Positions 1-64,000 of a DNA stretch of 64,000 nt are shown one piece after another (within the stretch, counting starts at the first letter, position 1; each line of letters begins with the position of its first letter). The notes beneath the pieces were generated by a model, which searched no databases, was not told the origin of the DNA, and saw nothing but the letters and a program-made list of their open reading frames with translations. Position numbers and translations under genes: made by a program. The stretch is taken from positions 193,187 to 257,186 of the forward strand of contig NVTE01000003.1 in assembly GCA_002401455.1 (NCBI GenBank), given 5' to 3'. This DNA is from Alphaproteobacteria bacterium. Lineage in GTDB: Bacteria > Pseudomonadota > Alphaproteobacteria > Sphingomonadales > Emcibacteraceae.

Positions 1-89
1 CAAATATTTGACAGAGGCGTGAGCAGTGAAAAGAATAAAATGTGAAGAATATATCTCATGGAATCTCAAAATAATTAAATTTAACTGTT

Positions 90-103
90 AAAACGATCGT
101 TTT
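90..103. promoter_or_regulatory. perfect 14-bp palindrome, candidate operator
   Basis: AAAACGATCGTTTT is a perfect palindrome about 50 bases upstream of the reductase gene at 155. Palindromes of this size and position are typical operators of TetR-like or other dimeric repressors. The regulator itself would lie left of the window, so this is inference. Confidence 0.45.
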
Positions 104-154
104 TATCTCATAGTTTAAGGATCATCGTCTCCTCATAAAGAAAGCGACTATATC

Positions 155-1165
155 ATGACCGACATCAATAACCAGATCGTACTGAACAGCCGTCCTGAGG
201 GCTGGGTTACCCAAGATAACTTTAAATTGGTTGAAGGGCAAATCCCTGATATTGGGGAGGGTGAAATTCTGGTGCGGAATCTATATATGTCGGTTGATCC
301 CTATATGCGGGCGCGGATGAATGATGCCAAGTCCTATGTGCCGCCGTTCCAAATCGACCAGGTTCTGCAAGCTGGTGTGGTCGGTGAAGTGGTTCAATCC
401 CAAAATCCTAAATTCAAAGAAGGTGATGTGGTTGTTGGTATGCTGGGGTGGGAGAATTATTCCAAGTCTGATGGGGCCGGGTTGGTGACTGTCGAGCGGG
501 GCTTGGTGCCGCTGTCTTACTATCTGGGTGTGCTGGGCATGCCGGGAATGACGGCCTATGCCGGGCTTGTGGATGTGGCCAACCTGCAGGCGGGGGAGAC
601 GGTTTTTGTCTCAGCAGCCTCCGGGGCCGTGGGCAGTGTGGTCGGACAGATTGCCAAAATTATGGGCTGTGAAGTGGTCGGTTGTGCCGGATCCGACGAC
701 AAGGTGGACTTTCTGGTTAATGAACTCGGGTTTGACCGGGCGTTCAACTATAAAACCTGTGGCTCCATCGCCAAAAAAATTGCCGAACTGTGCCCAAAAG
801 GTATTGATGTCAATTTTGAAAATGTCGGTGGCGAAATTATGGAAGCCGCGTTGTGGAATATGCGGGACTTTGGCCGCATCGCGCTCTGTGGCATGATTTC
901 AAACTATAACGATAAAGATATGGCTCCGGGACCACGGGGCATGGGGATCATTATTCAGCGCCGCATTAAAATGCAGGGGTTCATTGTTTTTGATAATCCA
1001 GCCCGCAACATGGAATTTGTCCAGAAAGCGGTCGGCTGGCTGAAAGAGGGCAAATTAAAATACCGGGAGACCGTGACCGAGGGCCTTGAAAAGGCCCCCG
1101 CGGCCTTCATCGGCATGCTCAAGGGCGAAAATTTCGGCAAGCAGATTGTTAAAATCGCCGACTAA
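155..1165 (+). CDS. NADP-dependent medium-chain oxidoreductase (CurA / leukotriene B4 12-hydroxydehydrogenase type)
   Basis: A 336-residue zinc-free medium-chain dehydrogenase/reductase, the usual length for the CurA/prostaglandin reductase branch that reduces alkenal and alkenone double bonds with NADPH in the cytoplasm. The N-terminal GroES-like half carries the family run around MSVDPYMRARM. The Rossmann half has the nucleotide loop SAASGAVGSVVGQIAK at about residues 153-168, followed by GCAGSDDK. No catalytic zinc-site cysteine set is evident. The gene stands alone behind a perfect palindrome at 90-103, which suggests control by a dimeric repressor, perhaps in response to reactive carbonyls. 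It converges with a small lipoprotein gene only 3 bases downstream. The family is secure; the natural substrate is unknown. Confidence 0.9.
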   Translation: MTDINNQIVLNSRPEGWVTQDNFKLVEGQIPDIGEGEILVRNLYMSVDPYMRARMNDAKSYVPPFQIDQVLQAGVVGEVVQSQNPKFKEGDVVVGMLGWENYSKSDGAGLVTVERGLVPLSYYLGVLGMPGMTAYAGLVDVANLQAGETVFVSAASGAVGSVVGQIAKIMGCEVVGCAGSDDKVDFLVNELGFDRAFNYKTCGSIAKKIAELCPKGIDVNFENVGGEIMEAALWNMRDFGRIALCGMISNYNDKDMAPGPRGMGIIIQRRIKMQGFIVFDNPARNMEFVQKAVGWLKEGKLKYRETVTEGLEKAPAAFIGMLKGENFGKQIVKIAD

Positions 1166-1168
1166 TCC

Positions 1169-1399
1169 TTAATCAATTTGTCCCAAGCCCTCCAGGCCGA
1201 TATTATCATTGGCGGGGGGCAGAAGGTCCCGGTCATTTATCGGGCACACCGGGTAACGGGCATCGGTTATGGTGCCGTCGGGACAGCGGTAGGTGCAATT
1301 GCTTGCCCCGTCACAAATTTCTTTGGCAACTTCATCCACGATGGGGGTGCTGCAGGCTGTGATGCTCATGAATAGAAGAAAAATGATCAGATTGCGCAT
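1169..1399 (-). CDS. small putative lipoprotein
   Basis: A 76-residue protein with a lipoprotein signal: basic start MRN, hydrophobic core IIFLLFMSI and lipobox ITAC with the acceptor cysteine at about residue 16. The mature part is short and holds four further cysteines in about 25 residues (KEICDGASNCTYRC, then PVCP), so one or two disulfides in the periplasm are plausible. The tail is low-complexity. It overlaps no other gene and converges on the reductase. I recognise no domain; function unknown. Confidence 0.65.
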   Translation of the reverse strand: MRNLIIFLLFMSITACSTPIVDEVAKEICDGASNCTYRCPDGTITDARYPVCPINDRDLLPPANDNIGLEGLGQID

Positions 1400-1414
1400 T
1401 TTTATGGTCTCTCC

Positions 1415-1627
1415 TTAGTCATCTTGATTGTTATATTCGAGAATATCGCCGGGTTGGCAGTCCAGAATGCGGCATATTTTCTGGAGGGTGCCAAAACGGA
1501 TGCCCTTGACCTTGCCGGTTTTCAGCAGGGATAGATTTTGTTCGCTGATGCCGATCTGGGCGGCCAGGTCCTTGGACTTTATTTTGCGCCGGGCCATGAC
1601 CACATCCAGGTTTACGATTATTGCCAT
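1415..1627 (-). CDS. XRE-family (YozG-like) transcriptional regulator
   Basis: A 70-residue helix-turn-helix protein: MAIIVNLDVV, then ARRKIKSKDLAAQIGISEQN as helices 1-3 of a Cro/C1 fold and KICRILDCQPGDILEY as the closing helix. This is the short YozG-like form. I start it at the internal ATG at 1627, 7 bases after the stop of the preceding DUF2975 gene, because an upstream extension to 1702 would overlap that gene and adds nothing family-like. Such regulators are usually paired with a DUF2975 membrane protein, as here, and probably autoregulate the pair. Confidence 0.85.
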   Translation of the reverse strand: MAIIVNLDVVMARRKIKSKDLAAQIGISEQNLSLLKTGKVKGIRFGTLQKICRILDCQPGDILEYNNQDD

Positions 1628-1634
1628 AATAGTC

Positions 1635-2159
1635 TCATACGAACTGGTCATTCTCTTTTGATAGGCTGTGGGCGTCTGCCATAACATTGGCGATGACAAC
1701 AAAAATTAGTCCGAGCAGGATGATGTGAACCTCTGCCGTGCCCAGATCAAGGGCGAGAAAACGCTCGCCGACGGCATGATTCATGGACAGGATGATAGTG
1801 AATACCCCACTGATGAAGGGGGACAGGCCGCCACCAATAATATTAACCCAGGCGAAGCGTTTGATATATTTGGCATTTTCCTCTAGAAAAATTCGTTCCG
1901 CCATATAATTCTTGAATAACCTTCGCAGGTTATACAGGCCGAACATCCAGATGGATAACGGCAGTAGCGAAAACAGCATGCCCAGAGCCTGAGTTTTGAT
2001 GGTGAATGTGGTGGTGTCATAGGGTCGTTCCATAAAACCGATCAGCAAGTCAATTTTGAGCCATATTACGACCGATATGATGGGCAGGAGGATCAGTAGG
2101 CCGCCACTGATGAGGAACAGAAATCTGCTGAGGCCCTTGATATTTCTTTTCTGTGTCAT
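1635..2159 (-). CDS. DUF2975-family integral membrane protein
   Basis: A 174-residue protein with four clear hydrophobic segments (about residues 12-33, 54-76, 100-123, 143-162), separated by the family-like stretch GLYNLRRLFKNYMAERIF. DUF2975 proteins of this size nearly always lie next to a small XRE regulator, and the next gene 7 bases downstream is one. The two form an operon. Their biochemical role is not established; they may act as a membrane-linked sensor and regulator pair. Confidence 0.85.
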   Translation of the reverse strand: MTQKRNIKGLSRFLFLISGGLLILLPIISVVIWLKIDLLIGFMERPYDTTTFTIKTQALGMLFSLLPLSIWMFGLYNLRRLFKNYMAERIFLEENAKYIKRFAWVNIIGGGLSPFISGVFTIILSMNHAVGERFLALDLGTAEVHIILLGLIFVVIANVMADAHSLSKENDQFV

Positions 2160-2235
2160 GGGGGTATTCCTGATTTATGGTTTATTCCTTCACGTAAAAC
2201 ATGAAAAATTCATAAAATCAAGGGAATGTTTGGCC

Positions 2236-3381
2236 TTAAATTGCTTTTGAAAAAAGATCCGACAGTTTCCGGGCCGTCACCTGCCAGTCCAGATAGCTCA
2301 TATCCTGTGAGATTTTAGACCGGTTCCAGTCGCGGTTTAGGGCTTCCTCCACCGCTGCTGTCAGGTCTTCTGCGGTTCTGTCCGGTAACAGGATGCCATT
2401 GTCCGGGGTGATCACTTCCGGGAGGCCGCCAACATTTGTCGCGACCACGGGTGTGCCGCAGGCCAGGCTTTCCAGAACCACATTGGGCATGCCTTCCATG
2501 GCAGACATCAGTATTGTGCATTTGGCGTTCTGGTAGTAGGTGGCTAAATCCCCATGAGGCAGGAGCGGCATGAAGGTCACCCGGTCAGAAATATTTAAAT
2601 TCTCGGCCAGTTTTTTGAGCTCACTGTCCAACTCCCCCGCGCCAATGATGACCAGCTTTTCCGCCGGCAAAGCGGCCAGAGCCTGTAGAATGTAGCGATG
2701 ACCTTTCAGGGGCACCAGGTTGCCGACGGTTAACAGATAGTCTCCGCTTGGGCTTCCGGTCTGCCGTGGGGTGAAAAGTGACCGGTCGACGCCATTCATC
2801 AGGACAACCAGTTTGTCTTCGGGGACGCCATGTTGGATCAGGCGGTCTTTCAGGGCCTGGCTGACGCAGATAACTTTCCGGGCATAGGCGATGGCCTTCA
2901 GGATATCTTTTTTCGGCTGGGGCTGGTCCATCCAGAAATTGACATCACTGCCCCGGGCGGTCAGGAACAGGGGCTTGTCGTGTTTTTTTGCCAGCGCACA
3001 GGCCGCGACACCATCGGGGTAAAGGTAATGGCCATCGACCAGGTCGAAGGTCTCGCCTTCCGGGTAGATATCGGGCAGGATTTTATCGGCTGCCCGCATC
3101 ATGGCCTGGGCCACATTGATCAGGTTGGTCCCCGGAAGGGTCAGGTAGCGGGGATGATACACCGGGATATCCCCCTGCTGTTCCAGGGCTGATATTTGAT
3201 TATATCTGTGAAATTTGCTGGTGGAAATTAGGCCGAGAAGGGGCGCATATTGGACCGGGGCGATCACCTTGCGATGGGTGCCGTCACACTGATCAAAATG
3301 ATCCATGCGGGCTTTGACGAAAATGCCCAGGCCCGGTTGTTGTATGTTGGGATACAGCGATGTGAAGGTGAGGACCCGCAA
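2236..3381 (-). CDS. glycosyltransferase family 4
   Basis: A 381-residue GT-B glycosyltransferase. The N-terminal half begins with the family phrase LTFTSLYPN and has an acceptor-site region near GSDVNFW. The C-terminal Glycos_transf_1 half shows LLTVGNLVPLKGHRYIL, then the donor-binding EGMPNVVLESLACGTPVVAT with the E-x7-E motif, then VGGLPEVI. It probably transfers a sugar from a nucleotide donor to a lipid-linked or surface polysaccharide. The start is TTG at 3381, with AAGGA 6 bases upstream. It lies 9 bases downstream of the amidotransferase gene, in the same direction, so the two are probably an operon for surface glycan or capsule synthesis. The acceptor is unknown. Confidence 0.88.
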   Translation of the reverse strand: MRVLTFTSLYPNIQQPGLGIFVKARMDHFDQCDGTHRKVIAPVQYAPLLGLISTSKFHRYNQISALEQQGDIPVYHPRYLTLPGTNLINVAQAMMRAADKILPDIYPEGETFDLVDGHYLYPDGVAACALAKKHDKPLFLTARGSDVNFWMDQPQPKKDILKAIAYARKVICVSQALKDRLIQHGVPEDKLVVLMNGVDRSLFTPRQTGSPSGDYLLTVGNLVPLKGHRYILQALAALPAEKLVIIGAGELDSELKKLAENLNISDRVTFMPLLPHGDLATYYQNAKCTILMSAMEGMPNVVLESLACGTPVVATNVGGLPEVITPDNGILLPDRTAEDLTAAVEEALNRDWNRSKISQDMSYLDWQVTARKLSDLFSKAI

Positions 3382-3390
3382 ATCTTTTCC

Positions 3391-5277
3391 TTAAGGTTGT
3401 CGTGACAGGAACTGATCAAACATCATCAATGTCCACAGGGGCGAGCTATGATCCCGTAAGCGGCTTTGATGTTGATCGATCAACTTACGTAGATAGTCCG
3501 GCTCGAAAAAACCACAATTCATCATCCGGTCACTGAGAACAGAGTCCCGGATATTTTGCTTTAATTCATTGCGGAACCATTTGCCCAGGGGCACGCCAAA
3601 GCCCATTTTTGGCCGATACAGAATATCTTTTGGTAGGCGTCCTTCAAGGGATTTCTTGAAAATATATTTACCTTCGCCGCCCTGCAGTTTGAAATGAGAC
3701 GGCAGGGTGGCAATCCATTCCACCAGTTCATGGTCCAGAAGCGGCACCCGAACTTCCAGGGAATTGGCCATGGAGGCCCGGTCGACCTTGGTCAGTATAT
3801 CGCCGACAAGATAGGTCTTGATGTCGATATACTGGAGGATGGACAGGGGGTCATCACTGCCGGAAGAGGCGCCATATTTATTGAATAAATCAAGGGTGCT
3901 ATAACCCTGAAGGTCATTTTTCAGGCCCGGGCTGAAAAGTTTGTCGCGCATATCACCTTTGAGGATCGACACGCCGTGGAAATAACTTTCCACATGGTCC
4001 CGGGCCAGGCCCTGAAAGGTTGTCTTGGCCCGGAAAATCCGGGGTGCCCAGTCGGCCTTGGGGTAGGCTTTGGCCAGGAAGCCAAATACAGGTTTGCGGA
4101 AAGACTCCGGGAAAATGCCGCGGATTTTCTGCTCAAACATCTGTAATTGATAGCGCCGGTATCCGGCCAGATTTTCATCGCCGCCATCGCCGGACAGGGC
4201 GACAATTACTTTTTCACGGGCCAGTTCACAAACCCGGTAGGTGGGCAGGGCCGAACTGTCGGCATAGGGTTCGTCATAGATATCAATCAGTTTGTCGATT
4301 AGGGAATAATCCCCGGGATCAACGATGCGGGACCAATGGTTGGTTTTATAGCGCTTGGCGACCCGTTCGGCATAATCGGTTTCATCGAACTTAGCCTCGG
4401 AAAAACCGATGGAACAGCTGTTGACCGGATCCGGGCTGATCTCGGCCATATCGGCGACCACCGCCCCGGAATCGACGCCGCCCGACAGGAAGGCGCCGAG
4501 GGGAACATCCGCAACCATGCGGATTTTTGTTGCCTCATGCACCCGGTCGCGTAATTCGACCCGGGCATCCTCGAAACTACCCTTATAATCCCCCGTGAAC
4601 TGAAGGTCCCAATATTGGGTTTTGGTCAGGCGTCCGCTGGCCAGGTCGATGATGATGCTATAGCCCGGTTCCAGCTTGAAGACGTTTTTATAGATGGTAT
4701 GGGGTTCGGCCACATAACCTAGGGAGAAATAATCCTCCATGCTTTGCGGGCGCAGGTTCTTGACAAAATCCGGATGGGCGGCCAGAGCCTTTAATTCAGA
4801 CCCGAACAGGACTGTTTTCTCACCCACTGGAGCGTAAAACAGGGGCTTGATGCCCAGCCGGTCCCGGACCATGAAAACCTGTTTGTTGCGGCTGTCATAA
4901 ATGACAAAGGCAAACATGCCGCGGAAGCGTTTGACACTGTCTGGTCCCCAGGCGTGATAGGCATTGAGGATGACCTCGGTATCGCAGCGGGTTTTGAACT
5001 GATAGCCTTTGGTTTCCAGTTCGGCGCGGATTTCAACAAAATTATAGATTTCGCCATTATAAACAATTGTGACATCGCCGGCCGTTGTGGTCATAGGCTG
5101 CTGGCCGCTTTTGATGTCGATGATCGACAGGCGGCGGTGACCAAGCCCGACGCCGTCAGTGACAAAAATTCCAGCCTCATCGGGCCCCCGGTGGATGATG
5201 GCATCAGTCATTTTCTTGATGACCGCCTGAGATGGTTTTTTATTCAGCGACGTTATTATCCCGGCTATGCCACACAT
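3391..5277 (-). CDS. asparagine synthase-like amidotransferase (exosortase A-associated type)
   Basis: A 628-residue glutamine-dependent amidotransferase of the AsnB superfamily. The class II glutaminase domain starts MCGIAGII, with Cys2 as nucleophile, which fixes the start codon, and carries RRLSIID and YNGEIYN. The ATP-pyrophosphatase domain has FLSGGVDSGAV and later ALSGDGGDENLAGY. Length and overall pattern match the amidotransferase that accompanies exosortase A / PEP-CTERM exopolysaccharide loci, rather than housekeeping asparagine synthetase. No exosortase or polysaccharide export gene lies in this window, only the glycosyltransferase just downstream. Amidation of a sugar or a glycan precursor is the likely job; plain asparagine synthesis is the alternative. 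Confidence 0.85.
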   Translation of the reverse strand: MCGIAGIITSLNKKPSQAVIKKMTDAIIHRGPDEAGIFVTDGVGLGHRRLSIIDIKSGQQPMTTTAGDVTIVYNGEIYNFVEIRAELETKGYQFKTRCDTEVILNAYHAWGPDSVKRFRGMFAFVIYDSRNKQVFMVRDRLGIKPLFYAPVGEKTVLFGSELKALAAHPDFVKNLRPQSMEDYFSLGYVAEPHTIYKNVFKLEPGYSIIIDLASGRLTKTQYWDLQFTGDYKGSFEDARVELRDRVHEATKIRMVADVPLGAFLSGGVDSGAVVADMAEISPDPVNSCSIGFSEAKFDETDYAERVAKRYKTNHWSRIVDPGDYSLIDKLIDIYDEPYADSSALPTYRVCELAREKVIVALSGDGGDENLAGYRRYQLQMFEQKIRGIFPESFRKPVFGFLAKAYPKADWAPRIFRAKTTFQGLARDHVESYFHGVSILKGDMRDKLFSPGLKNDLQGYSTLDLFNKYGASSGSDDPLSILQYIDIKTYLVGDILTKVDRASMANSLEVRVPLLDHELVEWIATLPSHFKLQGGEGKYIFKKSLEGRLPKDILYRPKMGFGVPLGKWFRNELKQNIRDSVLSDRMMNCGFFEPDYLRKLIDQHQSRLRDHSSPLWTLMMFDQFLSRQP

Positions 5278-5399
5278 ATGTCAGTATTTTCCATTATTTA
5301 GAAGTCAGTGTTAAGGTCTTCTTTTAACGACCATAATTTAAAAGTTCTTTAATGTCATAAAAAAAAGCCCCTGCTTTTTAAAAAACCGTGGGCCAGGAC

Positions 5400-5436
5400 A
5401 AAAAAATGCCCCGGACTTTTTAGCAAAGCCGGGGCA
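5400..5436 (-). terminator. rho-independent terminator of the ABC exporter operon
   Basis: TGCCCCGG (5407-5414) pairs with CCGGGGCA (5429-5436), with a further CTTT/AAAG pairing inside. Read on the minus strand the stem is followed by a run of T, the complement of the A run at 5400-5406. It lies 60 bases past the stop of the permease gene at 5496. Confidence 0.85.
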
Positions 5437-5495
5437 GTCGGAAGATATCAGGGGTTAGGGGCAGTGCCCAAATCTCCTAATATGAGATAGGGGTA

Positions 5496-6425
5496 TTATA
5501 GGCTGTTGCGTTTTCTGAGCCAGACGGTGGCGTACAGCATGATGGCCGCAATGCCAAAGCCAATCCACAAGCCGGGCTCGGTCACGGACTTGAACATGTC
5601 CAGAGACGTGTTGGCGCTGATTTGTTTCATTTCGTTGGACATGGCGGAATTTTCACCGCCGTTAATGGACAGGCGGCGGCCAATGAACTCAATCAGGTAA
5701 TGGGTGTCAAAGAACAGTTCTTCGATCACTGCCGTTACCGCAACCGGGATCGTGGCCAGCAACAAGGGTGTGCGTTTTGCCGCGACCGAAACCAGCATGA
5801 ACCAGGCGAAGACTGGCAGTGCCCACAGGCCGTACATGATAATCGCAGACAGTTCAGCCATGATCAGAGCCGGTAGATTGACGGATGACCATAACAGGTC
5901 CCAGGCGCTGTGTTCTGTGCCGATGGTGGCAAGTGAGCCGACAATCAGCAGAAAAATCTGGAAGATAAAGGAAAAGCCAAGGGCCACCAGAGGGATCACC
6001 AAGATGACGGTCAGCAACTTGGATATGACGGTCTGTAGGTCAGAAACCGGCATGGATTTCCAGAACAGTATGCTGTTGTCCTTTCTTTCGTCATACAGGC
6101 TGCCGAGAGCCGTGAACACCATGCAGAACCAGGCACCAATAAGGATTGGCATGGTCGAGGCGAGCAGCATGTGGTTGACATGTTCCTGTAATTTCTGGGC
6201 CTCAAAGGCGGACATCTGGGAAATGAATTCACCCACTGTGAAGCTCTCGCCATCAATGTGGATGCGTTCACCGAAGATGCCCATGCTGACAATGATCAGC
6301 ACCATAAACACGCCGGTGATGACCAGTGGGGTCATGAAAATGGCCCGACGGTTTTCCCAGTATTCCCTGAGCATCATGGTTTTAAAGGGTTGGTATCCGT
6401 TTACTTTAATGATGGAGGCTAACAT
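5496..6425 (-). CDS. ABC-2 type transporter permease
   Basis: A 309-residue membrane protein with six predicted transmembrane segments: about residues 31-52, 87-108, 138-165, 183-205, 209-230 and 280-300. The ABC-2 feature is the cytosolic motif SLYDERKDNSILFWKSMPVS after the second segment, as in the permeases of bacterial YtrC/NatB-like exporters. A large loop with HIDGESFTVGEF faces outward. It is the last gene of a GntR-ATPase-peptide-permease operon and partners the ATPase at 6648. Substrate unknown; related systems deal with cell-wall antibiotics or envelope stress. Confidence 0.88.
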   Translation of the reverse strand: MLASIIKVNGYQPFKTMMLREYWENRRAIFMTPLVITGVFMVLIIVSMGIFGERIHIDGESFTVGEFISQMSAFEAQKLQEHVNHMLLASTMPILIGAWFCMVFTALGSLYDERKDNSILFWKSMPVSDLQTVISKLLTVILVIPLVALGFSFIFQIFLLIVGSLATIGTEHSAWDLLWSSVNLPALIMAELSAIIMYGLWALPVFAWFMLVSVAAKRTPLLLATIPVAVTAVIEELFFDTHYLIEFIGRRLSINGGENSAMSNEMKQISANTSLDMFKSVTEPGLWIGFGIAAIMLYATVWLRKRNSL

Positions 6426-6477
6426 TTAATTTCTCCGTTCTTCTTTCGTTATACGTTATGGCTTGAAAAACCGTGCG

Positions 6478-6645
6478 CTACACCAGGCTGCAAATAGACA
6501 GGCTGCAGGGGGTTGCCGGCTGGTCAAATTCCAGCACTGACTTCTGCTGTGAGGCATAAGACAGGTTGGCAATTCCAGTGATCATAAGCACGGTGACGAA
6601 ACCGGCAGTGATCAGGGCTTTCACTCTGGTGTGCAGGGGGCGCAT
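6478..6645 (-). CDS. small hydrophobic peptide in the ABC exporter operon
   Basis: A 55-codon reading frame beginning MRPLHTRVKALITAG, starting 3 bases after the ATPase stop codon. GGAGA, inside the end of the ATPase gene, serves as ribosome binding site. The first 32 residues look like a signal peptide or single membrane helix (VTVLMITGIANLSYA, ending in an AxA-like site before SQQKS). A short mature part has two cysteines (TPCSLSICSLV). The position between the ATPase and permease genes suggests translational coupling. It could be an exporter accessory peptide or an exported substrate. I recognise no family. Confidence 0.5.
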   Translation of the reverse strand: MRPLHTRVKALITAGFVTVLMITGIANLSYASQQKSVLEFDQPATPCSLSICSLV

Positions 6646-6647
6646 GG

Positions 6648-7499
6648 TTATTCTCCATCCATGAGGGTGACAAACAGGTCGGATAGACTGACCCGGCTGA
6701 CCTCACCCAATTCAGCAAGCTCTGAGCGAGACTTGCCGTTAAAGATAAATGATGTCCGTCCCAGAAGGGTCTGTTCAGACACCGGAGACAGGGCCCGGGC
6801 CGCGTCAATATTGTCAGGTGACGGGTTGAGCACCATCCATTTCTGGCCAATGTCTTCCATATCGGAGGTCAGCACGATACTGCCTTCCCGGATGAATACC
6901 ACGTGCGAGAGGATATTCTCAATCTCATCCACCTGATGGGTCGTGATCAGGATGGTGCGGTCTTCATCAAAGAAATCTTCCAGTAATTGATGGTAGAATT
7001 TTTTCCGGTAAATGATGTCGAGGCCAAGGGTTGGCTCGTCAAGCACCAGAATTTTTGCATCAATGGCCATGATCAGCGCCAGGTGAACCTGAACGACCAT
7101 GCCTTTTGAAAGGTGGCGGATTTTTTTATCAAGGGGGACACTGGTTCCATTAAGGAAACCCAAGGCTTTTTCCCGGTTAAAACTGGGGTGAACACCTTCG
7201 ACAAAATCAATGGCTTCGTGAACCTTCATCCATTTGGGCAGGGTGGCGACGTCAGAGATAAAGCATATCTGCTTGACCAGTTCATCGCGATCCGCATAGG
7301 GATCAAAGCCCAGAACATCAAGGTTTCCGTCATAGGCACTCAGGCCCAGAATGCTGTTCAGCAGGGTGGTTTTTCCGGCACCGTTGGCCCCGATAATGCC
7401 GACGATCTGGCCTTTCTGGATGGTCAGGTTGACATTTTTCAGGGCTTGAAATGACCCGAAGGATTTGCTGAGATTTTGTGCAGTAATTATATTGGTCAT
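6648..7499 (-). CDS. ABC transporter ATP-binding protein
   Basis: A 283-residue ATPase. Walker A is [12 protein letters not shown] near residue 40; the signature is the variant LSKGMVVQ rather than LSGGQ; Walker B is KILVLDEPTLGLD; the switch is ITTHQVDE. The C-terminal 70 residues form the accessory region seen in YtrB/EcsA-like exporters. I choose ATG 7499, with AAGGA 8 bases upstream, over TTG 7517, which overlaps the regulator's stop. It energises the permease at 5496. The pair is probably repressed by the GntR protein encoded just upstream. Confidence 0.9.
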   Translation of the reverse strand: MTNIITAQNLSKSFGSFQALKNVNLTIQKGQIVGIIGANGAGKTTLLNSILGLSAYDGNLDVLGFDPYADRDELVKQICFISDVATLPKWMKVHEAIDFVEGVHPSFNREKALGFLNGTSVPLDKKIRHLSKGMVVQVHLALIMAIDAKILVLDEPTLGLDIIYRKKFYHQLLEDFFDEDRTILITTHQVDEIENILSHVVFIREGSIVLTSDMEDIGQKWMVLNPSPDNIDAARALSPVSEQTLLGRTSFIFNGKSRSELAELGEVSRVSLSDLFVTLMDGE

Positions 7500-7513
7500 T
7501 ACGCTGTCCTTAC

Positions 7514-7882
7514 TCAATTGTTTTTGCTGTGTTCAGCGGTTTTGATCAGTTCCTTGACATCAAGTCCCAGTAGGGAAATTTTCTTGATGATCAGGGGCCA
7601 TTCCTGTTCGATGAACTTTTTCTGTTCCGCGTTCAAAAGATTTTGTCTGGCACCTTCGAGTATAAACATTCCAAGCCCTCTTCTTTTTTCAACCAGTCCC
7701 TCATCGACAAGCTCGGCATAAGCTTTTGAGGCGGTAATGGGATTAATTTGATAATCTGCAGCAACCTTGCGAACGGAGGGAAGAGCTTCTCCCTCGCTGA
7801 GGATGTCATCTATTATCATGGCCATAATCTGCTCTTTCAGTTGCAGATATATGGGTTGATCATTTTTCCACTGTGTAGCCAC
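7514..7882 (-). CDS. GntR-family regulator, YtrA subfamily
   Basis: A 122-residue protein with a GntR winged helix: PIYLQLKEQI at the start, ALPSVRKVAADYQINPITAS as the recognition part, then YAELVDEGLVEKRRGLGMFI. There is only a short C-terminal dimerisation tail of about 45 residues, which is the mark of the YtrA subfamily. That subfamily normally represses an ABC exporter operon beginning with its own gene, and the genes immediately downstream are an ABC ATPase and permease. A matching inverted repeat lies 50 bases upstream of its start. Confidence 0.92.
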   Translation of the reverse strand: MATQWKNDQPIYLQLKEQIMAMIIDDILSEGEALPSVRKVAADYQINPITASKAYAELVDEGLVEKRRGLGMFILEGARQNLLNAEQKKFIEQEWPLIIKKISLLGLDVKELIKTAEHSKNN

Positions 7883-7932
7883 TATAAATTCCTATCGTTT
7901 AAAAGTTGGCACTTTACCTGTTGTGGTGTTTA

Positions 7933-7956
7933 AGTGTTGTACAAACATAGTACACT
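7933..7956 (-). promoter_or_regulatory. candidate operator for the YtrA-type regulator
   Basis: AGTGTTGTAC (7933-7942) and GTACACT (7950-7956) form an interrupted inverted repeat with core TGTAC-N7-GTACA. YtrA-type operators have AGTGTA/TACACT half-sites, which this resembles. Upstream of the regulator start it could mediate autorepression. Confidence 0.5.
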
Positions 7957-8140
7957 ACATCAATAATAGTCAATATTTAATTTGATTTTTTTATAAAACC
8001 TTTTATTTGCAATATGTTGTGATTAGTATTTGCGTGATTTAGGTGTTATAGTCTGTATTGAGTAATGGCCTGTTTCGGGATATAGTGCTTGAAAGTGGAC
8101 TCGCTGGTGGCAGTGATTTATCCCAAACCAATAAGGAAAA

Positions 8141-9586
8141 ATGATGCCCGTGACTAAAAATTTCAGAAGAGAACTCCTATCCTCTGCCCGGAAGCTGGTT
8201 TCAGCTTTTATCCTTTCCCTGACATTGCCGGCGTCCGGGGCTTATGCCGAAGAGGTCAAAGCCGTTGATCTGATCATTCATGGTCGTTATGTGGTGACCA
8301 TGGCCCAGGATGCGCCTGTGATCGAGCATGGAGCAGTTGCGGTCAGGGACGGTATCATCGTCGCCGTTGGTTCTGATCGCGAGATTGCAGAGGCTTTCAC
8401 GGCGGAAAAACACATCGCAGGCAAGGATCGGATTCTGCTGCCGGGCCTGGTCAATGGCCATACCCATACGGCGATGGTCCTGTTCCGGGGCATGGCGGAT
8501 GACCTGATGCTGATGGAATGGCTGCAGGATTATATCTTTCCAATGGAAGGCCAGTTTGTCGACCCTGAGTTTATTGAGGTTGGTATGAATTTGGCCTGTC
8601 TTGAAATGATCCGGGGCGGTACGACGACCTTTGTCGATATGTATTTTTATCCGGGCAAGGGCGCGGATGTGATTGAGGCTTGTGGCCTGCGGGCGATCAT
8701 GGGCTCACCGTCGATAGATTTCCCGAGCCCGGGCTTCACAGGCTGGGATGATTCCTTTGCCGCGGCGGTGACATTTGTCAAGGACCGGAAAAGCCCGTCA
8801 GGGCGGATCACGCCGGCCTTCGCCCCTCATGCGCCCTATACCGTATCCCCGGAACATCTGACCCAGGTGGCGGAAATGGCCCGGGAGCTGAAGGCCCCCA
8901 TCACCATCCATCTGTCGGAAGACCGGGCGGAACTGGTCCAGATCATGGACCGATACCAGACCACCCCGATCCGCCATGTGGAAGGCCTGGGCCTGCTGGA
9001 TAATAGAGTGATTGCCGCCCATGTGGTTCATCCGACAGCAGAGGAAATCAAGTTGCTGGCTAAATATAAGATCGGGGTGATTCATAATCCGACCTCCAAT
9101 TTAAAAACGGCAGCCGGGGTCTCACCAGTGCCGGAGATGCTGAAACAGGGGGTCCTCGTTGGTTTGGGTACCGATGGGGCTGTATCCAACAATGACCTGG
9201 ATATGTGGGAGGAAATCCGCATGGCGGCCTTGATTCATAAGGGAGTGGGCTATGATGCCACCGTGATGCCGGCCAAAACCGTGCTTGATATGGCAACCAG
9301 AGGCGGTGCCGAGGCGATAGGCCTGGGCGACCAGGTTGGAGAGCTTGTGGTGGGCAAAAGGGCTGATCTTATTCAAGTTGACCTGTCTGGCCCCCATATG
9401 ACACCGCTCTATGATGTGATCTCACATCTGGTTTATGCGGTGAAGGGCAGTGACGTGGTGACCACCATCGTTGACGGTCATGTTTTGATGGAGGACGGCA
9501 AGGTTCTGACCCTGGATGCGGAAGACATCAGGCGCAAGGCCAATGAGATTGCCGCGCGCATTGCCGAAGCCCTGAACAAGAAATAG
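8141..9586 (+). CDS. exported amidohydrolase, TRZ/ATZ (SAH/MTA deaminase-like) family
   Basis: A 481-residue metal-dependent hydrolase. After a basic, then hydrophobic leader of about 37 residues ending SGAYA-EE, which looks like a cleavable signal peptide, comes the usual fold. It has metal site NGHTHTAM (His107, His109), a large barrel with APHAPYTVSP and TIHLSEDRAEL, and the distal Asp motif GTDGAVSNNDLDMWEE. The motifs match 5-methylthioadenosine/S-adenosylhomocysteine deaminases and related aminohydrolases such as TrzA/AtzB. A signal peptide is unusual for that group and would put it in the periplasm. Neighbouring nucleoside salvage genes favour a purine nucleoside substrate. AAGGAAAA lies 5 bases before the first of two tandem ATGs. 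Exact substrate unproven. Confidence 0.85.
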   Translation: MMPVTKNFRRELLSSARKLVSAFILSLTLPASGAYAEEVKAVDLIIHGRYVVTMAQDAPVIEHGAVAVRDGIIVAVGSDREIAEAFTAEKHIAGKDRILLPGLVNGHTHTAMVLFRGMADDLMLMEWLQDYIFPMEGQFVDPEFIEVGMNLACLEMIRGGTTTFVDMYFYPGKGADVIEACGLRAIMGSPSIDFPSPGFTGWDDSFAAAVTFVKDRKSPSGRITPAFAPHAPYTVSPEHLTQVAEMARELKAPITIHLSEDRAELVQIMDRYQTTPIRHVEGLGLLDNRVIAAHVVHPTAEEIKLLAKYKIGVIHNPTSNLKTAAGVSPVPEMLKQGVLVGLGTDGAVSNNDLDMWEEIRMAALIHKGVGYDATVMPAKTVLDMATRGGAEAIGLGDQVGELVVGKRADLIQVDLSGPHMTPLYDVISHLVYAVKGSDVVTTIVDGHVLMEDGKVLTLDAEDIRRKANEIAARIAEALNKK

Positions 9587-9598
9587 ACTCTAAACAAA

Positions 9599-9634
9599 AA
9601 TTAAGCGCCTTATAGATCTACAAGGCGCTTAATT
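9599..9634. terminator. bidirectional terminator
   Basis: AATTAAGCGCCTT (9599-9611) and AAGGCGCTTAATT (9622-9634) are perfect 13-bp arms around a 10-base loop. The hairpin sits between the convergent amidohydrolase and phosphoribosyltransferase genes, with an A run on the left. Confidence 0.92.
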
Positions 9635-9643
9635 CTGGTCGAT

Positions 9644-10204
9644 TTAGATTTTTTTGTTGAGCAGTTCTGAAATCAGCGGTGATTTGAATTTGGCGATTTC
9701 ATCCATGGTCAGGCCATGCAACTCGTGGGGAAACACCAGCCATTCATTGGTTTCATGGATGTAATAGTCGGGTTTGCGTTCGGTTTTGCGTTTTTCCGGC
9801 TTGTAGTAAACGGTGGCGACGCGGGTGTCTTCGGGCATATTGCGCCGGCATTGTTCTTTCAGGTCCCGGATGATGGCATCGACGCTGAGGCCGGAATCAA
9901 ACACATCATCAACGATCAATAGCTTGTCTTCGGCATTGATGTTGTCGACAATATACCCCAGGCCATGAACCCGGACGGTTGAGCTGCGGGTGGCAATCCC
10001 GGTATAGGACGAGGTGCGGATGGCAATATGGTCCGACTTCAGGCCTCGGTAATCCAGATATTCCTGAACGGCGATGCCGACCGGTGTGCCGCCGCGCCAG
10101 ACACCGACGATATAATCCGGTTCAAAGCCGCTTTCCAGAATCATGTGGGCCATCTTGAAGCTGTCTTCCAACAGTTCATCGGCAGAGATATATGTTTTAT
10201 GCAT
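9644..10204 (-). CDS. purine phosphoribosyltransferase
   Basis: A type I phosphoribosyltransferase of 186 residues from ATG 10204. An upstream ATG at 10237 would overlap the kinase gene and add 11 residues. The PRPP-binding motif is LLIVDDVFDSGLSVDAI, and the substrate-side loop YIVGVWRGGTPVGI lies near the N terminus. This resembles xanthine/hypoxanthine-guanine phosphoribosyltransferases, which salvage free purine bases to nucleotides in the cytoplasm. It is last in a three-gene operon after purine nucleoside phosphorylase and a PfkB kinase, which fits recycling of the base released by the phosphorylase. Base specificity cannot be read from the sequence. Confidence 0.85.
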   Translation of the reverse strand: MHKTYISADELLEDSFKMAHMILESGFEPDYIVGVWRGGTPVGIAVQEYLDYRGLKSDHIAIRTSSYTGIATRSSTVRVHGLGYIVDNINAEDKLLIVDDVFDSGLSVDAIIRDLKEQCRRNMPEDTRVATVYYKPEKRKTERKPDYYIHETNEWLVFPHELHGLTMDEIAKFKSPLISELLNKKI

Positions 10205-10221
10205 AGGGAGTTCCAATTTGT

Positions 10222-11355
10222 TTAGGTAACCGTCCATCTGGTGACGGTTGTTGAAATATCAAAGGTGTCGGGCGTTTGGTCCAATTTCTGTTGCAAAGCC
10301 TCAAATGTCAATAATCCTTCCTGGGTATCAACACAGGAGATCACCGCAGCCGCATTCAGGGAAGCGGCGCAAAGGGCGATATCGGGGCTATTTCCGGCGG
10401 CAATCAGGCTGGCCAAAGTTGAGGAAAAACTGTCTCCGGCCCCGGCCGATCCCTTCATAACAACGTCTTGAGGCGGACAATAATAGAGGATGCCGCTGTG
10501 CAGCAGATAAGCGCCTTTGCTGCCATCGGTGATCACCACATAGTCGGGGCCATGGTCGGCGAGGTTTTTCATGAACTCCACCAGCCCCAGGTTAAAGCCG
10601 CCAATTTTAAATCCCGATTTAAGCAGGGGCGGGGCCTTTTCTGACAGGGCTAGGGGCGAGGTGCAGGCCTTGCGGTCCTCGGCGACAAGTTTAGCAATCA
10701 GGGTTTCGGCTTCCGCTGTGTTAATGGACACCAGGGTGATATCGTTCAGGCTCAGGAGGAAATCCTCACAGAGCCTTGTCAATTGCCGGATGCCGGGATT
10801 GGAGGCGATAAAGCAATTTGCTTTTGCGGCCTGACGGACGATTTGTGGGAAATGGTCAGCAGATTCGTTGCTCAGGTTGGTGACATAGACCAGGTCATAC
10901 TTGGTAAAGTCAATGGCCCTGACATCTTCCTGGCTCAAGTGGCAATTAGCCCCCCGGTGGGTAAAGATGGCGGCGTTGCGGTCATGGGAGGCGATGTGAA
11001 CCGCGACCCCGCTGCCGACATTCTCGCAGACTTTCAAATGGTCGAGGCCGATGTTTTCCTGTCTCAGGCGGTTCATGGCCTTCTCCGCATTCAGGTCTTT
11101 GCCGACCAGGGCCAGGATGTCCATATCCATGCCCAGACGGTTCATGGCGACCGCAGTATTGGCGCCGCCGCCGCCCACAAAGGTATCGATGCTCAGGGAT
11201 TCAACTTTACGCCCCTGTTCCAGCATCAGAAAGGATGAGGTCATGTTATGCAGGGTCATCAGTTCCACATCATCATCAGCAATGACGGTGATAATGTCGA
11301 TCATGATCGAGCCGATGGACAGGGCAGACTGTTTTGGCTTTAGGAAGTTTTTCAC
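10222..11355 (-). CDS. PfkB-family sugar or nucleoside kinase
   Basis: A 377-residue ribokinase-fold kinase starting at GTG 11355, 7 bases after the phosphorylase stop. The first PfkB region is FVGGGGANTAVAMNRLG; the catalytic signature near the C terminus is KGSAGAGDSFSSTLASLI, with the GAGD anion hole and Asp base. Members phosphorylate ribose, adenosine, inosine or pseudouridine. Between a purine nucleoside phosphorylase and a purine phosphoribosyltransferase, a nucleoside or ribose kinase is most likely. It is slightly longer than typical ribokinases (about 310) because of an insertion around residues 225-255. Confidence 0.85.
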   Translation of the reverse strand: MKNFLKPKQSALSIGSIMIDIITVIADDDVELMTLHNMTSSFLMLEQGRKVESLSIDTFVGGGGANTAVAMNRLGMDMDILALVGKDLNAEKAMNRLRQENIGLDHLKVCENVGSGVAVHIASHDRNAAIFTHRGANCHLSQEDVRAIDFTKYDLVYVTNLSNESADHFPQIVRQAAKANCFIASNPGIRQLTRLCEDFLLSLNDITLVSINTAEAETLIAKLVAEDRKACTSPLALSEKAPPLLKSGFKIGGFNLGLVEFMKNLADHGPDYVVITDGSKGAYLLHSGILYYCPPQDVVMKGSAGAGDSFSSTLASLIAAGNSPDIALCAASLNAAAVISCVDTQEGLLTFEALQQKLDQTPDTFDISTTVTRWTVT

Positions 11356-11362
11356 AGATAAA

Positions 11363-12187
11363 TTACTCGGCTAAGGCATCAATGAAATGGACCAGCAGAC
11401 GGCTGATGTTGCCAAAGGCCTTTTCGGCCTCGCTCAAGGTTTCATCATGGGATAAGGGCGTTGGGGACAGGCCGCAGCCCAGGTTGGTGATCAGCGACAG
11501 ACCGACAACATCCATGCCACAGTGGCGCGCCACCAGGCATTCCTGAACCGTTGACATGCCGACCGCATCAATACCCAGCTTGCCCAGCATCCTGATTTCG
11601 GCCGGGGTTTCAAAATTGGGTCCGGCCAGCTGGACATAAACGCCGCTATGGAGCTTGATATCAAGGGTCTCAGCGGAGCTGGCCAGTCGTGCACGCAGAT
11701 CCTTATCATAGGCTTCGGTCATGTCAAAGAAGCGCGGTCCGACCGCGTCATCATTGGGGCCGGTCAGCGGGTTGTGGCCGGACATATTGACATGATCAGT
11801 GATATTCATGAGTGACCCTGCGGGCATATCCAGATGCATGCTACCTGCCGCATTCGTGATGATCAGCTTTTCCACCCCAAGCCGCTTAAAGGTGCGGATG
11901 GATATGGCCAGCTTGTGGGCGGGGTGACCTTCATATAAATGCATGCGACCCTGCATGCAGAGCAGGGGCGTACGGCCTACTTTACCGATCAGCAACCGTC
12001 CCGCATGGCCAACAACGGTTGGCTGGGGGAAGTCGGGGATGTCGTCATAGGAAATGACCGTATCAATATCCATCACATCACCAAACTTGCCCAGGCCACT
12101 GCCCAGAATCAGGGCAACTTTAGGAAAGTCTCCGCTGTGGGCAGCTTTTATGGCGGACAGGCTTCTTTCTACTTCTTGCGCGATCAT
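11363..12187 (-). CDS. punA: purine nucleoside phosphorylase (trimeric, PunA type)
   Basis: A 274-residue enzyme that splits purine (deoxy)nucleosides with phosphate to the base and (deoxy)ribose-1-phosphate. The phosphate loop is LILGSGLGKFGD; the active-site regions are VVGHAGRLLIG, MQGRMHLYEGH and the base-binding ITNAAGSMHLDMPAGS. MLGKLGIDAVGMSTVQE follows further on. Length and motifs match the trimeric mammalian-like class, not the hexameric DeoD class. It heads a minus-strand operon divergent from deoB, so its sugar phosphate product feeds the DeoB enzyme encoded 200 bases away. Confidence 0.93.
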   Translation of the reverse strand: MIAQEVERSLSAIKAAHSGDFPKVALILGSGLGKFGDVMDIDTVISYDDIPDFPQPTVVGHAGRLLIGKVGRTPLLCMQGRMHLYEGHPAHKLAISIRTFKRLGVEKLIITNAAGSMHLDMPAGSLMNITDHVNMSGHNPLTGPNDDAVGPRFFDMTEAYDKDLRARLASSAETLDIKLHSGVYVQLAGPNFETPAEIRMLGKLGIDAVGMSTVQECLVARHCGMDVVGLSLITNLGCGLSPTPLSHDETLSEAEKAFGNISRLLVHFIDALAE

Positions 12188-12216
12188 ATTTTTCTAGCTC
12201 GTGGTTAGTCCAAGTG

Positions 12217-12265
12217 ATAATATAGTATGATAATAGGGTATATTATAAAAATGCAAAGCAATTGC
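12217..12265. promoter_or_regulatory. AT-rich divergent control region between punA and deoB
   Basis: The 204-base gap between the divergent operons is strongly AT-rich. It contains an 8-bp inverted repeat, ATAATATA (12217-12224) with TATATTAT (12239-12246), and the palindrome GCAATTGC (12258-12265). Either could be an operator for a nucleoside-responsive repressor of DeoR or LacI type; no regulator gene is nearby. In AT-rich DNA such repeats can be chance. Confidence 0.3.
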
Positions 12266-12391
12266 GAATAAAACTTTTACCATATGGACAAATTTTTTTG
12301 TGGATTGTACTATGAAATTGGATTAATTTCTGTTTATTTTGGTCCTTAAGATTAGACTGACCCTCAAATGAGGTTTTCTGGAGCATAAAAA

Positions 12392-13606
12392 ATGCGTGCG
12401 ATTATTATTGTGCTTGATTCTTTTGGGGTTGGTGAGGCTGATGACGCTGCCGATTTCGGGGATCAGGGTGCTAATACTTTCGGCCATATTGCCGAGCAAT
12501 GCGCTATCGGGCAGGGGGACCGTGCGGGACTGCGGTCCGGCCCTTTGAAGATTCCCAACCTGATGGAATTGGGTCTGGGTCTGCTGGGAGAAGCGGCGGC
12601 GGGGCATGACCTGCCCCTTGAAAAAGCCAGCAAAATCACCGGTAAATACGGTTATGCCGCAGAGAAAAGCAAGGGCAAGGACACCCCGAGCGGACATTGG
12701 GAAATGGCAGGGGTACCTGTTCTGGAAGACTTTGGCTATTTTACCTCAAAGACCTCAAGCTTCCCGGAAAGCCTGCTTAATGACCTGATCACAGAATGTG
12801 GTTTGCCGGGGGTGCTGGGCAATTGTCATGCCTCGGGCACGGTGATCCTGGATGATCTCGGGACTGAGCATATCAAAAGTGGCAAGCCGATCGTCTATGC
12901 CTCTTCTGATTCGGTGTTCCAGATTGCCGCCCATGAACAGCATTTTGGCCTGGACCGCCTGTATGAGGTCTGTGACGTGGCCCGGCGGCTGGTCGATGAC
13001 TATAACATCGGGCGGGTGATTGCCCGGCCTTTTGTTGGCGAGAAACCTGGCGACTTTATCCGCACCGGCAACCGGCGGGATCTATCGGTTCTGCCGCCAG
13101 CGCCGACGTTGCTTGATATTTATTCGGAAAGCGGCGGCGAGGTGATCTCCATTGGCAAAATTGCCGATATTTTTGCCCATCAGGGCATCACCCAGAAATT
13201 CAAGGCCCACGGCAATGAGCAGATTTTTGAGGTGTTGATGGAGCAGATCGATAGCTCGGTCGACAATGCGATCCTGTTTGCCAACCTGGTTGACTTTGAC
13301 ATGCTTTATGGTCACCGGCGGGATGTGCCGGGCTATGCGGCGGCGTTGGAAGAATTTGACCGGTCTTTGCCCCGGCTCTGGGCAGCCTTACGGCCTGATG
13401 ATGTGGTGGTCCTGACCGCCGATCATGGCTGCGACCCGACTAAGCCCGGATCAGATCATACCCGGGAATTTGTGCCCGTCATTGCCTTTGGGCCAAAGGT
13501 TGCGGCGGGCAATATCGGCAAAAGAGAAACCTTCGCCGACATTGGCACCAGCCTGGCGCGTCATCTTGGGCTCGCTCCCCTGGCGACCGGCACCTCATTT
13601 TTATAA
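12392..13606 (+). CDS. deoB: phosphopentomutase
   Basis: A 404-residue alkaline-phosphatase-superfamily mutase that interconverts (deoxy)ribose-1-phosphate and -5-phosphate. The N terminus [20 protein letters not shown] carries the first metal ligands; [14 protein letters not shown] holds the phosphorylated threonine region; [16 protein letters not shown] and TADHGCDPT hold the remaining metal ligands. TGGAG lies 8 bases upstream of the ATG. First gene of deoB-deoC-ALDH-nupC-acsA. It converts the phosphorylase product into the DeoC substrate. Confidence 0.97.
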
Positions 13607-13622
13607 AACGATAGAGAATACA

Positions 13623-14603
13623 GTGACAGCAGAACAAGCAATATTGATTAATAGTCTGCCCCGGGTTGAGGGCTGTGACTTTCATCCTGACTGGGTTGAT
13701 GAGATTAAAATTAACAAGTCGGCGGTTGACCGGCGGATTGCGTCGCTGGCTGGCCGGCGGACCGTCAAGAAAAAATGGCAGGCGGCCTGGCTGCTCAAGG
13801 CGATCGCCTGTATCGACCTGACCACCCTGTCCGGTGATGATACGGAGGGCCGGGTCAAGCGGCTCTGTGCCAAGGCGAAAAACCCGGTACGGCCCGATAT
13901 TCTTGAGGCTTTGGGCTTTGACACTATGAATCTGACCACCGGGGCTGTCTGTGTCTATCATGAAATGGTTGAAACTGCGGTTGCGGCCCTGAAGGGTAGT
14001 GGCATTCCAGTGGCGGCGGTCTCCACCGGCTTTCCGGCCGGGCTAGCCCCTCTGGAAACCCGGTTGGCGGAAATTAAGGCCTCAGTGGCGGCGGGGGCCG
14101 AAGAAATTGATATCGTCATCAGTCGTAGGTACGTTCTGACCGGCAACTGGCGCGCCCTTTATGATGAGGTCAAAGCCTACCGGGAGGCCTGCGGAGAGGC
14201 CCATATGAAATCCATCCTGGCCACCGGCCAGTTGGGCTCAATCACCAAGATCGCCAAGGCGTCCATGGTCTGCATGATGGCCGGGGCCGATTTTATCAAG
14301 ACCTCCACCGGTATGGAGGGGGTCAATGCGACCCTGCCGGTCAGTCTGGTGATGATCCGCATGATCCGGGAATTCTATGAAAAAACCGGACAGAAGGTTG
14401 GCTATAAGCCGGCGGGCGGCATTGGCACGGCCAAGCTTGCGCTGCAGTATCTGGTGCTGATCAAGGAAGAACTGGGCGATGACTGGCTCACGCCCCATAT
14501 GTTCCGCTTTGGGGCCTCCAGCCTTCTGGGCGATATCGAGCGCCAGCTTGAACATTTTGTCACGGGCCGTTATTCAGCGGCTAACCGCCATTCAATGGGT
14601 TAG
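13623..14603 (+). CDS. deoC: deoxyribose-phosphate aldolase
   Basis: A 326-residue class I aldolase that splits 2-deoxyribose-5-phosphate into glyceraldehyde-3-phosphate and acetaldehyde. The Schiff-base lysine is Lys226 in DFIKTSTG and the second lysine is Lys262 in GYKPAGGIG. It belongs to the longer DeoC class (about 320 residues) rather than the 220-250-residue class. I start it at GTG 13623, 17 bases after deoB with AGAGA upstream. The same frame is open further left, but only inside deoB. Its toxic product acetaldehyde is handled by the next gene, 7 bases downstream. Confidence 0.95.
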   Translation: MTAEQAILINSLPRVEGCDFHPDWVDEIKINKSAVDRRIASLAGRRTVKKKWQAAWLLKAIACIDLTTLSGDDTEGRVKRLCAKAKNPVRPDILEALGFDTMNLTTGAVCVYHEMVETAVAALKGSGIPVAAVSTGFPAGLAPLETRLAEIKASVAAGAEEIDIVISRRYVLTGNWRALYDEVKAYREACGEAHMKSILATGQLGSITKIAKASMVCMMAGADFIKTSTGMEGVNATLPVSLVMIRMIREFYEKTGQKVGYKPAGGIGTAKLALQYLVLIKEELGDDWLTPHMFRFGASSLLGDIERQLEHFVTGRYSAANRHSMG

Positions 14604-14610
14604 GGTTATT

Positions 14611-16986
14611 ATGAACATCTCAGAAATATATAAAACAATGTCTTATGGTCCGGCGCCTGAACAGGCGGATTATGTCCATGACTGGCTGAATAGCCATGAC
14701 CAGGGCTTTAAGCTTTTCATCAATGGCGAATGGGTGGCGGCCTCCTCTGATGAGACTATCGAAAGCCGCAATCCGGCGACCGGTGAGCTTTTGGCAAAAA
14801 TTTCTGTTGCCGGGGCCGAGGATGTGGACCGGGCGGTGAAAGCCGCGGCTAAGGCCTTCCCGTCATGGTCAGGCCTTCCCGGCCATGAAAGAGCAAAATA
14901 CCTCTATTCCCTGGCGCGGCTGATCCAGAAAACCGCTCGGTTCATGTCGGTGCTGGAAACCCTGGATAATGGCAAGCCGATCCGGGAAAGCCGGGATATT
15001 GATATTCCGCTGGTTGCCCGTCATTTCTATTACCATGCCGGTTGGGCCCAGCTTCGGGACCAGGAACTAGCCGATCAGGTGCCGCTGGGTGTTGTCGGCC
15101 AGATCATTCCCTGGAACTTTCCGCTGCTGATGCTGGCGTGGAAGATCGCCCCGGCGATCGCTGCCGGTAACTGTGTGGTGCTGAAGCCTGCCGAATATAC
15201 CAGCCTGACGGCGCTGTATTTTGCCGAACTGTGTCAGGAAGCCGGCCTGCCGCCAGGGGTGGTCAATATCGTCACCGGTGCCGGAGATACTGGCGCTCAG
15301 ATCGTCAATCACCCGGATATTGCCAAGATTGCCTTCACCGGCTCGACCGGTGTTGGCCGCTATATTCGGGAAGCCACCGCCGGGTCGGGTAAGAAACTGA
15401 CCCTGGAGCTTGGCGGCAAGTCGCCCTATATCGTGTTTGAGGATGCGGATATCGACGGCGCGGTAGAAGGGCTGGTGGACGCGATCTGGTTTAACCAGGG
15501 CCAGGTCTGCTGTGCCGGCTCCCGGTTGTTGGTCGAGGAAGGCATTGCCGACCGCCTGATCGAGAAAGTCAAAAGCCGGCTCAATAAATTCCGGGTCGGG
15601 GACCCTCTGGACAAGACCATTGATATGGGCGCGATCGTCGACCCGATTCAGTTGGAGCGGATTACTGCCCTGGTCAATAAGGGCGCCGAAGAAGGGGCCG
15701 AAATCTGGCAGCCGGATATCACTTTTCCGACAGAAGGCTGTTATTATCCGCCGACCCTGATCACCAATGTCAGCCCGAGCAACAGCGTTGTGCGCGAGGA
15801 AATATTTGGCCCTGTGCTGACGGTGATGACCTTCCGGACCCTGAAAGAAGCTGCCGACCTGGCCAATAATACCCGCTTTGGTCTGGCGTCCAGTGTCTGG
15901 TCCGAGAATATAAACCGGGCGCTGGAAGTGGCCTCCATGCTCAAAGCCGGCGTGGTCTGGGTCAACAGCACCAACCAGTTTGATGCGGCCTGTGGCTTCG
16001 GCGGCTACCGGGAATCCGGCTTCGGCCGGGAAGGTGGCAAGGAAGGCATGTATGAATATCTGAAACCCGCTGGGGAGTGGGGATCAGAAAAAGGTAATCT
16101 GGTGGATAGCCCAGAACCTACTGGTTCAGCTCCTAAAGGGTTCGGCATTGACCGGACGGCCAAGAATTATGTTGGCGGCAAGCAGGCGCGGCCTGATGGC
16201 GGCAACACCCGTGTGGTTCTCAATGCGGACGGCTCCATCGCGGGCCGGGTCGGCGACGGCAACCGCAAAGACATTCGGAACGCAGTCGAGGCGGCATTCA
16301 AGAATCCTGGCTGGTCCACGACCACGGCCCATAACCGGGCCCAGGTGATCTATTATATCGCTGAAAACCTCAGCGCTCGGGAAGCCGAAGTTGTTGACCG
16401 GCTGGTCAGCCTGACCGGGGTCAGCAAAAAAGCCGCCAAGGCCGAATTTGACATGTCGATCAGCCGCCTGTTCAGCTACGGGGCCTGGGCCGATAAATAT
16501 GATGGCCAGGTTCATACCCCACCGGTGCAGAATGTGGCACTGGCCGTGCATGAGCCCATGGGCATCATGGGCATTGTCTGTCCGGATGTGATGCCGTTGC
16601 TGTCGTTCATCTCTCTGGTCGCACCGGCGATTGCCATGGGCAACCGGACGGTGGTAATCCCGTCCGAACGCTATCCGTTGCTGGCGACTGATTTTTACCA
16701 GATCCTGGAGACTTCCGATCTGCCGGCGGGTGTGATTAATATTGTCACCGGCGATCGGGACGTGCTGGCGGACGTGCTGGCCAAACATGATCAGCTGGAC
16801 GCGATCTGGTATCACGGGTCGGCGGACGGCAGCCGGATGGTTGAGCAGCAGAGTGCCGCCAACTTGAAGCGTACCTGGGTCAATGATGGTCGGGCGCGGG
16901 ACTGGATGTCAGTTCACGGTGAAGGCCGCCGATTCCTGCGCGAGGCGACCCAGGTGAAAAATATCTGGTTGCCATACGGCGATTGA
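14611..16986 (+). CDS. two-domain aldehyde dehydrogenase, ALDH16 type
   Basis: A 791-residue protein starting at ATG 14611. Residues 1-500 form a complete NAD-dependent aldehyde dehydrogenase: Asn169 in PWNFP, NAD loop FTGSTGVGR, general base Glu266 in LELGGKSP and nucleophile Cys300 in NQGQVCCAG. After a Gly/Pro/Asp-rich linker, residues about 560-791 repeat the Rossmann half of the fold (GIMGIVCPDVMPLLSFISL, PAGVINIVTGD). They have no catalytic Cys/Glu and so look non-catalytic. This is the ALDH16 arrangement; unlike human ALDH16A1 the catalytic cysteine is present. Directly after deoC and before nupC/acsA, it most likely oxidises acetaldehyde to acetate. Confidence 0.9.
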   Translation: MNISEIYKTMSYGPAPEQADYVHDWLNSHDQGFKLFINGEWVAASSDETIESRNPATGELLAKISVAGAEDVDRAVKAAAKAFPSWSGLPGHERAKYLYSLARLIQKTARFMSVLETLDNGKPIRESRDIDIPLVARHFYYHAGWAQLRDQELADQVPLGVVGQIIPWNFPLLMLAWKIAPAIAAGNCVVLKPAEYTSLTALYFAELCQEAGLPPGVVNIVTGAGDTGAQIVNHPDIAKIAFTGSTGVGRYIREATAGSGKKLTLELGGKSPYIVFEDADIDGAVEGLVDAIWFNQGQVCCAGSRLLVEEGIADRLIEKVKSRLNKFRVGDPLDKTIDMGAIVDPIQLERITALVNKGAEEGAEIWQPDITFPTEGCYYPPTLITNVSPSNSVVREEIFGPVLTVMTFRTLKEAADLANNTRFGLASSVWSENINRALEVASMLKAGVVWVNSTNQFDAACGFGGYRESGFGREGGKEGMYEYLKPAGEWGSEKGNLVDSPEPTGSAPKGFGIDRTAKNYVGGKQARPDGGNTRVVLNADGSIAGRVGDGNRKDIRNAVEAAFKNPGWSTTTAHNRAQVIYYIAENLSAREAEVVDRLVSLTGVSKKAAKAEFDMSISRLFSYGAWADKYDGQVHTPPVQNVALAVHEPMGIMGIVCPDVMPLLSFISLVAPAIAMGNRTVVIPSERYPLLATDFYQILETSDLPAGVINIVTGDRDVLADVLAKHDQLDAIWYHGSADGSRMVEQQSAANLKRTWVNDGRARDWMSVHGEGRRFLREATQVKNIWLPYGD

Positions 16987-17060
16987 GGAAATACTACTAA
17001 TAAATATGGGGCCAGAAGGACACTCTGGACAATAAATAAACCGGGAGAATAAAAAACGTC

Positions 17061-18290
17061 ATGTACATCAGTATTCTTGGAATTATCGTATTACTCGGTC
17101 TGGCGTTTCTTCTGTCGGGGAATAAAAAAGCCATCAACCTTCGGGTGGTGGGCAGTGCCTTTGTGCTACAGGTCGCGGTGGCCGTCTTTGTGCTGGTGGT
17201 GCCCGTGGGCAAGGATATCCTGCAGGGCATGTCCAATGGCGTCAACAAGGTGATCAATTATTCCAATGTGGGCATTGATTTCCTCTTTGGTAATCTGGCA
17301 GACACAAGCAGTTTCGGTTTTATTTTTGTGGTCAAGGTCCTGCCGATCATCATTTTTGCCTCGGCCCTGATGGCGGTGCTGTATCACCTGCATATCATGC
17401 AGTGGGTGGTCAAGATTTTTGGCGGTGCCCTTCATAAGATTATCGGCACGAAGCGGGTCGAATCTCTCTGTGCGGCGGCGAATATATTCTTAGGACAGAC
17501 CGAGGCACCACTGGTTATCCGGCCGTATCTCGGCCGGATCAGCGATGCCCAGTTCTTCACCGTGATGGTGTCGGGGCTGGCCTCCATATCGGGGACCATT
17601 CTGGCCGGTTATGCCGCCATTGGGGTCAGTATGGATTATCTGATCGCGGCCAGCTTCATGGCGGCCCCGGGCGGATTGCTGATGGCCAAGATAATCATGC
17701 CCGATACCGATCCTGAGGAATCCGATGCTCATCTGCTGGAGGTCGACAGTTTTGATGAGGGCGAAAAACCAGCCAATGTCATCGAAGCGGCGGCCAATGG
17801 CGCGGCTGACGGGCTGAAGCTTGCGGCCAATATTGGCGCGATGCTGCTGGCCTTTGTCGCCCTGATTGCCATGTTGAACGGCATGCTCGGCGGTATTGGC
17901 GACTGGTTCGGCTATGGCGACCTGACCTTCAACATGATTCTGGGTAAAATTTTCGCCCCGCTGATGTTTCTGATGGGGGTGCCGTGGGCCGAGGCCGATG
18001 TGGCCGGTAACCTGATCGGCACCAAGCTGATCCTGAATGAGTTCGTGGCCTATATTGAGCTGTTCAATCTGCCCGAGGGCGCGCTGAGCCCACACTCGAC
18101 CATGGTCGTGACGTTTGCCCTTTGTGGCTTTGCTAATTTGAGTTCGATCGCTATACTCATGGGGGGATTTGGCGTCCTGGTGCCAAAACGCCGCCATCTG
18201 ATCGCCAAATGGGGACTGAAGGCGGTGGCCGCTGGCTCCCTGTCCAACCTGATGAGTGCCGCATTGGCGGGCCTGTTGATCGCAGCTTAA
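17061..18290 (+). CDS. nupC: concentrative nucleoside transporter, NupC/CNT family
   Basis: A 409-residue cation-coupled nucleoside importer of the inner membrane with about ten hydrophobic segments. Family hallmarks are the substrate-binding helix-turn region NIFLGQTEAPLVIRPYL, the phrase SGLASISGTILAGYAAIGV, and the C-terminal TFALCGFANLSSIAI. A soluble loop around LLEVDSFDEGEKPANVIE links the two halves. It lies within the deo operon and brings in the nucleosides that PunA, DeoB and DeoC break down. Nucleoside specificity (purine or pyrimidine) cannot be read here; neighbours favour purines. Confidence 0.94.
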   Translation: MYISILGIIVLLGLAFLLSGNKKAINLRVVGSAFVLQVAVAVFVLVVPVGKDILQGMSNGVNKVINYSNVGIDFLFGNLADTSSFGFIFVVKVLPIIIFASALMAVLYHLHIMQWVVKIFGGALHKIIGTKRVESLCAAANIFLGQTEAPLVIRPYLGRISDAQFFTVMVSGLASISGTILAGYAAIGVSMDYLIAASFMAAPGGLLMAKIIMPDTDPEESDAHLLEVDSFDEGEKPANVIEAAANGAADGLKLAANIGAMLLAFVALIAMLNGMLGGIGDWFGYGDLTFNMILGKIFAPLMFLMGVPWAEADVAGNLIGTKLILNEFVAYIELFNLPEGALSPHSTMVVTFALCGFANLSSIAILMGGFGVLVPKRRHLIAKWGLKAVAAGSLSNLMSAALAGLLIAA

Positions 18291-18309
18291 CAAGAAAGAA
18301 TAATCCAGT

Positions 18310-20253
18310 ATGACCGATTCCGTGACCTATGACGTGCCTGCAGAATTTGCCGAGAACAGCCATATCAATGACGCGCAATATCAGGCGCTCTATCAACAGT
18401 CCATGGATGATCCGGAGGCCTTCTGGGGTGCGGCGGGTAAGCGGATCGACTGGATCAAGCCCTATACGGAGGTCAAGGATGTCTCCTTTGCCAAGGATGA
18501 CCTGCATATCAACTGGTATGCTGACGGCACCCTGAACGCCAGTGTCAACTGTATTGACCGCCATCTGCCCGAACGTGCCGAGCAGACGGCGATTATCTTC
18601 GAAGGTGATGAGCCGTCCTCTTCCCTGAAGATCAGCTATCAGACCCTCTATGAAAAAACCTGCCGGTTCGCCAATGTGCTGAAAAGCCGGGGCGTGAAAA
18701 AAGGCGACCGGGTGACGATCTATATGCCGATGATTCAGCAGGCTGTCTATGCCATGCTGGCCTGTGCCCGGATTGGTGCGGTGCATTCGGTGGTCTTTGG
18801 TGGTTTCTCGCCTGAGGCGCTGGCCGGCCGGATTGTCGACTGTGACAGCCATGTGGTGATCACCGCCGATCAGGGCATTCGCGGCGGCCGTGCGGTGCCG
18901 CTGAAAACCAATGTGGATGAGGCGCTGGACAAGGACGGGGTCGAGGTCAGCACCGTGATCGTGGTCCGTCACTCCGGAGCCAACGTGCCCATGAAAGAAG
19001 GCCGTGACATCTGGTATCAGGATGAGGCAGAAAAATTCCCCGCTGAATGTGAGCCGGAAGAAATGAACGCCGAAGATCCGCTGTTCATTCTCTATACCTC
19101 AGGCTCCACCGGCCAGCCGAAAGGCGTGCTGCATACCACCGGCGGCTATATGGTGTATGCCTCCCTGACCCATGAACTGGTGTTTGATTATAAGGACGGT
19201 GATGTCTATTGGTGCACCGCCGATGTGGGCTGGGTCACCGGCCACAGCTATATCGTTTATGGCCCGTTGGCCAATGGCGCGACAACATTGGTGTTCGAAG
19301 GCGTGCCGACCTATCCCGATGCCTCGCGCTTCTGGCAGGTCTGTGACAAGCATAAAGTCAATATCTTCTATACCGCCCCGACAGCTCTGCGCGCCCTGAT
19401 GGGCAGCGGTAATAGTTATGTCGAAGCCTGTGACTTGTCGTCCCTGCGCGTGCTGGGTACGGTGGGCGAGCCGATCAACCCGGAGGCCTGGGACTGGTAT
19501 TATAAGGTGGTCGGCAAGGAAAAATGCCCGATCGTTGATACCTGGTGGCAGACGGAAACCGGCGGCATCATGATCACGCCGCTGCCCGGCGCCACCGCCC
19601 TGAAGCCCGGCTCCGCCACGAAGCCTTTCTTTGGTGTCCAGCTGGAACTGGTCGATGAAAGCGGTACGGTTCTCGAGGGGGAGGCCGAAGGTAACCTGGT
19701 GATTACCGACAGCTGGCCCGGTCAGATGCGCTCGGTCTACGGCGATCATGAGCGCTTTGTCATGACCTATTTCTCGACCTATGCCGGCAAATATTTCACC
19801 GGTGACGGTTGTCGCCGGGACGCGGACGGCTATTACTGGATTACCGGCCGGGTTGATGACGTGATTAATGTCTCCGGTCACCGCATGGGCACGGCTGAGG
19901 TCGAAAGCGCCCTGGTCGCTCATCAACTGGTCGCCGAAGCTGCGGTTGTTGGTTACCCCCACGACATCAAGGGCCAGGGCATTTATGCCTATGTCACCCT
20001 GATGGCGGAAATCGAAGGCTCCGACGATCTGCGTCAGGAGCTGAAGAAATGGGTACGCAAGGAAATCGGACCGATCGCCCAGCCGGACAAGATTCAGTTC
20101 GCCCCCGGCCTGCCGAAAACCCGGTCCGGCAAGATCATGCGCCGGATTCTGCGCAAAGTGGCCGCCAACGAGCATGAAAATCTGGGCGATATCTCAACCC
20201 TGGCCGACCCCTCAGTGGTGGCTGATATCATTGCCAACCGTAAGAACAAATAG
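18310..20253 (+). CDS. acsA: acetate--CoA ligase
   Basis: A 647-residue acetyl-CoA synthetase of the usual length. It makes acetyl-CoA from acetate, ATP and CoA through acetyl-AMP. Motifs in order: [19 protein letters not shown] (P-loop), [10 protein letters not shown] (adenylate binding, acetate pocket), [19 protein letters not shown] (hinge), and the catalytic lysine in the terminal [14 protein letters not shown], which is also the site acetylated in this family. It is 20 bases after nupC and completes deoxyribose to acetyl-CoA. The acetate symporter-like genes converge on it with a 7-base gap. Confidence 0.96.
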
Positions 20254-20260
20254 GGCGCAT

Positions 20261-22045
20261 TCAGTCAGACAGATGATGGTGGTAGGCGGCACCGGCTCCC
20301 TTGGGAATTCGGATGCTCTCGACCATCTCCTGTATGTGGGCCGGCGGTGCAGCAGTAAAACGGCTGACGCTAAAGGCGATGATGAAGTTCAGGCACATGC
20401 CGAGGGTGCCAATGCCCTCCGGTGAGATGCCAAACAGCCAGTGGTCGGCGGTATTGGCTCCCGGGTTAATAAACTTGAAATAGATGATATAGGACGCGGT
20501 GAAGGCGATGCCGCTGACCATGCCGCTGATGGCGCCTTCCTTGTTCATGCGTTTGTAAAATATCCCCAGAATGATCACTGGGAAGAAGGACGAGGCGGCC
20601 AGGCCAAAGGCAAAGGCCACCACCTGGGCGACAAAACCCGGCGGATTGATACCGAAATAACCGGCAATGGCAATGGCAACCGCCGCCGCCATGCGGGCAT
20701 ACATCAGTTCCTGTTTATCACTGATGTTCGGCAGGAGGATTTTCTTGAACAGATCGTGGGAGATCGAGGTCGAGATCACCAATAGCAATCCAGCCGCCGT
20801 CGATAGCGCCGCCGCCAGACCCCCGGCCGCCACCAGGGCGATCACCCAGTTGGGCAGCCCGCCGATTTCCGGATTAGCCAGCACGATAATATCCCGGTCA
20901 ATATACAGCTCATTGTCGCCGGCAGTGGGCGCGTTATGGAGCAGCCGCTGGCCGTGCTTGCCCCGGGCTTCGGAATACGCCGGTTTGCCGTCAAAGGCCT
21001 TACCCGCGACATATTGAATTCTGCCGTCGTCATTCTTATCGATCCAGCCAATCAGGTTGCTGTCTTCCCAGTTCCGGAACCATTCAGGAGTCGTGCTATA
21101 TTCGGCGTTGCTGACCGTATTGATCAGGTTAACCCGGGCGAAGGCGGCGATGGCCGGGGCGGTGGTATAGAGGATCGCGATCAGCACCAGGGCATAACCA
21201 GCTGAAATCCGGGCATCCTTGACTTTGGGCACGGTGAAAAAACGGATGATCACATGGGGCAGGCCAGCGGTGCCGACCATCAGGGCGGCGGTGATGAAGA
21301 AGATGTCGATGGTCGATTTACTGCCGTCGGTATAGGTGCCAAAGCCCAGTTGCTCACTCAGGCCATCAAGCTTATCCAGCAGATAGACGCCCGAGCCGTC
21401 CGTCAGGGTGCTGCCCAGGCCAAGCTGGGGCACCGGATTGCCGGTCATCATGATCGAGATGAAGATCGCCGGCACCATGAAGGCAAAGATCAGCACACAA
21501 TATTGCGCGACCTGGGTATAGGTGATGCCCTTCATACCGCCGAGCACGGCATAGAAAAACACCACCGTCATGCCGATCAGGACCCCGGTCTCAATCTCAA
21601 CCTCGAGAAAGCGGGAGAAGACAATGCCGACCCCGCGCATCTGCCCGGCGACATAGGTGAAGGAGATGAAGATCGCACAGACCACCGCCACCAGCCGGGC
21701 GGTATCGGAATAATAGCGGTCGCCGACAAAATCGGGCACGGTGAATTTACCAAATTTGCGCAGGTAAGGGGCGAGGCACAGGGCCAGCAGCACATAGCCG
21801 CCGGTCCAGCCCATGAGATACATGCCGCCGTCCCGGCCCATGAAGCTGATCAGCCCGGCCATGGAAATAAAGCTTGCCGCCGACATCCAGTCCGCCGCCG
21901 TCGCCATGCCATTAGCCAGCGGATGGACATTACCCCCGGCAACATAAAACTCATCCGTCGACCCGGCCCGGGCCCAGATAGCAATGCCAATATAAAGCGC
22001 AAACGTCAGCCCGACGATCAGGTAAGTTAGGGTTTGGATATCCAT
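20261..22045 (-). CDS. sodium:solute symporter, ActP/VC_2705-like
   Basis: A 594-residue symporter of the SSS family with about 13 transmembrane segments. Na+-site regions are near ATAADWMSAASFISMAG and the C-terminal core AAALSTAAGLLLVISTSISHD. Between about residues 305 and 390 it has a long extracytoplasmic insertion with the EF-hand-like loop DKNDDGRI (336-343). This insertion, together with an accompanying DUF4212 small subunit, marks the VC_2705-like subfamily. Related ActP proteins carry acetate and short carboxylates, and acsA lies just beyond. Start overlaps the small-subunit stop by one base (TAATG). Confidence 0.9.
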   Translation of the reverse strand: MDIQTLTYLIVGLTFALYIGIAIWARAGSTDEFYVAGGNVHPLANGMATAADWMSAASFISMAGLISFMGRDGGMYLMGWTGGYVLLALCLAPYLRKFGKFTVPDFVGDRYYSDTARLVAVVCAIFISFTYVAGQMRGVGIVFSRFLEVEIETGVLIGMTVVFFYAVLGGMKGITYTQVAQYCVLIFAFMVPAIFISIMMTGNPVPQLGLGSTLTDGSGVYLLDKLDGLSEQLGFGTYTDGSKSTIDIFFITAALMVGTAGLPHVIIRFFTVPKVKDARISAGYALVLIAILYTTAPAIAAFARVNLINTVSNAEYSTTPEWFRNWEDSNLIGWIDKNDDGRIQYVAGKAFDGKPAYSEARGKHGQRLLHNAPTAGDNELYIDRDIIVLANPEIGGLPNWVIALVAAGGLAAALSTAAGLLLVISTSISHDLFKKILLPNISDKQELMYARMAAAVAIAIAGYFGINPPGFVAQVVAFAFGLAASSFFPVIILGIFYKRMNKEGAISGMVSGIAFTASYIIYFKFINPGANTADHWLFGISPEGIGTLGMCLNFIIAFSVSRFTAAPPAHIQEMVESIRIPKGAGAAYHHHLSD

Positions 22046-22404
22046 TATTTTTTCTCCCCCTCATCGTCACGCTCGGAAATGCTGTCGAGGAAGCTTTGAT
22101 CGTGCTGATAATAATCGTCATCCTCGACATACTCATCGGCGTCTTCGTGGACGTCGTATTTGCGGTCGAGCTGGTTCATTTTATGGACATAGATGAAGAT
22201 CAGGACGACGAAGACATAGATCGCGCCCTGCTGGGCCATCCAGAAGCCGAGGCGGAAGCCGAAGAACCTGAATTCATTCAGTTCATCAACAAACAGGATG
22301 CCCATGCCGAAGCTGGCGATGAACCAGACCGCCAGCAGGATCAGCATCAGGCGGATATTCTCTCGCCAATAGGCTTTAGCGTTATCGTTCTGTGAAACCT
22401 CCAT
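22045..22404 (-). CDS. DUF4212 symporter small subunit
   Basis: A 119-residue protein with two transmembrane helices (about 18-40 and 58-77) containing ILFVDELNEFRFFGFRLGFW between them, followed by a charged cytosolic tail rich in Asp, Glu and His. DUF4212 proteins precede VC_2705-type symporters and are taken to be their small subunit. Here the stop overlaps the symporter ATG by one base, so translation is coupled. The tail after residue 80 is longer and more acidic than I would expect. Confidence 0.9.
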   Translation of the reverse strand: MEVSQNDNAKAYWRENIRLMLILLAVWFIASFGMGILFVDELNEFRFFGFRLGFWMAQQGAIYVFVVLIFIYVHKMNQLDRKYDVHEDADEYVEDDDYYQHDQSFLDSISERDDEGEKK

Positions 22405-22471
22405 CGACCAGCCCTCTTTTTATTTATCAGGGAAAAACCTTAGCAAATGTTTGAGGTCATTGACACAAAAA

Positions 22472-22762
22472 TTAAATCAACTGCTTGCCGAGCAGGAAAA
22501 TTAGCATGATGATGCCGAGCACAATGAACAGATAGATGTTAAAACCCTTGTTCCAGCCTTTGGAGGCGGTGCGCAGGTTCAGGTAATAGCGCAGGATCAG
22601 CATGGACTTGACCCAGGTGATCAGGCCCAAAGACAGGACCAGGCCTGCGGTCAGGGCGGCGTCCGATGTCGCCCGGCCCGACATCATGGTGCCGATGGTC
22701 AGGGCCATCAGGACCACCCAGCAGAGGATCAGGGTTCGGGTGCTTGGATTCTTGAAATTCAT
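22472..22762 (-). CDS. cytochrome c oxidase subunit IV family protein (NorF-like)
   Basis: A 96-residue protein with three hydrophobic segments: LILCWVVLMALTIGTMM, TAGLVLSLGLITWVKSMLIL and IYLFIVLGIIMLIFLL. This is the small COX4/prokaryotic subunit IV pattern seen in NorF. It directly follows a subunit III-like gene of NorE type with 12 bases between them. No subunit I or II gene is in the window, so the partner oxidase or nitric oxide reductase must be encoded elsewhere. Confidence 0.75.
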   Translation of the reverse strand: MNFKNPSTRTLILCWVVLMALTIGTMMSGRATSDAALTAGLVLSLGLITWVKSMLILRYYLNLRTASKGWNKGFNIYLFIVLGIIMLIFLLGKQLI

Positions 22763-22774
22763 GTTTCGTCTCTC

Positions 22775-23383
22775 CTAGCGCAGCAGATAAATCAGGGGGA
22801 ACAGGATAATCCAGATCAGGTCAACCATATGCCAGAAACTGGCCCCGATCTCCAGATTTTCCGCACTGTCTTTCCAGCCGACAATGATCAGGATGATAAT
22901 GCCAAAGACCACATGAAAGGCATGAAAGCCGGTCAGCAGGAAATAGAGGGTATAGAAAGTATTGGTCTCAAGACCGATGCCTTGCGAGAATTTTTCGCCG
23001 TATTCGATAAATTTAACCCACAGGAATACCAGGCCAAGGACAATGGCCGCCGCCAGCCACCGGCGCATCAGGCGCTGTGATCCTTTCTGCTGGGCGGTGA
23101 CTGCCAGCGCCACACACAGACCGCTGGTCACCAGAACCATGGTGTTAATGCCGCCGAGCACCCGGTTCAGGCTGTCCTGGGACTGGGTAAAGACTTCCGG
23201 CTGCAGGATATGGGCGACGGCAAAGCCGATGAAGGAAACGCCAAAGACTACAAGCTCGCTCCAGATCAGCACCCACATCATGGGGTTGCCGGGCAGGCGG
23301 GACAGGGCCCCCCAATCGTCGGATGGAGGAGTCGGGTGCTGGACTTGATCTTGGGCCGTTGTCGCCGGGGGGGTCGTTTCCAT
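22775..23383 (-). CDS. cytochrome c oxidase subunit III-like protein (NorE-like)
   Basis: A 202-residue heme-copper oxidase subunit III homologue with five transmembrane helices. The N-terminal soluble part runs to PGNPMMWVLIWSELVVFG; the C-terminal FHAFHVVFGIIILIIVGW and FWHMVDLIWIILFPLIYLL are family-typical. Five helices and the short length point to the NorE-like branch. I choose ATG 23383 with AGGA 11 bases upstream; the frame extends to a TTG at 23446, which seems too far. Forms an operon with the subunit IV-like gene. NorE/NorF pairs are known as accessory proteins of nitric oxide reductase, but no norCB is present here. Confidence 0.85.
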   Translation of the reverse strand: METTPPATTAQDQVQHPTPPSDDWGALSRLPGNPMMWVLIWSELVVFGVSFIGFAVAHILQPEVFTQSQDSLNRVLGGINTMVLVTSGLCVALAVTAQQKGSQRLMRRWLAAAIVLGLVFLWVKFIEYGEKFSQGIGLETNTFYTLYFLLTGFHAFHVVFGIIILIIVGWKDSAENLEIGASFWHMVDLIWIILFPLIYLLR

Positions 23384-23507
23384 AGTCACTGTTGTCCTGA
23401 ATTTTATATCACGGGCTTTATCTGATATTATGGGGGCATTTGACAAGAAGTATTTCTGTGGCTACAGATCAATCTCTTATCAATACCGGAAAATGAAGAG
23501 ACAGCAG

Positions 23508-23990
23508 ATGGACAAAGAACAGAAATATATCGAGGTCAGCCAGCAGGTCCTGGCCGTCACCGAGGGCGAATCCAGCCTGATCGCCCGCATGGCGACGGTG
23601 TCCTGCCTGTTGTCGGAAGCTTTTGATGATTTTTTCTGGACCGGCTTTTATCTGGTCGATGAGGCTAAAGGGGACGAGCTGGTGGTTGGGCCCTATCAGG
23701 GCTCGCTCGGCTGTCTGCGCATTGCTTTTGGTCGCGGGGTTTGTGGCGCGGCGGCGGCCCATGGTCAGACCCAGGTCGTGGATAATGTTCATGATTTCCC
23801 CGGTCACATCGCCTGCGACAGCCGCAGCCTGTCCGAGATCGTAGTGCCGGTTTTTACCCCCGCTGGAAAGCTGATTGCGTTGCTTGATGTGGACAGTGAA
23901 AGCGTGGCCACTTTCGATGAAATCGACCAACGTTACCTGGAACAGATGATGGCAGATGTTTTTGCCCGTTGCACTCTTGGCTCAGATTAG
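23508..23990 (+). CDS. msrC: free methionine-(R)-sulfoxide reductase (GAF domain)
   Basis: A 160-residue single GAF-domain enzyme that reduces free methionine-R-sulfoxide in the cytoplasm. The three family cysteines are present: Cys69 in GSLGCLRI, Cys79 in GRGVCGAA and Cys103 in GHIACDSRSLSE. The flanking WTGFYLV and VVPVFTP also fit. I start at ATG 23508, which matches the E. coli protein in length; in-frame ATGs further upstream at 23493 and 23430 lack a good ribosome site. Divergent from the oxidase subunit genes; next to ettA by 49 bases. Confidence 0.93.
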   Translation: MDKEQKYIEVSQQVLAVTEGESSLIARMATVSCLLSEAFDDFFWTGFYLVDEAKGDELVVGPYQGSLGCLRIAFGRGVCGAAAAHGQTQVVDNVHDFPGHIACDSRSLSEIVVPVFTPAGKLIALLDVDSESVATFDEIDQRYLEQMMADVFARCTLGSD

Positions 23991-24039
23991 GTAATAAGGG
24001 GGAAATTTATTAACCCCTTTATAGAGTGAAGAGCGACAA

Positions 24040-25719
24040 ATGGCGTCTTATCAATATAGTTATGTGATGAAGGGTCTGAGCAAGACCTACCCCGGTTCGA
24101 AACCAATCCTGAAGGATGTGACCCTGTCTTTCATGCCCGATGCCAAGATCGCTGTGATCGGTGTCAATGGCGCCGGTAAGTCAACTCTGATGCGGATCAT
24201 CGCCGGTCAGGACCCGGATTTTCAGGGGGAAGCCTGGGCCGCAGAGGGCATCAAGGTCGGTTACCTGGAGCAGGAGCCGCATCTTGACCCGGAAAAGAAT
24301 GTCTTTGAAAATGTCATGGAAGGCCTGGGTGAGCTGAAGGCCATCGTCGATGAATTCAATGCCATCAGCCTGAAATTCGCTGAGCCTATGACTGATGATG
24401 AGATGAATGACCTGATCGCCAAACAGGGCGAATTGCAGGAAAAAATCGACGCCGCCGATGCCTGGGACCTGGACAGCCGGGTTGAGCTGGCCATGGAAGC
24501 GCTGCGCTGTCCGCCAAAGGATTCCGATGTCACCATCCTGTCCGGGGGCGAGCGTCGCCGGGTGGCCCTGTGCCGCCTGCTGCTGGCTAAGCCTGAAATC
24601 CTGCTGCTTGATGAACCAACCAACCATTTGGATGCGGAATCCGTGGCCTGGTTGGAAAACCATCTGAAAGAATATGCAGGCACCATCATTCTGGTGACCC
24701 ATGATCGCTACTTCCTTGATAATGTGGTTAACTGGGTGCTGGAAATTGACCGGGGCCGGGCGATCCCGTACCAGGGTCATTATTCTGACTGGCTGGAACA
24801 GAAAGAAAAACGCATCGCCCTCGAAGATAAGGTTGAAGCGTCCCGCAAGAAAACCATGAAGCGGGAACTGGCCTGGATTCGTCAGTCCCCCAAAGCCCGT
24901 CAGGCCAAAAGCAAGGCCCGGATCAATGCCTATGATGATCTGCTGGCGGCGGCCCAGGATGGCCGCAATTCTGATGCCCAGATCCAGATTCCGGTCGGGC
25001 CCCGTCTCGGTAACCTGGTGATTGAAGCCAAGGACCTGAAAAAAGCCTTTGGCGACAAGCTGTTGATTGATGGCCTGAACTTTAGCCTGCCGCCGGGCGG
25101 TATCGTTGGGATTATTGGGGCCAACGGCGCGGGTAAAACCACATTATTCAAGATGATCACCAAGGTGGAGCAGCCTGATGAGGGCGCGCTGCGGGTCGGG
25201 GAAACCGTGGTCCTGGGCTATGTGGACCAGAGCCGTGATGACCTGGATGATAAAAAGACTGTGTGGGAAGAAATTTCCGACGGGCTTGATGTCTTTAACT
25301 TCAATGGCCGGGATGTTCATACCCGGGCTTACGTCGGTAACTTTAACTTCAAGGGTACCGATCAGCAGAAGAAGCTCGGTCAATTGTCCGGCGGGGAGCG
25401 CAACCGGGTCCATCTGGCCAAGATGCTGCGGACACCGGCCAATGTGCTGCTGCTCGATGAACCAACCAATGACCTTGACGTGGAAACCCTCAGTGCCCTG
25501 GAAGCGGGTCTGGAAGATTTCGCCGGTTGCGCCGTTATCATCTCGCATGATCGCTGGTTCCTCAACCGGATCGCCACCCATATCCTGGCCTTCGAAGGCA
25601 ATTCGGAAGTGGTCTGGTTTGAAGGCAACTATGAGGATTATGACAAGGACCGGCACAGAAGACTGGGGTCCGCGGCCGACCGTCCCCACAAACTGCAATA
25701 TAAAAAGCTTACCCGTTAA
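24040..25719 (+). CDS. ettA: energy-dependent translational throttle protein EttA
   Basis: A 559-residue ABC-F protein with two ATPase cassettes and no membrane part. First Walker [14 protein letters not shown], signature [15 protein letters not shown], Walker [13 protein letters not shown]. The linker (P-site tRNA interaction motif) region around [20 protein letters not shown] is followed by the second cassette, with [28 protein letters not shown] and [16 protein letters not shown]. Length and linker match EttA, which binds the ribosomal E site and gates the first elongation step according to the ATP/ADP ratio. Start has GAAGAG 7 bases upstream. Confidence 0.96.
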
Positions 25720-25742
25720 ATTTAATCCGGTAGATCATTTTC

Positions 25743-25773
25743 AAGGCCAGGAGCACCGCTTCTGGCCTTTTTT
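25743..25773 (+). terminator. rho-independent terminator after ettA
   Basis: AAGGCCAG (25743-25750) pairs with CTGGCCTT (25762-25769), followed directly by further T to 25773. It lies 24 bases past the ettA stop. Confidence 0.92.
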
Positions 25774-25952
25774 GTCGCCATCTTGTCAAAATCCTTAATC
25801 CCTGATATGGTCTCTCTCTAAAGTAGTATTCACTGCTTTATCCTATTTGTTTTGTTTCCTGAGTTTGTTGAGTTTTGCACTTTTCTGGCGGCCCATTTGT
25901 GTCCGTCAGCCGTTCACGCAGTTTCACAATAACCCATAAGGAGGGACGTAAA

Positions 25953-26399
25953 ATGTATAGAGTGATCATTCTTTCAGCCATCATGGCTGTCTTTGGCCTG
26001 TCACAAATGGCCTTGTCTGCTGATTTGCCTAAAGCCAGTAAAAGGGAAAATGTTGAATATTATGAAGTTGTCTATGTAAAATATAAAGTCGGCAAGGCTG
26101 AGGATGCCTTTCGCATGATTAAAAAATATTTCATTCCGGCCAGTGAAGCCGCCGGTACCCTTGAACCCTATGTGATTAACTTTCAGACCGGACCGTGGGA
26201 TGTGGCCTTGTTCTGGACCCGGAATAGCATGGGGGACTTCGACTGGTCGATCAGCCCGGATAATGAAAAATGGTTTGCCGCCTTTGTTAAACAGACCGGC
26301 AGCATGGAAAAGGCCCAGGCCATACTGGACAAATATTATGATCTGATCGCCGAAAATCGTGTGGATATGGCCTATCATAAGATGACCCCCAAGGACTAG
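25953..26399 (+). CDS. exported protein of unknown function
   Basis: A 148-residue protein with a clear Sec signal peptide (MYRVIILSAIMAVFGLSQMALSA, cleavage likely before DLPKA), so periplasmic. I start at ATG 25953 because it has the strong ribosome site AAGGAGGG; a longer open frame to the left lacks one. The mature part begins with a strand-like run YYEVVYVKYKVGKAEDAFRM and has FQTGPWDVALFWTR in the middle. The alternation resembles dimeric alpha-beta barrel (NIPSNAP/ABM-like) folds, but I cannot assign a family. Flanked by terminators, so probably a single-gene unit. Confidence 0.75.
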   Translation: MYRVIILSAIMAVFGLSQMALSADLPKASKRENVEYYEVVYVKYKVGKAEDAFRMIKKYFIPASEAAGTLEPYVINFQTGPWDVALFWTRNSMGDFDWSISPDNEKWFAAFVKQTGSMEKAQAILDKYYDLIAENRVDMAYHKMTPKD

Positions 26400-26431
26400 G
26401 GGCCTCAATAAAGATAGCTGGGGCTGTCAAG

Positions 26432-26459
26432 GCTGACGGGGTGCTGCTGCCCCGTTAGC
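26432..26459. terminator. probable bidirectional terminator
   Basis: GCTGACGGGG (26432-26441) pairs with CCCCGTTAGC (26450-26459), with one mismatch. It lies between the convergent exported-protein gene and mlaA. On the plus strand it is followed by TTCTTTAA, a weak T tract. Confidence 0.6.
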
Positions 26460-26463
26460 TTCT

Positions 26464-27297
26464 TTAATAGTCTTCGTCGTCGAAGTCTTCGTCGAACAGG
26501 TCGTCGTCCGCGTTAATGTCGAGCACACCATTGTTGATGTCATAGGCCCGGATCTGGCGGTAGGCGCTGCGGATGGTGGCGTAGAAATCGGTCGAGGATT
26601 TTCCCAGGTCATCCAGAGTTTCCAGATTCTCTTCCCGGTAAATCAGGCCGCGCAGGGCCAACCGGCCATAACGGACCTCGGTCCAGCCCTCATGACTGAG
26701 CCACAGGCTGACCGGATCAAAAAAGAAATCAACCACAAAGCCGGAAAAGTCCCGGGCAGTTGACGGGCCGAGGAACGGCATCATGATATAAGGCCCTTCG
26801 CTAAATCCCCAGACGGCGAAGGTTTCGCCAAAGTCTTCACTATGATGCTCAATGCCCCAATAGGTCGCGGTGTCCAGGATTCCCAGCAGACCAAAGGTGC
26901 TGTTGATCACGAACCGGGTCAGGGTGGTGCCAGCTCGGGTGCTTTCTCCCTGAAGCACATCATTGACGAAGGTCACCGGTTCGCGCCAGTTATTGACAAA
27001 ATTGGAGATGCCTTTGCGAATATCCGGTGGACCGAACTGGCGATAAAAGCGCGCCGCAGGCTCCAGTAAAATGTCATCAAAACCCTGATTGAAGGAAAAA
27101 ATCGCCCGGTTCATAGGTTCCAGGGGATCATTGGCTTCCAGATAGGCGGCCAGGGCCTGGGGATCGGAAGCTGGCGGCCGTTTGGCGCATCCCGCGGTGA
27201 ATAGCAGGGTGACGGACAACAGGACCACAACAGCCTTCCGCAGGGAAAAGCGTCTGTTTCTGGAATAATATCCAACTAACTCAAGGGCGAATGACAT
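26464..27297 (-). CDS. mlaA: MlaA/VacJ-family outer membrane lipoprotein
   Basis: A 277-residue lipoprotein: signal segment VVVLLSVTLLFTAGC with the lipobox cysteine at about residue 37, then the MlaA fold with DPLEPMNRAIFSFNQ, FVNNWREPVTFVNDVLQG, GLLGILDTA and GFSEGPYIMMPFLGPSTARD. MlaA removes surface-exposed phospholipids from the outer leaflet and hands them to the MlaC/MlaFEDB system. None of those other mla genes is adjacent. The C terminus ends in a strikingly acidic tail (NADDDLFDEDFDDEDY). I choose ATG 27297 with AGAAGG upstream; the frame extends 20 codons further without support. Confidence 0.93.
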   Translation of the reverse strand: MSFALELVGYYSRNRRFSLRKAVVVLLSVTLLFTAGCAKRPPASDPQALAAYLEANDPLEPMNRAIFSFNQGFDDILLEPAARFYRQFGPPDIRKGISNFVNNWREPVTFVNDVLQGESTRAGTTLTRFVINSTFGLLGILDTATYWGIEHHSEDFGETFAVWGFSEGPYIMMPFLGPSTARDFSGFVVDFFFDPVSLWLSHEGWTEVRYGRLALRGLIYREENLETLDDLGKSSTDFYATIRSAYRQIRAYDINNGVLDINADDDLFDEDFDDEDY

Positions 27298-27409
27298 AAA
27301 AAAACCTTCTGCATATGCATATGGTGAAGTTGTAATAGACCTATTAAAGATTTGCAATACACGTTAAGGGTAAATAAGGACATATTCTTAAAATTCAATT
27401 CTTTACATT

Positions 27410-27429
27410 ATATAAATATATCTTTATAT
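27410..27429 (+). promoter_or_regulatory. candidate ArsR-type operator
   Basis: ATATAAA (27410-27416) and TTTATAT (27423-27429) are perfect 7-bp arms separated by TATATC. AT-rich imperfect dyads of this size are typical ArsR-family operators. It lies 31 bases before the regulator's likely start, where it could give autoregulation of the whole methionine operon. Confidence 0.5.
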
Positions 27430-27460
27430 GTATCTTCATAGTGAAGGTGGAGTGAATATA

Positions 27461-28414
27461 GTGGATGTTTTTGTGGAAATTGGATTTGACAGAATGCTGA
27501 ATGCCCTGAAGGCCGTGGGGGAAGAAACCCGCCTGCGCATTCTGGCTTTATTTCGGACAGGTGAGTTGACGGTAACCGAGCTTGTAACCATCCTGCGCCA
27601 GAGCCAGCCCCGGGTTTCCCGGCATTTACGGCTCCTGTGTGAGGCCGGGCTTCTGGAGCGTTACCGGGAAGGCACGTGGATTTTTTACCGTCTGGCCGAA
27701 AGTGGTCCTGAGGGCGAACTGGCCCGGGCAATTATGAAATACATCCCTTTTTCCGAGCAGGTGCTGCAGCATGACGGTGAACGCCTGGCCGAGATCAAGG
27801 AAGACCGTAAAGGCAAGGCCAGCCGCTATTTCAGTGAGAATGCCGCGGACTGGGACCGGATTCGGTCGCTTTATGTCTCGGAAGAAGAGGTGGAGAAAAT
27901 CCTGCTGGAGGTTACTACTGATATGACGATCAAGGATTTCCTTGACGTGGGCACGGGCACCGGCCGTATTCTAGAGGTTTTTGCCGACCGCATCGGCCGG
28001 GGCACCGGCATTGATCTCAGCCGGGAAATGCTCTCCGTGGCTCGGGTAAATCTGGAAAAATCAAAACTTCATAACTGCCAGGTCCGCCAGGGCGATATGT
28101 ATGACCTGGCCCTGGCCACGGGCTCCATGGACTTGATCCTGATCCATCAGGTGCTGCATTTTGCCGATGACCCCAGTGCCGCCCTGAAGGAAACCAGCCG
28201 TCTGTTGCGGCAGAATGGCCGGGTGATCGTGGTTGATTTTGCCCCCCATAATTTGGAATATCTCCGGGATGACCAGGCCCATCGCCGACTGGGATTCAGT
28301 GACGCGGAAGTCACGGATTGGCTTAGCCAGGTGGGGTTGAAGAGTGACCCGGTCATTCACCTGAAAGGCAAAGAACTGGACCTGTCCATCTGGGTCGCCA
28401 ATAAAATTGACTAA
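27461..28414 (+). CDS. ArsR-family regulator fused to a SAM-dependent methyltransferase
   Basis: A 317-residue fusion. Residues about 9-90 are an ArsR winged helix: MLNALKAVGEETRLRILALF, the recognition part SQPRVSRHLRLLCEAGLLE, and the wing GTWIFYRL, without the metal-binding cysteines of ArsR/SmtB. Residues about 130-300 are a class I methyltransferase with SAM motif FLDVGTGTGRILEVF and IHQVLHFADDP. I start at GTG 27461 with GGTGGA 8-10 bases upstream; an ATG at 27428 lies inside the dyad. In many alphaproteobacteria this fusion precedes metF/metH and probably senses SAM or SAH. Whether the methyltransferase part is catalytic or only a sensor is unknown. Confidence 0.88.
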   Translation: MDVFVEIGFDRMLNALKAVGEETRLRILALFRTGELTVTELVTILRQSQPRVSRHLRLLCEAGLLERYREGTWIFYRLAESGPEGELARAIMKYIPFSEQVLQHDGERLAEIKEDRKGKASRYFSENAADWDRIRSLYVSEEEVEKILLEVTTDMTIKDFLDVGTGTGRILEVFADRIGRGTGIDLSREMLSVARVNLEKSKLHNCQVRQGDMYDLALATGSMDLILIHQVLHFADDPSAALKETSRLLRQNGRVIVVDFAPHNLEYLRDDQAHRRLGFSDAEVTDWLSQVGLKSDPVIHLKGKELDLSIWVANKID

Positions 28415-28441
28415 TCTGACATAAAAAATTGAGAATATATT

Positions 28442-29359
28442 GTGACTGACATACTGAACGAAGACCTGTTGCGCCCAAGCCTCTTTGCCGCACAGGCCAA
28501 AGACATCGACGTTTCTTTTGAATTCTTTCCGCCAAAATCTGAAAAGATGGAAGCAGCCCTGTGGACCAGCATCCGCAAACTTGAACCGCTGCAGCCTGAA
28601 ATGGTCTCAGTGACCTACGGTGCCGGAGGCAGCACCCGGGAGCGGACCCATGCCACCATATCCCGGATACTGAAAGAAACCAGCCTGGTTCCAGCGGCCC
28701 ATCTGACCTGTGTGGCGGCGACCCGGGGCGAGATTGATGATATTGCCCGGGAATATTGGGATATGGGCGTGCGTCATATTGTCGCCCTGCGCGGAGATAT
28801 GCCCGAAGCGGGCGCGACCTATGCGCCCCATGGTCAGGGCTATGTCAATGCCGCTGACCTGGTGGATGGCCTTAAGAAAATTGGTGATTTCAATATTTCT
28901 GTGGCCGCCTATCCGGAAAGCCATCCGGATTCTGGGTCATGGCAGGCCGACATCGACAACCTGAAACGCAAAATTGATGCTGGGGCTAATCAGGCGATCA
29001 CCCAGTATTTCTTTGATGTGGATATGTATTTCCGCTTTATGGACCGGGTACTGGCCGCCGGGATCACGGTGCCGATCATTCCGGGGATCATGCCAGTGAC
29101 CAATTTTGCCCAGGCCCGAAATTTCTCAGCCATGTGCGGGACCTCAATGCCTAAGTGGCTGGAAGACCTGTTCGACGGCCTGGATGACCGGCCGGAAATC
29201 CGCCGTCATGTGGCAGCCACGGTCGCGGCCGAACAATGTATGCGGCTCTATCGGGGTGGGGTGAAGAAGTTTCATTTCTATACCCTGAACCGGTCCGAAC
29301 TGACCACGACCATCTGTCATTTTCTGGGCATCAGACCGCCCGCAGGCGTAAAGGAATAA
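28442..29359 (+). CDS. metF: methylenetetrahydrofolate reductase
   Basis: A 305-residue FAD enzyme that makes 5-methyl-tetrahydrofolate for methionine synthesis. The start is GTG 28442, 27 bases after the regulator. The barrel shows [11 protein letters not shown] (catalytic Glu), [31 protein letters not shown] and [12 protein letters not shown], then [11 protein letters not shown] near the end, all typical of MetF. It is cotranscribed with the two metH genes, 4 bases upstream of the first. It supplies their methyl donor. Confidence 0.97.
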
Positions 29360-29363
29360 CCCC

Positions 29364-30416
29364 ATGAATGAAACATTGAAGCAGGCCCTGGAAAAACGGA
29401 TTTTGGTTCTGGACGGGGCCATGGGCACCATGATCCAGCGTCACCGCCTGAGCGAAGAGGACTACCGGGGCAGCCGCTTTGCCGACTGGGGCCAGGATGT
29501 GAAGGGCAATAATGACCTGCTGACCCTGACCCAGCCCGAGATTATCAAGGATATTCACCGGCAGTATTTTGCCGCCGGCGCCGACCTGGTGGAAACCAAC
29601 ACCTTCAATTCGACCAAGGTATCCCAGTCCGACTATGGCATGGAAGAGCTGGCGTACGAGCTGAACAAGCAGGGGGCCGCCATTGCCCGTGAGGTCGCCG
29701 ATGAGTTCAGCGCCGCCGAGCCCGACAAGCCGCGCTTTGTCGTCGGTACCCTGGGGCCCACAAGCCGGACCGCGTCCTTATCACCCGATGTCAATAACCC
29801 GGCCTTCCGTAATGTCACCTTTGATGAGCTGGTCGAGAATTATGTTGAGGCGACCCGGGGCCTGATCGACGGCGGGGCTGACCTGATCATGATCGAAACC
29901 ATCTTTGATACCCTGAATGCCAAGGCGGCGATTTTCGCCATAAATAAAACTTTCTCGGACATGGGAATGAAGCTGCCGGTGATGATTTCCGGCACCATTA
30001 CCGATGCCTCCGGCCGCACCCTGTCCGGACAAACGGCAGAAGCCTTCTGGTATTCTGTCCGCCACGCCAACCCGATCAGCATTGGCTTTAACTGTGCGCT
30101 AGGGGCCAAGGATCTGCGCCAGCATATTGTCTCGGTGTCGAAAATTGCCGATTGCAGCATCTCGGCCCATCCCAATGCCGGCCTGCCCAATGAAATGGGT
30201 GATTATGATGAAAGCCCGGAAGAAATGGCGGGTCAATTGGGCGAATGGAGCACCAGTGGCCTGCTCAATATTGTCGGCGGCTGTTGTGGCACAGAACCAG
30301 CCCATATCGCCGCCATTGCCGAGGCCGTCGCCGGGGTCCGTCCCCGTCAGATCCCCGACCTTGACCGTCATATGCGCCTGTCCGGCCTTGAGCCCTTTGA
30401 AGTGATCCAGGAATGA
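29364..30416 (+). CDS. metH: methionine synthase, homocysteine-binding subunit (split MetH, part 1)
   Basis: A 350-residue homocysteine S-methyltransferase barrel, equal to the first domain of classical MetH. It begins [16 protein letters not shown], with [12 protein letters not shown] in the middle and zinc ligands Cys244 (GFNCALG), Cys307 and Cys308 (GGCCGT). In E. coli this domain is part of one 1227-residue chain; here it ends at residue 350 and the rest is the next gene, which overlaps by 4 bases (ATGA). The two products must work together. Split metH is common in alphaproteobacteria. Confidence 0.95.
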
Positions 30417-33061
30417 AGACTGAAACAATGAAAAAAAGTGCAATTTTTATTAACGTTGGCGAAAGAACCAATGTTACCGGCTCGGCCAAATTCAAGAAGC
30501 TGATCCTGAACGACGATTTTGCGGCCGCCCTCGATGTGGCCCGCCAGCAGGTGGAAGCCGGGGCCCAGATCATCGATGTTAATATGGATGAAGCCATGCT
30601 CGACAGCGAGCAGGCCATGGTCACCTTCATGAACCTGATCGCCTCCGAGCCTGATATTTCCCGGGTGCCGGTGATGATCGACAGCTCCAAATGGTCGGTG
30701 ATCGAAGCCGGGCTGAAATGTGTCCAGGGCAAGGCCGTGGTCAATAGTATTTCCATGAAAGAAGGCAAGGCGGCTTTTATCCATCATGCGTCCCTGATCA
30801 AGAATTATGGTGCTGCGGCCGTAGTCATGGCCTTTGATGAAAAGGGCCAGGCGGATACGCTGGAGCGCAAAGTGGAAATCTGCACGGAATCTTATAATGT
30901 GCTGGTCAATGAAGTCGGTTTCCCGCCGGAAGACATTATCTTTGACCCCAATATTTTTGCCGTCGCCACCGGCATTGAAGAGCATAATAATTACGCCGTC
31001 GACTTCATCGAGGCGACCCGCATCATCAAGAAGACGCTGCCCTTCTGTCATGTGTCCGGTGGGGTCAGCAATGTGTCTTTTTCTTTCCGGGGCAATAATC
31101 CGGTGCGCGAAGCCATGCATAGTGTCTTTCTCTATCATGCCATTCAGGCCGGGATGGATATGGGCATTGTCAATGCCGGCCTGATCACGGTCTATTCGGA
31201 GATTGATCCGGACCTGCGGACAAGGGTTGAGGACGTGATCCTTAACCGGCGTGACGACGCCACCGACCGGCTGATTGATATCGCCGCCCGTTTCAAGGGC
31301 GAAAAGGGCATACAGCTGACCGAAGACCTAAGCTGGCGCGAGGGCCCGGTCGAAGAAAGACTGTCCCATTCTCTGGTCAAAGGCATCACCGCCTTTATCG
31401 AGGAAGATACTGAAGAGGCACGCCAGAAATCATCCCAGGCGCTGGACGTGATCGAAGGTCCGCTGATGGACGGCATGAATGTGGTCGGTGACCTGTTTGG
31501 CTCCGGCCAGATGTTCCTGCCGCAAGTGGTAAAATCAGCCCGGGTGATGAAACAGTCAGTGGCCTATCTGCTGCCGTTCATTGAGGCCGAGAAGGCAAAA
31601 TCCGGCGGCATCATCACCAAGGGTAAAATCCTGATGGCGACGGTCAAGGGCGATGTTCATGACATTGGCAAGAATATCGTCGGCGTGGTACTGCAATGCA
31701 ATAACTATGAGATTGTCGACCTGGGCGTCATGGTATCCTCAGATAAAATTCTCCAGACCGCCATTGATGAAAAAGTCGATATCATTGGCCTGTCCGGCCT
31801 GATCACGCCGTCATTGGAAGAAATGGCCCAGGTGGCCGGGGATATGCAACGTCAGGGGTTTAAGATCCCGGTGATGATTGGCGGCGCAACGACCTCTAAA
31901 ATCCATACGGCGGTTAAGATCGCGCCCCATTATGACCATCCGGTGATCCATGTTCTGGACGCCTCGCGGGCGGTTGGGGTCGCCAGCAATCTGCTCAGTG
32001 AGACCCTGAAAGAGGACTTTGTCGCCAAAATTGCCGACGACTACCAGGAGATGCGCGAGCGTCATGAGCGCGGCAAAAAGAAAAAAGACCGGATCACCAT
32101 TGGTGATTGCCGGGACAACCACTTCCCTGTGGACTGGGCCGGTTATACGCCGCCAAAACCGTCGTTCCTCGGCGTGAAGTCCTTTGATGATTATGACCTG
32201 GGCAAGCTGGTGGACCGTATCGACTGGACCCCGTTCTTCCGCACCTGGGAGCTGGCGGGCAACTACCCGAAAATCCTGACCGATGACGTGGTTGGGGAAA
32301 CGGCGACCAGCCTGTTCCGGGACGCAGAGGCCATGCTGAAAACCATCCAGGACGAAAAATGGCTGACCGCCCGAGGCGTGATCGGCTTCTGGCCGGCCAA
32401 TGCGGTTGGTGACGATGTGGCGCTCTATACCGATGACAGCCGGACAGAGCGGCTCGACACCGTGCCGTTCCTGCGTCAGCAAATCCGCAAGCGGTCCGGC
32501 AGCTATAACATGTGCCTGGCCGATTTTGTCGCGCCGGAGGATAGCGGTAAAGCGGATTACCTCGGCGGCTTCGCGGTCACCGCTGGCATCGGCATCGACG
32601 ACAAGCTGAAAGAGTTTCAGGCCAAGTTCGATGACTATAACGACATCCTGCTGAAATCCCTGGCTGACCGGCTGGCAGAGGCCTTTGCCGAGCATATGCA
32701 TGAACAGGTGCGGAAAGAGCATTGGGGCTATGCGCCCGGGGAGAGCCTGAGTAATCATGACCTGATCCGGGAAAGATATGACGGCATCCGTCCGGCCCCG
32801 GGCTATCCGGCCTGTCCGGACCATACCACCAAGCCTGGTCTGTTCAAGCTGCTCGATGCGCCGGATAATACCGGGATCACCCTGACCGATAGCATGGCCA
32901 TGCTGCCGACCGCCGCCGTGTCTGGTTATTATTTCAGTCATCCAAAAGCGCAATATTTCGGCATTGGCAAAATCGATGAAGATCAGGTCGAGGACTATGC
33001 CAAAAGACGCGGCATGGATATCACCAAGGTGAAACGTTGGCTGGCGAGCAATATTATTTAA
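30413..33061 (+). CDS. metH: methionine synthase, folate/cobalamin/activation subunit (split MetH, part 2)
   Basis: An 882-residue chain with the remaining MetH domains. Residues 8-270 are the pterin-binding barrel ([37 protein letters not shown]). About 310-560 are the cobalamin cap and Rossmann domains, with the ligand His416 in [11 protein letters not shown]. From about 590 on comes the SAM-dependent reactivation domain, ending with [15 protein letters not shown]. It transfers methyl from methyl-folate to cob(I)alamin and on to homocysteine held by part 1. Start ATG 30413 overlaps the previous stop; a second in-frame ATG lies five codons later. Confidence 0.96.
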
Positions 33062-33072
33062 TTTTTCATGTA

Positions 33073-33120
33073 AACAAAGAGTCGAGGAGAAGTTTGATAA
33101 GGCTTTCTCGACTCTTTGTT
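33073..33120 (+). terminator. hairpin terminator of the methionine operon
   Basis: Perfect 14-bp arms AACAAAGAGTCGAG (33073-33086) and CTCGACTCTTTGTT (33107-33120) lie 11 bases past the metH stop. There is no long T tract after it, so it may act as a 3-prime end stabiliser or a weak terminator. Confidence 0.7.
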
Positions 33121-33167
33121 GCAATCAAATGCTTGACATTCATCGGCGCTTTTGATTCTTTAGGGGC

Positions 33168-33779
33168 ATGACATTCAGAAATCCCCTCATGGCGTTGATC
33201 ACGCTGGTCCTGCTCTCAGGTTGTGCCACCACGCCGCCGCGCAATATTAATGACAGCTGTGCGATCTTTAAGGAGAAGAGCGGCTGGTATAAATCCATGC
33301 GCGCGGTCCGGAAACGTTACGGCACCCCGATCCATGTCCAGCTGGCGATCATCAAGCAGGAATCCAGCTTCAAGCATAATGCCAAGACCAAGCGCAAGCA
33401 CATCTTCTGGGTGATTCCCTGGGGCCGGATTACGACCGCTTACGGCTATGCTCAGGTCAAGGACGGCACCTGGGACTGGTACAAGAAAAAGACCGGCAAC
33501 CGGGGCGCGGACCGGGATAATTTCGACGATGCGGTGGACTTCATCGGCTGGTACACGACGGTCAGCCAGAAAAGCCTGGGCATTTCAAAATGGGACGCGG
33601 AGAACCAATATCTGGCCTATCATGAAGGCCACGGCGGCTATAAACGCAAGAGCTACCTGAAAAAACCCTGGCTGGTACAGGTGGCGAAAAAGGTCAAGCG
33701 CAACAGCCTGATCTATGCCGCTCAGCTGAAAAAATGCGAAAGCGGTCTCGACCGGGGTTTCTGGCTCTGGCCGTTCTAA
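33168..33779 (+). CDS. lytic transglycosylase-like lipoprotein
   Basis: A 203-residue lipoprotein: lipobox LLSGC with the cysteine near residue 19. A lysozyme-like SLT domain follows: HVQLAIIKQESSF, with the probable catalytic Glu in QESSF, then YGYAQVKDGTWDWYKKKTG and YLAYHEGHGGYKRKSYL. The order Glu, then GYAQ, then YHEGHGGY is that of soluble lytic transglycosylases, which cut murein glycan strands. It would be anchored in the outer membrane facing the periplasm. A good -35 box TTGACA (33133-33138) lies just upstream. It seems to stand alone. Confidence 0.82.
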   Translation: MTFRNPLMALITLVLLSGCATTPPRNINDSCAIFKEKSGWYKSMRAVRKRYGTPIHVQLAIIKQESSFKHNAKTKRKHIFWVIPWGRITTAYGYAQVKDGTWDWYKKKTGNRGADRDNFDDAVDFIGWYTTVSQKSLGISKWDAENQYLAYHEGHGGYKRKSYLKKPWLVQVAKKVKRNSLIYAAQLKKCESGLDRGFWLWPF

Positions 33780-33878
33780 AACATCCTGCCTTCAAGCGGG
33801 AACAGCGTTAGCCGTCGTCTCATGTACGGGGTGGTCATGTCGCCTAGCCTGCCTCGTCCCCCTTAAACGCAGAATGTT

Positions 33879-34205
33879 TTAGCTTTCAAGTTTTTCGAAA
33901 GAATATTCCCGCTCGACCCGGGCAATACGGGTGGTGTAGCTTTTATACCATTTTTCCCGGCCACTCTTCTGGGCCGTGAGATGGTCGGCGACCTTTTTCC
34001 AGCTTTTGATGCTGTCCAGGTCCTTCCAGTAGGACACCGATATGCCCTGCTTGCCCTCGCTGACTGTTTCAAAACCAAGATAGCCCGGTTGTCTGGCCGC
34101 AAGGTCGACCATTTGTTGGGCGGTCTGGGCATAGCCCTGGTCATAATCGCTCTGCACACTGGTGAAGATCACGGCGTAATAGGGCGTGAAGTCTTTTGAG
34201 GTCAT
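33879..34205 (-). CDS. antibiotic biosynthesis monooxygenase (ABM) domain protein
   Basis: A 108-residue dimeric alpha-beta barrel protein: YAVIFTSVQSD opening strand, MVDLAARQPGYLGFETVSEG (helix and strand typical of ABM proteins), then GISVSYWKDLDSIKSWKKV. Small ABM proteins include quinol monooxygenases and heme-degrading enzymes, but many have no known reaction. It lies 12 bases downstream of the oxoprolinase gene, in the same direction, so probably cotranscribed. No cofactor-binding residues can be named. Confidence 0.82.
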   Translation of the reverse strand: MTSKDFTPYYAVIFTSVQSDYDQGYAQTAQQMVDLAARQPGYLGFETVSEGKQGISVSYWKDLDSIKSWKKVADHLTAQKSGREKWYKSYTTRIARVEREYSFEKLES

Positions 34206-34217
34206 ACTGTCTGTCCG

Positions 34218-37200
34218 TTAGGTGTTTGGTTTACCATAGCCGCCGCCGCCCGGGGTTTCAATGATGAAAATATCACCCACCTCCATGGCGGTCTCCGCAG
34301 CATAGGGCAGTGTCTCCAACGTGCCATCCGCCCGCATGACCTGATTGAGGCCACAGGTGCCAGCCTCGCCGCCGTCAAGTCCTGGCGGCGGCAGGGTGCG
34401 GTGATTGGCGATGATCGCGGCGGTCATGGGCTGGGTGAAGCGCAGATGACGGACAACCCCGTCCCCACCGGCATATTTGCCTTGGCCACCGCTGCCGCTG
34501 CGGACCTCAAATTTCTCAAGGATCACCGGATAGCGCCATTCGAGCACCTCCGGGTCGGTCAGGCGGCTATTGGTCATATGGGACTGGATAGCGCTGGCCC
34601 CGTCATTATTTGCGGTCGCGCCCATGCCGCCGGCCAGGGTTTCGTAATATTGCAGCTCCGCATTGCCAAAGGTGACGTTATTCATGGTGCCCTGGGACGC
34701 CGCCATGACGCCAAGGGCCAGGAACAGGGCATTGACCACCGCCTGGGAAGTCTCCACATTGCCAGCGACCACCGCTGCCGGGGGCCGGGGGTTCAGCAGG
34801 CAGCCTTCGGGTACGATCAGGGTCAGGGGGGCCATACAGCCCTCATTGAGCGGGATATCATCGGCGACCAGACAGCGGAAGACATAGAGCACGGCCGCCC
34901 GGCAGATGGCCAGCGGCGCATTGAAATTGCTGTCCACTTGGGCAGAGGTGCCGGTGAAGTCTAGGGTCGCGCTGCGGCTTGCCGGGTCAATAGTAATCCT
35001 GACCCGGATCAGGGCGCCATTATCCAGCGGATAGTCAATCTGGCCATCTTCCAGCACCTCTATGGCCCGGCGCACGGCTTCTTCTGCATTGTTCTGGACA
35101 TGGGTCATATAGGCCTTAACCACGGGCAGGCTGAAGTCGGCGACCATCTGGTCAAGCTCGTGCATGCCCTTGGCGTTGGCGGCGATCTGGGCTTTTAGGT
35201 CGGCGATATTCTGGGCCGGATTGCGGGCCGGCCATGGCCCCTGGGCAAGGGCGGTCAGCAGGACGGCTTCTTGAAATTTTCCGGCCCTGACCAGGGGGAA
35301 ATTATCAAACAGGATGCCCTCGTCACTGATCACATGGGACAGGGGCGGCATGGAACCGGGCGTAATTCCGCCAATATCCGCATGATGGCCCCGGGTCGCC
35401 AGATAGAATAGCGGCTCAGCACTGTCGCCGTCGCCCTCTGCCTCAAAATAAGGTGCGATGACGGTCATGTCAGGCAGATGGGTGCCGCCGTTATAGGGAT
35501 CATTGAGCAGGAAACTGTCGCCCTGTGCCATGGTGCCCCGGTTGGCGGCCATGATCGCCTTAACGCTGGCGCCCATGGAGCCCAGATGGACCGGCATATG
35601 GGGCGCATTGGCCACCAGATTGCCGGCACCATCAAACAGGGCGCAGGAGAAATCCAGCCGCTCCTTCATATTGACCGAATGGGCGACCTTCTCGAGCACC
35701 GCCCCCATCTGCTCAGCGATGGACATGAACAGATTGTTGAAAATCTCCAGCATGATCGGATCGGCATCGGTGCCCATGGGCGACGTGCGCTGCAGGTCCT
35801 CCACCCGGTCGAGGATCAGGTTCTGCAGCGGGTCGAGATGGGCGGTCCAGCCCGGCTCGACGATGTTGGTGCCATGGTCTTCCAGAATGATCGCCGGACC
35901 AATGATCTTTTGGTCTAGCCTCATATGGTCCCGGTGGCTGACCGGGCAGGGGTGAGCGGCGCCGTTGGTGAAGATCTTCCGGTCGGCTATGGAGGGCGCC
36001 GGGATATTTTCAGGGGCCAAAGTAGTCTTGATCTCCTGACCGCCGCCGGAGGCTTCCACCGACAGGGATTCGACGATCAGCGGCTTGTCCGGGCTGATGA
36101 AGCTGAAATGCTGGTGATGCTGACGCTCAAAGTCGCGGATAATATCGGGCAGGGGGCCAAGCGGTACTTGAAGCGTACTGTCACTGCCCTGGTATTTGAG
36201 GTGCAGTTTTTTGACCAGGGTTATGTCATGGACTTCCTGATCGACCAGGGCCTGGGTTGCCGCTTTCGACAGCTGGGCCATGCTGGATTCAATATCGGTC
36301 AGGGTCTCTGCGGTCAGGGGTAGTTCGACGGCCTGTTCCTTCAGGACCCGCAGGTCAGCCAAGCCCATACCGTAGGCCGACAGAACCCCGGCCAGGGGGT
36401 GGAGGAATATTTTCCTGATGCCCAGACGGTCGGCGACCTTGCAGGCATGCTGACCGCCGGCACCGCCGAAGCTGACCAGGGTATAATGACTGACATCATA
36501 GCCGCGCTGGGTTGATATTTTCTTGATGGCGGTGGCCATATTCTCGACCGCGATGGTCAGGAAGCCTTCGGCGATATGCTCCAGCGACGGCGGCGTGCTC
36601 ATCTGGTCGGCGATAGCCTGAAATTTGGTGCGGACGATATTTTGGTCCAGGGGCTGGTCGGCATTCGGGCCAAAAACCTTGGGGAAGAAATCCGGATTCA
36701 GGCGGCCAAGCAGGATATTGCAGTCGGTGACGGTCAGCGGACCGCCGCGGCGGTATCCGGCGGGACCGGGATTGGCCCCGGCACTGTCGGGCCCAACCTG
36801 AAAGCGGCCGCTGTCAAAGCTGAGTAGCGAGCCACCACCGGCGGCGACCGTATGGATATGCATCATCGGCACCTTGATCCGGACCCCGGCGATCACGGTC
36901 TCGGCACTGCGCTCAAATTCGCCGTTATAATGGGTGACATCGGTCGAGGTGCCGCCCATGTCAAAGCCGATCAGCTTGTCAAATCCGGCCTGGGCCGCGA
37001 CCTTGACCGCGCCGACAATGCCGCCTGCCGGGCCGGATAATATGGCGTCCTTGCCGCGAAAATGATCGGCAGAGCTCAGGCCGCCGTTGGACTGCATGAA
37101 ATAAAGGGGGACCCCGGATAACGCCGTCTGAATCCGGGTCATATAGCGGGTGAGAATAGGGCTGAGATAGGCATCGACCACGGTGGTCTCGCCCCGGCTG

Positions 37201-37808
37201 ATCATCTTGATCAGCGGGCTGACCTGATGGCTGAGGGAAATCTGGCTGAATCCAATGTCGGCGGCCAATGCGCCGATTTTCTGCTCCGTATCCGGATAAC
37301 GATAACCATGGATTGAGACAATAGAAATGGCCCGGATGCCGTTGGTGAAATGTGCCTCCAACTGGGGCCTCAGGAGCCCAAGGTCGGCGGGTCTGAGCAC
37401 TTTGCCCCGGGCATCAATTCTCTCGTCAACCTCGACCACCGCATCATACAACAGGTCGGGTAGGATCACGTCGAGGGCAAAGAGGTCGGGCCGGTTCTGA
37501 TACCCTATGCGCAGGGCGTCGCGGAAACCTTTTGTTATGACCAGCAACGTTCGGTCGCCCTTGCGTTCGAGCAGGGCATTGGTCGCGACCGTGGTGCCCA
37601 TCTTGACTGCGGCAATCCGGTCGGCCGGGATCGGCGCCTCGGGGCCAATTTTCAACAGGTCGCGGATACCCTGGAGAGCGGCATCATCATATTGTTCAGG
37701 GTTTTCCGACAGCAGCTTATGGCTGTGCAGGGCCCCGTTCGGGCTTTGGCCGACGATATCGGTAAAGGTCCCGCCACGATCAATCCAGAACTGCCATTTA
37801 GCATCCAT
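34218..37808 (-). CDS. 5-oxoprolinase / hydantoinase (HyuA-HyuB fusion)
   Basis: A 1196-residue ATP-dependent amide hydrolase. The first 680 residues are the HyuA part: [20 protein letters not shown] (nucleotide fold), [17 protein letters not shown] and [14 protein letters not shown]. From about 690 comes the HyuB part: [29 protein letters not shown]-like [24 protein letters not shown] and a terminal Gly-rich [11 protein letters not shown]. Length and fused order match single-chain 5-oxoprolinase, which opens 5-oxoproline to glutamate. I start at ATG 37808, with GGAG 6 bases upstream. Its first 11 codons and upstream region recur several times to the right, up to 46.7 kb. Confidence 0.93.
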
Positions 37809-38096
37809 TTTTGTCTCCAAACCCGCAGTAAACTGCCATTCTCATTTTTCTACATAATATTTACACGGCCATATCACGTCAATAAAATCAATGAGTTGCA
37901 ACCCTATTTTTGACAAGCCGTTGACACGTGGTAGCAAACTTTTGCTCTGTTGAATAGGTGATAGTATAACAAATTGTATTGGTGAGTTGTTGACAGATTT
38001 TTACATGTAAATGAATTGAAATCGCATATATTCAATTCATAGTATGAACTAATAGTAGTATGGCTATGATATCTGGCAGAAGCATTGATACTTGAT
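37777..38096 (-). repeat. repeat copy 1: oxoprolinase 5-prime end and upstream region
   Basis: The genuine start of the oxoprolinase gene plus about 290 bases upstream. Marker sequences shared with copies 2-4 are CAATCCAGAACTGCC at the left edge, TTTTTGACAAGCCGTTGACA in the middle (37908-37925 area), ACAGATTTTTACATGT, and GATACTTGAT at the right edge (38087-38096). Compared with copy 2 it lacks an internal stretch between TAGTATGA and ATGATAT. The right edge cuts into a DUF1330-like gene fragment. Confidence 0.8.
37854..37882 (-). promoter_or_regulatory. sigma-70-like promoter of the oxoprolinase gene
   Basis: On the minus strand TTGACG (37882-37877), 17 bases, then TATTAT (37859-37854), about 46 bases before the ATG at 37808. 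The same positions in repeat copies 2 and 3 are degraded (CTGTCG and TTGGCG with poor -10 boxes). Confidence 0.65.
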
Positions 38097-38231
38097 CGTA
38101 AAAATACGATTGATGGGCTCGACCGTTTCTGAAATTAGTACTTTAGAGACTTCAAAATCATATCCAAACTTTCCCCCATACGTGTTTAAAATTGGTTTCA
38201 TTGCACGGCGATACTCTTCGATGCTACTTTC
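38064..38231 (-). pseudogene. 3-prime-truncated DUF1330-like gene fragment
   Basis: On the minus strand the frame after the stop at 38234-38232 reads EEYRRAMKPILNTYGGKFGY then EVSKVLISETVEPINRIFTI, which looks like the conserved part of a DUF1330-type small protein. An ATG lies at 38201. The frame then runs into the right end of repeat copy 1 (from 38096) and ends at TAG 38066-38064 after a few unrelated residues. It has no N-terminal part, so it is a remnant truncated on both sides. It follows the dioxygenase-like gene in the same direction. Confidence 0.55.
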
Positions 38232-38235
38232 TTAT

Positions 38236-38592
38236 TCATTCACCACCAAATATAGAAAGATTCAGTTGGACAGTATCGCCTAACCAATAGGCGTAATCTG
38301 TGTGGTCCTTTAAATCATCGCCGGTTTGGCCATGAACAAACACGGTAAGACCATTGCGGTTCTCACTGAGCCATGGAATAAATTGGTCGAAGTCTTTGTC
38401 AGAGAAACTTATTTGGCAACTCCATTTTGGATGAGGGCCGACTGGCTTCTGATGAACTCTGCCTACCTTTAAATCAAAACGCTTGCCTGCTTGGCCACAC
38501 AAGTTGCTAGCAAACTTAACTGTATTACTGTCGAAATAGACATGAGCGTGATAATGCTTATGGATGTTTATGGGGTGTTTTATTTCAGTCAC
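38236..38592 (-). CDS. DOPA 4,5-dioxygenase family protein
   Basis: A 118-residue protein with the compact DOPA-dioxygenase pattern: metal-ligand-like HYHAHVYFD near the N terminus, then GRVHQKPVGPHPKWSCQISF, WLSENRNGLTVFVH, GDDLKDHTDYAYWLG and a final LNLS strand. Family members cleave catechols extradiol, or have unknown roles in bacteria. I prefer GTG 38592, with AAGG 9 bases before; TTG 38601 is too close to that site. It is 30 bases downstream of the tetR gene and probably in its operon. Confidence 0.8.
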   Translation of the reverse strand: MTEIKHPINIHKHYHAHVYFDSNTVKFASNLCGQAGKRFDLKVGRVHQKPVGPHPKWSCQISFSDKDFDQFIPWLSENRNGLTVFVHGQTGDDLKDHTDYAYWLGDTVQLNLSIFGGE

Positions 38593-38622
38593 TTCTATCA
38601 ACCTTGTTTAAGATATTTGCAC

Positions 38623-39216
38623 CTAGAATTTGTCTATCGAAAATTTGATAACTTTTTTGAGTTCGGAAAGCTTTGCGCCATTTCGCGCCATCACCGACAA
38701 ACCAAACATCAAGGTCAGAATATAATGAGCCATACTGGCTGGGGAGTGTTCACTGGTTATAGTTCCGGCTGATATTTCGTCCGTGAAAAATGCTGTCAAA
38801 GAAGATTTCGTCGCCTCGTTAATGTTGACGATCGTCTGCAAAGCCTCCTCTGGAATACAGGTGCCACCAATTTCACTGGTACTTATGCTAACGAAACAGC
38901 CAGGTGGTAATTTCGGATCTGTAAGCCCTTCTGCAATGGATGTTAAATAACAGCCTATTCTTTCTTTTAAGCCTTTATCAGCCGAATAAAGATGTTTGGT
39001 GTGGATGACGCCATGTTTCTGAACGTATCGTGTGAGCGTCGTTTTATACAGCTCTTCTTTATTGCCGAATGCCGAATATAAACTGGGTTTATTAATGCCC
39101 ATAGCCTGGGTCAGGTCCGATAGGGACGTGCCCGGGTACCCGTTGATCCAAAAGACTTCCATCGCTTGATCAAGCGCAATCTCTTTGTCAAATGTACGGT
39201 GACGACCTGCTTTCAT
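38623..39216 (-). CDS. TetR/AcrR-family repressor
   Basis: A 197-residue regulator. The N-terminal helix-turn-helix runs from TFDKEIALDQAMEVFW through SLSDLTQAMGINKPSLYSAF to NKEELYKTTL; the rest is a helical ligand domain with SIAEGLTDPKLPPGCFVSIS and TSEHSPASMAHYILTLMFGL, typical of the YxaF/LmrA-like C-terminal group. Divergent from an SDR gene, with two identical palindromes between them, so it surely controls both directions. Similar regulators sense quinones, electrophiles or small aromatic compounds; the ligand here is unknown. Confidence 0.93.
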   Translation of the reverse strand: MKAGRHRTFDKEIALDQAMEVFWINGYPGTSLSDLTQAMGINKPSLYSAFGNKEELYKTTLTRYVQKHGVIHTKHLYSADKGLKERIGCYLTSIAEGLTDPKLPPGCFVSISTSEIGGTCIPEEALQTIVNINEATKSSLTAFFTDEISAGTITSEHSPASMAHYILTLMFGLSVMARNGAKLSELKKVIKFSIDKF

Positions 39217-39257
39217 TTTTAAACAACTCCTTATTTTATTTTCTGCTTGCTATTATG

Positions 39258-39297
39258 TACCGATCGGTATAATTTGTCAATAACATACCGATCGGTA
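39258..39297. promoter_or_regulatory. twin palindromic TetR operators
   Basis: TACCGATCGGTA occurs twice, at 39258-39269 and 39286-39297, both perfect palindromes with centres 28 bases apart. They lie in the gap between the divergent tetR and SDR genes. The spacing would place two dimers on nearly the same DNA face. Confidence 0.88.
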
Positions 39298-39340
39298 CAA
39301 AATACATTCATAATTAAAACAAACAAAAAAGGATAGAGAA

Positions 39341-40096
39341 ATGAGCAATTTAACAGGAAAAACAGCAGTTATTACAGGCGGAAACAGTGGTATAGGCTAT
39401 GCAACGGCAAAGAAATTTAAGGCGGACGGAGCCAATGTTATCATTACCGGCAGATCGTTAGAAAGAGTGCAAGCGGCAGCGGATGAGTTAGGAGTTAAAG
39501 GCATCGTGGCAGATGTCTCTGATTTGTCTGCACTGGATGATCTCGTAGAGCAGGTCAAAAATGAATATGGTCAGCTTGATATATTATTTGTCAACGCAGG
39601 TATTTTTGCGCCAGCACCCGTTGGACAAAATAGCGAAGAGATGTTTGACACTCAGATGGGCATTAACTTTAAGGGGGCGGTGTTCACCATTGAAAAATTC
39701 TTACCCCTGTTAAAGGAGGGGGCGTCTATCATTAACCTCTCCTCGATCAACGCTTACACCGGCATGTCAAATACCGCTATTTATGCGGCCTCAAAGGCGG
39801 CTTTGAATGCGTACAGCCGGACCGCAGCAACCGAGCTCGCGCCCAGAAAAATCAGAGTGAATGTGGTTAATCCCGGACCGGTTTCTACCCCTATTTTTGG
39901 TAAAACCGGCATGCCGGAAGCACAGTTAAATGACTTTGCCGCCGCCATGCAAGACAGAATCCCGTTGAAACGTTTTGGCCAGCCTGAAGATATAGCAAAC
40001 CTGGTGGCTTTCTTAGCCTCAGATGAGGCGTCCTTCATAACCGGTGCTGAATACAACATCGACGGTGGCATGAATGTGAACCCGATTTTATCGTAA
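39341..40096 (+). CDS. SDR-family NAD(P)-dependent oxidoreductase
   Basis: A 251-residue classical short-chain dehydrogenase. The cofactor motif is TGGNSGIGYATA near residue 13; NAG appears in FVNAGIF; the catalytic Ser is in INLSSINAYT, and Tyr/Lys in YAASKAALN; the C-terminal NPGPVSTPIF and FITGAEYNIDGG are standard. AAGGATAGAG lies before the ATG. It is controlled with the divergent TetR gene through the twin operators, and is followed by an azoreductase-like gene. Substrate unknown. Confidence 0.93.
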   Translation: MSNLTGKTAVITGGNSGIGYATAKKFKADGANVIITGRSLERVQAAADELGVKGIVADVSDLSALDDLVEQVKNEYGQLDILFVNAGIFAPAPVGQNSEEMFDTQMGINFKGAVFTIEKFLPLLKEGASIINLSSINAYTGMSNTAIYAASKAALNAYSRTAATELAPRKIRVNVVNPGPVSTPIFGKTGMPEAQLNDFAAAMQDRIPLKRFGQPEDIANLVAFLASDEASFITGAEYNIDGGMNVNPILS

Positions 40097-40169
40097 AGCC
40101 AACCTACGTTAATCTGGCTGCAGGGTCGTTGCAGTCGGATTAACGGCAATAATAAAGAGAAGAAGTGAC

Positions 40170-40753
40170 ATGACAAAGACGATATTAAGAGTTGATGCCA
40201 GTATGCGAAAAAATGGTTCCTACAGCCGTAAACTGGTCGATAGTTTAATCACGCAGCTGAATAAAAAAGACCAACACACAACAAAGACACGTGACCTTAC
40301 AGACGGTGTGCCCTTCATCAATGAACAATGGATTGCGGCAAATTTCACCCCCTTAACGAACGCACACCCGCACAACATGCTGAACTATTACAATCAGATG
40401 CCCTCGTAAGGGAGGTGCAGGAGGCTGACATTCTCGTCATTGGATTGGCTGTCTATAATTTTTCCGTGCCTGCCGCCTTTAAAGCCTGGATTGATCAAGT
40501 TGTGCGATCCAAAGTGACTTTCCACTATGCTGAAAATGGGCCTGAGGGTTTGCTTGAAAACAAAAAAGCTTATGTAGTGATTGCTTCAGGGGGCACTCAA
40601 GTGGGCAGTGATATAGATTTTTTCTCAGCTTATGTGCGTCATATATTGGCTTTTATTGGCATTACCGATGTGACCTTTATTGATAGCAGTGGCATTGGCA
40701 GGGATGAAAAAAAGGTTTTGGCATGCGCCAACGAGGCGATTGTGGCCCTATAA
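40170..40753 (+). pseudogene. FMN-dependent NADH-azoreductase-like gene with a frameshift at a C5 tract
   Basis: Two overlapping frames make one flavodoxin-fold azoreductase of about 194 residues. The first (40170-40409) has LRVDASMRKNGSYSRKLVD, the FMN phosphate loop. The second continues with REVQEADILVIGLAVYNFSV, then FKAWIDQVVRSKVTF and IASGGTQVGSDIDFFSAYVR. The break is at CCCCC (40348-40352); one more C would join NFTP to LNERTPAQHAELLQ in frame. It could be a recent one-base deletion, slippage-based phase variation, or a sequencing error. It would reduce quinones or azo compounds and follows the SDR gene under the same TetR control. Confidence 0.85.
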
Positions 40754-40939
40754 TTACTATCATCTAAATACTAATGTGTGTCTGTAATGTAACCGTCCAC
40801 CTAGCCTGGCTGACAGGTGACTTTCACGATTATAGTCTCTCTTGATTTACCGAGTTTAGCATTCATCTTCATTCTGATATGCCAAGAGTAAGCCCGAATA
40901 GAAATTTCAGACTAGGAATTCGTTGAGGAAACGGTATAT

Positions 40940-41349
40940 CGATCAATCCAGAACTGCCATTTAGCGTCCATTTTTGTCTCCAAACCCGCAGTAAACTGCG
41001 AATATACTTTTTCACATATTTTTATACGGCAACTTTAGCGACAGTAAAATCAATAGGTTACAATCCTATTTTTGACAAGCCGTTGACACGTGGCAGCAGG
41101 TTTGTACTCTATTGAATAGCGAAGGCTATAGCAATTTTATTGGTGACCTGTTTACAGATTTTTACATGTGAATAAAATGAAGTCGTATAGTTTTAGTTCA
41201 TAGTATGACCTAAAGGGCGCAGGCTGTCACTTCAGACGGCAACATTAAGTGAATTGCACAAAAATAAGGATTTTAAAGGTCTACTTTCGGCCATAAACGG
41301 ACGTTCACAGTTCGGGATGATATTGTAAACTGCACTAGCGATACTTGAT
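40940..41349 (-). repeat. repeat copy 2 (longest)
   Basis: Direct copy of the oxoprolinase start region. The left edge carries CAATCCAGAACTGCC, and on the minus strand still encodes [11 protein letters not shown] after an intact GGAGA ribosome site, then diverges and stops after 19 codons. The middle has TTTTTGACAAGCCGTTGACA; the right part, TAGTATGACCTAAAGG to GATACTTGAT (41340-41349), is missing from copy 1. The promoter boxes are degraded. The rest of the 657-base gap, 40754-40939 and 41350-41410, shows nothing I recognise. Confidence 0.8.
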
Positions 41350-41410
41350 GTGGATAACATTAATATCAGGCAGGTTTTTACAATAATATGTATAAATAAC
41401 ACCCCGGAAT

Positions 41411-42172
41411 TTAGTTTAATGCAGCGATCCGCTTATCAATAAGGATAAGTATGGTTTGATATTCAGTTTTTAAATCTGAAACTTCGCTTGTCGCATTAGC
41501 CGTGAAACTGTAACGCCAGTTTACATAATTTTTAAATTCTCGGCTCTTTAAAAGAGGTGTAAAATCTTCCAATGGTTCAACAGGATATTGTTTTTGTTGA
41601 TTAGGCGAATGAATTATGTTTTTCGAATGTTGTTGAAATTGCAAACTATCATAGTTTTTGATTAAAAAAGGCTCTACACCACTTTTTAAGAAATCATATA
41701 TATCCATTTCCATTAGTTTTACCTCTTGATAGAAGACATCAATATTTTGCAGGGCTTTTCTTAGCTCAATATCATCTATAATCGAAAACTTGCCTGAACT
41801 TTTCATTTCATCCAGCGTCGTCCTATGTTGTCCAAGAATACCCATTGCATAAAGACATTGATATACCAAATGATCCATCTCATCGCTTGTGATCGTGGGG
41901 ACTTCCAACTTGCTTTGCTGTATTAAACGATAACAGGCATCGGAAATTTTATATAAATCGTCCAGCCGGCTATCCGCTAATGTTATCGATGTTTCCAAAT
42001 CAGCTCTCAAACTCAAAAGATACTGACCTTCTGTACCGCGCAATTGGCGCTTTTCATTCCATTCGGTCATCATCATGCCGAGGAAAATACCCACGACAAC
42101 AACAATCACATCAAGGCCGACGGCAAACCAGTTTTGATCGACGATATGTTTCGTAAATTTACGTAAGATCAT
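41411..42172 (-). CDS. DUF6090-like membrane-anchored protein
   Basis: A 253-residue protein: basic MILRKFTKH, a single transmembrane helix WFAVGLDVIVVVVGIFLGMMMTEWNE (residues about 14-39), then about 210 helix-rich, charged residues. This is the layout of DUF6090-type proteins, whose role is unknown. I start at ATG 42172, with CGGAGA 8 bases upstream; the longer frame to 42211 only reads through repeat copy 3 in a wrong frame. The gene is a lone insert between repeat copies 2 and 3, oriented like the oxoprolinase. Codon use is AT-rich relative to the core genes. Confidence 0.6.
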   Translation of the reverse strand: MILRKFTKHIVDQNWFAVGLDVIVVVVGIFLGMMMTEWNEKRQLRGTEGQYLLSLRADLETSITLADSRLDDLYKISDACYRLIQQSKLEVPTITSDEMDHLVYQCLYAMGILGQHRTTLDEMKSSGKFSIIDDIELRKALQNIDVFYQEVKLMEMDIYDFLKSGVEPFLIKNYDSLQFQQHSKNIIHSPNQQKQYPVEPLEDFTPLLKSREFKNYVNWRYSFTANATSEVSDLKTEYQTILILIDKRIAALN

Positions 42173-42187
42173 TTTGTATTCTCCGTT

Positions 42188-42441
42188 CAATCCAAAACTG
42201 CCATTTAGCATCCATTTTTCTCTCCAAACCCGCAGTAAACTGCGGATGTCATTTTTTTACACAACGTTTACCCGGCAACCTACGCGCCAATAAAATCAAT
42301 GGATTACATCCCTATTTTTGACAAGCCGTTGACACATGGGAGCAAAATTTTGCTGATTTTAATAGTGATAGCATACCCAATATCATTTGTGAGGTGTTGA
42401 TATATTTTTGCAGGCAAATAAAATGAAGCGATAGTGGTTCA
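42188..42441 (-). repeat. repeat copy 3
   Basis: Direct copy of the oxoprolinase start region just upstream of the DUF6090-like gene. It keeps CAATCCAAAACTGCC, TTTTTGACAAGCCGTTGACA and AATAAAATGAAG. On the minus strand a leader reads [11 protein letters not shown] and ends after 18 codons, overlapping the DUF6090-like start in another frame. The right edge meets the stop codon of the 2OG oxygenase gene. Promoter boxes are TTGGCG and a poor -10. Confidence 0.8.
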
Positions 42442-43099
42442 TCTTTTTTCGGGGCTTTCTAACCCTCGAAACCATCCGGCGATACTAAACCTCTCCCGAC
42501 GCGCTTGTAGCACTTCATGGGGGAAATCCTCGCTTAAGAAAAGAACAAAATTCCCCATTTTGGGGGTAATGGTTTTAAGGGGGGGGGCTATGTCCATTTT
42601 CAGGATAGAGCAGCAGGGTCCCGTTGTCCTCTTTCCGCCAATGGGCATTGAGGTAAAGCACCGTAGACAAAATCCTGTTACTACGCCCTTTTAGCGCGTC
42701 AATATGCTTTTGATAAAAAGCACCCACAGGATATTTTGAAAAATGCGCCTCAAAATCAGAGAGTCCCATAAATAAGCGTTGATTTAAGCCTATCCGCAAA
42801 ACCTCCATTGCTGAAAGAAAATCCGCTTCTGCAGGGTCATCTGCGTCAATCCAGGCAATACGGTCTGACCGGACACGCTTATTGAGATGGTGCCCCTGAT
42901 GGCGGCCGATCCCGGCCGGTTTCCATTTATCACCTGTCAGACTTTGTGACCGCTGGTAGAGGTTCTGCAATAGGCTTTTTCTAAACACATCCTCTAAAAC
43001 AAAATATCCATCCCGGTGCAAAGCGGCAGCAATAGCATCAAGAGTTTGCTCATCAAACCCTTCACTCAAATTATTGTCTTCCTCCTCTAGGTCGCTCAT
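42439..43099 (-). pseudogene. 2OG-Fe(II) oxygenase gene interrupted at a C9 tract
   Basis: The 5-prime part from ATG 43099 encodes about 167 residues: DAIAAALHRDGYFVLEDVF, GIGRHQGHHLN, then the iron site FYQKHIDALKG (H-x-D) and LYLNAHWRKEDNGTLLLYPE, and stops after SPPP. The rest lies in the next frame (42439 to about 42587): FVLFLSEDFPHEVLQARRER, with the distal His and the 2OG-binding Arg. The switch is at nine G on the plus strand (42579-42587); eight would restore one protein of about 219 residues. Without it the catalytic triad is incomplete. It resembles small prolyl-hydroxylase-like oxygenases. Phase variation or decay are both possible. Confidence 0.8.
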
Positions 43100-43165
43100 T
43101 AAGTTATCTTTTCCTCGCACTTTTATGATTGAAGAACAATGTGGTTTGATCGCTTGTCACTAGGG

Positions 43166-43415
43166 CAATCCAGAACTTGCAGCCCTGTTTTTGACAAGCT
43201 GTTAACATGTGGTAGCAAAATTATGCTCAGTTGGATAGTGATGGTATGACAAATAGCAGTGGTGGGTTGGTGACAGAAATTTACACGTACATAAAATGAA
43301 GTCGGAAAGTATCAATCCATGGTATGATCTAAAGGACGAAGGACTGTCATTTCAGGCAGTAACATGACGTAAATTGTTCCAAAGGTAAGGGGTTTTGAGT
43401 GTCTGCTTTCGACTG
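43166..43415 (-). repeat. repeat copy 4 with internal deletion
   Basis: Keeps the left edge CAATCCAGAACT, then jumps straight to TGCAGCCCTGTTTTTGACAAG, so about 100 bases (ribosome site and promoter) are gone. From there it follows copy 2 through AATAAAATGAAG and GGTATGATCTAAAGGACG to CTGCTTTCG near 43410. The 2OG oxygenase gene starts about 65 bases to its left, on the minus strand. Beyond it, 43416-43570, I see no gene. Confidence 0.75.
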
Positions 43416-43570
43416 TGATCTCAAGTAGTCGGCGCAACACTTTACTATAATATAGCAAGAGAGGGCGTGAGATATAATTTTTTCACCCCTATCACCCTAA
43501 CGGATGTCAACAGATCGCGAGGCCACTGGGCGGTCATTGTGAGATTTAATAGGCTATAATTTTAGAGGGA

Positions 43571-43786
43571 CTACTTTTTCGCCTTGGCTTCTTCTTCAGC
43601 CGCCAATCTTAAGGCTTTTAACCGGTCCATTTTTCCCCGGGTTTTGTCTGTTCGGTCTTTTTTTTGTTTAATGAGTGTCTTATTATCGTTTTTAGGGGGT
43701 TTGCGATCTTTAAATTCGGGTTGATCACCGCGCTCAATAGCCGCTATCATTTTGTCATCGGCGGTGTTTGGTCGTATTGCTGCCAT
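43571..43786 (-). CDS. small basic protein of unknown function
   Basis: A 71-residue, lysine-rich, hydrophilic protein without signal peptide or membrane segment. Central DRKPPKNDNKTLIKQKKDRT is followed by a probable helix KMDRLKALRLAAEEEAKAKK. GAAGG stands 8 bases before the ATG, which supports translation. It might bind nucleic acid or a partner protein, but there is no recognisable domain. It lies alone between repeat copy 4 and the faint copy 5. Confidence 0.55.
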   Translation of the reverse strand: MAAIRPNTADDKMIAAIERGDQPEFKDRKPPKNDNKTLIKQKKDRTDKTRGKMDRLKALRLAAEEEAKAKK

Positions 43787-44093
43787 GAGGCTACCTTCTC
43801 TGTTTTATGTTGCTTACTAAGGTTAAAAGCATTTTTTAGCCTAGACAACGAACCCGCTTATTAGGCAAGGTTTTGTGAGGAAACTCAATACTTATTATTA
43901 TAAATTATAATTTAGATGCCTGCAGAAAACTAGATATAAAACCAAAAAAATAAAGGGGTTGTAATTCTATTTTTTGCAATTCGTTAAGGGTGTAAAGAGA
44001 ATAATCTATGATATTGCCTCAATTATTTGATCTACGGGTTGCCTCACCGATCGGAAAATGTTTTAGTGAGGGTCTAAATTGGGAAGAAATTGC
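43787..44093. other. AT-rich gap with a faint repeat copy 5
   Basis: About 300 AT-rich bases without a gene. At 43957-43990 the stretch GGTTGTAATTCTATTTTTTG and following CAATTCGTTAA line up without gaps against GTTGCAACCCTATTTTTGAC / AAGCCGTTGA of the repeats. By eye roughly three quarters of 30 positions match, in the same orientation. It may be a decayed fifth copy. Confidence 0.4.
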
Positions 44094-44900
44094 ATGTGGA
44101 AAAACGCTTTACTCAGTGCTGCTCTCGTTGTTTTCATGGTTGGCCTTGCCCCAGGTAACGGCTATGCTGATGATGAAAAGGTCAAACGTTTTGCCCTGGT
44201 GATTGGCAATCAAAATTATATCGTTTCTCCTTTGAAAAATTCAGCCAATGATGCCCGGTCCATTTCAAAAGCCCTTCTTAAAATTGGTTTTGATGTCACC
44301 ACAGCCTACGACCTATCTTCACAAGGCTTTGCGCAATCAATTACAGCGTTTTATGACCATATAAAAACTGAAGGGAATAGGAAAAGCCTCGCTTTTTTCT
44401 ATTATGCGGGCCACGCGGTACAAGTTAATCATCGTAACTATCTGGTGCCCGTGGAAATGGATTTCACTCAGGATGAGAATTGGGCTGATAAACTTTTTGA
44501 CATCAATCAGTTGTTTGCAAGTTTTCCCAAACATATAGCAATGCAGAATGTGGTCGTTTTAGATGCGTGTCGCAATAATCCGTTTAAGGGTATGGATGAC
44601 GGGTTATATGCTGACGGTCTTGCGCCGCTGAGAGCGCCGGCAAATACCTTAATCGCCTATGCAACGGAGCCCGGAAGCGTTGCGAGCGACGGAAAAGGCA
44701 AAAATGGGGTTTATACAAAATATTTCCTCAAATCTTTGAAGAACAAAGTGACGATTGAGGAGATGTTCAAAAAAGTGCGTAAAGGCGTGTCAAAAGAAAC
44801 CAGGAAAAAGCAAATTCCCTGGGAACATTCGTCGCTGTTAGAGGACGTTTTTTTAAACCCGCCCAAAAACAGAAAAATGCCCGCTCTGGTGACATTTTAA
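44094..44900 (+). CDS. exported caspase-like (peptidase C14) protease
   Basis: A 268-residue protein: signal peptide MWKNALLSAALVVFMVGLAPG ending near YA-DDEK, then a caspase p20 domain. It begins RFALVIGNQNY, with SANDARSISKALLKIGFDV, the catalytic His107 in FYYAGHAVQ and Cys159 in VVLDACRNNPF. YATEPGSVASDGKGKNGVYT follows, the substrate-side loop of orthocaspases. No further domain. The signal places it in the periplasm. Start ATG 44094 has GGAAG 7 bases upstream. It could be a regulator of proteolysis, a toxin-like effector or a stress protease. Convergent with the beta-barrel gene by 9 bases. Confidence 0.88.
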   Translation: MWKNALLSAALVVFMVGLAPGNGYADDEKVKRFALVIGNQNYIVSPLKNSANDARSISKALLKIGFDVTTAYDLSSQGFAQSITAFYDHIKTEGNRKSLAFFYYAGHAVQVNHRNYLVPVEMDFTQDENWADKLFDINQLFASFPKHIAMQNVVVLDACRNNPFKGMDDGLYADGLAPLRAPANTLIAYATEPGSVASDGKGKNGVYTKYFLKSLKNKVTIEEMFKKVRKGVSKETRKKQIPWEHSSLLEDVFLNPPKNRKMPALVTF

Positions 44901-44909
44901 TAAGCCATC

Positions 44910-45713
44910 TTAGTAAACATAGGCTAGTCCAACATGTAAACTGGTGGTTTTATCCGTAATATTTTCAAAGGTATGGCCATCAATCTGGATGTCTTGCTTA
45001 TAGCTGTTAATCTTAAACTTGGTTTGAAAAAGGACATTACTTGACAGTGGCATAGTCCAACTGACCCCGACACTAATACCTGTTATATCTCCTTTTACTC
45101 TCCCTGTTAGATCATCGAATTCAAGCTCTTCTTCCTCCTCTTCATCTTCGTCAGTATTCGCGCCAAACTGATTGATGCCGTCGAGCATTGCATAAGCAAC
45201 AGAGAAATTTAAGTTGCCGGCTTTTTCAAACTTAAATGTATATCCAGTGCCAATGTAAGGTCCTTTTTGTTGATAAAACTCGGCGACTGTAATGGGAACA
45301 CCTTCATCCTCACTGTCCCGAGAAGTGAAATCCATTGTTGTTTTGCCCGACTTATAGCCGGCAAAAACAGACCAATTCGGCATTGCTTGATAGGCAAGTG
45401 TAATATCCAGGTCACGTCGTGAGGCTTTTCCTATATCCTCTTCTTCTGACACATTTGCGTCATTAAGGGCAAAACTCCCATTGACGGACAACTGCCACTT
45501 ATCTTTAATTGCGCCGATCATAATATTGGCGCTAGAAAAGCTAATACTATGATCCAGTTTCTCAGGAAAAGAAAAATTACTATACCCCAATGACGCGCCT
45601 GCAATAAAGCGGATGTCTTCAAAAGTATCTTCAGCTGATGTTGAGAATGCTATGGTTGAAGAAAGAAGTATGATGGAAATGAGTTTAGTTAACAAATAGG
45701 TGTGTTTAATCAT
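44910..45713 (-). CDS. predicted outer-membrane beta-barrel protein
   Basis: A 267-residue protein with a signal peptide (LISIILLSSTIAFSTSA) and a body of alternating, amphipathic strands: GASLGYSNFSFP, WSVFAGYKSGKTTMDF, YIGTGYTFKFEKAGNLNF, GISVGVSWTMPLSSNVLF. It ends in LHVGLAYVY, the aromatic C terminus expected for outer-membrane insertion. An acidic loop TDEDEEEEEELEFDD lies about residues 192-206 and could bind cations. No named family is recognised. It lies in the caspase module with a 9-base convergent gap. Confidence 0.65.
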   Translation of the reverse strand: MIKHTYLLTKLISIILLSSTIAFSTSAEDTFEDIRFIAGASLGYSNFSFPEKLDHSISFSSANIMIGAIKDKWQLSVNGSFALNDANVSEEEDIGKASRRDLDITLAYQAMPNWSVFAGYKSGKTTMDFTSRDSEDEGVPITVAEFYQQKGPYIGTGYTFKFEKAGNLNFSVAYAMLDGINQFGANTDEDEEEEEELEFDDLTGRVKGDITGISVGVSWTMPLSSNVLFQTKFKINSYKQDIQIDGHTFENITDKTTSLHVGLAYVY

Positions 45714-45854
45714 GAATAAACTCTTATGTTATGAGATTTGGCGACGGGCTGATGGTAGAGGGTAAGTGCTTAGGAAATATAATCGTTTGTCTGGATATTT
45801 TCTGAAATATATTATACGGTACTAAACATATTTAATGTTCTTAAGGCAAGTATT

Positions 45855-46061
45855 ATGAAACTGAGACGTTTATTTATTCTGCTACCGCTTTCTCTGATAG
45901 CGTGTAATTCTAATACCGTAGTCGACGATGTGCCGCCGCAAATCCAGTCAGGGAATGATAGTTCCTCATCAGAGAAAATGGATGCTGATGGTGTTAAAGA
46001 CCGTGGTTATGATCCTTGCAAGATCAATCCTCAGCTAGAGATTTGCAAAAAAAATCCATGA
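45855..46061 (+). CDS. small putative lipoprotein
   Basis: A 68-residue lipoprotein: LFILLPLSLIAC with the lipobox cysteine at about residue 17. A polar mature part rich in Ser, Asp and Asn follows, ending with two cysteines (DPCKINPQLEICKKNP) that could form a disulfide. The stop overlaps the start of the next gene by 4 bases (ATGA), so translation is coupled. Unknown function. Confidence 0.7.
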   Translation: MKLRRLFILLPLSLIACNSNTVVDDVPPQIQSGNDSSSSEKMDADGVKDRGYDPCKINPQLEICKKNP

Positions 46062-46615
46062 ATAAGCATGAGGAAAGGCTTCAATTCTATGAGATAACAG
46101 GGACGTGGTTATCAGCAATAATAATGATTATTGGGGGTGTTTTTGGTATTTTCCAATATCTAGAACATAAGAACGATGTGAGAATTGAAAGGTCGATGAC
46201 CTTTGTCGAAAGATTTCAAGACAACACGGTGACCTTAAGTGCACGTAAAAATCTATCCCAAAGTATAGATGGTAAAATCGATGAGCTGAATGCCTTGCTG
46301 AGTAATAAAGACCTAAAGGCGGAAGAGTTATCAGCCTTGTTTGATGCTGAAATTGTCAAGCTTGTTAAACAAGACGTATTAACCGAGCATTTAAAGCATA
46401 TTTTCACTTTTTATGAGCAACTGGTTTATTGTGTTGAAATGGAACTCTGTGATCGGGACGTGGCCGATATGTTCTTTGAAACGGAAGCAAAATCACTGAT
46501 CAGGACGTATTATCCTTATATATGTTATATCCGCAAAGAATGGCATAATACTGAGGTGTATGCTTCAATTGTGAGATTTTATATTGGTGAAAATTCAGAA
46601 ATATGTAGGGAATAG
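46058..46615 (+). CDS. membrane-anchored protein, DUF4760-like
   Basis: A 185-residue protein with one N-terminal transmembrane helix (WLSAIIMIIGGVFGIFQYLE, residues about 18-37), then a helical cytosolic domain of about 145 residues (RIERSMTFVERFQDN, LKHIFTFYEQLVYCVEMELC). Single-helix proteins of this shape are often labelled DUF4760, but that match is an impression. The start ATG 46058 overlaps the lipoprotein stop. Together they could link the inner membrane and the outer membrane side. Function unknown. Confidence 0.6.
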   Translation: MNKHEERLQFYEITGTWLSAIIMIIGGVFGIFQYLEHKNDVRIERSMTFVERFQDNTVTLSARKNLSQSIDGKIDELNALLSNKDLKAEELSALFDAEIVKLVKQDVLTEHLKHIFTFYEQLVYCVEMELCDRDVADMFFETEAKSLIRTYYPYICYIRKEWHNTEVYASIVRFYIGENSEICRE

Positions 46616-46641
46616 AACTTTCCTCAGATTATAAAGCCTGG

Positions 46642-46679
46642 CAATCCAGAACGGCCATTTATTGTCCATATTTTACCTC
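46642..46679 (-). repeat. repeat copy 6, stub
   Basis: CAATCCAGAACGGCCATTTA at the left edge, then TTGTCCATATTTTACCTC. On the minus strand this gives a GAGGT ribosome site and the codons MDNKWPFWIAR, close to the oxoprolinase start [11 protein letters not shown]. Nothing further of the repeat is clear, although TTACTTGAT near 46694 recalls the right edge. It marks the end of the accessory stretch. Confidence 0.6.
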
Positions 46680-46738
46680 TATCTTTCTTTAGGTTACTTG
46701 ATATAGAGTATCCTGGAAAAGTTAAAGGAAATAGAAAT

Positions 46739-47464
46739 ATGTCGATCTGGTCTTCAATCATTGGCGGTGCCGCGGGCGGGGCGATTCTCGGGGGACCCAT
46801 CGGGGCGATCATCGGGGCCGTGGCCGGTCATTATCTGGGCAAAAAAATGGGAGACGGGCTCGGGGAGGCCACCGAACAAATCACCTTTACCATCGGGGTC
46901 ATCGCCCTGAGTGCCAAGATGGCCAAGGCCGACGGCCATGTGAGCCGGGAAGAAATTGATGCCTTCCGCCAGGCGTTCAAGGTGCCTGAGGGCGAGATGA
47001 AAAATGTCGCCCGGGTCTTTAACCTGGCCAAGCAGGAATCCACCGGCTTTGAGCCCTATGCCTGGCAACTGGCGAAACTATTTCACGACCGGCCGGCGAT
47101 GCTGGAAGAATTGCTCTGCATCCTGTTTCATATCGCCCGGGCCGATAATGTCATTCATCCGGCCGAGATGGAGTTTGTCAAAAATGTTTCGGATATTTTT
47201 GGCTTCAGCGCCGCCCAGTTCGATCGGATCAGGGCGGAGAACCTGGGGCCGGATAAGGCAGACCCTTATGAAATTCTGGGCATTACCCGGGCGGCGAGTG
47301 ATAAGGAAATAAAATCTGCCTACCGGAAATTGATCAAGGAACATCACCCTGACCTGCTGGCGTCCCAAGGCCTGCCCAAGGAATTCATCGACGTGGCCAA
47401 CGAAAAACTGTCGGTGATTAATGTTGCTTATGACCGTATTGAGAAAGAACGAGGAATGAAATAG
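46739..47464 (+). CDS. djlA: DjlA-like TerB/J-domain co-chaperone
   Basis: A 241-residue protein in three parts: a glycine-zipper membrane segment (GGAAGGAILGGPIGAIIGAV, about 7-32), a TerB-like helical domain (IALSAKMAKADGHVSREEID, ILFHIARADNVIHPAEMEF), and a C-terminal J domain (DPYEILGITRAASDKEIKSA with HPD in KEHHPDLL). This is the order of DjlA, an inner-membrane co-chaperone of DnaK. AAAGGAAA precedes the start. It opens the ordinary gene stretch right of the repeat array and may be cotranscribed with the two genes that follow. Confidence 0.9.
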   Translation: MSIWSSIIGGAAGGAILGGPIGAIIGAVAGHYLGKKMGDGLGEATEQITFTIGVIALSAKMAKADGHVSREEIDAFRQAFKVPEGEMKNVARVFNLAKQESTGFEPYAWQLAKLFHDRPAMLEELLCILFHIARADNVIHPAEMEFVKNVSDIFGFSAAQFDRIRAENLGPDKADPYEILGITRAASDKEIKSAYRKLIKEHHPDLLASQGLPKEFIDVANEKLSVINVAYDRIEKERGMK

Positions 47465-47466
47465 CC

Positions 47467-48351
47467 ATGCCGGTTCATCACCTCCTCTTTGCCTTTGTCG
47501 TCTCCATCGTCTGGGGAGTGAATTTTGTGGTGATGAAGATTGGCCTGGATTATATGTCGCCGTTTCTGTTTGTTACGGTGCGCTTTACCATTGTGCTGAT
47601 GTTAATGCTGCCCTGGTTGCACCTGGTCAAGGGCCAAATGAAGTTGATCATCGGCGTCGCCCTTTGTCTCGGCGGAATTCATTTTACTTTTGTCATCATG
47701 GGGCTGGATCTGGTGGAAAATATCACCTCCATTATTATCATAGTCCAGATGCATGTGCCGCTGACCCTGATTATGGCGCATTTTTTCCTAAAGGAGAAAC
47801 TAAGTTACTGGCGCAGCAGCGGCATTGTGGTCGCCTTTCTGGGCATATTGATCATCAGCTTTGATCCAGCGATTTTGAGCGAGCGCATTGCCATTGTCAT
47901 TGTCTTTATTGCCACATTATTCTATTCCACTGGGGCTGTCCTCATGCGCAGGCTGCAGGATGTGGGGGTCTTTAACATGCAGGGCTGGACTGCTGTTGTG
48001 GCCATTCCCATTTTGCTCAGCCTGTCGCTTTATACTGAGTCCGGTCAGCTGGACCAGATCAGGGCGATGGATCTGACCGGCTGGAGTACTGTTTTCTATA
48101 CGGCGGTCCTGTCGTCTGTTGTCGGTTACGGCGGCATGAATTTTCTGCTGAAACATCATCCAGTGACCTTGATTGCTCCCATATTTCTTAGCACCCCGAT
48201 CTTTGCCACGGTAGCAGCTGTGGTCGTCTTTGATGAGGCCTTGACCGGGCGGTTTCTCGCCGGAGCCAGCCTGACGCTGCTCGGGCTGGCGGTGATCCAT
48301 CTGCGCGATTGGTGGAAGAAACGCCAGGTGGTCGAGGAGTTGTTGCCGTGA
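47467..48351 (+). CDS. DMT-superfamily transporter (EamA type)
   Basis: A 294-residue membrane protein with ten hydrophobic segments in two homologous halves. EamA features are VSIVWGVNFVVMKIGLDYM in the first half and AVLSSVVGYGGMNFLLKHHP and TPIFATVAAVVVFDEAL in the second. It exports or exchanges small metabolites such as amino acids; the substrate is unknown. It starts 2 bases after djlA and overlaps the amidase start by 4 bases (GTGA), so the three genes form an operon. Confidence 0.9.
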   Translation: MPVHHLLFAFVVSIVWGVNFVVMKIGLDYMSPFLFVTVRFTIVLMLMLPWLHLVKGQMKLIIGVALCLGGIHFTFVIMGLDLVENITSIIIIVQMHVPLTLIMAHFFLKEKLSYWRSSGIVVAFLGILIISFDPAILSERIAIVIVFIATLFYSTGAVLMRRLQDVGVFNMQGWTAVVAIPILLSLSLYTESGQLDQIRAMDLTGWSTVFYTAVLSSVVGYGGMNFLLKHHPVTLIAPIFLSTPIFATVAAVVVFDEALTGRFLAGASLTLLGLAVIHLRDWWKKRQVVEELLP

Positions 48352-49070
48352 TCGTTCAGCCCTCGCCAAACTTTAATGACCGGCCGTCCCTGGCAAAGGT
48401 TAAGTATCTGATCTTGCATTATACCGGCATGGCGACGGGGGCAGAGGCGCTGGAGCGGTTGTGCGACAAGGCGTCACAGGTCAGTGCCCATTATCTGATT
48501 GAGGAAGATGGCCGGGTCTATTCCCTGGTGCCCGAAGATAAACGCGCCTGGCATGCGGGGGTGGCGGCCTGGGAAGGCGACCGTGATATTAACAGCCTGT
48601 CGATTGGGATTGAGCTGGTTAATCCGGGCCATGACAGTCCGGGCTATGTCGGCGATTACCGACCCTTTCCAGAGGCACAGATGACGGCCCTGACCGGGCT
48701 GTGTGGGCAAATTATATCCCGCCATCAGATTGCACCCTGGCATGTTCTGGGTCATTCAGATGTGGCCCCGGACCGAAAGTGTGACCCGGGCGAACTGTTC
48801 AATTGGCAGGGATTGGCGGCCGAAGGTATCGGCCTCTTGCCAATCAATGTGGAAGGACAGGGTGTCGGTAGTCCGGTTGAGGTCGGGGTCACTCAGCAAA
48901 AATTATCCGATTATGGATATCAGATTGCCGTGACCAACCGCCTGGACTCGCAGACGTCAGCGGTCATTCGTGCCTTTCAGCAGCATTTCAGGCCCGCCAA
49001 TGTCAGCGGGACTTTTGATCAGGAATGCGGAGCCCTGTTAGAGGGCTTGCTGAGCGCAAAGGCTCACTGA
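48348..49070 (+). CDS. N-acetylmuramoyl-L-alanine amidase (AmiD/AmpD-like)
   Basis: A 240-residue enzyme starting at GTG 48348 with GAGGAG 8 bases upstream. The amidase_2 domain has zinc ligands in KYLILHYTGMA (His), VLGHSDVAPDRKCDPG (His, then Asp or Cys) and the ISIGIELVNPG-like SIGIELVNPGHD. A C-terminal peptidoglycan-binding domain follows: TNRLDSQTSAVIRAFQQHF. It has no signal peptide or lipobox, which favours a cytosolic AmpD-like role in recycling muropeptides; AmiD proteins with this two-domain form are usually lipoproteins. It ends 7 bases inside a convergent small gene. Confidence 0.9.
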   Translation: MIVQPSPNFNDRPSLAKVKYLILHYTGMATGAEALERLCDKASQVSAHYLIEEDGRVYSLVPEDKRAWHAGVAAWEGDRDINSLSIGIELVNPGHDSPGYVGDYRPFPEAQMTALTGLCGQIISRHQIAPWHVLGHSDVAPDRKCDPGELFNWQGLAAEGIGLLPINVEGQGVGSPVEVGVTQQKLSDYGYQIAVTNRLDSQTSAVIRAFQQHFRPANVSGTFDQECGALLEGLLSAKAH

Positions 49071-49270
49071 TCCGGCTCAAGGGTTTCACCGGTATAGCTG
49101 GCCTTGCTGTTATCGGGACGCAGGCCTTCGGGCAATGTTTTTAGGGTTTTTTTAGTATTTGGTCCGGCGGGACCATGTTCAAATACATAGTCTTCGCCGC
49201 CCGAACATCCGGCGGTAAAGCTTGTGACCAATCCGGCATAGATCAGCGTTGTGATTGTATTTCTGAACAT
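49064..49270 (-). CDS. small putative lipoprotein
   Basis: A 68-residue protein with lipobox VTSFTAGC (cysteine at about residue 22) after a weakly hydrophobic leader. The mature part SGGEDYVFEHGPAGPNTKKT is short and polar with no recognised domain. Its end overlaps the amidase gene by 7 bases in a convergent layout. Unknown function. Confidence 0.6.
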   Translation of the reverse strand: MFRNTITTLIYAGLVTSFTAGCSGGEDYVFEHGPAGPNTKKTLKTLPEGLRPDNSKASYTGETLEPDQ

Positions 49271-49457
49271 AACTTAACATCCCGTCAGTTTGTGATATTT
49301 TTCAGTGTGATTTTTGCAATGTGCCTGAGTTTTGAGCCGAAGGCAAGACGCGGAGCATATTTATCAAGAATTAAACCTATCCTTAAAACTTTGTCAATAT
49401 TTTTGGCGTAAAGTGTGAGTAGAAAATAGGGTCGTTCCCAGAAATGAAGGAAGAATT

Positions 49458-49805
49458 ATGACTGGTTCGTCAGCCAAGAAAAAAGCTGAAAAAATCAGTA
49501 GTATAAAGCAAGGCATGCAATGTATGCGGTCTAATAAGAGGCGGACGGTTGTCTGGCCGGCGACGTTATATGTGGGCGAATTTGAATTTCGCTCAACCCT
49601 GTACGATATTTCACTGGGTGGTTTGCGCCTGAAACTTGCCCTGCCGTTGGCTCGGGGAACGGAGACTACCGTTAAAATCAAAAATCAGGTCAGTCTGAAT
49701 GCCCGGGTTGTCTGGTGTACCGGAGAGTTTATGGGCCTGAAATTCACCGACCCCGTTGATGTGGTTACCAAGACGCTGGGAGCTTTATCAAAGGGCCTGA
49801 AATAG
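49458..49805 (+). CDS. PilZ-domain protein
   Basis: A 115-residue protein with a single PilZ domain: the arginine motif region SNKRRTVVWPATLYVG, then YDISLGGLRLKL matching D/N-x-S-x-x-G, and the closing strands ARVVWCTGEFMGLKF. PilZ domains bind cyclic di-GMP, but here the arginine run is KRR rather than the strict RxxxR, so binding is uncertain. The N terminus is basic with no membrane part. It could act on motility, adhesion or pilus function; the Tad pilus genes are 11 kb away. Confidence 0.85.
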   Translation: MTGSSAKKKAEKISSIKQGMQCMRSNKRRTVVWPATLYVGEFEFRSTLYDISLGGLRLKLALPLARGTETTVKIKNQVSLNARVVWCTGEFMGLKFTDPVDVVTKTLGALSKGLK

Positions 49806-49879
49806 GTTTAAAGCAGCCGCTAAAATCATTTTTCATTTTTTTACTGTTTATTATCCCTGAATTAGACTAATTTGCCCCT

Positions 49880-50270
<391 letters not shown>

Positions 50271-50278
50271 AAATTTTC

Positions 50279-50536
50279 TTAGTATCTTCTGCCCACGGGT
50301 TTTATGAATTCGTATTCTAAGACTTCAACAATTTTGTCGATGATAAAACCCTTGCGTTCAGGGTATTTGAGTCGAATCTTTTGGAGCGCCTCTTCTTCGG
50401 TTTCTCCCTCGAAGGTGAAGAACTGTAAATGTGCCCAGTCACTGTTGAAATTTGGGTGATCTTTATTTTGTTTGCTCATTTCACGGACTTGTTGGTTAAA
50501 TATAGAAACTTCAAATCTTTTGGGGGGGGGCGCCAT
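50279..50536 (-). CDS. small conserved-looking protein, C9 tract at the N terminus
   Basis: An 85-residue protein. From ATG 50536 it reads MAPPPKRFEVSIFNQQVREM, where the three prolines are encoded by nine C (plus-strand G at 50522-50530). It continues HLQFFTFEGETEEEALQKIR and ERKGFIIDKIVEVLEYEF. The beta-alpha pattern suggests a small alpha/beta fold; I cannot name it. A frame extends to 50587. A second ATG at 50479 lies after the tract, so slippage would switch off or shorten the product. Convergent with rnpB, 8 bases apart. Confidence 0.6.
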   Translation of the reverse strand: MAPPPKRFEVSIFNQQVREMSKQNKDHPNFNSDWAHLQFFTFEGETEEEALQKIRLKYPERKGFIIDKIVEVLEYEFIKPVGRRY

Positions 50537-50599
50537 AATTATTAAACTTTCCGAAAAGGTGTGCAACATGGGGTGATTTTCAATCATATAGGGATTGCT

Positions 50600-50635
50600 T
50601 TAAGAAAAAATTAAGGTTTGTTAAAGGTTGATTAA
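50600..50635. promoter_or_regulatory. tandem CtrA-type boxes
   Basis: TTAA-GAAAAAA-TTAA (50600-50614) and TTAA-AGGTTGA-TTAA (50621-50635) both match the CtrA consensus TTAA-N7-TTAA exactly. They are 21 bases apart, two helical turns. They lie between the small gene at 50536 (minus) and the peptidase gene at 50775 (plus). Either could be the target. Confidence 0.6.
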
Positions 50636-50774
50636 GATTCTCGTAAAATTGCATATTATATTTCAGCAGTTTTTACGGCATAGGACGCTGACCGGGATTG
50701 AAAAGATGACAGGCTCGGCAAAATTATATAGGCTAAACTAAAATTATAAGTCATTAAAAATAACGGAATAATAT

Positions 50775-53009
50775 ATGTCATTTTTTAAGCCTTCTATGCT
50801 CTTGACTTTAGGGGTCTGCCTTTGGGTTTCCACCGCCTATGCCGAACAAAAATCCCCTGATAGATTAACCATCGACAGGATCACCTCCAGCCCGGCCTTG
50901 GCCGGAAATTCGCCACAGGAGGTGAAATTCTCTCCCGATGGCTCACGGGTAACTTTCCTGCGGCCCAGTAAGCTTGATTACAAGGTGCTTGATCTGTGGG
51001 AATATAATCTGGCGGACACGACATCCCGGCTGTTGGTGGCCGCGACGTCGATCACCGGTGGTGCGGAGAAACTGTCCCAGGTTGAGCGCGCGCGGCGGGA
51101 AAGGATGCGGATCAGTAGCACGGGCATTGTCGCCTACAGTTGGTCAAAAGATGGCCGAAAATTGTTGTTTCCCTTGGGCGGTGACCTGTATCAATATGAC
51201 CTGAGCAGTGGCAAGGCCCATCGCCTGACAGAGTCCCCGGCTTATGAAACCGATAGCCGCTTTTCGCCCCAGGGTAATTATGTCTCCTATATCCTCGATC
51301 ATAATATTCATCTGGTGGATGTGGCACAGGGCACAGCGCGGACCCTGACCACTTCTCCGTCGCCGACCATCAAGAATGGCAGTGCTGAGTTCATCGCCAT
51401 GGAAGAACTGGACCGGGATACCGGCTATTGGTGGTCTGAAGATGAAAAATATATTGCCTTCATCCAGTTTGACGAAGCACCGGTGGAAATCAGCCAGCGC
51501 TATGAGGTTAACCGGGATGACTTCAAGGTCCTGACCGAGCGCTATCCCCGGGCCGGCACCCCCAACGTTACCCTGAAACTGGGCATTATGACCATCAAGA
51601 CCGGCAAGGTGGTCTGGGTTGATCTGGGCAACAACGAAGACATCTATCTGGCGCGGGTTCAATGGCTGCCCGATAACAGTGGGGTCTTTTTTCAACGCCT
51701 TGACCGGGAGCAGAAGCGGCTCGACCTGATCTTTGCCGATGTCAAAAGCGGCCAGACCCGGACTGTCCTGACGGAAACGTCAAAATACTGGATCAATCTG
51801 CAGGATAACCTTAAATTCATCAAGGACAGCTCAGAATTCCTCTGGGGCTCGGAACGCAGCGGCTATAATCATCTGTATCATTATAAGATTGATGGCACCC
51901 TGATTGGCCAGCTGACTGCGGGCGATTGGGTGATGACCGAATTGCTGCAGGTGGATGAGAAGGCTGGCGAGGTGTATTTTTCCGGCTTTGCCGACACACC
52001 GCTCGAACATCATCTCTATAGGGTGTCTTTAGTGGACCCTGCGGCGACCAAACCCCAGCGGATTTCGAAAGCCGGGGGCTGGCATAAGTTTGTCTTTCCC
52101 GAGAAATCAACGGACTATATCGACACTTATTCAGACCCCAAGACGCCTGATCAGGTGTCAATTCGCACGTCTGCTGGCGAGCTTGTGACCTGGATCGACC
52201 AGAATGAACTGGCCGGGGACCACCCTTATTTCCCCTATCTTGACCGTCATATTGAGCCTGAATTTGGCAAGTTCACCGGTCCCGGCGGCGAAGACCTTTA
52301 TTACCGCATGTATAAACCGGCAGATATGGAAAAAGGTCGGAAATATCCGGTGATCTTTTCTGTATATGGCGGACCACATGTCCAGTTGGTTAAGAGGAGC
52401 TGGGACAAGTCCTTCCATCAGGTCCTGGCCCAGAGTGGCTATATTGTCTTCACCCTTGATAACCGGGGCAGCTATAATCGCGGTGTCGAGTTTGAAGGTG
52501 GGCTTTATCGACAGATGGGCAAGGTCGAAGTGGAAGACCAGGTGGCCGGGGCGGAATTCCTCAGGTCATTCGATTTTGTCGACCCGGACCGGATCGGAAT
52601 TTGGGGTCATAGTTACGGCGGTTATATGACTCTGATGGCGCTGTTTAAGGCTCCTGACGTGTTCAAGGTCGGCGTGTCTGGAGCACCGGTCACCGAATGG
52701 CGATTCTATGATACCGCCTATACCGAACGTTACCTGGGCCATCCAGGGGCTAATAAGGATGTCTATGACAAGAGCAGTGTTTTTCCTTATGTTAAAAACC
52801 TCAAAGGCAAATTGCTGCTGGTTCACGGTATGGCCGATGATAATGTGATTTTCAATAACAGCAGTAAGCTGCTGGATGAATTGCAGAAAAACGCCATCCA
52901 GTTTGACTTCATGGCCTATCCCGGACAGACCCACAGGATTGGCAGTGACAAGATGCGCCAACGGCATTTCCTGACCCTGATCAAAAATTATTTTGATGAG
53001 TATTTGTAG
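50775..53009 (+). CDS. dipeptidyl peptidase IV, S9 family
   Basis: A 744-residue periplasmic serine peptidase with signal peptide MLLTLGVCLWVSTAYA. The beta-propeller half has the DPP IV glutamates in AMEELDRDTGYWWSEDEKY, which hold the substrate amino end. The alpha/beta hydrolase half has Ser613 in GIWGHSYGGYMTL, Asp688 or 689 in VHGMADDNV and His720 in PGQTHRIGS. It releases X-Pro or X-Ala dipeptides from the N terminus of peptides. Similar enzymes serve peptide use in environmental bacteria. Tandem CtrA-type boxes lie 140 bases upstream. Confidence 0.95.
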   Translation: MSFFKPSMLLTLGVCLWVSTAYAEQKSPDRLTIDRITSSPALAGNSPQEVKFSPDGSRVTFLRPSKLDYKVLDLWEYNLADTTSRLLVAATSITGGAEKLSQVERARRERMRISSTGIVAYSWSKDGRKLLFPLGGDLYQYDLSSGKAHRLTESPAYETDSRFSPQGNYVSYILDHNIHLVDVAQGTARTLTTSPSPTIKNGSAEFIAMEELDRDTGYWWSEDEKYIAFIQFDEAPVEISQRYEVNRDDFKVLTERYPRAGTPNVTLKLGIMTIKTGKVVWVDLGNNEDIYLARVQWLPDNSGVFFQRLDREQKRLDLIFADVKSGQTRTVLTETSKYWINLQDNLKFIKDSSEFLWGSERSGYNHLYHYKIDGTLIGQLTAGDWVMTELLQVDEKAGEVYFSGFADTPLEHHLYRVSLVDPAATKPQRISKAGGWHKFVFPEKSTDYIDTYSDPKTPDQVSIRTSAGELVTWIDQNELAGDHPYFPYLDRHIEPEFGKFTGPGGEDLYYRMYKPADMEKGRKYPVIFSVYGGPHVQLVKRSWDKSFHQVLAQSGYIVFTLDNRGSYNRGVEFEGGLYRQMGKVEVEDQVAGAEFLRSFDFVDPDRIGIWGHSYGGYMTLMALFKAPDVFKVGVSGAPVTEWRFYDTAYTERYLGHPGANKDVYDKSSVFPYVKNLKGKLLLVHGMADDNVIFNNSSKLLDELQKNAIQFDFMAYPGQTHRIGSDKMRQRHFLTLIKNYFDEYL

Positions 53010-53015
53010 GCAAAA

Positions 53016-53900
53016 CTAACCCGGGTGATAGGAGGACGTCAGGCCACAGATCAGGGGTTCCTGCTGGGTGATGATGTCGGATAGAAAGTCACGGCAGGCC
53101 CGCACCCGGGCGGTGGACCTCAAATCAACATGACTGAGAACCCAGACCCCCCAGGTTGACGGGGCGAGATCCAGGTCCAGACGCCGCAGGTCATCACAGC
53201 TATCGCCGATATAACAGGGCATTCTCGCCACGCCCATATGATGTCGGACACAGGCGAGCAGGGTCGAGATATCGCTGATCTTCATGGTGACGGCGGCCTG
53301 GGGAAAATGCTGCTTAACCCAGTCTGGTTGGGCATTTGGCCCGCTATTTTCCCAGAGGACCACATGGTCCGGCACGGGATGCTTGCACAGGTAACCTCGG
53401 CTGGCATAAAGCCCGACTCCCAGGGGTAGAACTTTTTTCCCGATCAGATAATCCGGCGGGTTGGGGGTTAGGCGTAACGCAATGTCAGCCTGCCGGGCCG
53501 CCAGGTCCAGTAGGCCGCTGGAACTTGACAGGGTCAGGTCAATTGCGGGGTAGGCCTGTCTAAACCTCACCAGATAGGGCACCACAAGATGATCAAGCAC
53601 ATCATGGGCGGCGGTGAGCGATAGGGGGCCGGTTAACTGGGCATCGAGGCCAAATATCTTACGATCAACGGCCTGGGCCTGCTCCTCCATGACCAGGGCG
53701 TGGGGATAAAGATTTTCCCCGGCCTGGGTCATCTCATAGCCGGTTTTAACCCGGTGAAACAGGCGACTGTCCAGCGTCTGTTCCAGGGCCGCGATCCGGC
53801 GGGCAATGGTGGTATGTTTCACCCCCAGCGCCTGGCCCGCACCGCTCAGGGTTTTAGCCCTGGACAGGGCGAGAAAATATCTGAAATCATCCCAGTTCAT
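53016..53900 (-). CDS. LysR-family transcriptional regulator
   Basis: A 294-residue regulator: N-terminal helix-turn-helix FRYFLALSRAKTLSGAGQAL and TIARRIAALEQTLDSRLFHR. The ligand-binding half contains DIALRLTPNPPDYLIGKKV and ACVRHHMGVARMPCYIGD. It is divergent from a glutathione transferase gene 134 bases away, so it is likely to regulate that gene and itself. The effector is unknown. It converges on the peptidase gene with a 6-base gap. Confidence 0.93.
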   Translation of the reverse strand: MNWDDFRYFLALSRAKTLSGAGQALGVKHTTIARRIAALEQTLDSRLFHRVKTGYEMTQAGENLYPHALVMEEQAQAVDRKIFGLDAQLTGPLSLTAAHDVLDHLVVPYLVRFRQAYPAIDLTLSSSSGLLDLAARQADIALRLTPNPPDYLIGKKVLPLGVGLYASRGYLCKHPVPDHVVLWENSGPNAQPDWVKQHFPQAAVTMKISDISTLLACVRHHMGVARMPCYIGDSCDDLRRLDLDLAPSTWGVWVLSHVDLRSTARVRACRDFLSDIITQQEPLICGLTSSYHPG

Positions 53901-54033
53901 CTTGGTAGTCCGTGGTTAAGGTTATTTGCTGCCCATTATTGCACATCTAAAGTGCCAAAACGATTATTTACTTCCTTTTATACACATTATAATTTGGCCT
54001 CATTCCTTAACCACCAGAAAGCAGAGGCCCCTT

Positions 54034-54756
54034 ATGGTCAATAGTTCAGAAAACCCCTTCACTCTTAACAGTTATAAACCCCTGACCCTTATCAGTCATA
54101 AATTATGTCCCTATGTGCAGCGTGCTGTCATTGCCCTGCAGGAACGCGGCCTGGATTATAGCCGCATTGATATTGACCTTAGTGAAAAACCTGATTGGTT
54201 TTTAGCCTTGTCGCCGTTGGGCAGGGTGCCTGTTTTGGTCATTGATAACACCACTGTGCTCTTCGAATCCGCCGTGATTGCCGAATATATCAATGATATC
54301 AGTGGCGCAGAATTGCTTAGCAGGACGGCCGTGGAAAAAGCCCGTCAACGGGCCTGGATCGAATTTGCTTCGGCCACCCTCAGCGATATCGCCAAACTGT
54401 ATTCCGTCAGGGATGAACCGGCATTTAAAGAGGCCGTCAATCACCTAGGGGATAAATGGGGCCGTTTAGAACAGAATGGCACACTGTCTGACTTTTTCAA
54501 TGGGCAAGGTTTTACCCTGGTTGATGCCGCTTTTGCTCCCCTTTTCCGTTATTTTGACCTATTTGAAAAAATTACTGAATTTGACTTCCTGACAGATTTT
54601 ACCAAGGTTGCCCATTGGAGAAAATCCCTGGCAAAACGTCCCTCAGTCATTGCCGCTGTCGGGGACGACTATTCAGGTTTGCTCAGTCAATTTCTGATGA
54701 AGCGCCCGTCATACCTGGGGGGGCTGGCACGTCAATATTTTCTCGAAACGGCTTAG
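54034..54756 (+). CDS. glutathione S-transferase family protein
   Basis: A 240-residue GST. The thioredoxin-like N domain has LISHKLCPYVQRAVIALQER, where CPYVQR is the omega-like active-site motif with Cys as catalytic residue. LGRVPVLVID (cis-Pro) and LFESAVIAEYI (glutathione contact) follow. The helical C domain has TLVDAAFAPLFRYFDLFEK. I start at ATG 54034, with AGAGG upstream, because the open frame before it is not family-like. Divergent from a LysR gene, which probably controls it. Roles include reduction or conjugation of xenobiotics. Confidence 0.92.
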   Translation: MVNSSENPFTLNSYKPLTLISHKLCPYVQRAVIALQERGLDYSRIDIDLSEKPDWFLALSPLGRVPVLVIDNTTVLFESAVIAEYINDISGAELLSRTAVEKARQRAWIEFASATLSDIAKLYSVRDEPAFKEAVNHLGDKWGRLEQNGTLSDFFNGQGFTLVDAAFAPLFRYFDLFEKITEFDFLTDFTKVAHWRKSLAKRPSVIAAVGDDYSGLLSQFLMKRPSYLGGLARQYFLETA

Positions 54757-54807
54757 GTCACGGGTTTGTCATAGGCCTCTTGTAAGCCGGTGAAAAACAC
54801 TCAGGAG

Positions 54808-54851
54808 TTGACAATCCAGGGAGGTTTAGGTTAGTAAGTAAGTTATTACTT
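54808..54851 (+). promoter_or_regulatory. promoter and candidate operator of the RND operon
   Basis: TTGACA (54808-54813), 17 bases, then TTAGTA (54831-54836). The inverted repeat AAGTAA-GTTA-TTACTT (54836-54851) overlaps the -10 end, where a repressor would block initiation. The TetR protein encoded last in the operon is the natural candidate. Confidence 0.5.
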
Positions 54852-54928
54852 CTTTTACGTAAGAGAATGCTAAACTCCCCTGTTGGGATCGGGTACCCTT
54901 GAGGGAGCCAGACCAGAGAGAACACGTT

Positions 54929-56356
54929 ATGAAAAAAATCCTGAAAAAGGCGATCATTCTTCCCCTGATGATTGGGGTGGCCCTGGTGCTGGTTATTCTT
55001 ATCGTAAAAATCCGTCCTGAGATTACTCATCAGGACCTGCAATTCCCCACAAAAACAGTGGAGGTGATATCGGTTAAGAAACTGGCGTTCCGCAGCCGCA
55101 GTGTGGGCTATGGCCATGTGGAGCCGGCAGTCCTGCTGAACGTCCGGACAGAGATCAGCGGCAAGATCAGCTATATTCATCCGGCCCTGAAGAAAGGTGC
55201 GAGCCTGGCCAAAGGTACTGTGGTGTTACGTATTGAACCGACCACCTTTGAATTCTCCCTCGATCAGAGCAAGGCGGGACTGACCAGTAGCCAGTCTTCG
55301 CTGGCTCAATTGGAGGTCGAGCAGGAAAGTAGCCGACGGTCCCTGGACTTGGCCCGGAAAACCCTGCAGATTGGTCAGAAAGAGCTGGAACGGTTTAAAA
55401 TTCTTTGGGAGAAACGGGTGATCACCCGGTCAACCATGGATGGGGAAGAGCAGAAAGTTCTGCAGCTCAGTCAGCAGGTTGAAGACCTGGAAGGGAAGTT
55501 GGCCAGTTTCACAAGCCGCAAATCGGCGACCATAGCCCAAATCAGGAAATCCAGAACCCAGCTCGCCCAAAGTCAGGATACCCTGGGCCGGACTGAAATT
55601 TCCTTGCCATTTGATGCCCGCATCGGTGTGGTCTCCGTGGAAAAAGGCGAATATGTCACTGCCAGTAAATTGCTGTTTGAAGCCTCGGGAACCAAGGCCG
55701 TTGAAATCAGCGCCCAGATGCCGGTCAAGCGTTTTTCTGCCCTGATATCAGGGCTCAGCCAGGGGGCGGTCAATCTTCAGAAACCGGATGATTTGCAGGC
55801 TGCTTTTGATCAAATCCAACTGGGGGTAAAGGTCAGACTGGTCGGCGGTAAGGGAGGCGGCGAGACCTGGCAGGCAGACTTGCTCCGCATAGGAGAGGCC
55901 ATTGATCCCACCCGGGATACGGTCAGCCTGGTTGTCGTGGTCAATAATCCCTATGAAGATGTCATTCTGGGCAAGCGTCCGCCCCTGTTGAAAGGCATGT
56001 ACGTGGCGGTTGAATTTTATACCCCGCCCCGGCTGGCGGTGGTGATCCCGAGGAAGGCGCTCCACGAGGGCCGGGTGTATGTGGCGAAAGAAGACAATAC
56101 GCTGGAAATCAGACCAGTGACTATACTGTATAAACAGGGCCCACTGGTGGTCATTGAAAGAGGGCTTGAGGGGGGAGAAAAACTGATTATCACCGATGTT
56201 ATTCCGGTGATGGATGGCCTGCCTTTATCTCCGATTCTAGCCCGGGATGAGGAGTTGAAACTGGCACAGGAAGCCCTGGGTGAGGATGCGGTTAATGAGG
56301 AGCCAAAATCAGAGAAGATTGCCCCGACGTCTTCCGCTGAAGGGGCCGTGCCATGA
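54929..56356 (+). CDS. RND efflux periplasmic adaptor (HlyD/AcrA type)
   Basis: A 475-residue membrane fusion protein. The N-terminal transmembrane anchor is IILPLMIGVALVLVILIV. The lipoyl half LNVRTEISGKISYIHPALKK and KGTVVLRIEP is followed by a long coiled coil (about residues 105-215) and a barrel with TEISLPFDARIGVVSVEKGE. A C-terminal proximal domain has VVIPRKALHEGRVYVA. It joins an inner-membrane RND pump to an outer-membrane channel. Start ATG 54929, with AGAGAGAA upstream; overlaps the pump gene by 4 bases (ATGA). The acidic tail after 440 is low-complexity. Confidence 0.93.
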   Translation: MKKILKKAIILPLMIGVALVLVILIVKIRPEITHQDLQFPTKTVEVISVKKLAFRSRSVGYGHVEPAVLLNVRTEISGKISYIHPALKKGASLAKGTVVLRIEPTTFEFSLDQSKAGLTSSQSSLAQLEVEQESSRRSLDLARKTLQIGQKELERFKILWEKRVITRSTMDGEEQKVLQLSQQVEDLEGKLASFTSRKSATIAQIRKSRTQLAQSQDTLGRTEISLPFDARIGVVSVEKGEYVTASKLLFEASGTKAVEISAQMPVKRFSALISGLSQGAVNLQKPDDLQAAFDQIQLGVKVRLVGGKGGGETWQADLLRIGEAIDPTRDTVSLVVVVNNPYEDVILGKRPPLLKGMYVAVEFYTPPRLAVVIPRKALHEGRVYVAKEDNTLEIRPVTILYKQGPLVVIERGLEGGEKLIITDVIPVMDGLPLSPILARDEELKLAQEALGEDAVNEEPKSEKIAPTSSAEGAVP

Positions 56357-59300
56357 TCCGTTATTTCGCGGCCCACCCCACTATTGCCAATATCCTGATG
56401 ATGGTGATCATTGCCCTTGGCCTCAACTCGCTCAGAAGTCTGAATAAAGAATCCTTCCCGCTGATCAAGCCCAACAAGGTCCAGGTTATGGTGGCCTATC
56501 CCGGGGCCAGTCCGTCCGATGTGGAAGATGGCATCTGTATTCCCCTTGAAGATGCCACGGATGGGATCAGTTTCCTGAAAGAGCAGGATTGTGATGCCCG
56601 GGACAATATGGCAATTTTTACCCTTGAGATGCAGGAAGCCGGAGATATCAAAGCCTTTGCCGATGATATTAAAACGGAAATTGAGGCGATACAGAATTTC
56701 CCCGACACGATCGAAGATCCGGTAATCAAGCAGTTGGGCAGAATTAACCCGGTGGCTAATATTGCGGTCACGTCCGACAACCTGACCCCGCGTGAGTTAA
56801 AGGCCCTGGGGGAATATTACCGGGGGCGACTGATCGCCATGCCGCAAATACCCATCGTGACCATGGCGGGTTTTTCCGATCATCAGTTACAGATATTAAT
56901 TCATCCCGATACCCAGAAAAAATACAATCTGAGTGTTCAGGATATTGCTGGTCTTGTCGCTGCCCAGGCCTTGGAATTGCCGGTGGGTGTGCTGGAGGCG
57001 ACGGAAACATCCTACCAGATTAAATATGATAATGCCCGCCGGACCATTGATCAATTGACAAGCCTGGTGATCCTTAATACCCCTGAGGGCGGCGAGATTA
57101 CCCTGGGTGATATGGCAACAATTGTCGATAAATTTGAAAAGCCAGAGGACCGTATCGAGCTCAATGGAAAACCGGCGGCCCTGCTGAAGGTCAGTAAGAA
57201 TACCCGGGACGATACCCTGAAAGTGGCCGACGCGCTGGCGGATTTTGTGGACAGGGAAAACAGAATTTTGCCGGAGGGCACGCGACTGACCATTGTCAAT
57301 GATGGCTCGACCTCTGTGCGCGACCGCCTGCAATTGTTGTTAAGTAATGGCTGGCAGGGGCTGATATTGGCGACCTTTATGCTGTTGCTGTTTTTTTCCT
57401 GGCGTTATACTTTCTGGATTGCGTTGGGCCTGCCGATCTCCTTTTTGGGCGGGTTGGCCATGATGGTGGTCTTTGGCGTCAGCATCAATATGATCTCAAT
57501 GGTCGCCCTGCTGATGGCGATCGGTATTCTGATGGATGATGCTATCGTGTTATCGGAAAATATTGACCATGAATACCGTAAAGGAAAATCCCCGCTGGAT
57601 GCAGCGGTCGATGGCACCAAAAAAGTGTTTCGTGGTGTCTTTTCTTCCTATCTGACCTCGGCCTTCCTGTTTGGTAGTTTGCTGATGATGAAAGGTGATA
57701 TGGGACAAGTTCTTGGCGTTTTGCCGGTGGTTCTCCTATCGGTGCTGACCATCAGCTTGATTGAAGCCTTTTTGATCCTGCCCCATCATTTGAAGCAGTC
57801 GCTGATCCATGCTCATCATAAAGAGCCGGCCCCCTGGCGGAAGAAATTTGAGAGCGCGTTTGACCGCTTCCGCCATCGGATAGCCGACAGTGCACAATTT
57901 GCCATGCGGTTTCGCTATGTTACGTTGGGCACTGCTTTGGTGATGTTAATTTTCTCTATTGGGATAATGGCAACGGGCATTGTTAAATTCAAAGCATTTC
58001 CTGATCTTGAAGGTCAGAATGTGGAGGCCAGAGTCCTCCTGCCTCAGGGAACCCCGCTGGCGGAAACCGAACGGGTGATGGCAGTATTGCTCTCTGCCCT
58101 GGCGGAAACCAATGCCACACTGAGCCAGAATGAAAGTGAAGATCTGGTCAAAAATGTCCAGTTGTCTTACGGCACCCACGGCGATGTGCCAGAGAATGGT
58201 ACCCATCTGGCCACGCTGAGTATTGATTTGCTCAATACGGAAAAACGCACCACCAAGATGATTGAGTTTATCCGGTTGTGGCAGGAAAACACCGGCGTCC
58301 TGCCCAATGTGCTCAGTATCCAGTATAAAGAACCGCGCGTTGGTCCGGCGGGGCGCGCCATTCATATTCGTCTGCAGGGACAGGACCTGACACAATTGTC
58401 AGAAGCGTCCTGGGAGGTGCAAAACCGGCTCAGGGGCTATGAGGGTGTTATGAATCTTCTGGATGACCTGCGTCCCGGCAAGCCGCAATATAGCATCACG
58501 CTGAAACCGGGAGCCCTGGCCGCGGGCGTGGACTCCCGAACCATTGCATCGCAACTGCGCTCGGCCTATATGGAAATCAAGATCGGTGAAATTTATGACG
58601 GGCGGGAAGCCTATGAAATTGTCGCCAAACTGGACAGTCTGCCCGGTCAGGAGTTGCAAGACTTTGATGACTTTACGGTTTTTTCCCGGACCGGTGACGC
58701 CCTGCCACTGGACAGTGTCGCCGTGATTACCGAGGAACGGGAGTTTTCCCGGATTGGCCATATCAACCACCAGCGCACAGTCAATATCTACGGCGATGTG
58801 GATGCGGATATTGCCAATACCTCGGAAGTCATTGCCAGCCTGCAGAAATCATTGGGCGATTTGCAAAGCCGATATCCGGATATCAGGTTTGTTTTCAAAG
58901 GTGAGGTGGAAAACGGCACCGAAACCAGAATGTCAATCCTGTCTGGGTTCGGTCTGGGAGCCTTTGGGGTCTTCCTGTTGCTCAGCCTGCAATTTAGAAA
59001 TTATCGCGAACCGCTTATTGTCATGATCAATATTCCCCTTGCCCTTATCGGGGCGATCTGGGGACATTTGATCATGGGGCTGGACTTTACCCTGCCGAGT
59101 ATGATCGGTTTTGTCTCCCTGGCGGGGATTGTGGTCAATGATTCCATCCTGTTGGTAGAATTTGTTAAATTTCGGGTTGCGGAGGGCATGGCTTTTCATG
59201 ACGCGGCCCGGCAGGCTGTATTCGACCGCTCCCGCGCCATTTTCCTGACCTCTGTCACCACCATTGCCGGCATGTCGCCGCTGCTGTTTGAGACCAGTAC

Positions 59301-59457
59301 CCAAGCCCTGATTCTTGTGCCGTTGGTTACCAGTATCGTCTTTGGTATGCTCACGTCCACGGTTCTGATCATGCTGGTTCTGCCGGCCATGTATGCCATC
59401 ATGGAGGATATCGGTTTCGTCAGGCTGGACGCCAGGGAACAGACCTCATTAGCCTAG
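56353..59457 (+). CDS. RND-superfamily efflux pump (AcrB/HAE1-like)
   Basis: A 1034-residue inner-membrane pump with twelve transmembrane helices and two large periplasmic loops. Its N terminus AHPTIANILMMVIIALGLNS leads to YPGASPSDVEDGICIPLEDA. The proton-relay region of helix 4 reads ISMVALLMAIGILMDDAIVL, with the paired Asp. The second half has GLDFTLPSMIGFVSLAGIVV and VVNDSILLVEF. Length matches the HAE-1 drug and solvent exporters rather than the metal type. No outer-membrane channel gene follows, so it must borrow a TolC from elsewhere. Substrate unknown. Confidence 0.94.
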   Translation: MIRYFAAHPTIANILMMVIIALGLNSLRSLNKESFPLIKPNKVQVMVAYPGASPSDVEDGICIPLEDATDGISFLKEQDCDARDNMAIFTLEMQEAGDIKAFADDIKTEIEAIQNFPDTIEDPVIKQLGRINPVANIAVTSDNLTPRELKALGEYYRGRLIAMPQIPIVTMAGFSDHQLQILIHPDTQKKYNLSVQDIAGLVAAQALELPVGVLEATETSYQIKYDNARRTIDQLTSLVILNTPEGGEITLGDMATIVDKFEKPEDRIELNGKPAALLKVSKNTRDDTLKVADALADFVDRENRILPEGTRLTIVNDGSTSVRDRLQLLLSNGWQGLILATFMLLLFFSWRYTFWIALGLPISFLGGLAMMVVFGVSINMISMVALLMAIGILMDDAIVLSENIDHEYRKGKSPLDAAVDGTKKVFRGVFSSYLTSAFLFGSLLMMKGDMGQVLGVLPVVLLSVLTISLIEAFLILPHHLKQSLIHAHHKEPAPWRKKFESAFDRFRHRIADSAQFAMRFRYVTLGTALVMLIFSIGIMATGIVKFKAFPDLEGQNVEARVLLPQGTPLAETERVMAVLLSALAETNATLSQNESEDLVKNVQLSYGTHGDVPENGTHLATLSIDLLNTEKRTTKMIEFIRLWQENTGVLPNVLSIQYKEPRVGPAGRAIHIRLQGQDLTQLSEASWEVQNRLRGYEGVMNLLDDLRPGKPQYSITLKPGALAAGVDSRTIASQLRSAYMEIKIGEIYDGREAYEIVAKLDSLPGQELQDFDDFTVFSRTGDALPLDSVAVITEEREFSRIGHINHQRTVNIYGDVDADIANTSEVIASLQKSLGDLQSRYPDIRFVFKGEVENGTETRMSILSGFGLGAFGVFLLLSLQFRNYREPLIVMINIPLALIGAIWGHLIMGLDFTLPSMIGFVSLAGIVVNDSILLVEFVKFRVAEGMAFHDAARQAVFDRSRAIFLTSVTTIAGMSPLLFETSTQALILVPLVTSIVFGMLTSTVLIMLVLPAMYAIMEDIGFVRLDAREQTSLA

Positions 59458-59503
59458 GGATAGGGTAGGCGATGATATAATGATTGGGAAGTAAACGACG
59501 GAT

Positions 59504-60118
59504 ATGAGAAAATCGCACGAAGACCGAAAGGCTGAAATTATCCAGGCAACACTTGATGTGGCGGCCGATGCAAAATCCAGGAAAATCACGACCCAGATAA
59601 TTGCGGACAAGCTGCAGATATCTCAGCCGACCATATTCAAGCATTTTAAAAATAATGACACCTTGTTTTTGGCTGTTTTTGAGTGGGTAGCAGGAAAAAT
59701 TTTTGCAAATTTTGATAAAGGCCAAACCCAAGAAGGGAACAGGCCTCAGGACGAGGTACAGCCTAAGGCCCAGCTTGAATATCTTCTTATGGCGCAGGTT
59801 TCCTTCATGAACCGTAACCCGGGCGTGGCCAGACTGATTTTTTCGGACCATGTTTATAAAGGCCCGCAACAGTTGAAGACGGTCATTCAGAAAATCATGG
59901 CGATGTATATTCAGAGACTTTCAGGTGTAATTGCCGATGGAGTTCATTACGGACAGTTTCGGGCCGACATCGATCCAGATGTTGCCGCGCGGCTGATGGT
60001 TAGTACCCTGCAGGGTGTTATCGTCCGCTGGTCAGTGCATGATTTTGTGTTTGACCTTCCGGCAGAAGTAAAGTCTTTGTTGCCCCTGCTGATGGCGGCT
60101 CTTGAGAGATCGGAATAG
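59504..60118 (+). CDS. TetR/AcrR-family regulator of the RND operon
   Basis: A 204-residue regulator. Its DNA-binding domain is RKAEIIQATLDVAADAKSRK, then TQIIADKLQISQPTIFKHF and NNDTLFLAVFEWV. The helical ligand domain includes MAQVSFMNRNPGVARLIFSD. It is 46 bases downstream of the pump gene, in the same direction, so it is probably expressed with the operon it represses. A plausible operator lies at 54836-54851. It may sense a pump substrate. Confidence 0.92.
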   Translation: MRKSHEDRKAEIIQATLDVAADAKSRKITTQIIADKLQISQPTIFKHFKNNDTLFLAVFEWVAGKIFANFDKGQTQEGNRPQDEVQPKAQLEYLLMAQVSFMNRNPGVARLIFSDHVYKGPQQLKTVIQKIMAMYIQRLSGVIADGVHYGQFRADIDPDVAARLMVSTLQGVIVRWSVHDFVFDLPAEVKSLLPLLMAALERSE

Positions 60119-60350
60119 AAGGTGCTGATGATCATTTCCTTGGCTAAATACCATTGCAGTGTTTGGATTCTTAAATTGCATTGATTTTTGCGAATTCAGA
60201 AAATTTTACACATTTGCTAATTTTTCAGTTTTTCTGGGTGAAATAATTCATAACAAATTGAAAAATATAAGTTATTTCTATGATGTTATATATGAACTCT
60301 TATTTTTGCAGGTGGATTTAAGTAAAAGTGTCAGGAAATTTTACACTTTA

Positions 60351-60450
60351 TTTACCATAACATCTGATGAAATTATTGTCGTCTATGTCCTTGATTATAT
60401 TAGAATATATTAATTTACCATAATATATAAACCCGTTATAGAATGGTAAA
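60351..60450 (+). promoter_or_regulatory. repeated TTTACCAT motif in the pilin leader region
   Basis: The 567-base gap 60119-60685 is very AT-rich and has no convincing gene. TTTACCAT occurs at 60351-60358 and 60414-60421, and inverted as ATGGTAAA at 60443-60450; the last two form a perfect 8-bp inverted repeat. It lies about 240 bases before the pilin genes and could be a regulator site. TTTACCAT resembles half of a CtrA site, but the full box is absent. Confidence 0.35.
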
Positions 60451-60685
60451 TAACTTTATAATCAACCATAAACAGTCAGGATTCTTTACAGTTTTTGTCA
60501 AAAAAGGAAGGACTCTGAAAGGGTTTCCCAAGCCCGTTCGTTTAACCACCTGATACATATTAATAATCGCTAAAGTGGCATGGTCTATGCACTTCATATA
60601 CTTGTACTGCCTGCTGTACAGTAATTCGTTAGGTACGGCACTACCTGAAACTTACAATGTAAATTCATATAGTTTGGAGAATAAA

Positions 60686-60886
60686 ATGAAGCACCTCAAA
60701 GTATTTCGTCTAATTCACTTACTTAGAAAGTCTGAAAGGGGTGCAGCTGCGGCGGAATACGCTCTTATTTTGGCCATCATTGGTTCCGTCATTGCTATCG
60801 CTGCCCTTGGTCTTGGAACGGCTATCGGTGGTGCCATGGATGATGCAGTTAAATGTGTGGGTGATCCTACGGCCAACAATTGTTGA
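60686..60886 (+). CDS. Flp/Tad type IVb pilin, first copy
   Basis: A 66-residue prepilin: leader MKHLKVFRLIHLLRKSERG, processed by a CpaA/TadV peptidase after Gly19, before AAAAEYALILAIIGSVIAIA. The Glu at position +5 after cleavage and Tyr at +6 are the standard Flp features. The short mature tail has two cysteines (DAVKCVGDPTANNC). GGAGA precedes the ATG. Assembled into the Tad pilus for adhesion. The first of two adjacent pilin genes. Confidence 0.93.
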   Translation: MKHLKVFRLIHLLRKSERGAAAAEYALILAIIGSVIAIAALGLGTAIGGAMDDAVKCVGDPTANNC

Positions 60887-60904
60887 TCCTGATACAGGAT
60901 CAAC
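60882..60904 (+). other. strong hairpin at the first pilin stop codon
   Basis: GTTGATCCTG (60882-60891) and CAGGATCAAC (60895-60904) form a perfect 10-bp stem with a three-base loop. The stop codon TGA lies inside the left arm. There is no T tract, so it is more likely an mRNA end stabiliser or partial attenuator than a full terminator. Confidence 0.65.
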
Positions 60905-60978
60905 TGCGTATGGCCGGGATTAATGCCCTTACTACCTGAAACGTGCAGTGTAAAAATTTTAACAGTTGGAGAATGACT

Positions 60979-61173
60979 ATGAAAGAACGTCAAACATTTG
61001 GATTAATTCGCCTTATCAGAAAGTCTGAAAAGGGTGCCGCTGCGGCGGAATATGCCCTTATTTTAGCCATCATTGGTTCCGTTATCGCGATCGCTGCCCT
61101 TGGTCTTGGTGGTGCCATCGGTGGTGCAATGGATACTACGAAGAACTGCCTATTAGATACCACAACTTGTTAG
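60979..61173 (+). CDS. Flp/Tad type IVb pilin, second copy
   Basis: A 64-residue prepilin almost identical to the first in the leader and core: SEKG, then AAAAEYALILAIIGSVIAIA and ALGLGGAIGGAM. It differs in the tail (DTTKNCLLDTTTC), which again has two cysteines. Starts at ATG 60979 with GGAG upstream. Tandem duplication followed by divergence of the exposed tail is evident. It may be a minor or alternative pilin. Confidence 0.93.
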   Translation: MKERQTFGLIRLIRKSEKGAAAAEYALILAIIGSVIAIAALGLGGAIGGAMDTTKNCLLDTTTC

Positions 61174-61313
61174 TGTTCTTAAAGGCTTAACAAGCTGCCG
61201 TTATGATTTTATACCCCACTGCTTACGCAGATCTATGTGATCTTGCCCACCTAAGGTGAATGCCGTTCACAAACCCCTCGTGGTGGTGGGGACCAAATTG
61301 GAAGGTTCTCAAT

Positions 61314-62333
61314 ATGACGATACGAAACATTATGGTATTTGGCCTCGCAATGCTTTTGGCCCTGGTCGCTGTTTTGACCGCGCGCAATTGGCTGACACAA
61401 AAATCACAGAATGTCATCGTTCAGCAAGAAATGCCGACCAAGGATGTCGTGGTGGTGGTAACCCCGTTGTATTTTGGCAATATGGTGCGCAGGGAACATC
61501 TGAAAGTGATCAAATGGCCGGCGGATTATGTTCCGGTGGGCACGTTTTCATCCGTTGAGGCGTTGCTCGGGGATGGTTCGGAAGAGCGCTATACGCTTAC
61601 AGCGATTGAAGTTAATGAACCGATGCTCACCAGTAAAGTATCAGGATTTGGCGAAAGAATTAGCCTGTCGACCATGATCTCGGATGGCATGAGAGCCACA
61701 ACAATCCGGGTCAATGATGTTAAAGGGGTCGCAGGGTTTATCATGCCGGGGGACCGGGTCGATGTGTTGCTGACCCGTCCGAGCGGCAAGGATAGAAAAG
61801 ATTTTATCAATGATATTTTGCTGCAGAATGTCAAGGTTCTGGGGATAGATCAAAATTCCAGTGAACAGCGGGACGAGCCATCTGTGGTTCGGGCGGTGAC
61901 CCTGGAGACCACCCCCCGCCAGTCACAGAAACTGACCCTTGGGGAACAGATGGGCTATCTGTCTCTTGCGCTCAGGAAAATTACTAATGTGGAGGCCACC
62001 GAAGCACGGACCATCCGGGTCAGTGACCTGAAATATAGTGAATTGAATAGTCCGTTAAAGGTTAAAAAGAAAAGCCGCCGGGTTGTCCGTCGCCGGATTT
62101 CAAACACGGTTTCTGTCAAAGTGGTCCGGGCGCTGCAAAGTCAAAAATATACGGTTCTGAAGGACCGGAGTAGCCTGACGTCCGGTAGCAAGACCAGCCT
62201 GAAGGTTGAGCCAAAGGCAAAATTGACCATCTCCCGGCTGGACAACTCGAACCTGATCACATCTAGAACCCAACCGGTGACCGATTTCAACATTACCGGA
62301 AAAACCCCGCCAACGAATTTACTGCCGGATTAG
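61314..62333 (+). CDS. cpaB: Flp pilus assembly protein CpaB
   Basis: A 339-residue protein: N-terminal membrane segment IMVFGLAMLLALVAVLTARN, then a SAF-like domain (VVVVTPLYFGNMVRREHLKV) and the RcpC/CpaB domain with VAGFIMPGDRVDVLLTRPSG and AVTLETTPRQSQKLTLGEQM. The C-terminal 80 residues are unusually basic and Ser-rich (KKKSRRVVRRRISNTVS). CpaB is a periplasmic part of the Tad secretion apparatus working with the CpaC secretin. Start ATG 61314, with GGAAGG upstream. Confidence 0.9.
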   Translation: MTIRNIMVFGLAMLLALVAVLTARNWLTQKSQNVIVQQEMPTKDVVVVVTPLYFGNMVRREHLKVIKWPADYVPVGTFSSVEALLGDGSEERYTLTAIEVNEPMLTSKVSGFGERISLSTMISDGMRATTIRVNDVKGVAGFIMPGDRVDVLLTRPSGKDRKDFINDILLQNVKVLGIDQNSSEQRDEPSVVRAVTLETTPRQSQKLTLGEQMGYLSLALRKITNVEATEARTIRVSDLKYSELNSPLKVKKKSRRVVRRRISNTVSVKVVRALQSQKYTVLKDRSSLTSGSKTSLKVEPKAKLTISRLDNSNLITSRTQPVTDFNITGKTPPTNLLPD

Positions 62334-62451
62334 AAACCGGAGGGTGAGTGAAGGTATTGGCAACTAACTGGGGGGATTGGGACCCCATTCCCTCAAACTC
62401 TGGGCGTAAGGAAATAATGTAAACCGAAATTATTTAAGAGGAGACTAAAAG

Positions 62452-63897
62452 ATGAAAGGTCAAGTGAAGGATACCCTATGTACTTTTGTGTATCATACCG
62501 CTTTTGTCTATCTTGTGGCCCTGGTTTTTACCAGCCTGATGGTCAACAGCCTTTCGGCCCAGACCATGGTCGTGACGGCAAAGGATTTTGACAAACATGC
62601 CGGCGAACTGGTGGTAATCGTTGATAAATCCCAAATACTGAATCTGGATGTGCCTTACAAGGATGTCCTGGTCGGAAACCCTGAAGTAGCGGATATTCTG
62701 CCGCTGACCAACAAATCCATCTATATTATTGGTAAGAAAACCGGTTCGACCAGCCTGACGGTCTATGGGCCGAAAAAACGCCTGATTGCTGTGCTGGATC
62801 TGGTTGTCTCCCTTGACCTGGAAGGGCTTAAGAGTCGCCTGTATGAACTGATGCCGGGGGAGAAGTTCGAGGTCAGGCCGGCCAATGGTGCGATCCTGCT
62901 CAGCGGGGCAGTCAGCAGTGCCGGACATTTGTCCAAGGCCCTGGCCGTGGCAGAACGTTATGCGCCGGGTCTGGTGACAAACCTGATGTCCGTCACCGGC
63001 AGTCAGCAGGTTCTGCTGGAAGTGCGCTTTGCCGAAGTCCAGCGCTCGACCATTAAACAACTAGGCTTTAACCTGACCGCCATTGGCAGTGATTTCCTGC
63101 TGGGGTCAGGTGATATTGTAATAAATGGGTCCATTGACACCGGAAATTTTGGTATAGGTGATATTAATTTTGGTATTGGGGATACTGATTTTAACATCCT
63201 GTTTGATAACCTGGAGCAGAGGGGGCTGGTCAAGACCCTGGCGGAGCCTAATTTGGTGGCCATGTCCGGCGATACGGCAAGTTTTCTGGCCGGTGGTGAA
63301 TTCCCGGTTCCTGTCGCCCGTGCCGGCGGCTCCGACGGTCAGGTGACCATCACAGTTGAATTCAAACAGTTCGGTATTGCCCTGGCCTTCACGCCGACGG
63401 TTCTGGACAATGGCTTGATCAATCTTGTGGTCAGCCCCGAGGTCAGCAATATTGACCGTAATTCATCGGTCACCATATCCGGCTTTAACATTCCCGGTCT
63501 GGCGACAAGGCGGGCCAAGACCACGGTCGAGCTTCGGGACGGGCAATCCTTTGCCATCGCCGGTCTGATCAAGAGCGATTTTCAGGATACCATCCGCCAA
63601 TTTCCCATTCTGGGCGATATGCCGATCATCGGGGCGTTATTTCGCAACAGCCGCTATGAAAAGAATGAAACGGAACTTGTGATCGTAGTCACGCCGCATC
63701 TGGTTCAACCGGCCATGGCCGGGCAGATTCGTACACCTGCGGATGGCTTTATACCCCCTAATGATTTTGAGTTTTTTCTGATGGGTAAGCTGGAAAACGA
63801 TCAGTCTAACGGGGGCCCCGCCATGAACCCCCGAGCCATGATGAAGGCTAGGGAAGCCGGGGGTATCGAAGGTGACTATGGCCATATAATTGAATGA
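62452..63897 (+). CDS. cpaC: Tad pilus secretin CpaC
   Basis: A 481-residue outer-membrane secretin. Signal segment VYLVALVFTSLMVNSLSAQ; N domain with VDKSQILNLDVPYKDVLVGN and IYIIGKKTGSTSLTVY; a BON-like region GAILLSGAVSSAGHLSKALA; then the secretin core LLEVRFAEVQRSTIKQLGFN, LAEPNLVAMSGDTASFLAGG and FPILGDMPIIGALFRN. It forms the channel for the Tad pilus. The ATG at 62452 has AAGAGGAG upstream. A short Asn/Gly-rich insertion GNFGIGDINFGIGD lies near residue 230. Confidence 0.95.
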   Translation: MKGQVKDTLCTFVYHTAFVYLVALVFTSLMVNSLSAQTMVVTAKDFDKHAGELVVIVDKSQILNLDVPYKDVLVGNPEVADILPLTNKSIYIIGKKTGSTSLTVYGPKKRLIAVLDLVVSLDLEGLKSRLYELMPGEKFEVRPANGAILLSGAVSSAGHLSKALAVAERYAPGLVTNLMSVTGSQQVLLEVRFAEVQRSTIKQLGFNLTAIGSDFLLGSGDIVINGSIDTGNFGIGDINFGIGDTDFNILFDNLEQRGLVKTLAEPNLVAMSGDTASFLAGGEFPVPVARAGGSDGQVTITVEFKQFGIALAFTPTVLDNGLINLVVSPEVSNIDRNSSVTISGFNIPGLATRRAKTTVELRDGQSFAIAGLIKSDFQDTIRQFPILGDMPIIGALFRNSRYEKNETELVIVVTPHLVQPAMAGQIRTPADGFIPPNDFEFFLMGKLENDQSNGGPAMNPRAMMKAREAGGIEGDYGHIIE

Positions 63898-63905
63898 GGT
63901 GACTT

Positions 63906-64000
63906 ATGTATACGAAACAGATGTTGATAACGTTGATTGCGGGACTTGGCCTGTGGGGCTGTGAGACGCCCGCTTCAGTGAACGGTTTCAGGGATTCCGT
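63906..64000 (+). CDS. lipoprotein, 5-prime end only (CpaD-like position)
   Basis: Starts at ATG 63906 after GAGGTG, 8 bases past cpaC: MYTKQMLITLIAGLGLWGCE has a signal segment and lipobox ending at Cys19. It is cut by the window end after 31 codons. In Tad loci the gene after the secretin is often the CpaD lipoprotein, so that is the likely identity, from position only. Confidence 0.6.
   Translation, partial: MYTKQMLITLIAGLGLWGCETPASVNGFRDS

Follow-up and report, generated by a model that had tools for sequence, protein, structure and literature searches.

The start of an oxoprolinase gene in an Emcibacter-related bacterium (Emcibacteraceae; contig NVTE01000003.1 of GCA_002401455.1) carries a tandem direct-repeat array, which was probably built up by successive insertions of small integrative elements (cassettes lacking their own recombinase) into a single attachment site that comprises the first ~11 codons of the gene. 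Serial site-specific insertion fits best among the sources that we considered. The sequences speak for it through empty sites, two displaced gene starts, the presence of the same module in nine genomes, an off-site copy, a clade test, and the contrast between the module and the adjoining gene. The window, i.e. the whole stretch of DNA that was analyzed, comprises 64,000 nucleotides, and coordinates refer to it.

The repeat array and its target gene

The target is an oxoprolinase/hydantoinase gene on the minus strand (34218..37820, a 1200-aa ORF with PF02538, PF01968 and PF05378), and its start codon that matches the repeat is the ATG at 37808, within the first repeat copy. The initial annotation had reported same-orientation repeats here, and alignment bears this out for four clear copies (at 37777, 40940, 42184 and 43158) and a stub at 46642; a further copy at 43957 is marginal, and unrelated modules lie in between. 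Copies 1-3 are 79-82% identical to each other, and copy 4 is 73-80% identical to them. In an alignment control with 300 shuffles of two-base blocks, the scores of copy 4 and of the stub against each of copies 1-3 were reached by 0/300 shuffles, which speaks against the notion that the copies align no better than random DNA. The faint fifth copy (43940..43987, plus strand) is possible and would be eroded: its matching part is in register, but shuffled sequences attained its score in 0/300, 3/300 and 22/300 cases when compared to copies 1, 2 and 3, respectively, and its profile E-value is 0.084. A profile match at window position 61142, near a pilin-like gene, was taken as chance.

The stretch common to the copies measures ~245-280 bp, shorter than the roughly 400 bases upstream of the gene that had been proposed. 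The supposed right edge GATACTTGAT, said to be common to two copies, lies ~310 bp from the core in one and 400 bp in the other, out of register as judged by eye, and is probably a chance resemblance. A blastn search of the window's genome (69% complete) returned just the four copies, to which a profile search added the stub. The G+C content of the array is 41%, compared to 60% for the oxoprolinase gene and 53% for the next two genes.

Copy 1 (37777..38052, plus strand), the presumed end of an element, now forms the 5' end of the oxoprolinase gene (codons 1-11) and has a GGAG ribosome site, the palindrome CGCAGTAAACTGC and paired TTGACA motifs. Start codons and GGAG lie within the module in copies 1-3, and in copies 2 and 3 the start codons are intact though the oxoprolinase gene no longer uses them. 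The 11 start codons of copy 2 (40940..41215, plus strand) are followed by unrelated codons and a stop, while the start frame of copy 3 (42184..42430, plus strand) runs for 18 codons to a stop and overlaps the probable ATG (42172) of a DUF6090-like gene. Copy 4 (43158..43335, plus strand; profile E 3e-11), which had been placed near 43166, is real, but ~105 bp of its start region, including the start codon, are deleted, so that CAATCCAGAACT abuts TGCAGCCCTG.

The module has a probable promoter, which may serve the oxoprolinase gene. Copy 1 contains a promoter-like match directed toward it (37882-37854) with 10/12 consensus positions, from a scan that gave 30 sites versus 21.9 (sd 4.5) in shuffles. 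The paired TTnACA motif was rejected as a private mark of the module, as it occurred at 15 sites in 196 genomes, but a reversed control pattern at 17; six of the 15 sites are at the oxoprolinase locus (three of them in the window), and the others precede other genes.

Cargo units

The units measure 0.8-3.2 kb and contain one to four genes each. Unit 1 (37777..40943) consists of copy 1, a 121-aa ORF (minus strand), a TetR gene (38623-39216, minus), an SDR gene (39341-40096, plus) and an azoreductase gene in two frames (40170-40753, plus). Copy 2 and the DUF6090-like gene (minus strand, 41411 to 42172 or 42211) make up unit 2 (40944..42187), with the start of this gene immediately left of copy 3. 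The match of its product to PF19578 (E 0.0016, 18.7 bits) is under the Pfam cut-off, as is a weak Sipho_tail match (E 0.001). Unit 3 (42188..43165) comprises copy 3 and a 2OG-Fe(II) oxygenase gene (43120 to 42439, minus) in two frames, with the frame break near a G run at ~42580. In unit 4 (43166..43940), the right limit of which is deduced from the marginal copy 5, copy 4 is accompanied by a gene for a small basic protein without Pfam match (43571-43786, minus). Unit 5 (43957..46641) contains genes for a caspase-domain protein (44079-44900, plus) and an outer-membrane beta-barrel (44910-45713, minus), a lipoprotein-looking small ORF (45855-46061, plus) and a DUF4760 protein gene (46016-46615, plus).

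The modules between the copies are thus as originally described, except that the azoreductase and 2OG oxygenase genes are each split into two frames in the assembly. No integrase, relaxase or phage gene was recognized among the ten window proteins searched, and no integron integrase was detected in the insert. Beyond the core, nothing in common is visible at the far ends of the units, which counts against serial insertion of small elements.

Displaced starts and empty sites

At the far side of the array, the minus strand of the stub (46642..46680, listed on the plus strand) reads MDNKWPFWIA. This stub represents the original oxoprolinase start, moved 9 kb away. The native-like DNA that follows (46681..46738) resembles by eye the empty site of another genome, G013, which is without the module. 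It leads to a djlA-like gene (46739..47464, plus strand; TerB and DnaJ domains), the ancestral neighbor of the oxoprolinase start, beyond which lie an EamA transporter gene (47467-48351) and an Amidase_2 gene (48309-49070). A second displaced start, AGAACTGCCATTTGG, was found in G012, 4.5 kb from its oxoprolinase gene and <90 bp before the djlA-like gene.

Matches to the oxoprolinase are present in 57/60 relatives, and matches to its first 200 aa in 175/296 (E<=1e-45). Empty sites had been named as something to look for in related genomes, and they exist. Among 26 same-family genomes with the gene, 12 have only 60-250 bp and no strong module between the oxoprolinase start and the djlA-like gene, eight are occupied by 1.1-9 kb of other DNA, three are unresolved at contig ends, and three have another neighbor. 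The eight occupied sites are those of the window, G010, G012, G016, G018, G019, G021 and G026. A stub was recognized in two of them (the window and G012) and in none of the other six. No strong module is present in the inserts of G010, G016, G019 and G021, which argues against serial insertion of small elements. Empty sites and displaced original starts together imply that the repeat is the end of an incoming element; since this end carries a replacement start, insertion displaces the old start and supplies a new one.

A search of 296 relatives with the repeat profile R1, scoring at most nine candidates per genome, gave 13 matches at E<1e-7 in nine genomes. Twelve are at the oxoprolinase locus (four being the window array) and one is elsewhere, in G096. 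Six of the 13 had been used to build the profile; G015, G096, G018 and G026 had earlier been found by blastn. The module is thus present at the oxoprolinase start of the window and of eight other genomes, from three families. The off-site G096 copy is degraded and sits beside other genes at an unrelated locus; the MAPEG gene adjoining it has no relative above 49% in 40 other genomes searched. Among 385 genomes of the class, with at most six candidates per genome scored, nothing outside the window's genome fell below E 3e-4. Both searches used strict filters and scored few candidates, so weak copies may be missed. No module copies were found in plasmids by blastn, nor in viral contigs with one degenerate motif; in genome contigs this motif matched three, apparently G015:C287, G096:C21 and G018:C3.

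Origin of the array

Together, our data suggest a model in which each element would have an end module of ~245-280 bp with a replacement start codon, first codons, a ribosome site and a probable promoter. Upon insertion, the old gene start would be pushed outward and the gene would receive a new one. Judging from just two stubs, strand exchange might occur within about AGAACTG (codons 5-8), carried out by a tyrosine recombinase presumably acting in trans. The DUF6090-like, 2OG oxygenase and small basic genes may be read from the module of the following unit, as each is located directly past that module and in the same sense. The earlier proposal of serial insertion by elements that rebuild the gene start gains support from the empty sites, the displaced starts, the same end at this gene elsewhere and the degraded off-site copy. 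The appearance of the locus also fits the label "cassette array", but neither an integron integrase nor a conserved attC-like fold was found in the insert. For the fold, six copies analyzed with RNAalifold gave 19 pairs, a covariation term of +0.72 and a single compensatory pair.

In two of the three species examined, the noncoding module shows a higher similarity than the gene next to it: identity to the window is 80.6% for the module versus 69.6% for adjoining coding DNA in G015, and 77.5% versus 60.8% in G096. In G018, the module is barely above the gene (66.7% versus 64.7%), a point against serial insertion of small elements. If the module simply belonged to the oxoprolinase gene as its regulatory region and had moved between chromosomes by homologous recombination instead of site-specific integration, the position of the module at this gene in nine genomes would be explained, and long homology could aid exchange. 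We consider this very improbable, however, since 12/26 same-family genomes have 60-250 bp and no strong module there, and the module recurs in the array away from the gene and, in degraded form, beside other genes in G096. The other source that the initial annotation had offered, tandem duplication with later replacement of genes (to which one may add their capture), would account for copies in one orientation at one locus of the window's genome. A single clade of the three window copies is rejected, however (p-AU 0.0065, from seven short rows with one long branch), and copy 2 groups with the G015 copy (support 83/96), to which it is 83% identical, compared to 79% to copy 3. As the window copies are not monophyletic, duplication in this lineage is disfavored. 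The same test does not reject a clade in which G015 joins the three copies (p-AU 0.29), and this would accommodate an older duplication shared with the ancestor of G015, but the empty site of G013 offers no module to duplicate. All in all, duplication appears very improbable.

A more serious contender, which we regard as quite possible if not quite probable, is a succession of insertions by larger islands (ICE, IME or prophage-like) that have since been stripped of their integrase and the majority of their genes, so that attachment sites remain between the remnants, as in CIME accretion. Serial insertion is common to this and the preferred reading; the small unit size would then reflect erosion, not a cassette life style. 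The insert at the same site in G015 is indeed larger (>13 kb), two window genes are broken across frames, copy 4 has its deletion, copy 5 is barely visible, and IME tandems with decayed elements are described in PMC5704250. Against erosion stand the ten window proteins, among which no integrase, relaxase or phage gene was recognized apart from one weak Sipho_tail match, and the start codons of copies 2 and 3, which are still intact though unused by the gene.

Relation to known systems

In integron arrays, single genes or small modules lie between repeated sites and are moved in trans. The window repeat differs in being a gene-start module and not an attC; its anchor is a metabolic gene, and neither a conserved attC-like hairpin nor, in the 69% complete genome, an integron integrase beside an attI was found. 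In tycheposons, displaced partial copies of the target gene mark insertions. The same applies to tRNA islands found by Islander (PMC4383910), whereas the insertions in the window are directed to the start of a protein gene and not to a tRNA gene.

Other parallels are elements that target dusA (IMEVchUSA3, and the islands of Farrugia 2015), where, according to PMC8409611 and PMC4482086, the original 5' end stays at the far side, and SXT at prfC, a gene-start replacement as cited in PMC8409611. Like these, the window has relatives with an empty site, a conserved gene with insertions within its 5' end, a module that gives a new N-terminus and ribosome site, and, beyond the insertions, the original 5' end in a displaced position. 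The dusA and prfC elements encode an integrase, to which IMEVchUSA3 adds an excision factor, and a dusA island of tens of kb is described, whereas the window has several tandem units of 0.8-3.2 kb without integrase at another gene. CIMEs, as described in PMC5704250, have attachment sites without integrase and pile up at a single site through repeated site-specific insertion. The window units are likewise successive, integrase-free and bounded by repeats, which we infer to be attachment sites. CIMEs are presented there as decayed ICEs or IMEs, whereas the window units have one to four genes with no transfer gene recognized. Their descent from larger elements is possible.

Replacement of a gene start (dusA, prfC) and accretion in tandem (CIMEs) are thus known, while a recombinase-free stack of 0.8-3.2 kb units at an oxoprolinase gene appears to be a new form of these. 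Literature searches for oxoprolinase with genomic island and integration site gave nothing related, judging by titles, and no paper was found on tandem cassettes at a start codon.

Candidate recombinases

No recombinase is present in the array, which counts against serial insertion of small elements, and the two PF00589 proteins in the window's genome (69% complete) are Xer-sized (333- and 368-aa frames) and encoded on other contigs. The earlier statement that there is no integrase holds for the window, but not for inserts at the same gene in two relatives. In G060 (one contig, 100% complete), a gene for a 194-aa tyrosine recombinase lies ~260 bp from the oxoprolinase start, and genes for type II restriction and methylase come next; this genome has just two further PF00589 proteins (305-306-aa frames). 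The G015 insert has a homologue, 51% identical to that of G060, at 6.6 kb from the oxoprolinase gene, together with a type IIG restriction enzyme and a HerA-like helicase. Among 57 regions searched, the small recombinase (194-196 aa) occurs only in these two inserts. In G015, G060 and G096, the far boundary of the insert was not found; all three inserts contain restriction-modification or other defense-like genes.

The 194-aa enzyme of G060 is the best present candidate for a recombinase that would act in trans, but the small recombinase may instead be cargo. Relatives of the small recombinase occur elsewhere in company: in G009 at a tRNA-Phe gene, between long repeats and with a 442-aa integrase-like protein, and in G092 alongside a 504-aa one, with PF00589 under the cut-off in both. 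Among 13 loci, long repeats flank the small recombinase in G009 only.

A more far-reaching version of the preferred reading, which we put forward tentatively and as rather unlikely in full, is a non-integron cassette system. Its non-autonomous cassettes of ~1-3 kb, with a module that serves as attachment site, promoter and start-codon donor, would be moved in trans by the catalytic-domain-only tyrosine recombinase of defense-bearing relatives. They would stack at a metabolic gene that keeps its start, and some promoterless cassettes would be read from the next module. If cassettes do move in trans, this would be a second kind of gene-cassette economy, and directly testable. The array suggests a way to gather accessory genes at one address without an integron while the start of the target gene is retained, and it identifies the locus as a hotspot for cargo among Emcibacter and Kordiimonadaceae relatives.

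Repeats of the oxoprolinase gene start

The window belongs to a 2.08-Mb assembly that is 69% complete (G000:C13). Its oxoprolinase gene (34218-37820, minus strand; PF02538, PF01968, PF05378) is preceded by a stretch of ~245-280 bp that recurs in a single orientation at 37777, 40940, 42184 and 43158, the last copy with a deletion. It also leaves a marginal trace (43957) and a short stub (46642). The scores of the fourth copy and of the stub against each of copies 1-3 were reached by none of 300 shuffles, and that of the trace by 0, 3 and 22 of 300 (against copies 1, 2 and 3). The same-orientation recurrence described in the initial annotation therefore stands for four clear copies and the stub; the repeat is real but shorter than the "up to about 400 bases" proposed, and the copy claimed at 43957 is detectable but marginal. 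The genes separating the copies are mutually unrelated, and G+C is 41% in the array, 60% in the oxoprolinase gene and 53% in the neighbouring djlA-EamA region.

Two array genes are interrupted. The azoreductase (40170-40753) is spread over two ORFs that overlap in different frames and match the two parts of Flavodoxin_2. The 2OG oxygenase (42439-43120) is broken close to a tract of about nine G at 42580, and its pieces match parts 2-55 and 58-98 of the PF13640 profile; the split could come from an error in the assembly, from decay or from a phase-variable tract.

Empty and occupied sites in relatives

A search with the N-terminal 200 residues of the oxoprolinase gave matches in 175 of 296 relatives. 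The window's family accounts for 26 of these, counting the window itself, and upstream DNA was oriented for 57 regions (these 26 and 31 others). Empty sites, which the initial annotation had suggested looking for, do exist: in 12 of the 26 same-family genomes (G013, G017, G020, G022-G025 and G027-G031) a djlA-like gene with TerB and DnaJ domains has its start 60-250 bp away from roughly codon 5 of the oxoprolinase gene. The interval is 1.1 to 9 kb in eight (the window, G010, G012, G016, G018, G019, G021, G026), the contig ends before the neighbour in three (G003, G008, G015), and the neighbour differs in three (G005, G007, G009). The djlA-like cluster occurs in 31 of the 57 regions, in 24 of these with EamA and then amidase genes in order. 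Judging by these neighbour counts, an oxoprolinase start facing djlA is likely to be the ancestral state of the window's family. Two inserts (L057 in G026 and L059 in G021) carry related GFA genes at the same site (cluster c40; PF04828 for the G026 gene), either from an older insertion common to both species or as repeated cargo.

Read on the minus strand, the stub at 46642 gives MDNKWPFWIA, and the DNA from there to the djlA-like gene resembles, by eye, the native spacer of G013 (ATTTTACCTCTATCTTTC vs ATTTTTCTCTATCTTTCC). In G012, AGAACTGCCATTTGGTCAT with a native-like spacer is separated from the oxoprolinase gene by 4.5 kb and precedes the djlA-like gene by <90 bp; its score is near that of chance hits over the whole region, and it was identified by position and native neighbour. 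No stub was recognised in the inserts of G010, G016, G018, G019, G021 and G026. Gene side and far side have CAATCCAGAAC in common in the window and AGAACTGCC in G012, and from these two cases we estimate that the exchange region would be the overlap AGAAC(TG).

The module in other genomes

A profile built from six copies (R1), with only a few candidates scored per genome, gave 13 matches at E < 1e-7 in nine of the 296 relatives; six of the 13 matches were also profile-building copies. Four lie in the window array, and G015, G018, G026 and G008 (family f1), G096, G105 and G060 (f5) and G055 (f2) each have one at the start of the oxoprolinase gene; the contigs of G008 and G105 stop too early for cargo to be seen. 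Independently, blastn found the module in G015, G096, G018 and G026. Because 42 profile positions are the gene start itself, worth ~15-18 bits (G013, G003, G017), weaker hits at oxoprolinase starts were left uncounted. The remaining match, in G096, is away from the oxoprolinase gene (L219:2532-2641, G096:C309; E 9e-10), between MAPEG and DUF7010 genes; it is degraded, keeping the codons for MDAK followed by other DNA. Over 385 genomes of the class, again with few candidates scored per genome, nothing fell below 3e-4 outside the window's genome. A paired motif, TTAACAnnnnGTTAACAyG, lies upstream of genes that, judged by eye, resemble short secreted-protein genes (L171, L172 and L180, from G080 and G052) and is perhaps a host regulator site.

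A model for the array

The empty sites, the displaced starts in the window and G012, and the presence of the module elsewhere support one of the two sources initially put forward, namely elements that rebuild the gene start, and serial insertion of small integrative elements at the oxoprolinase start is probably what produced the array. The core of an incoming circle would recombine with codons ~4-11 of the gene, which would thereby gain a start codon, a ribosome site (GGAG) and a probable promoter from the element, and the previous start would shift outward together with whatever stood behind it; repeated insertions would build the array. Copy 1 has a promoter-like match (TTGACG-17-TATTAT, 37882-37854, 10/12), a weak signal given 30 such sites in the scan vs 21.9 in shuffles. 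The start codons kept in copy 3 make up a frame of 18 codons that overlaps the probable ATG of the DUF6090-like gene. The 2OG gene and the small basic gene have the same sense and are located beyond copy 4 and the marginal copy 5. All three genes may be read from a neighbouring unit's module.

The other proposed source, tandem duplication of the gene start followed by gene replacement, we consider very improbable. Copy 2 is closer to the G015 copy (83% identity) than to copies 1 and 3 (82% and 79%), and pairs with it (83/96) in a seven-copy tree of the noncoding part. With seven short rows and one long branch, the window copies as a single clade are rejected (p-AU 0.0065), whereas a clade of window copies plus G015 is not rejected (p-AU 0.29), with which an older duplication shared with the ancestor of G015 would be compatible. 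Identities in the noncoding module and in adjoining gene DNA are 80.6 vs 69.6% for G015, 77.5 vs 60.8% for G096 and 66.7 vs 64.7% for G018.

Parts of the serial insertion model have precedents. Gene-start replacement is known for dusA-type integrative elements (PMC4482086), and IMEs and CIMEs provide described cases of integrase-less elements accreting in tandem (PMC5704250); strand-biased elements (PMC10214605) rely on at least two recombinases and resemble the window array less. No stack of cassettes lacking a recombinase was described at an oxoprolinase start in the literature searched, which mostly excluded subscription journals, and the combination looks like a new form of known processes.

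Cargo and a small tyrosine recombinase

Inserts at the oxoprolinase gene carry a 194-aa tyrosine recombinase, a type II restriction enzyme and a methylase in G060. The G015 insert combines type IIG restriction and HerA-like genes with a 196-aa homologue of that recombinase, and the G096 insert encodes an OLD/AriA-like ATPase; no far end was located for any of the three. The 194-aa protein barely exceeds the PF00589 domain (residues 6-185) and is encoded ~260 bp from the gene start; G060 has only two other PF00589 proteins, in frames of 305-306 aa. The family is present in nine of 296 genomes, an Azospirillum plasmid encodes a 51% homologue, and of the four closest members, two sit in islands elsewhere. 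One, in G009 (L115, G009:C14), lies within ~7 kb flanked by long direct repeats, which begin in a tRNA-Phe gene and extend into a 442-aa integrase-like gene; the other, in G092, accompanies a 504-aa integrase-like protein. Because family members also occur in such islands, we offer action of the small recombinase at the oxoprolinase site only as a hypothesis. The G015 insert has two further genes in common with the G009 and G092 islands (44-45% identity), which is consistent with a mosaic. The small tyrosine recombinase has six matches within one genome of family f6, G149.
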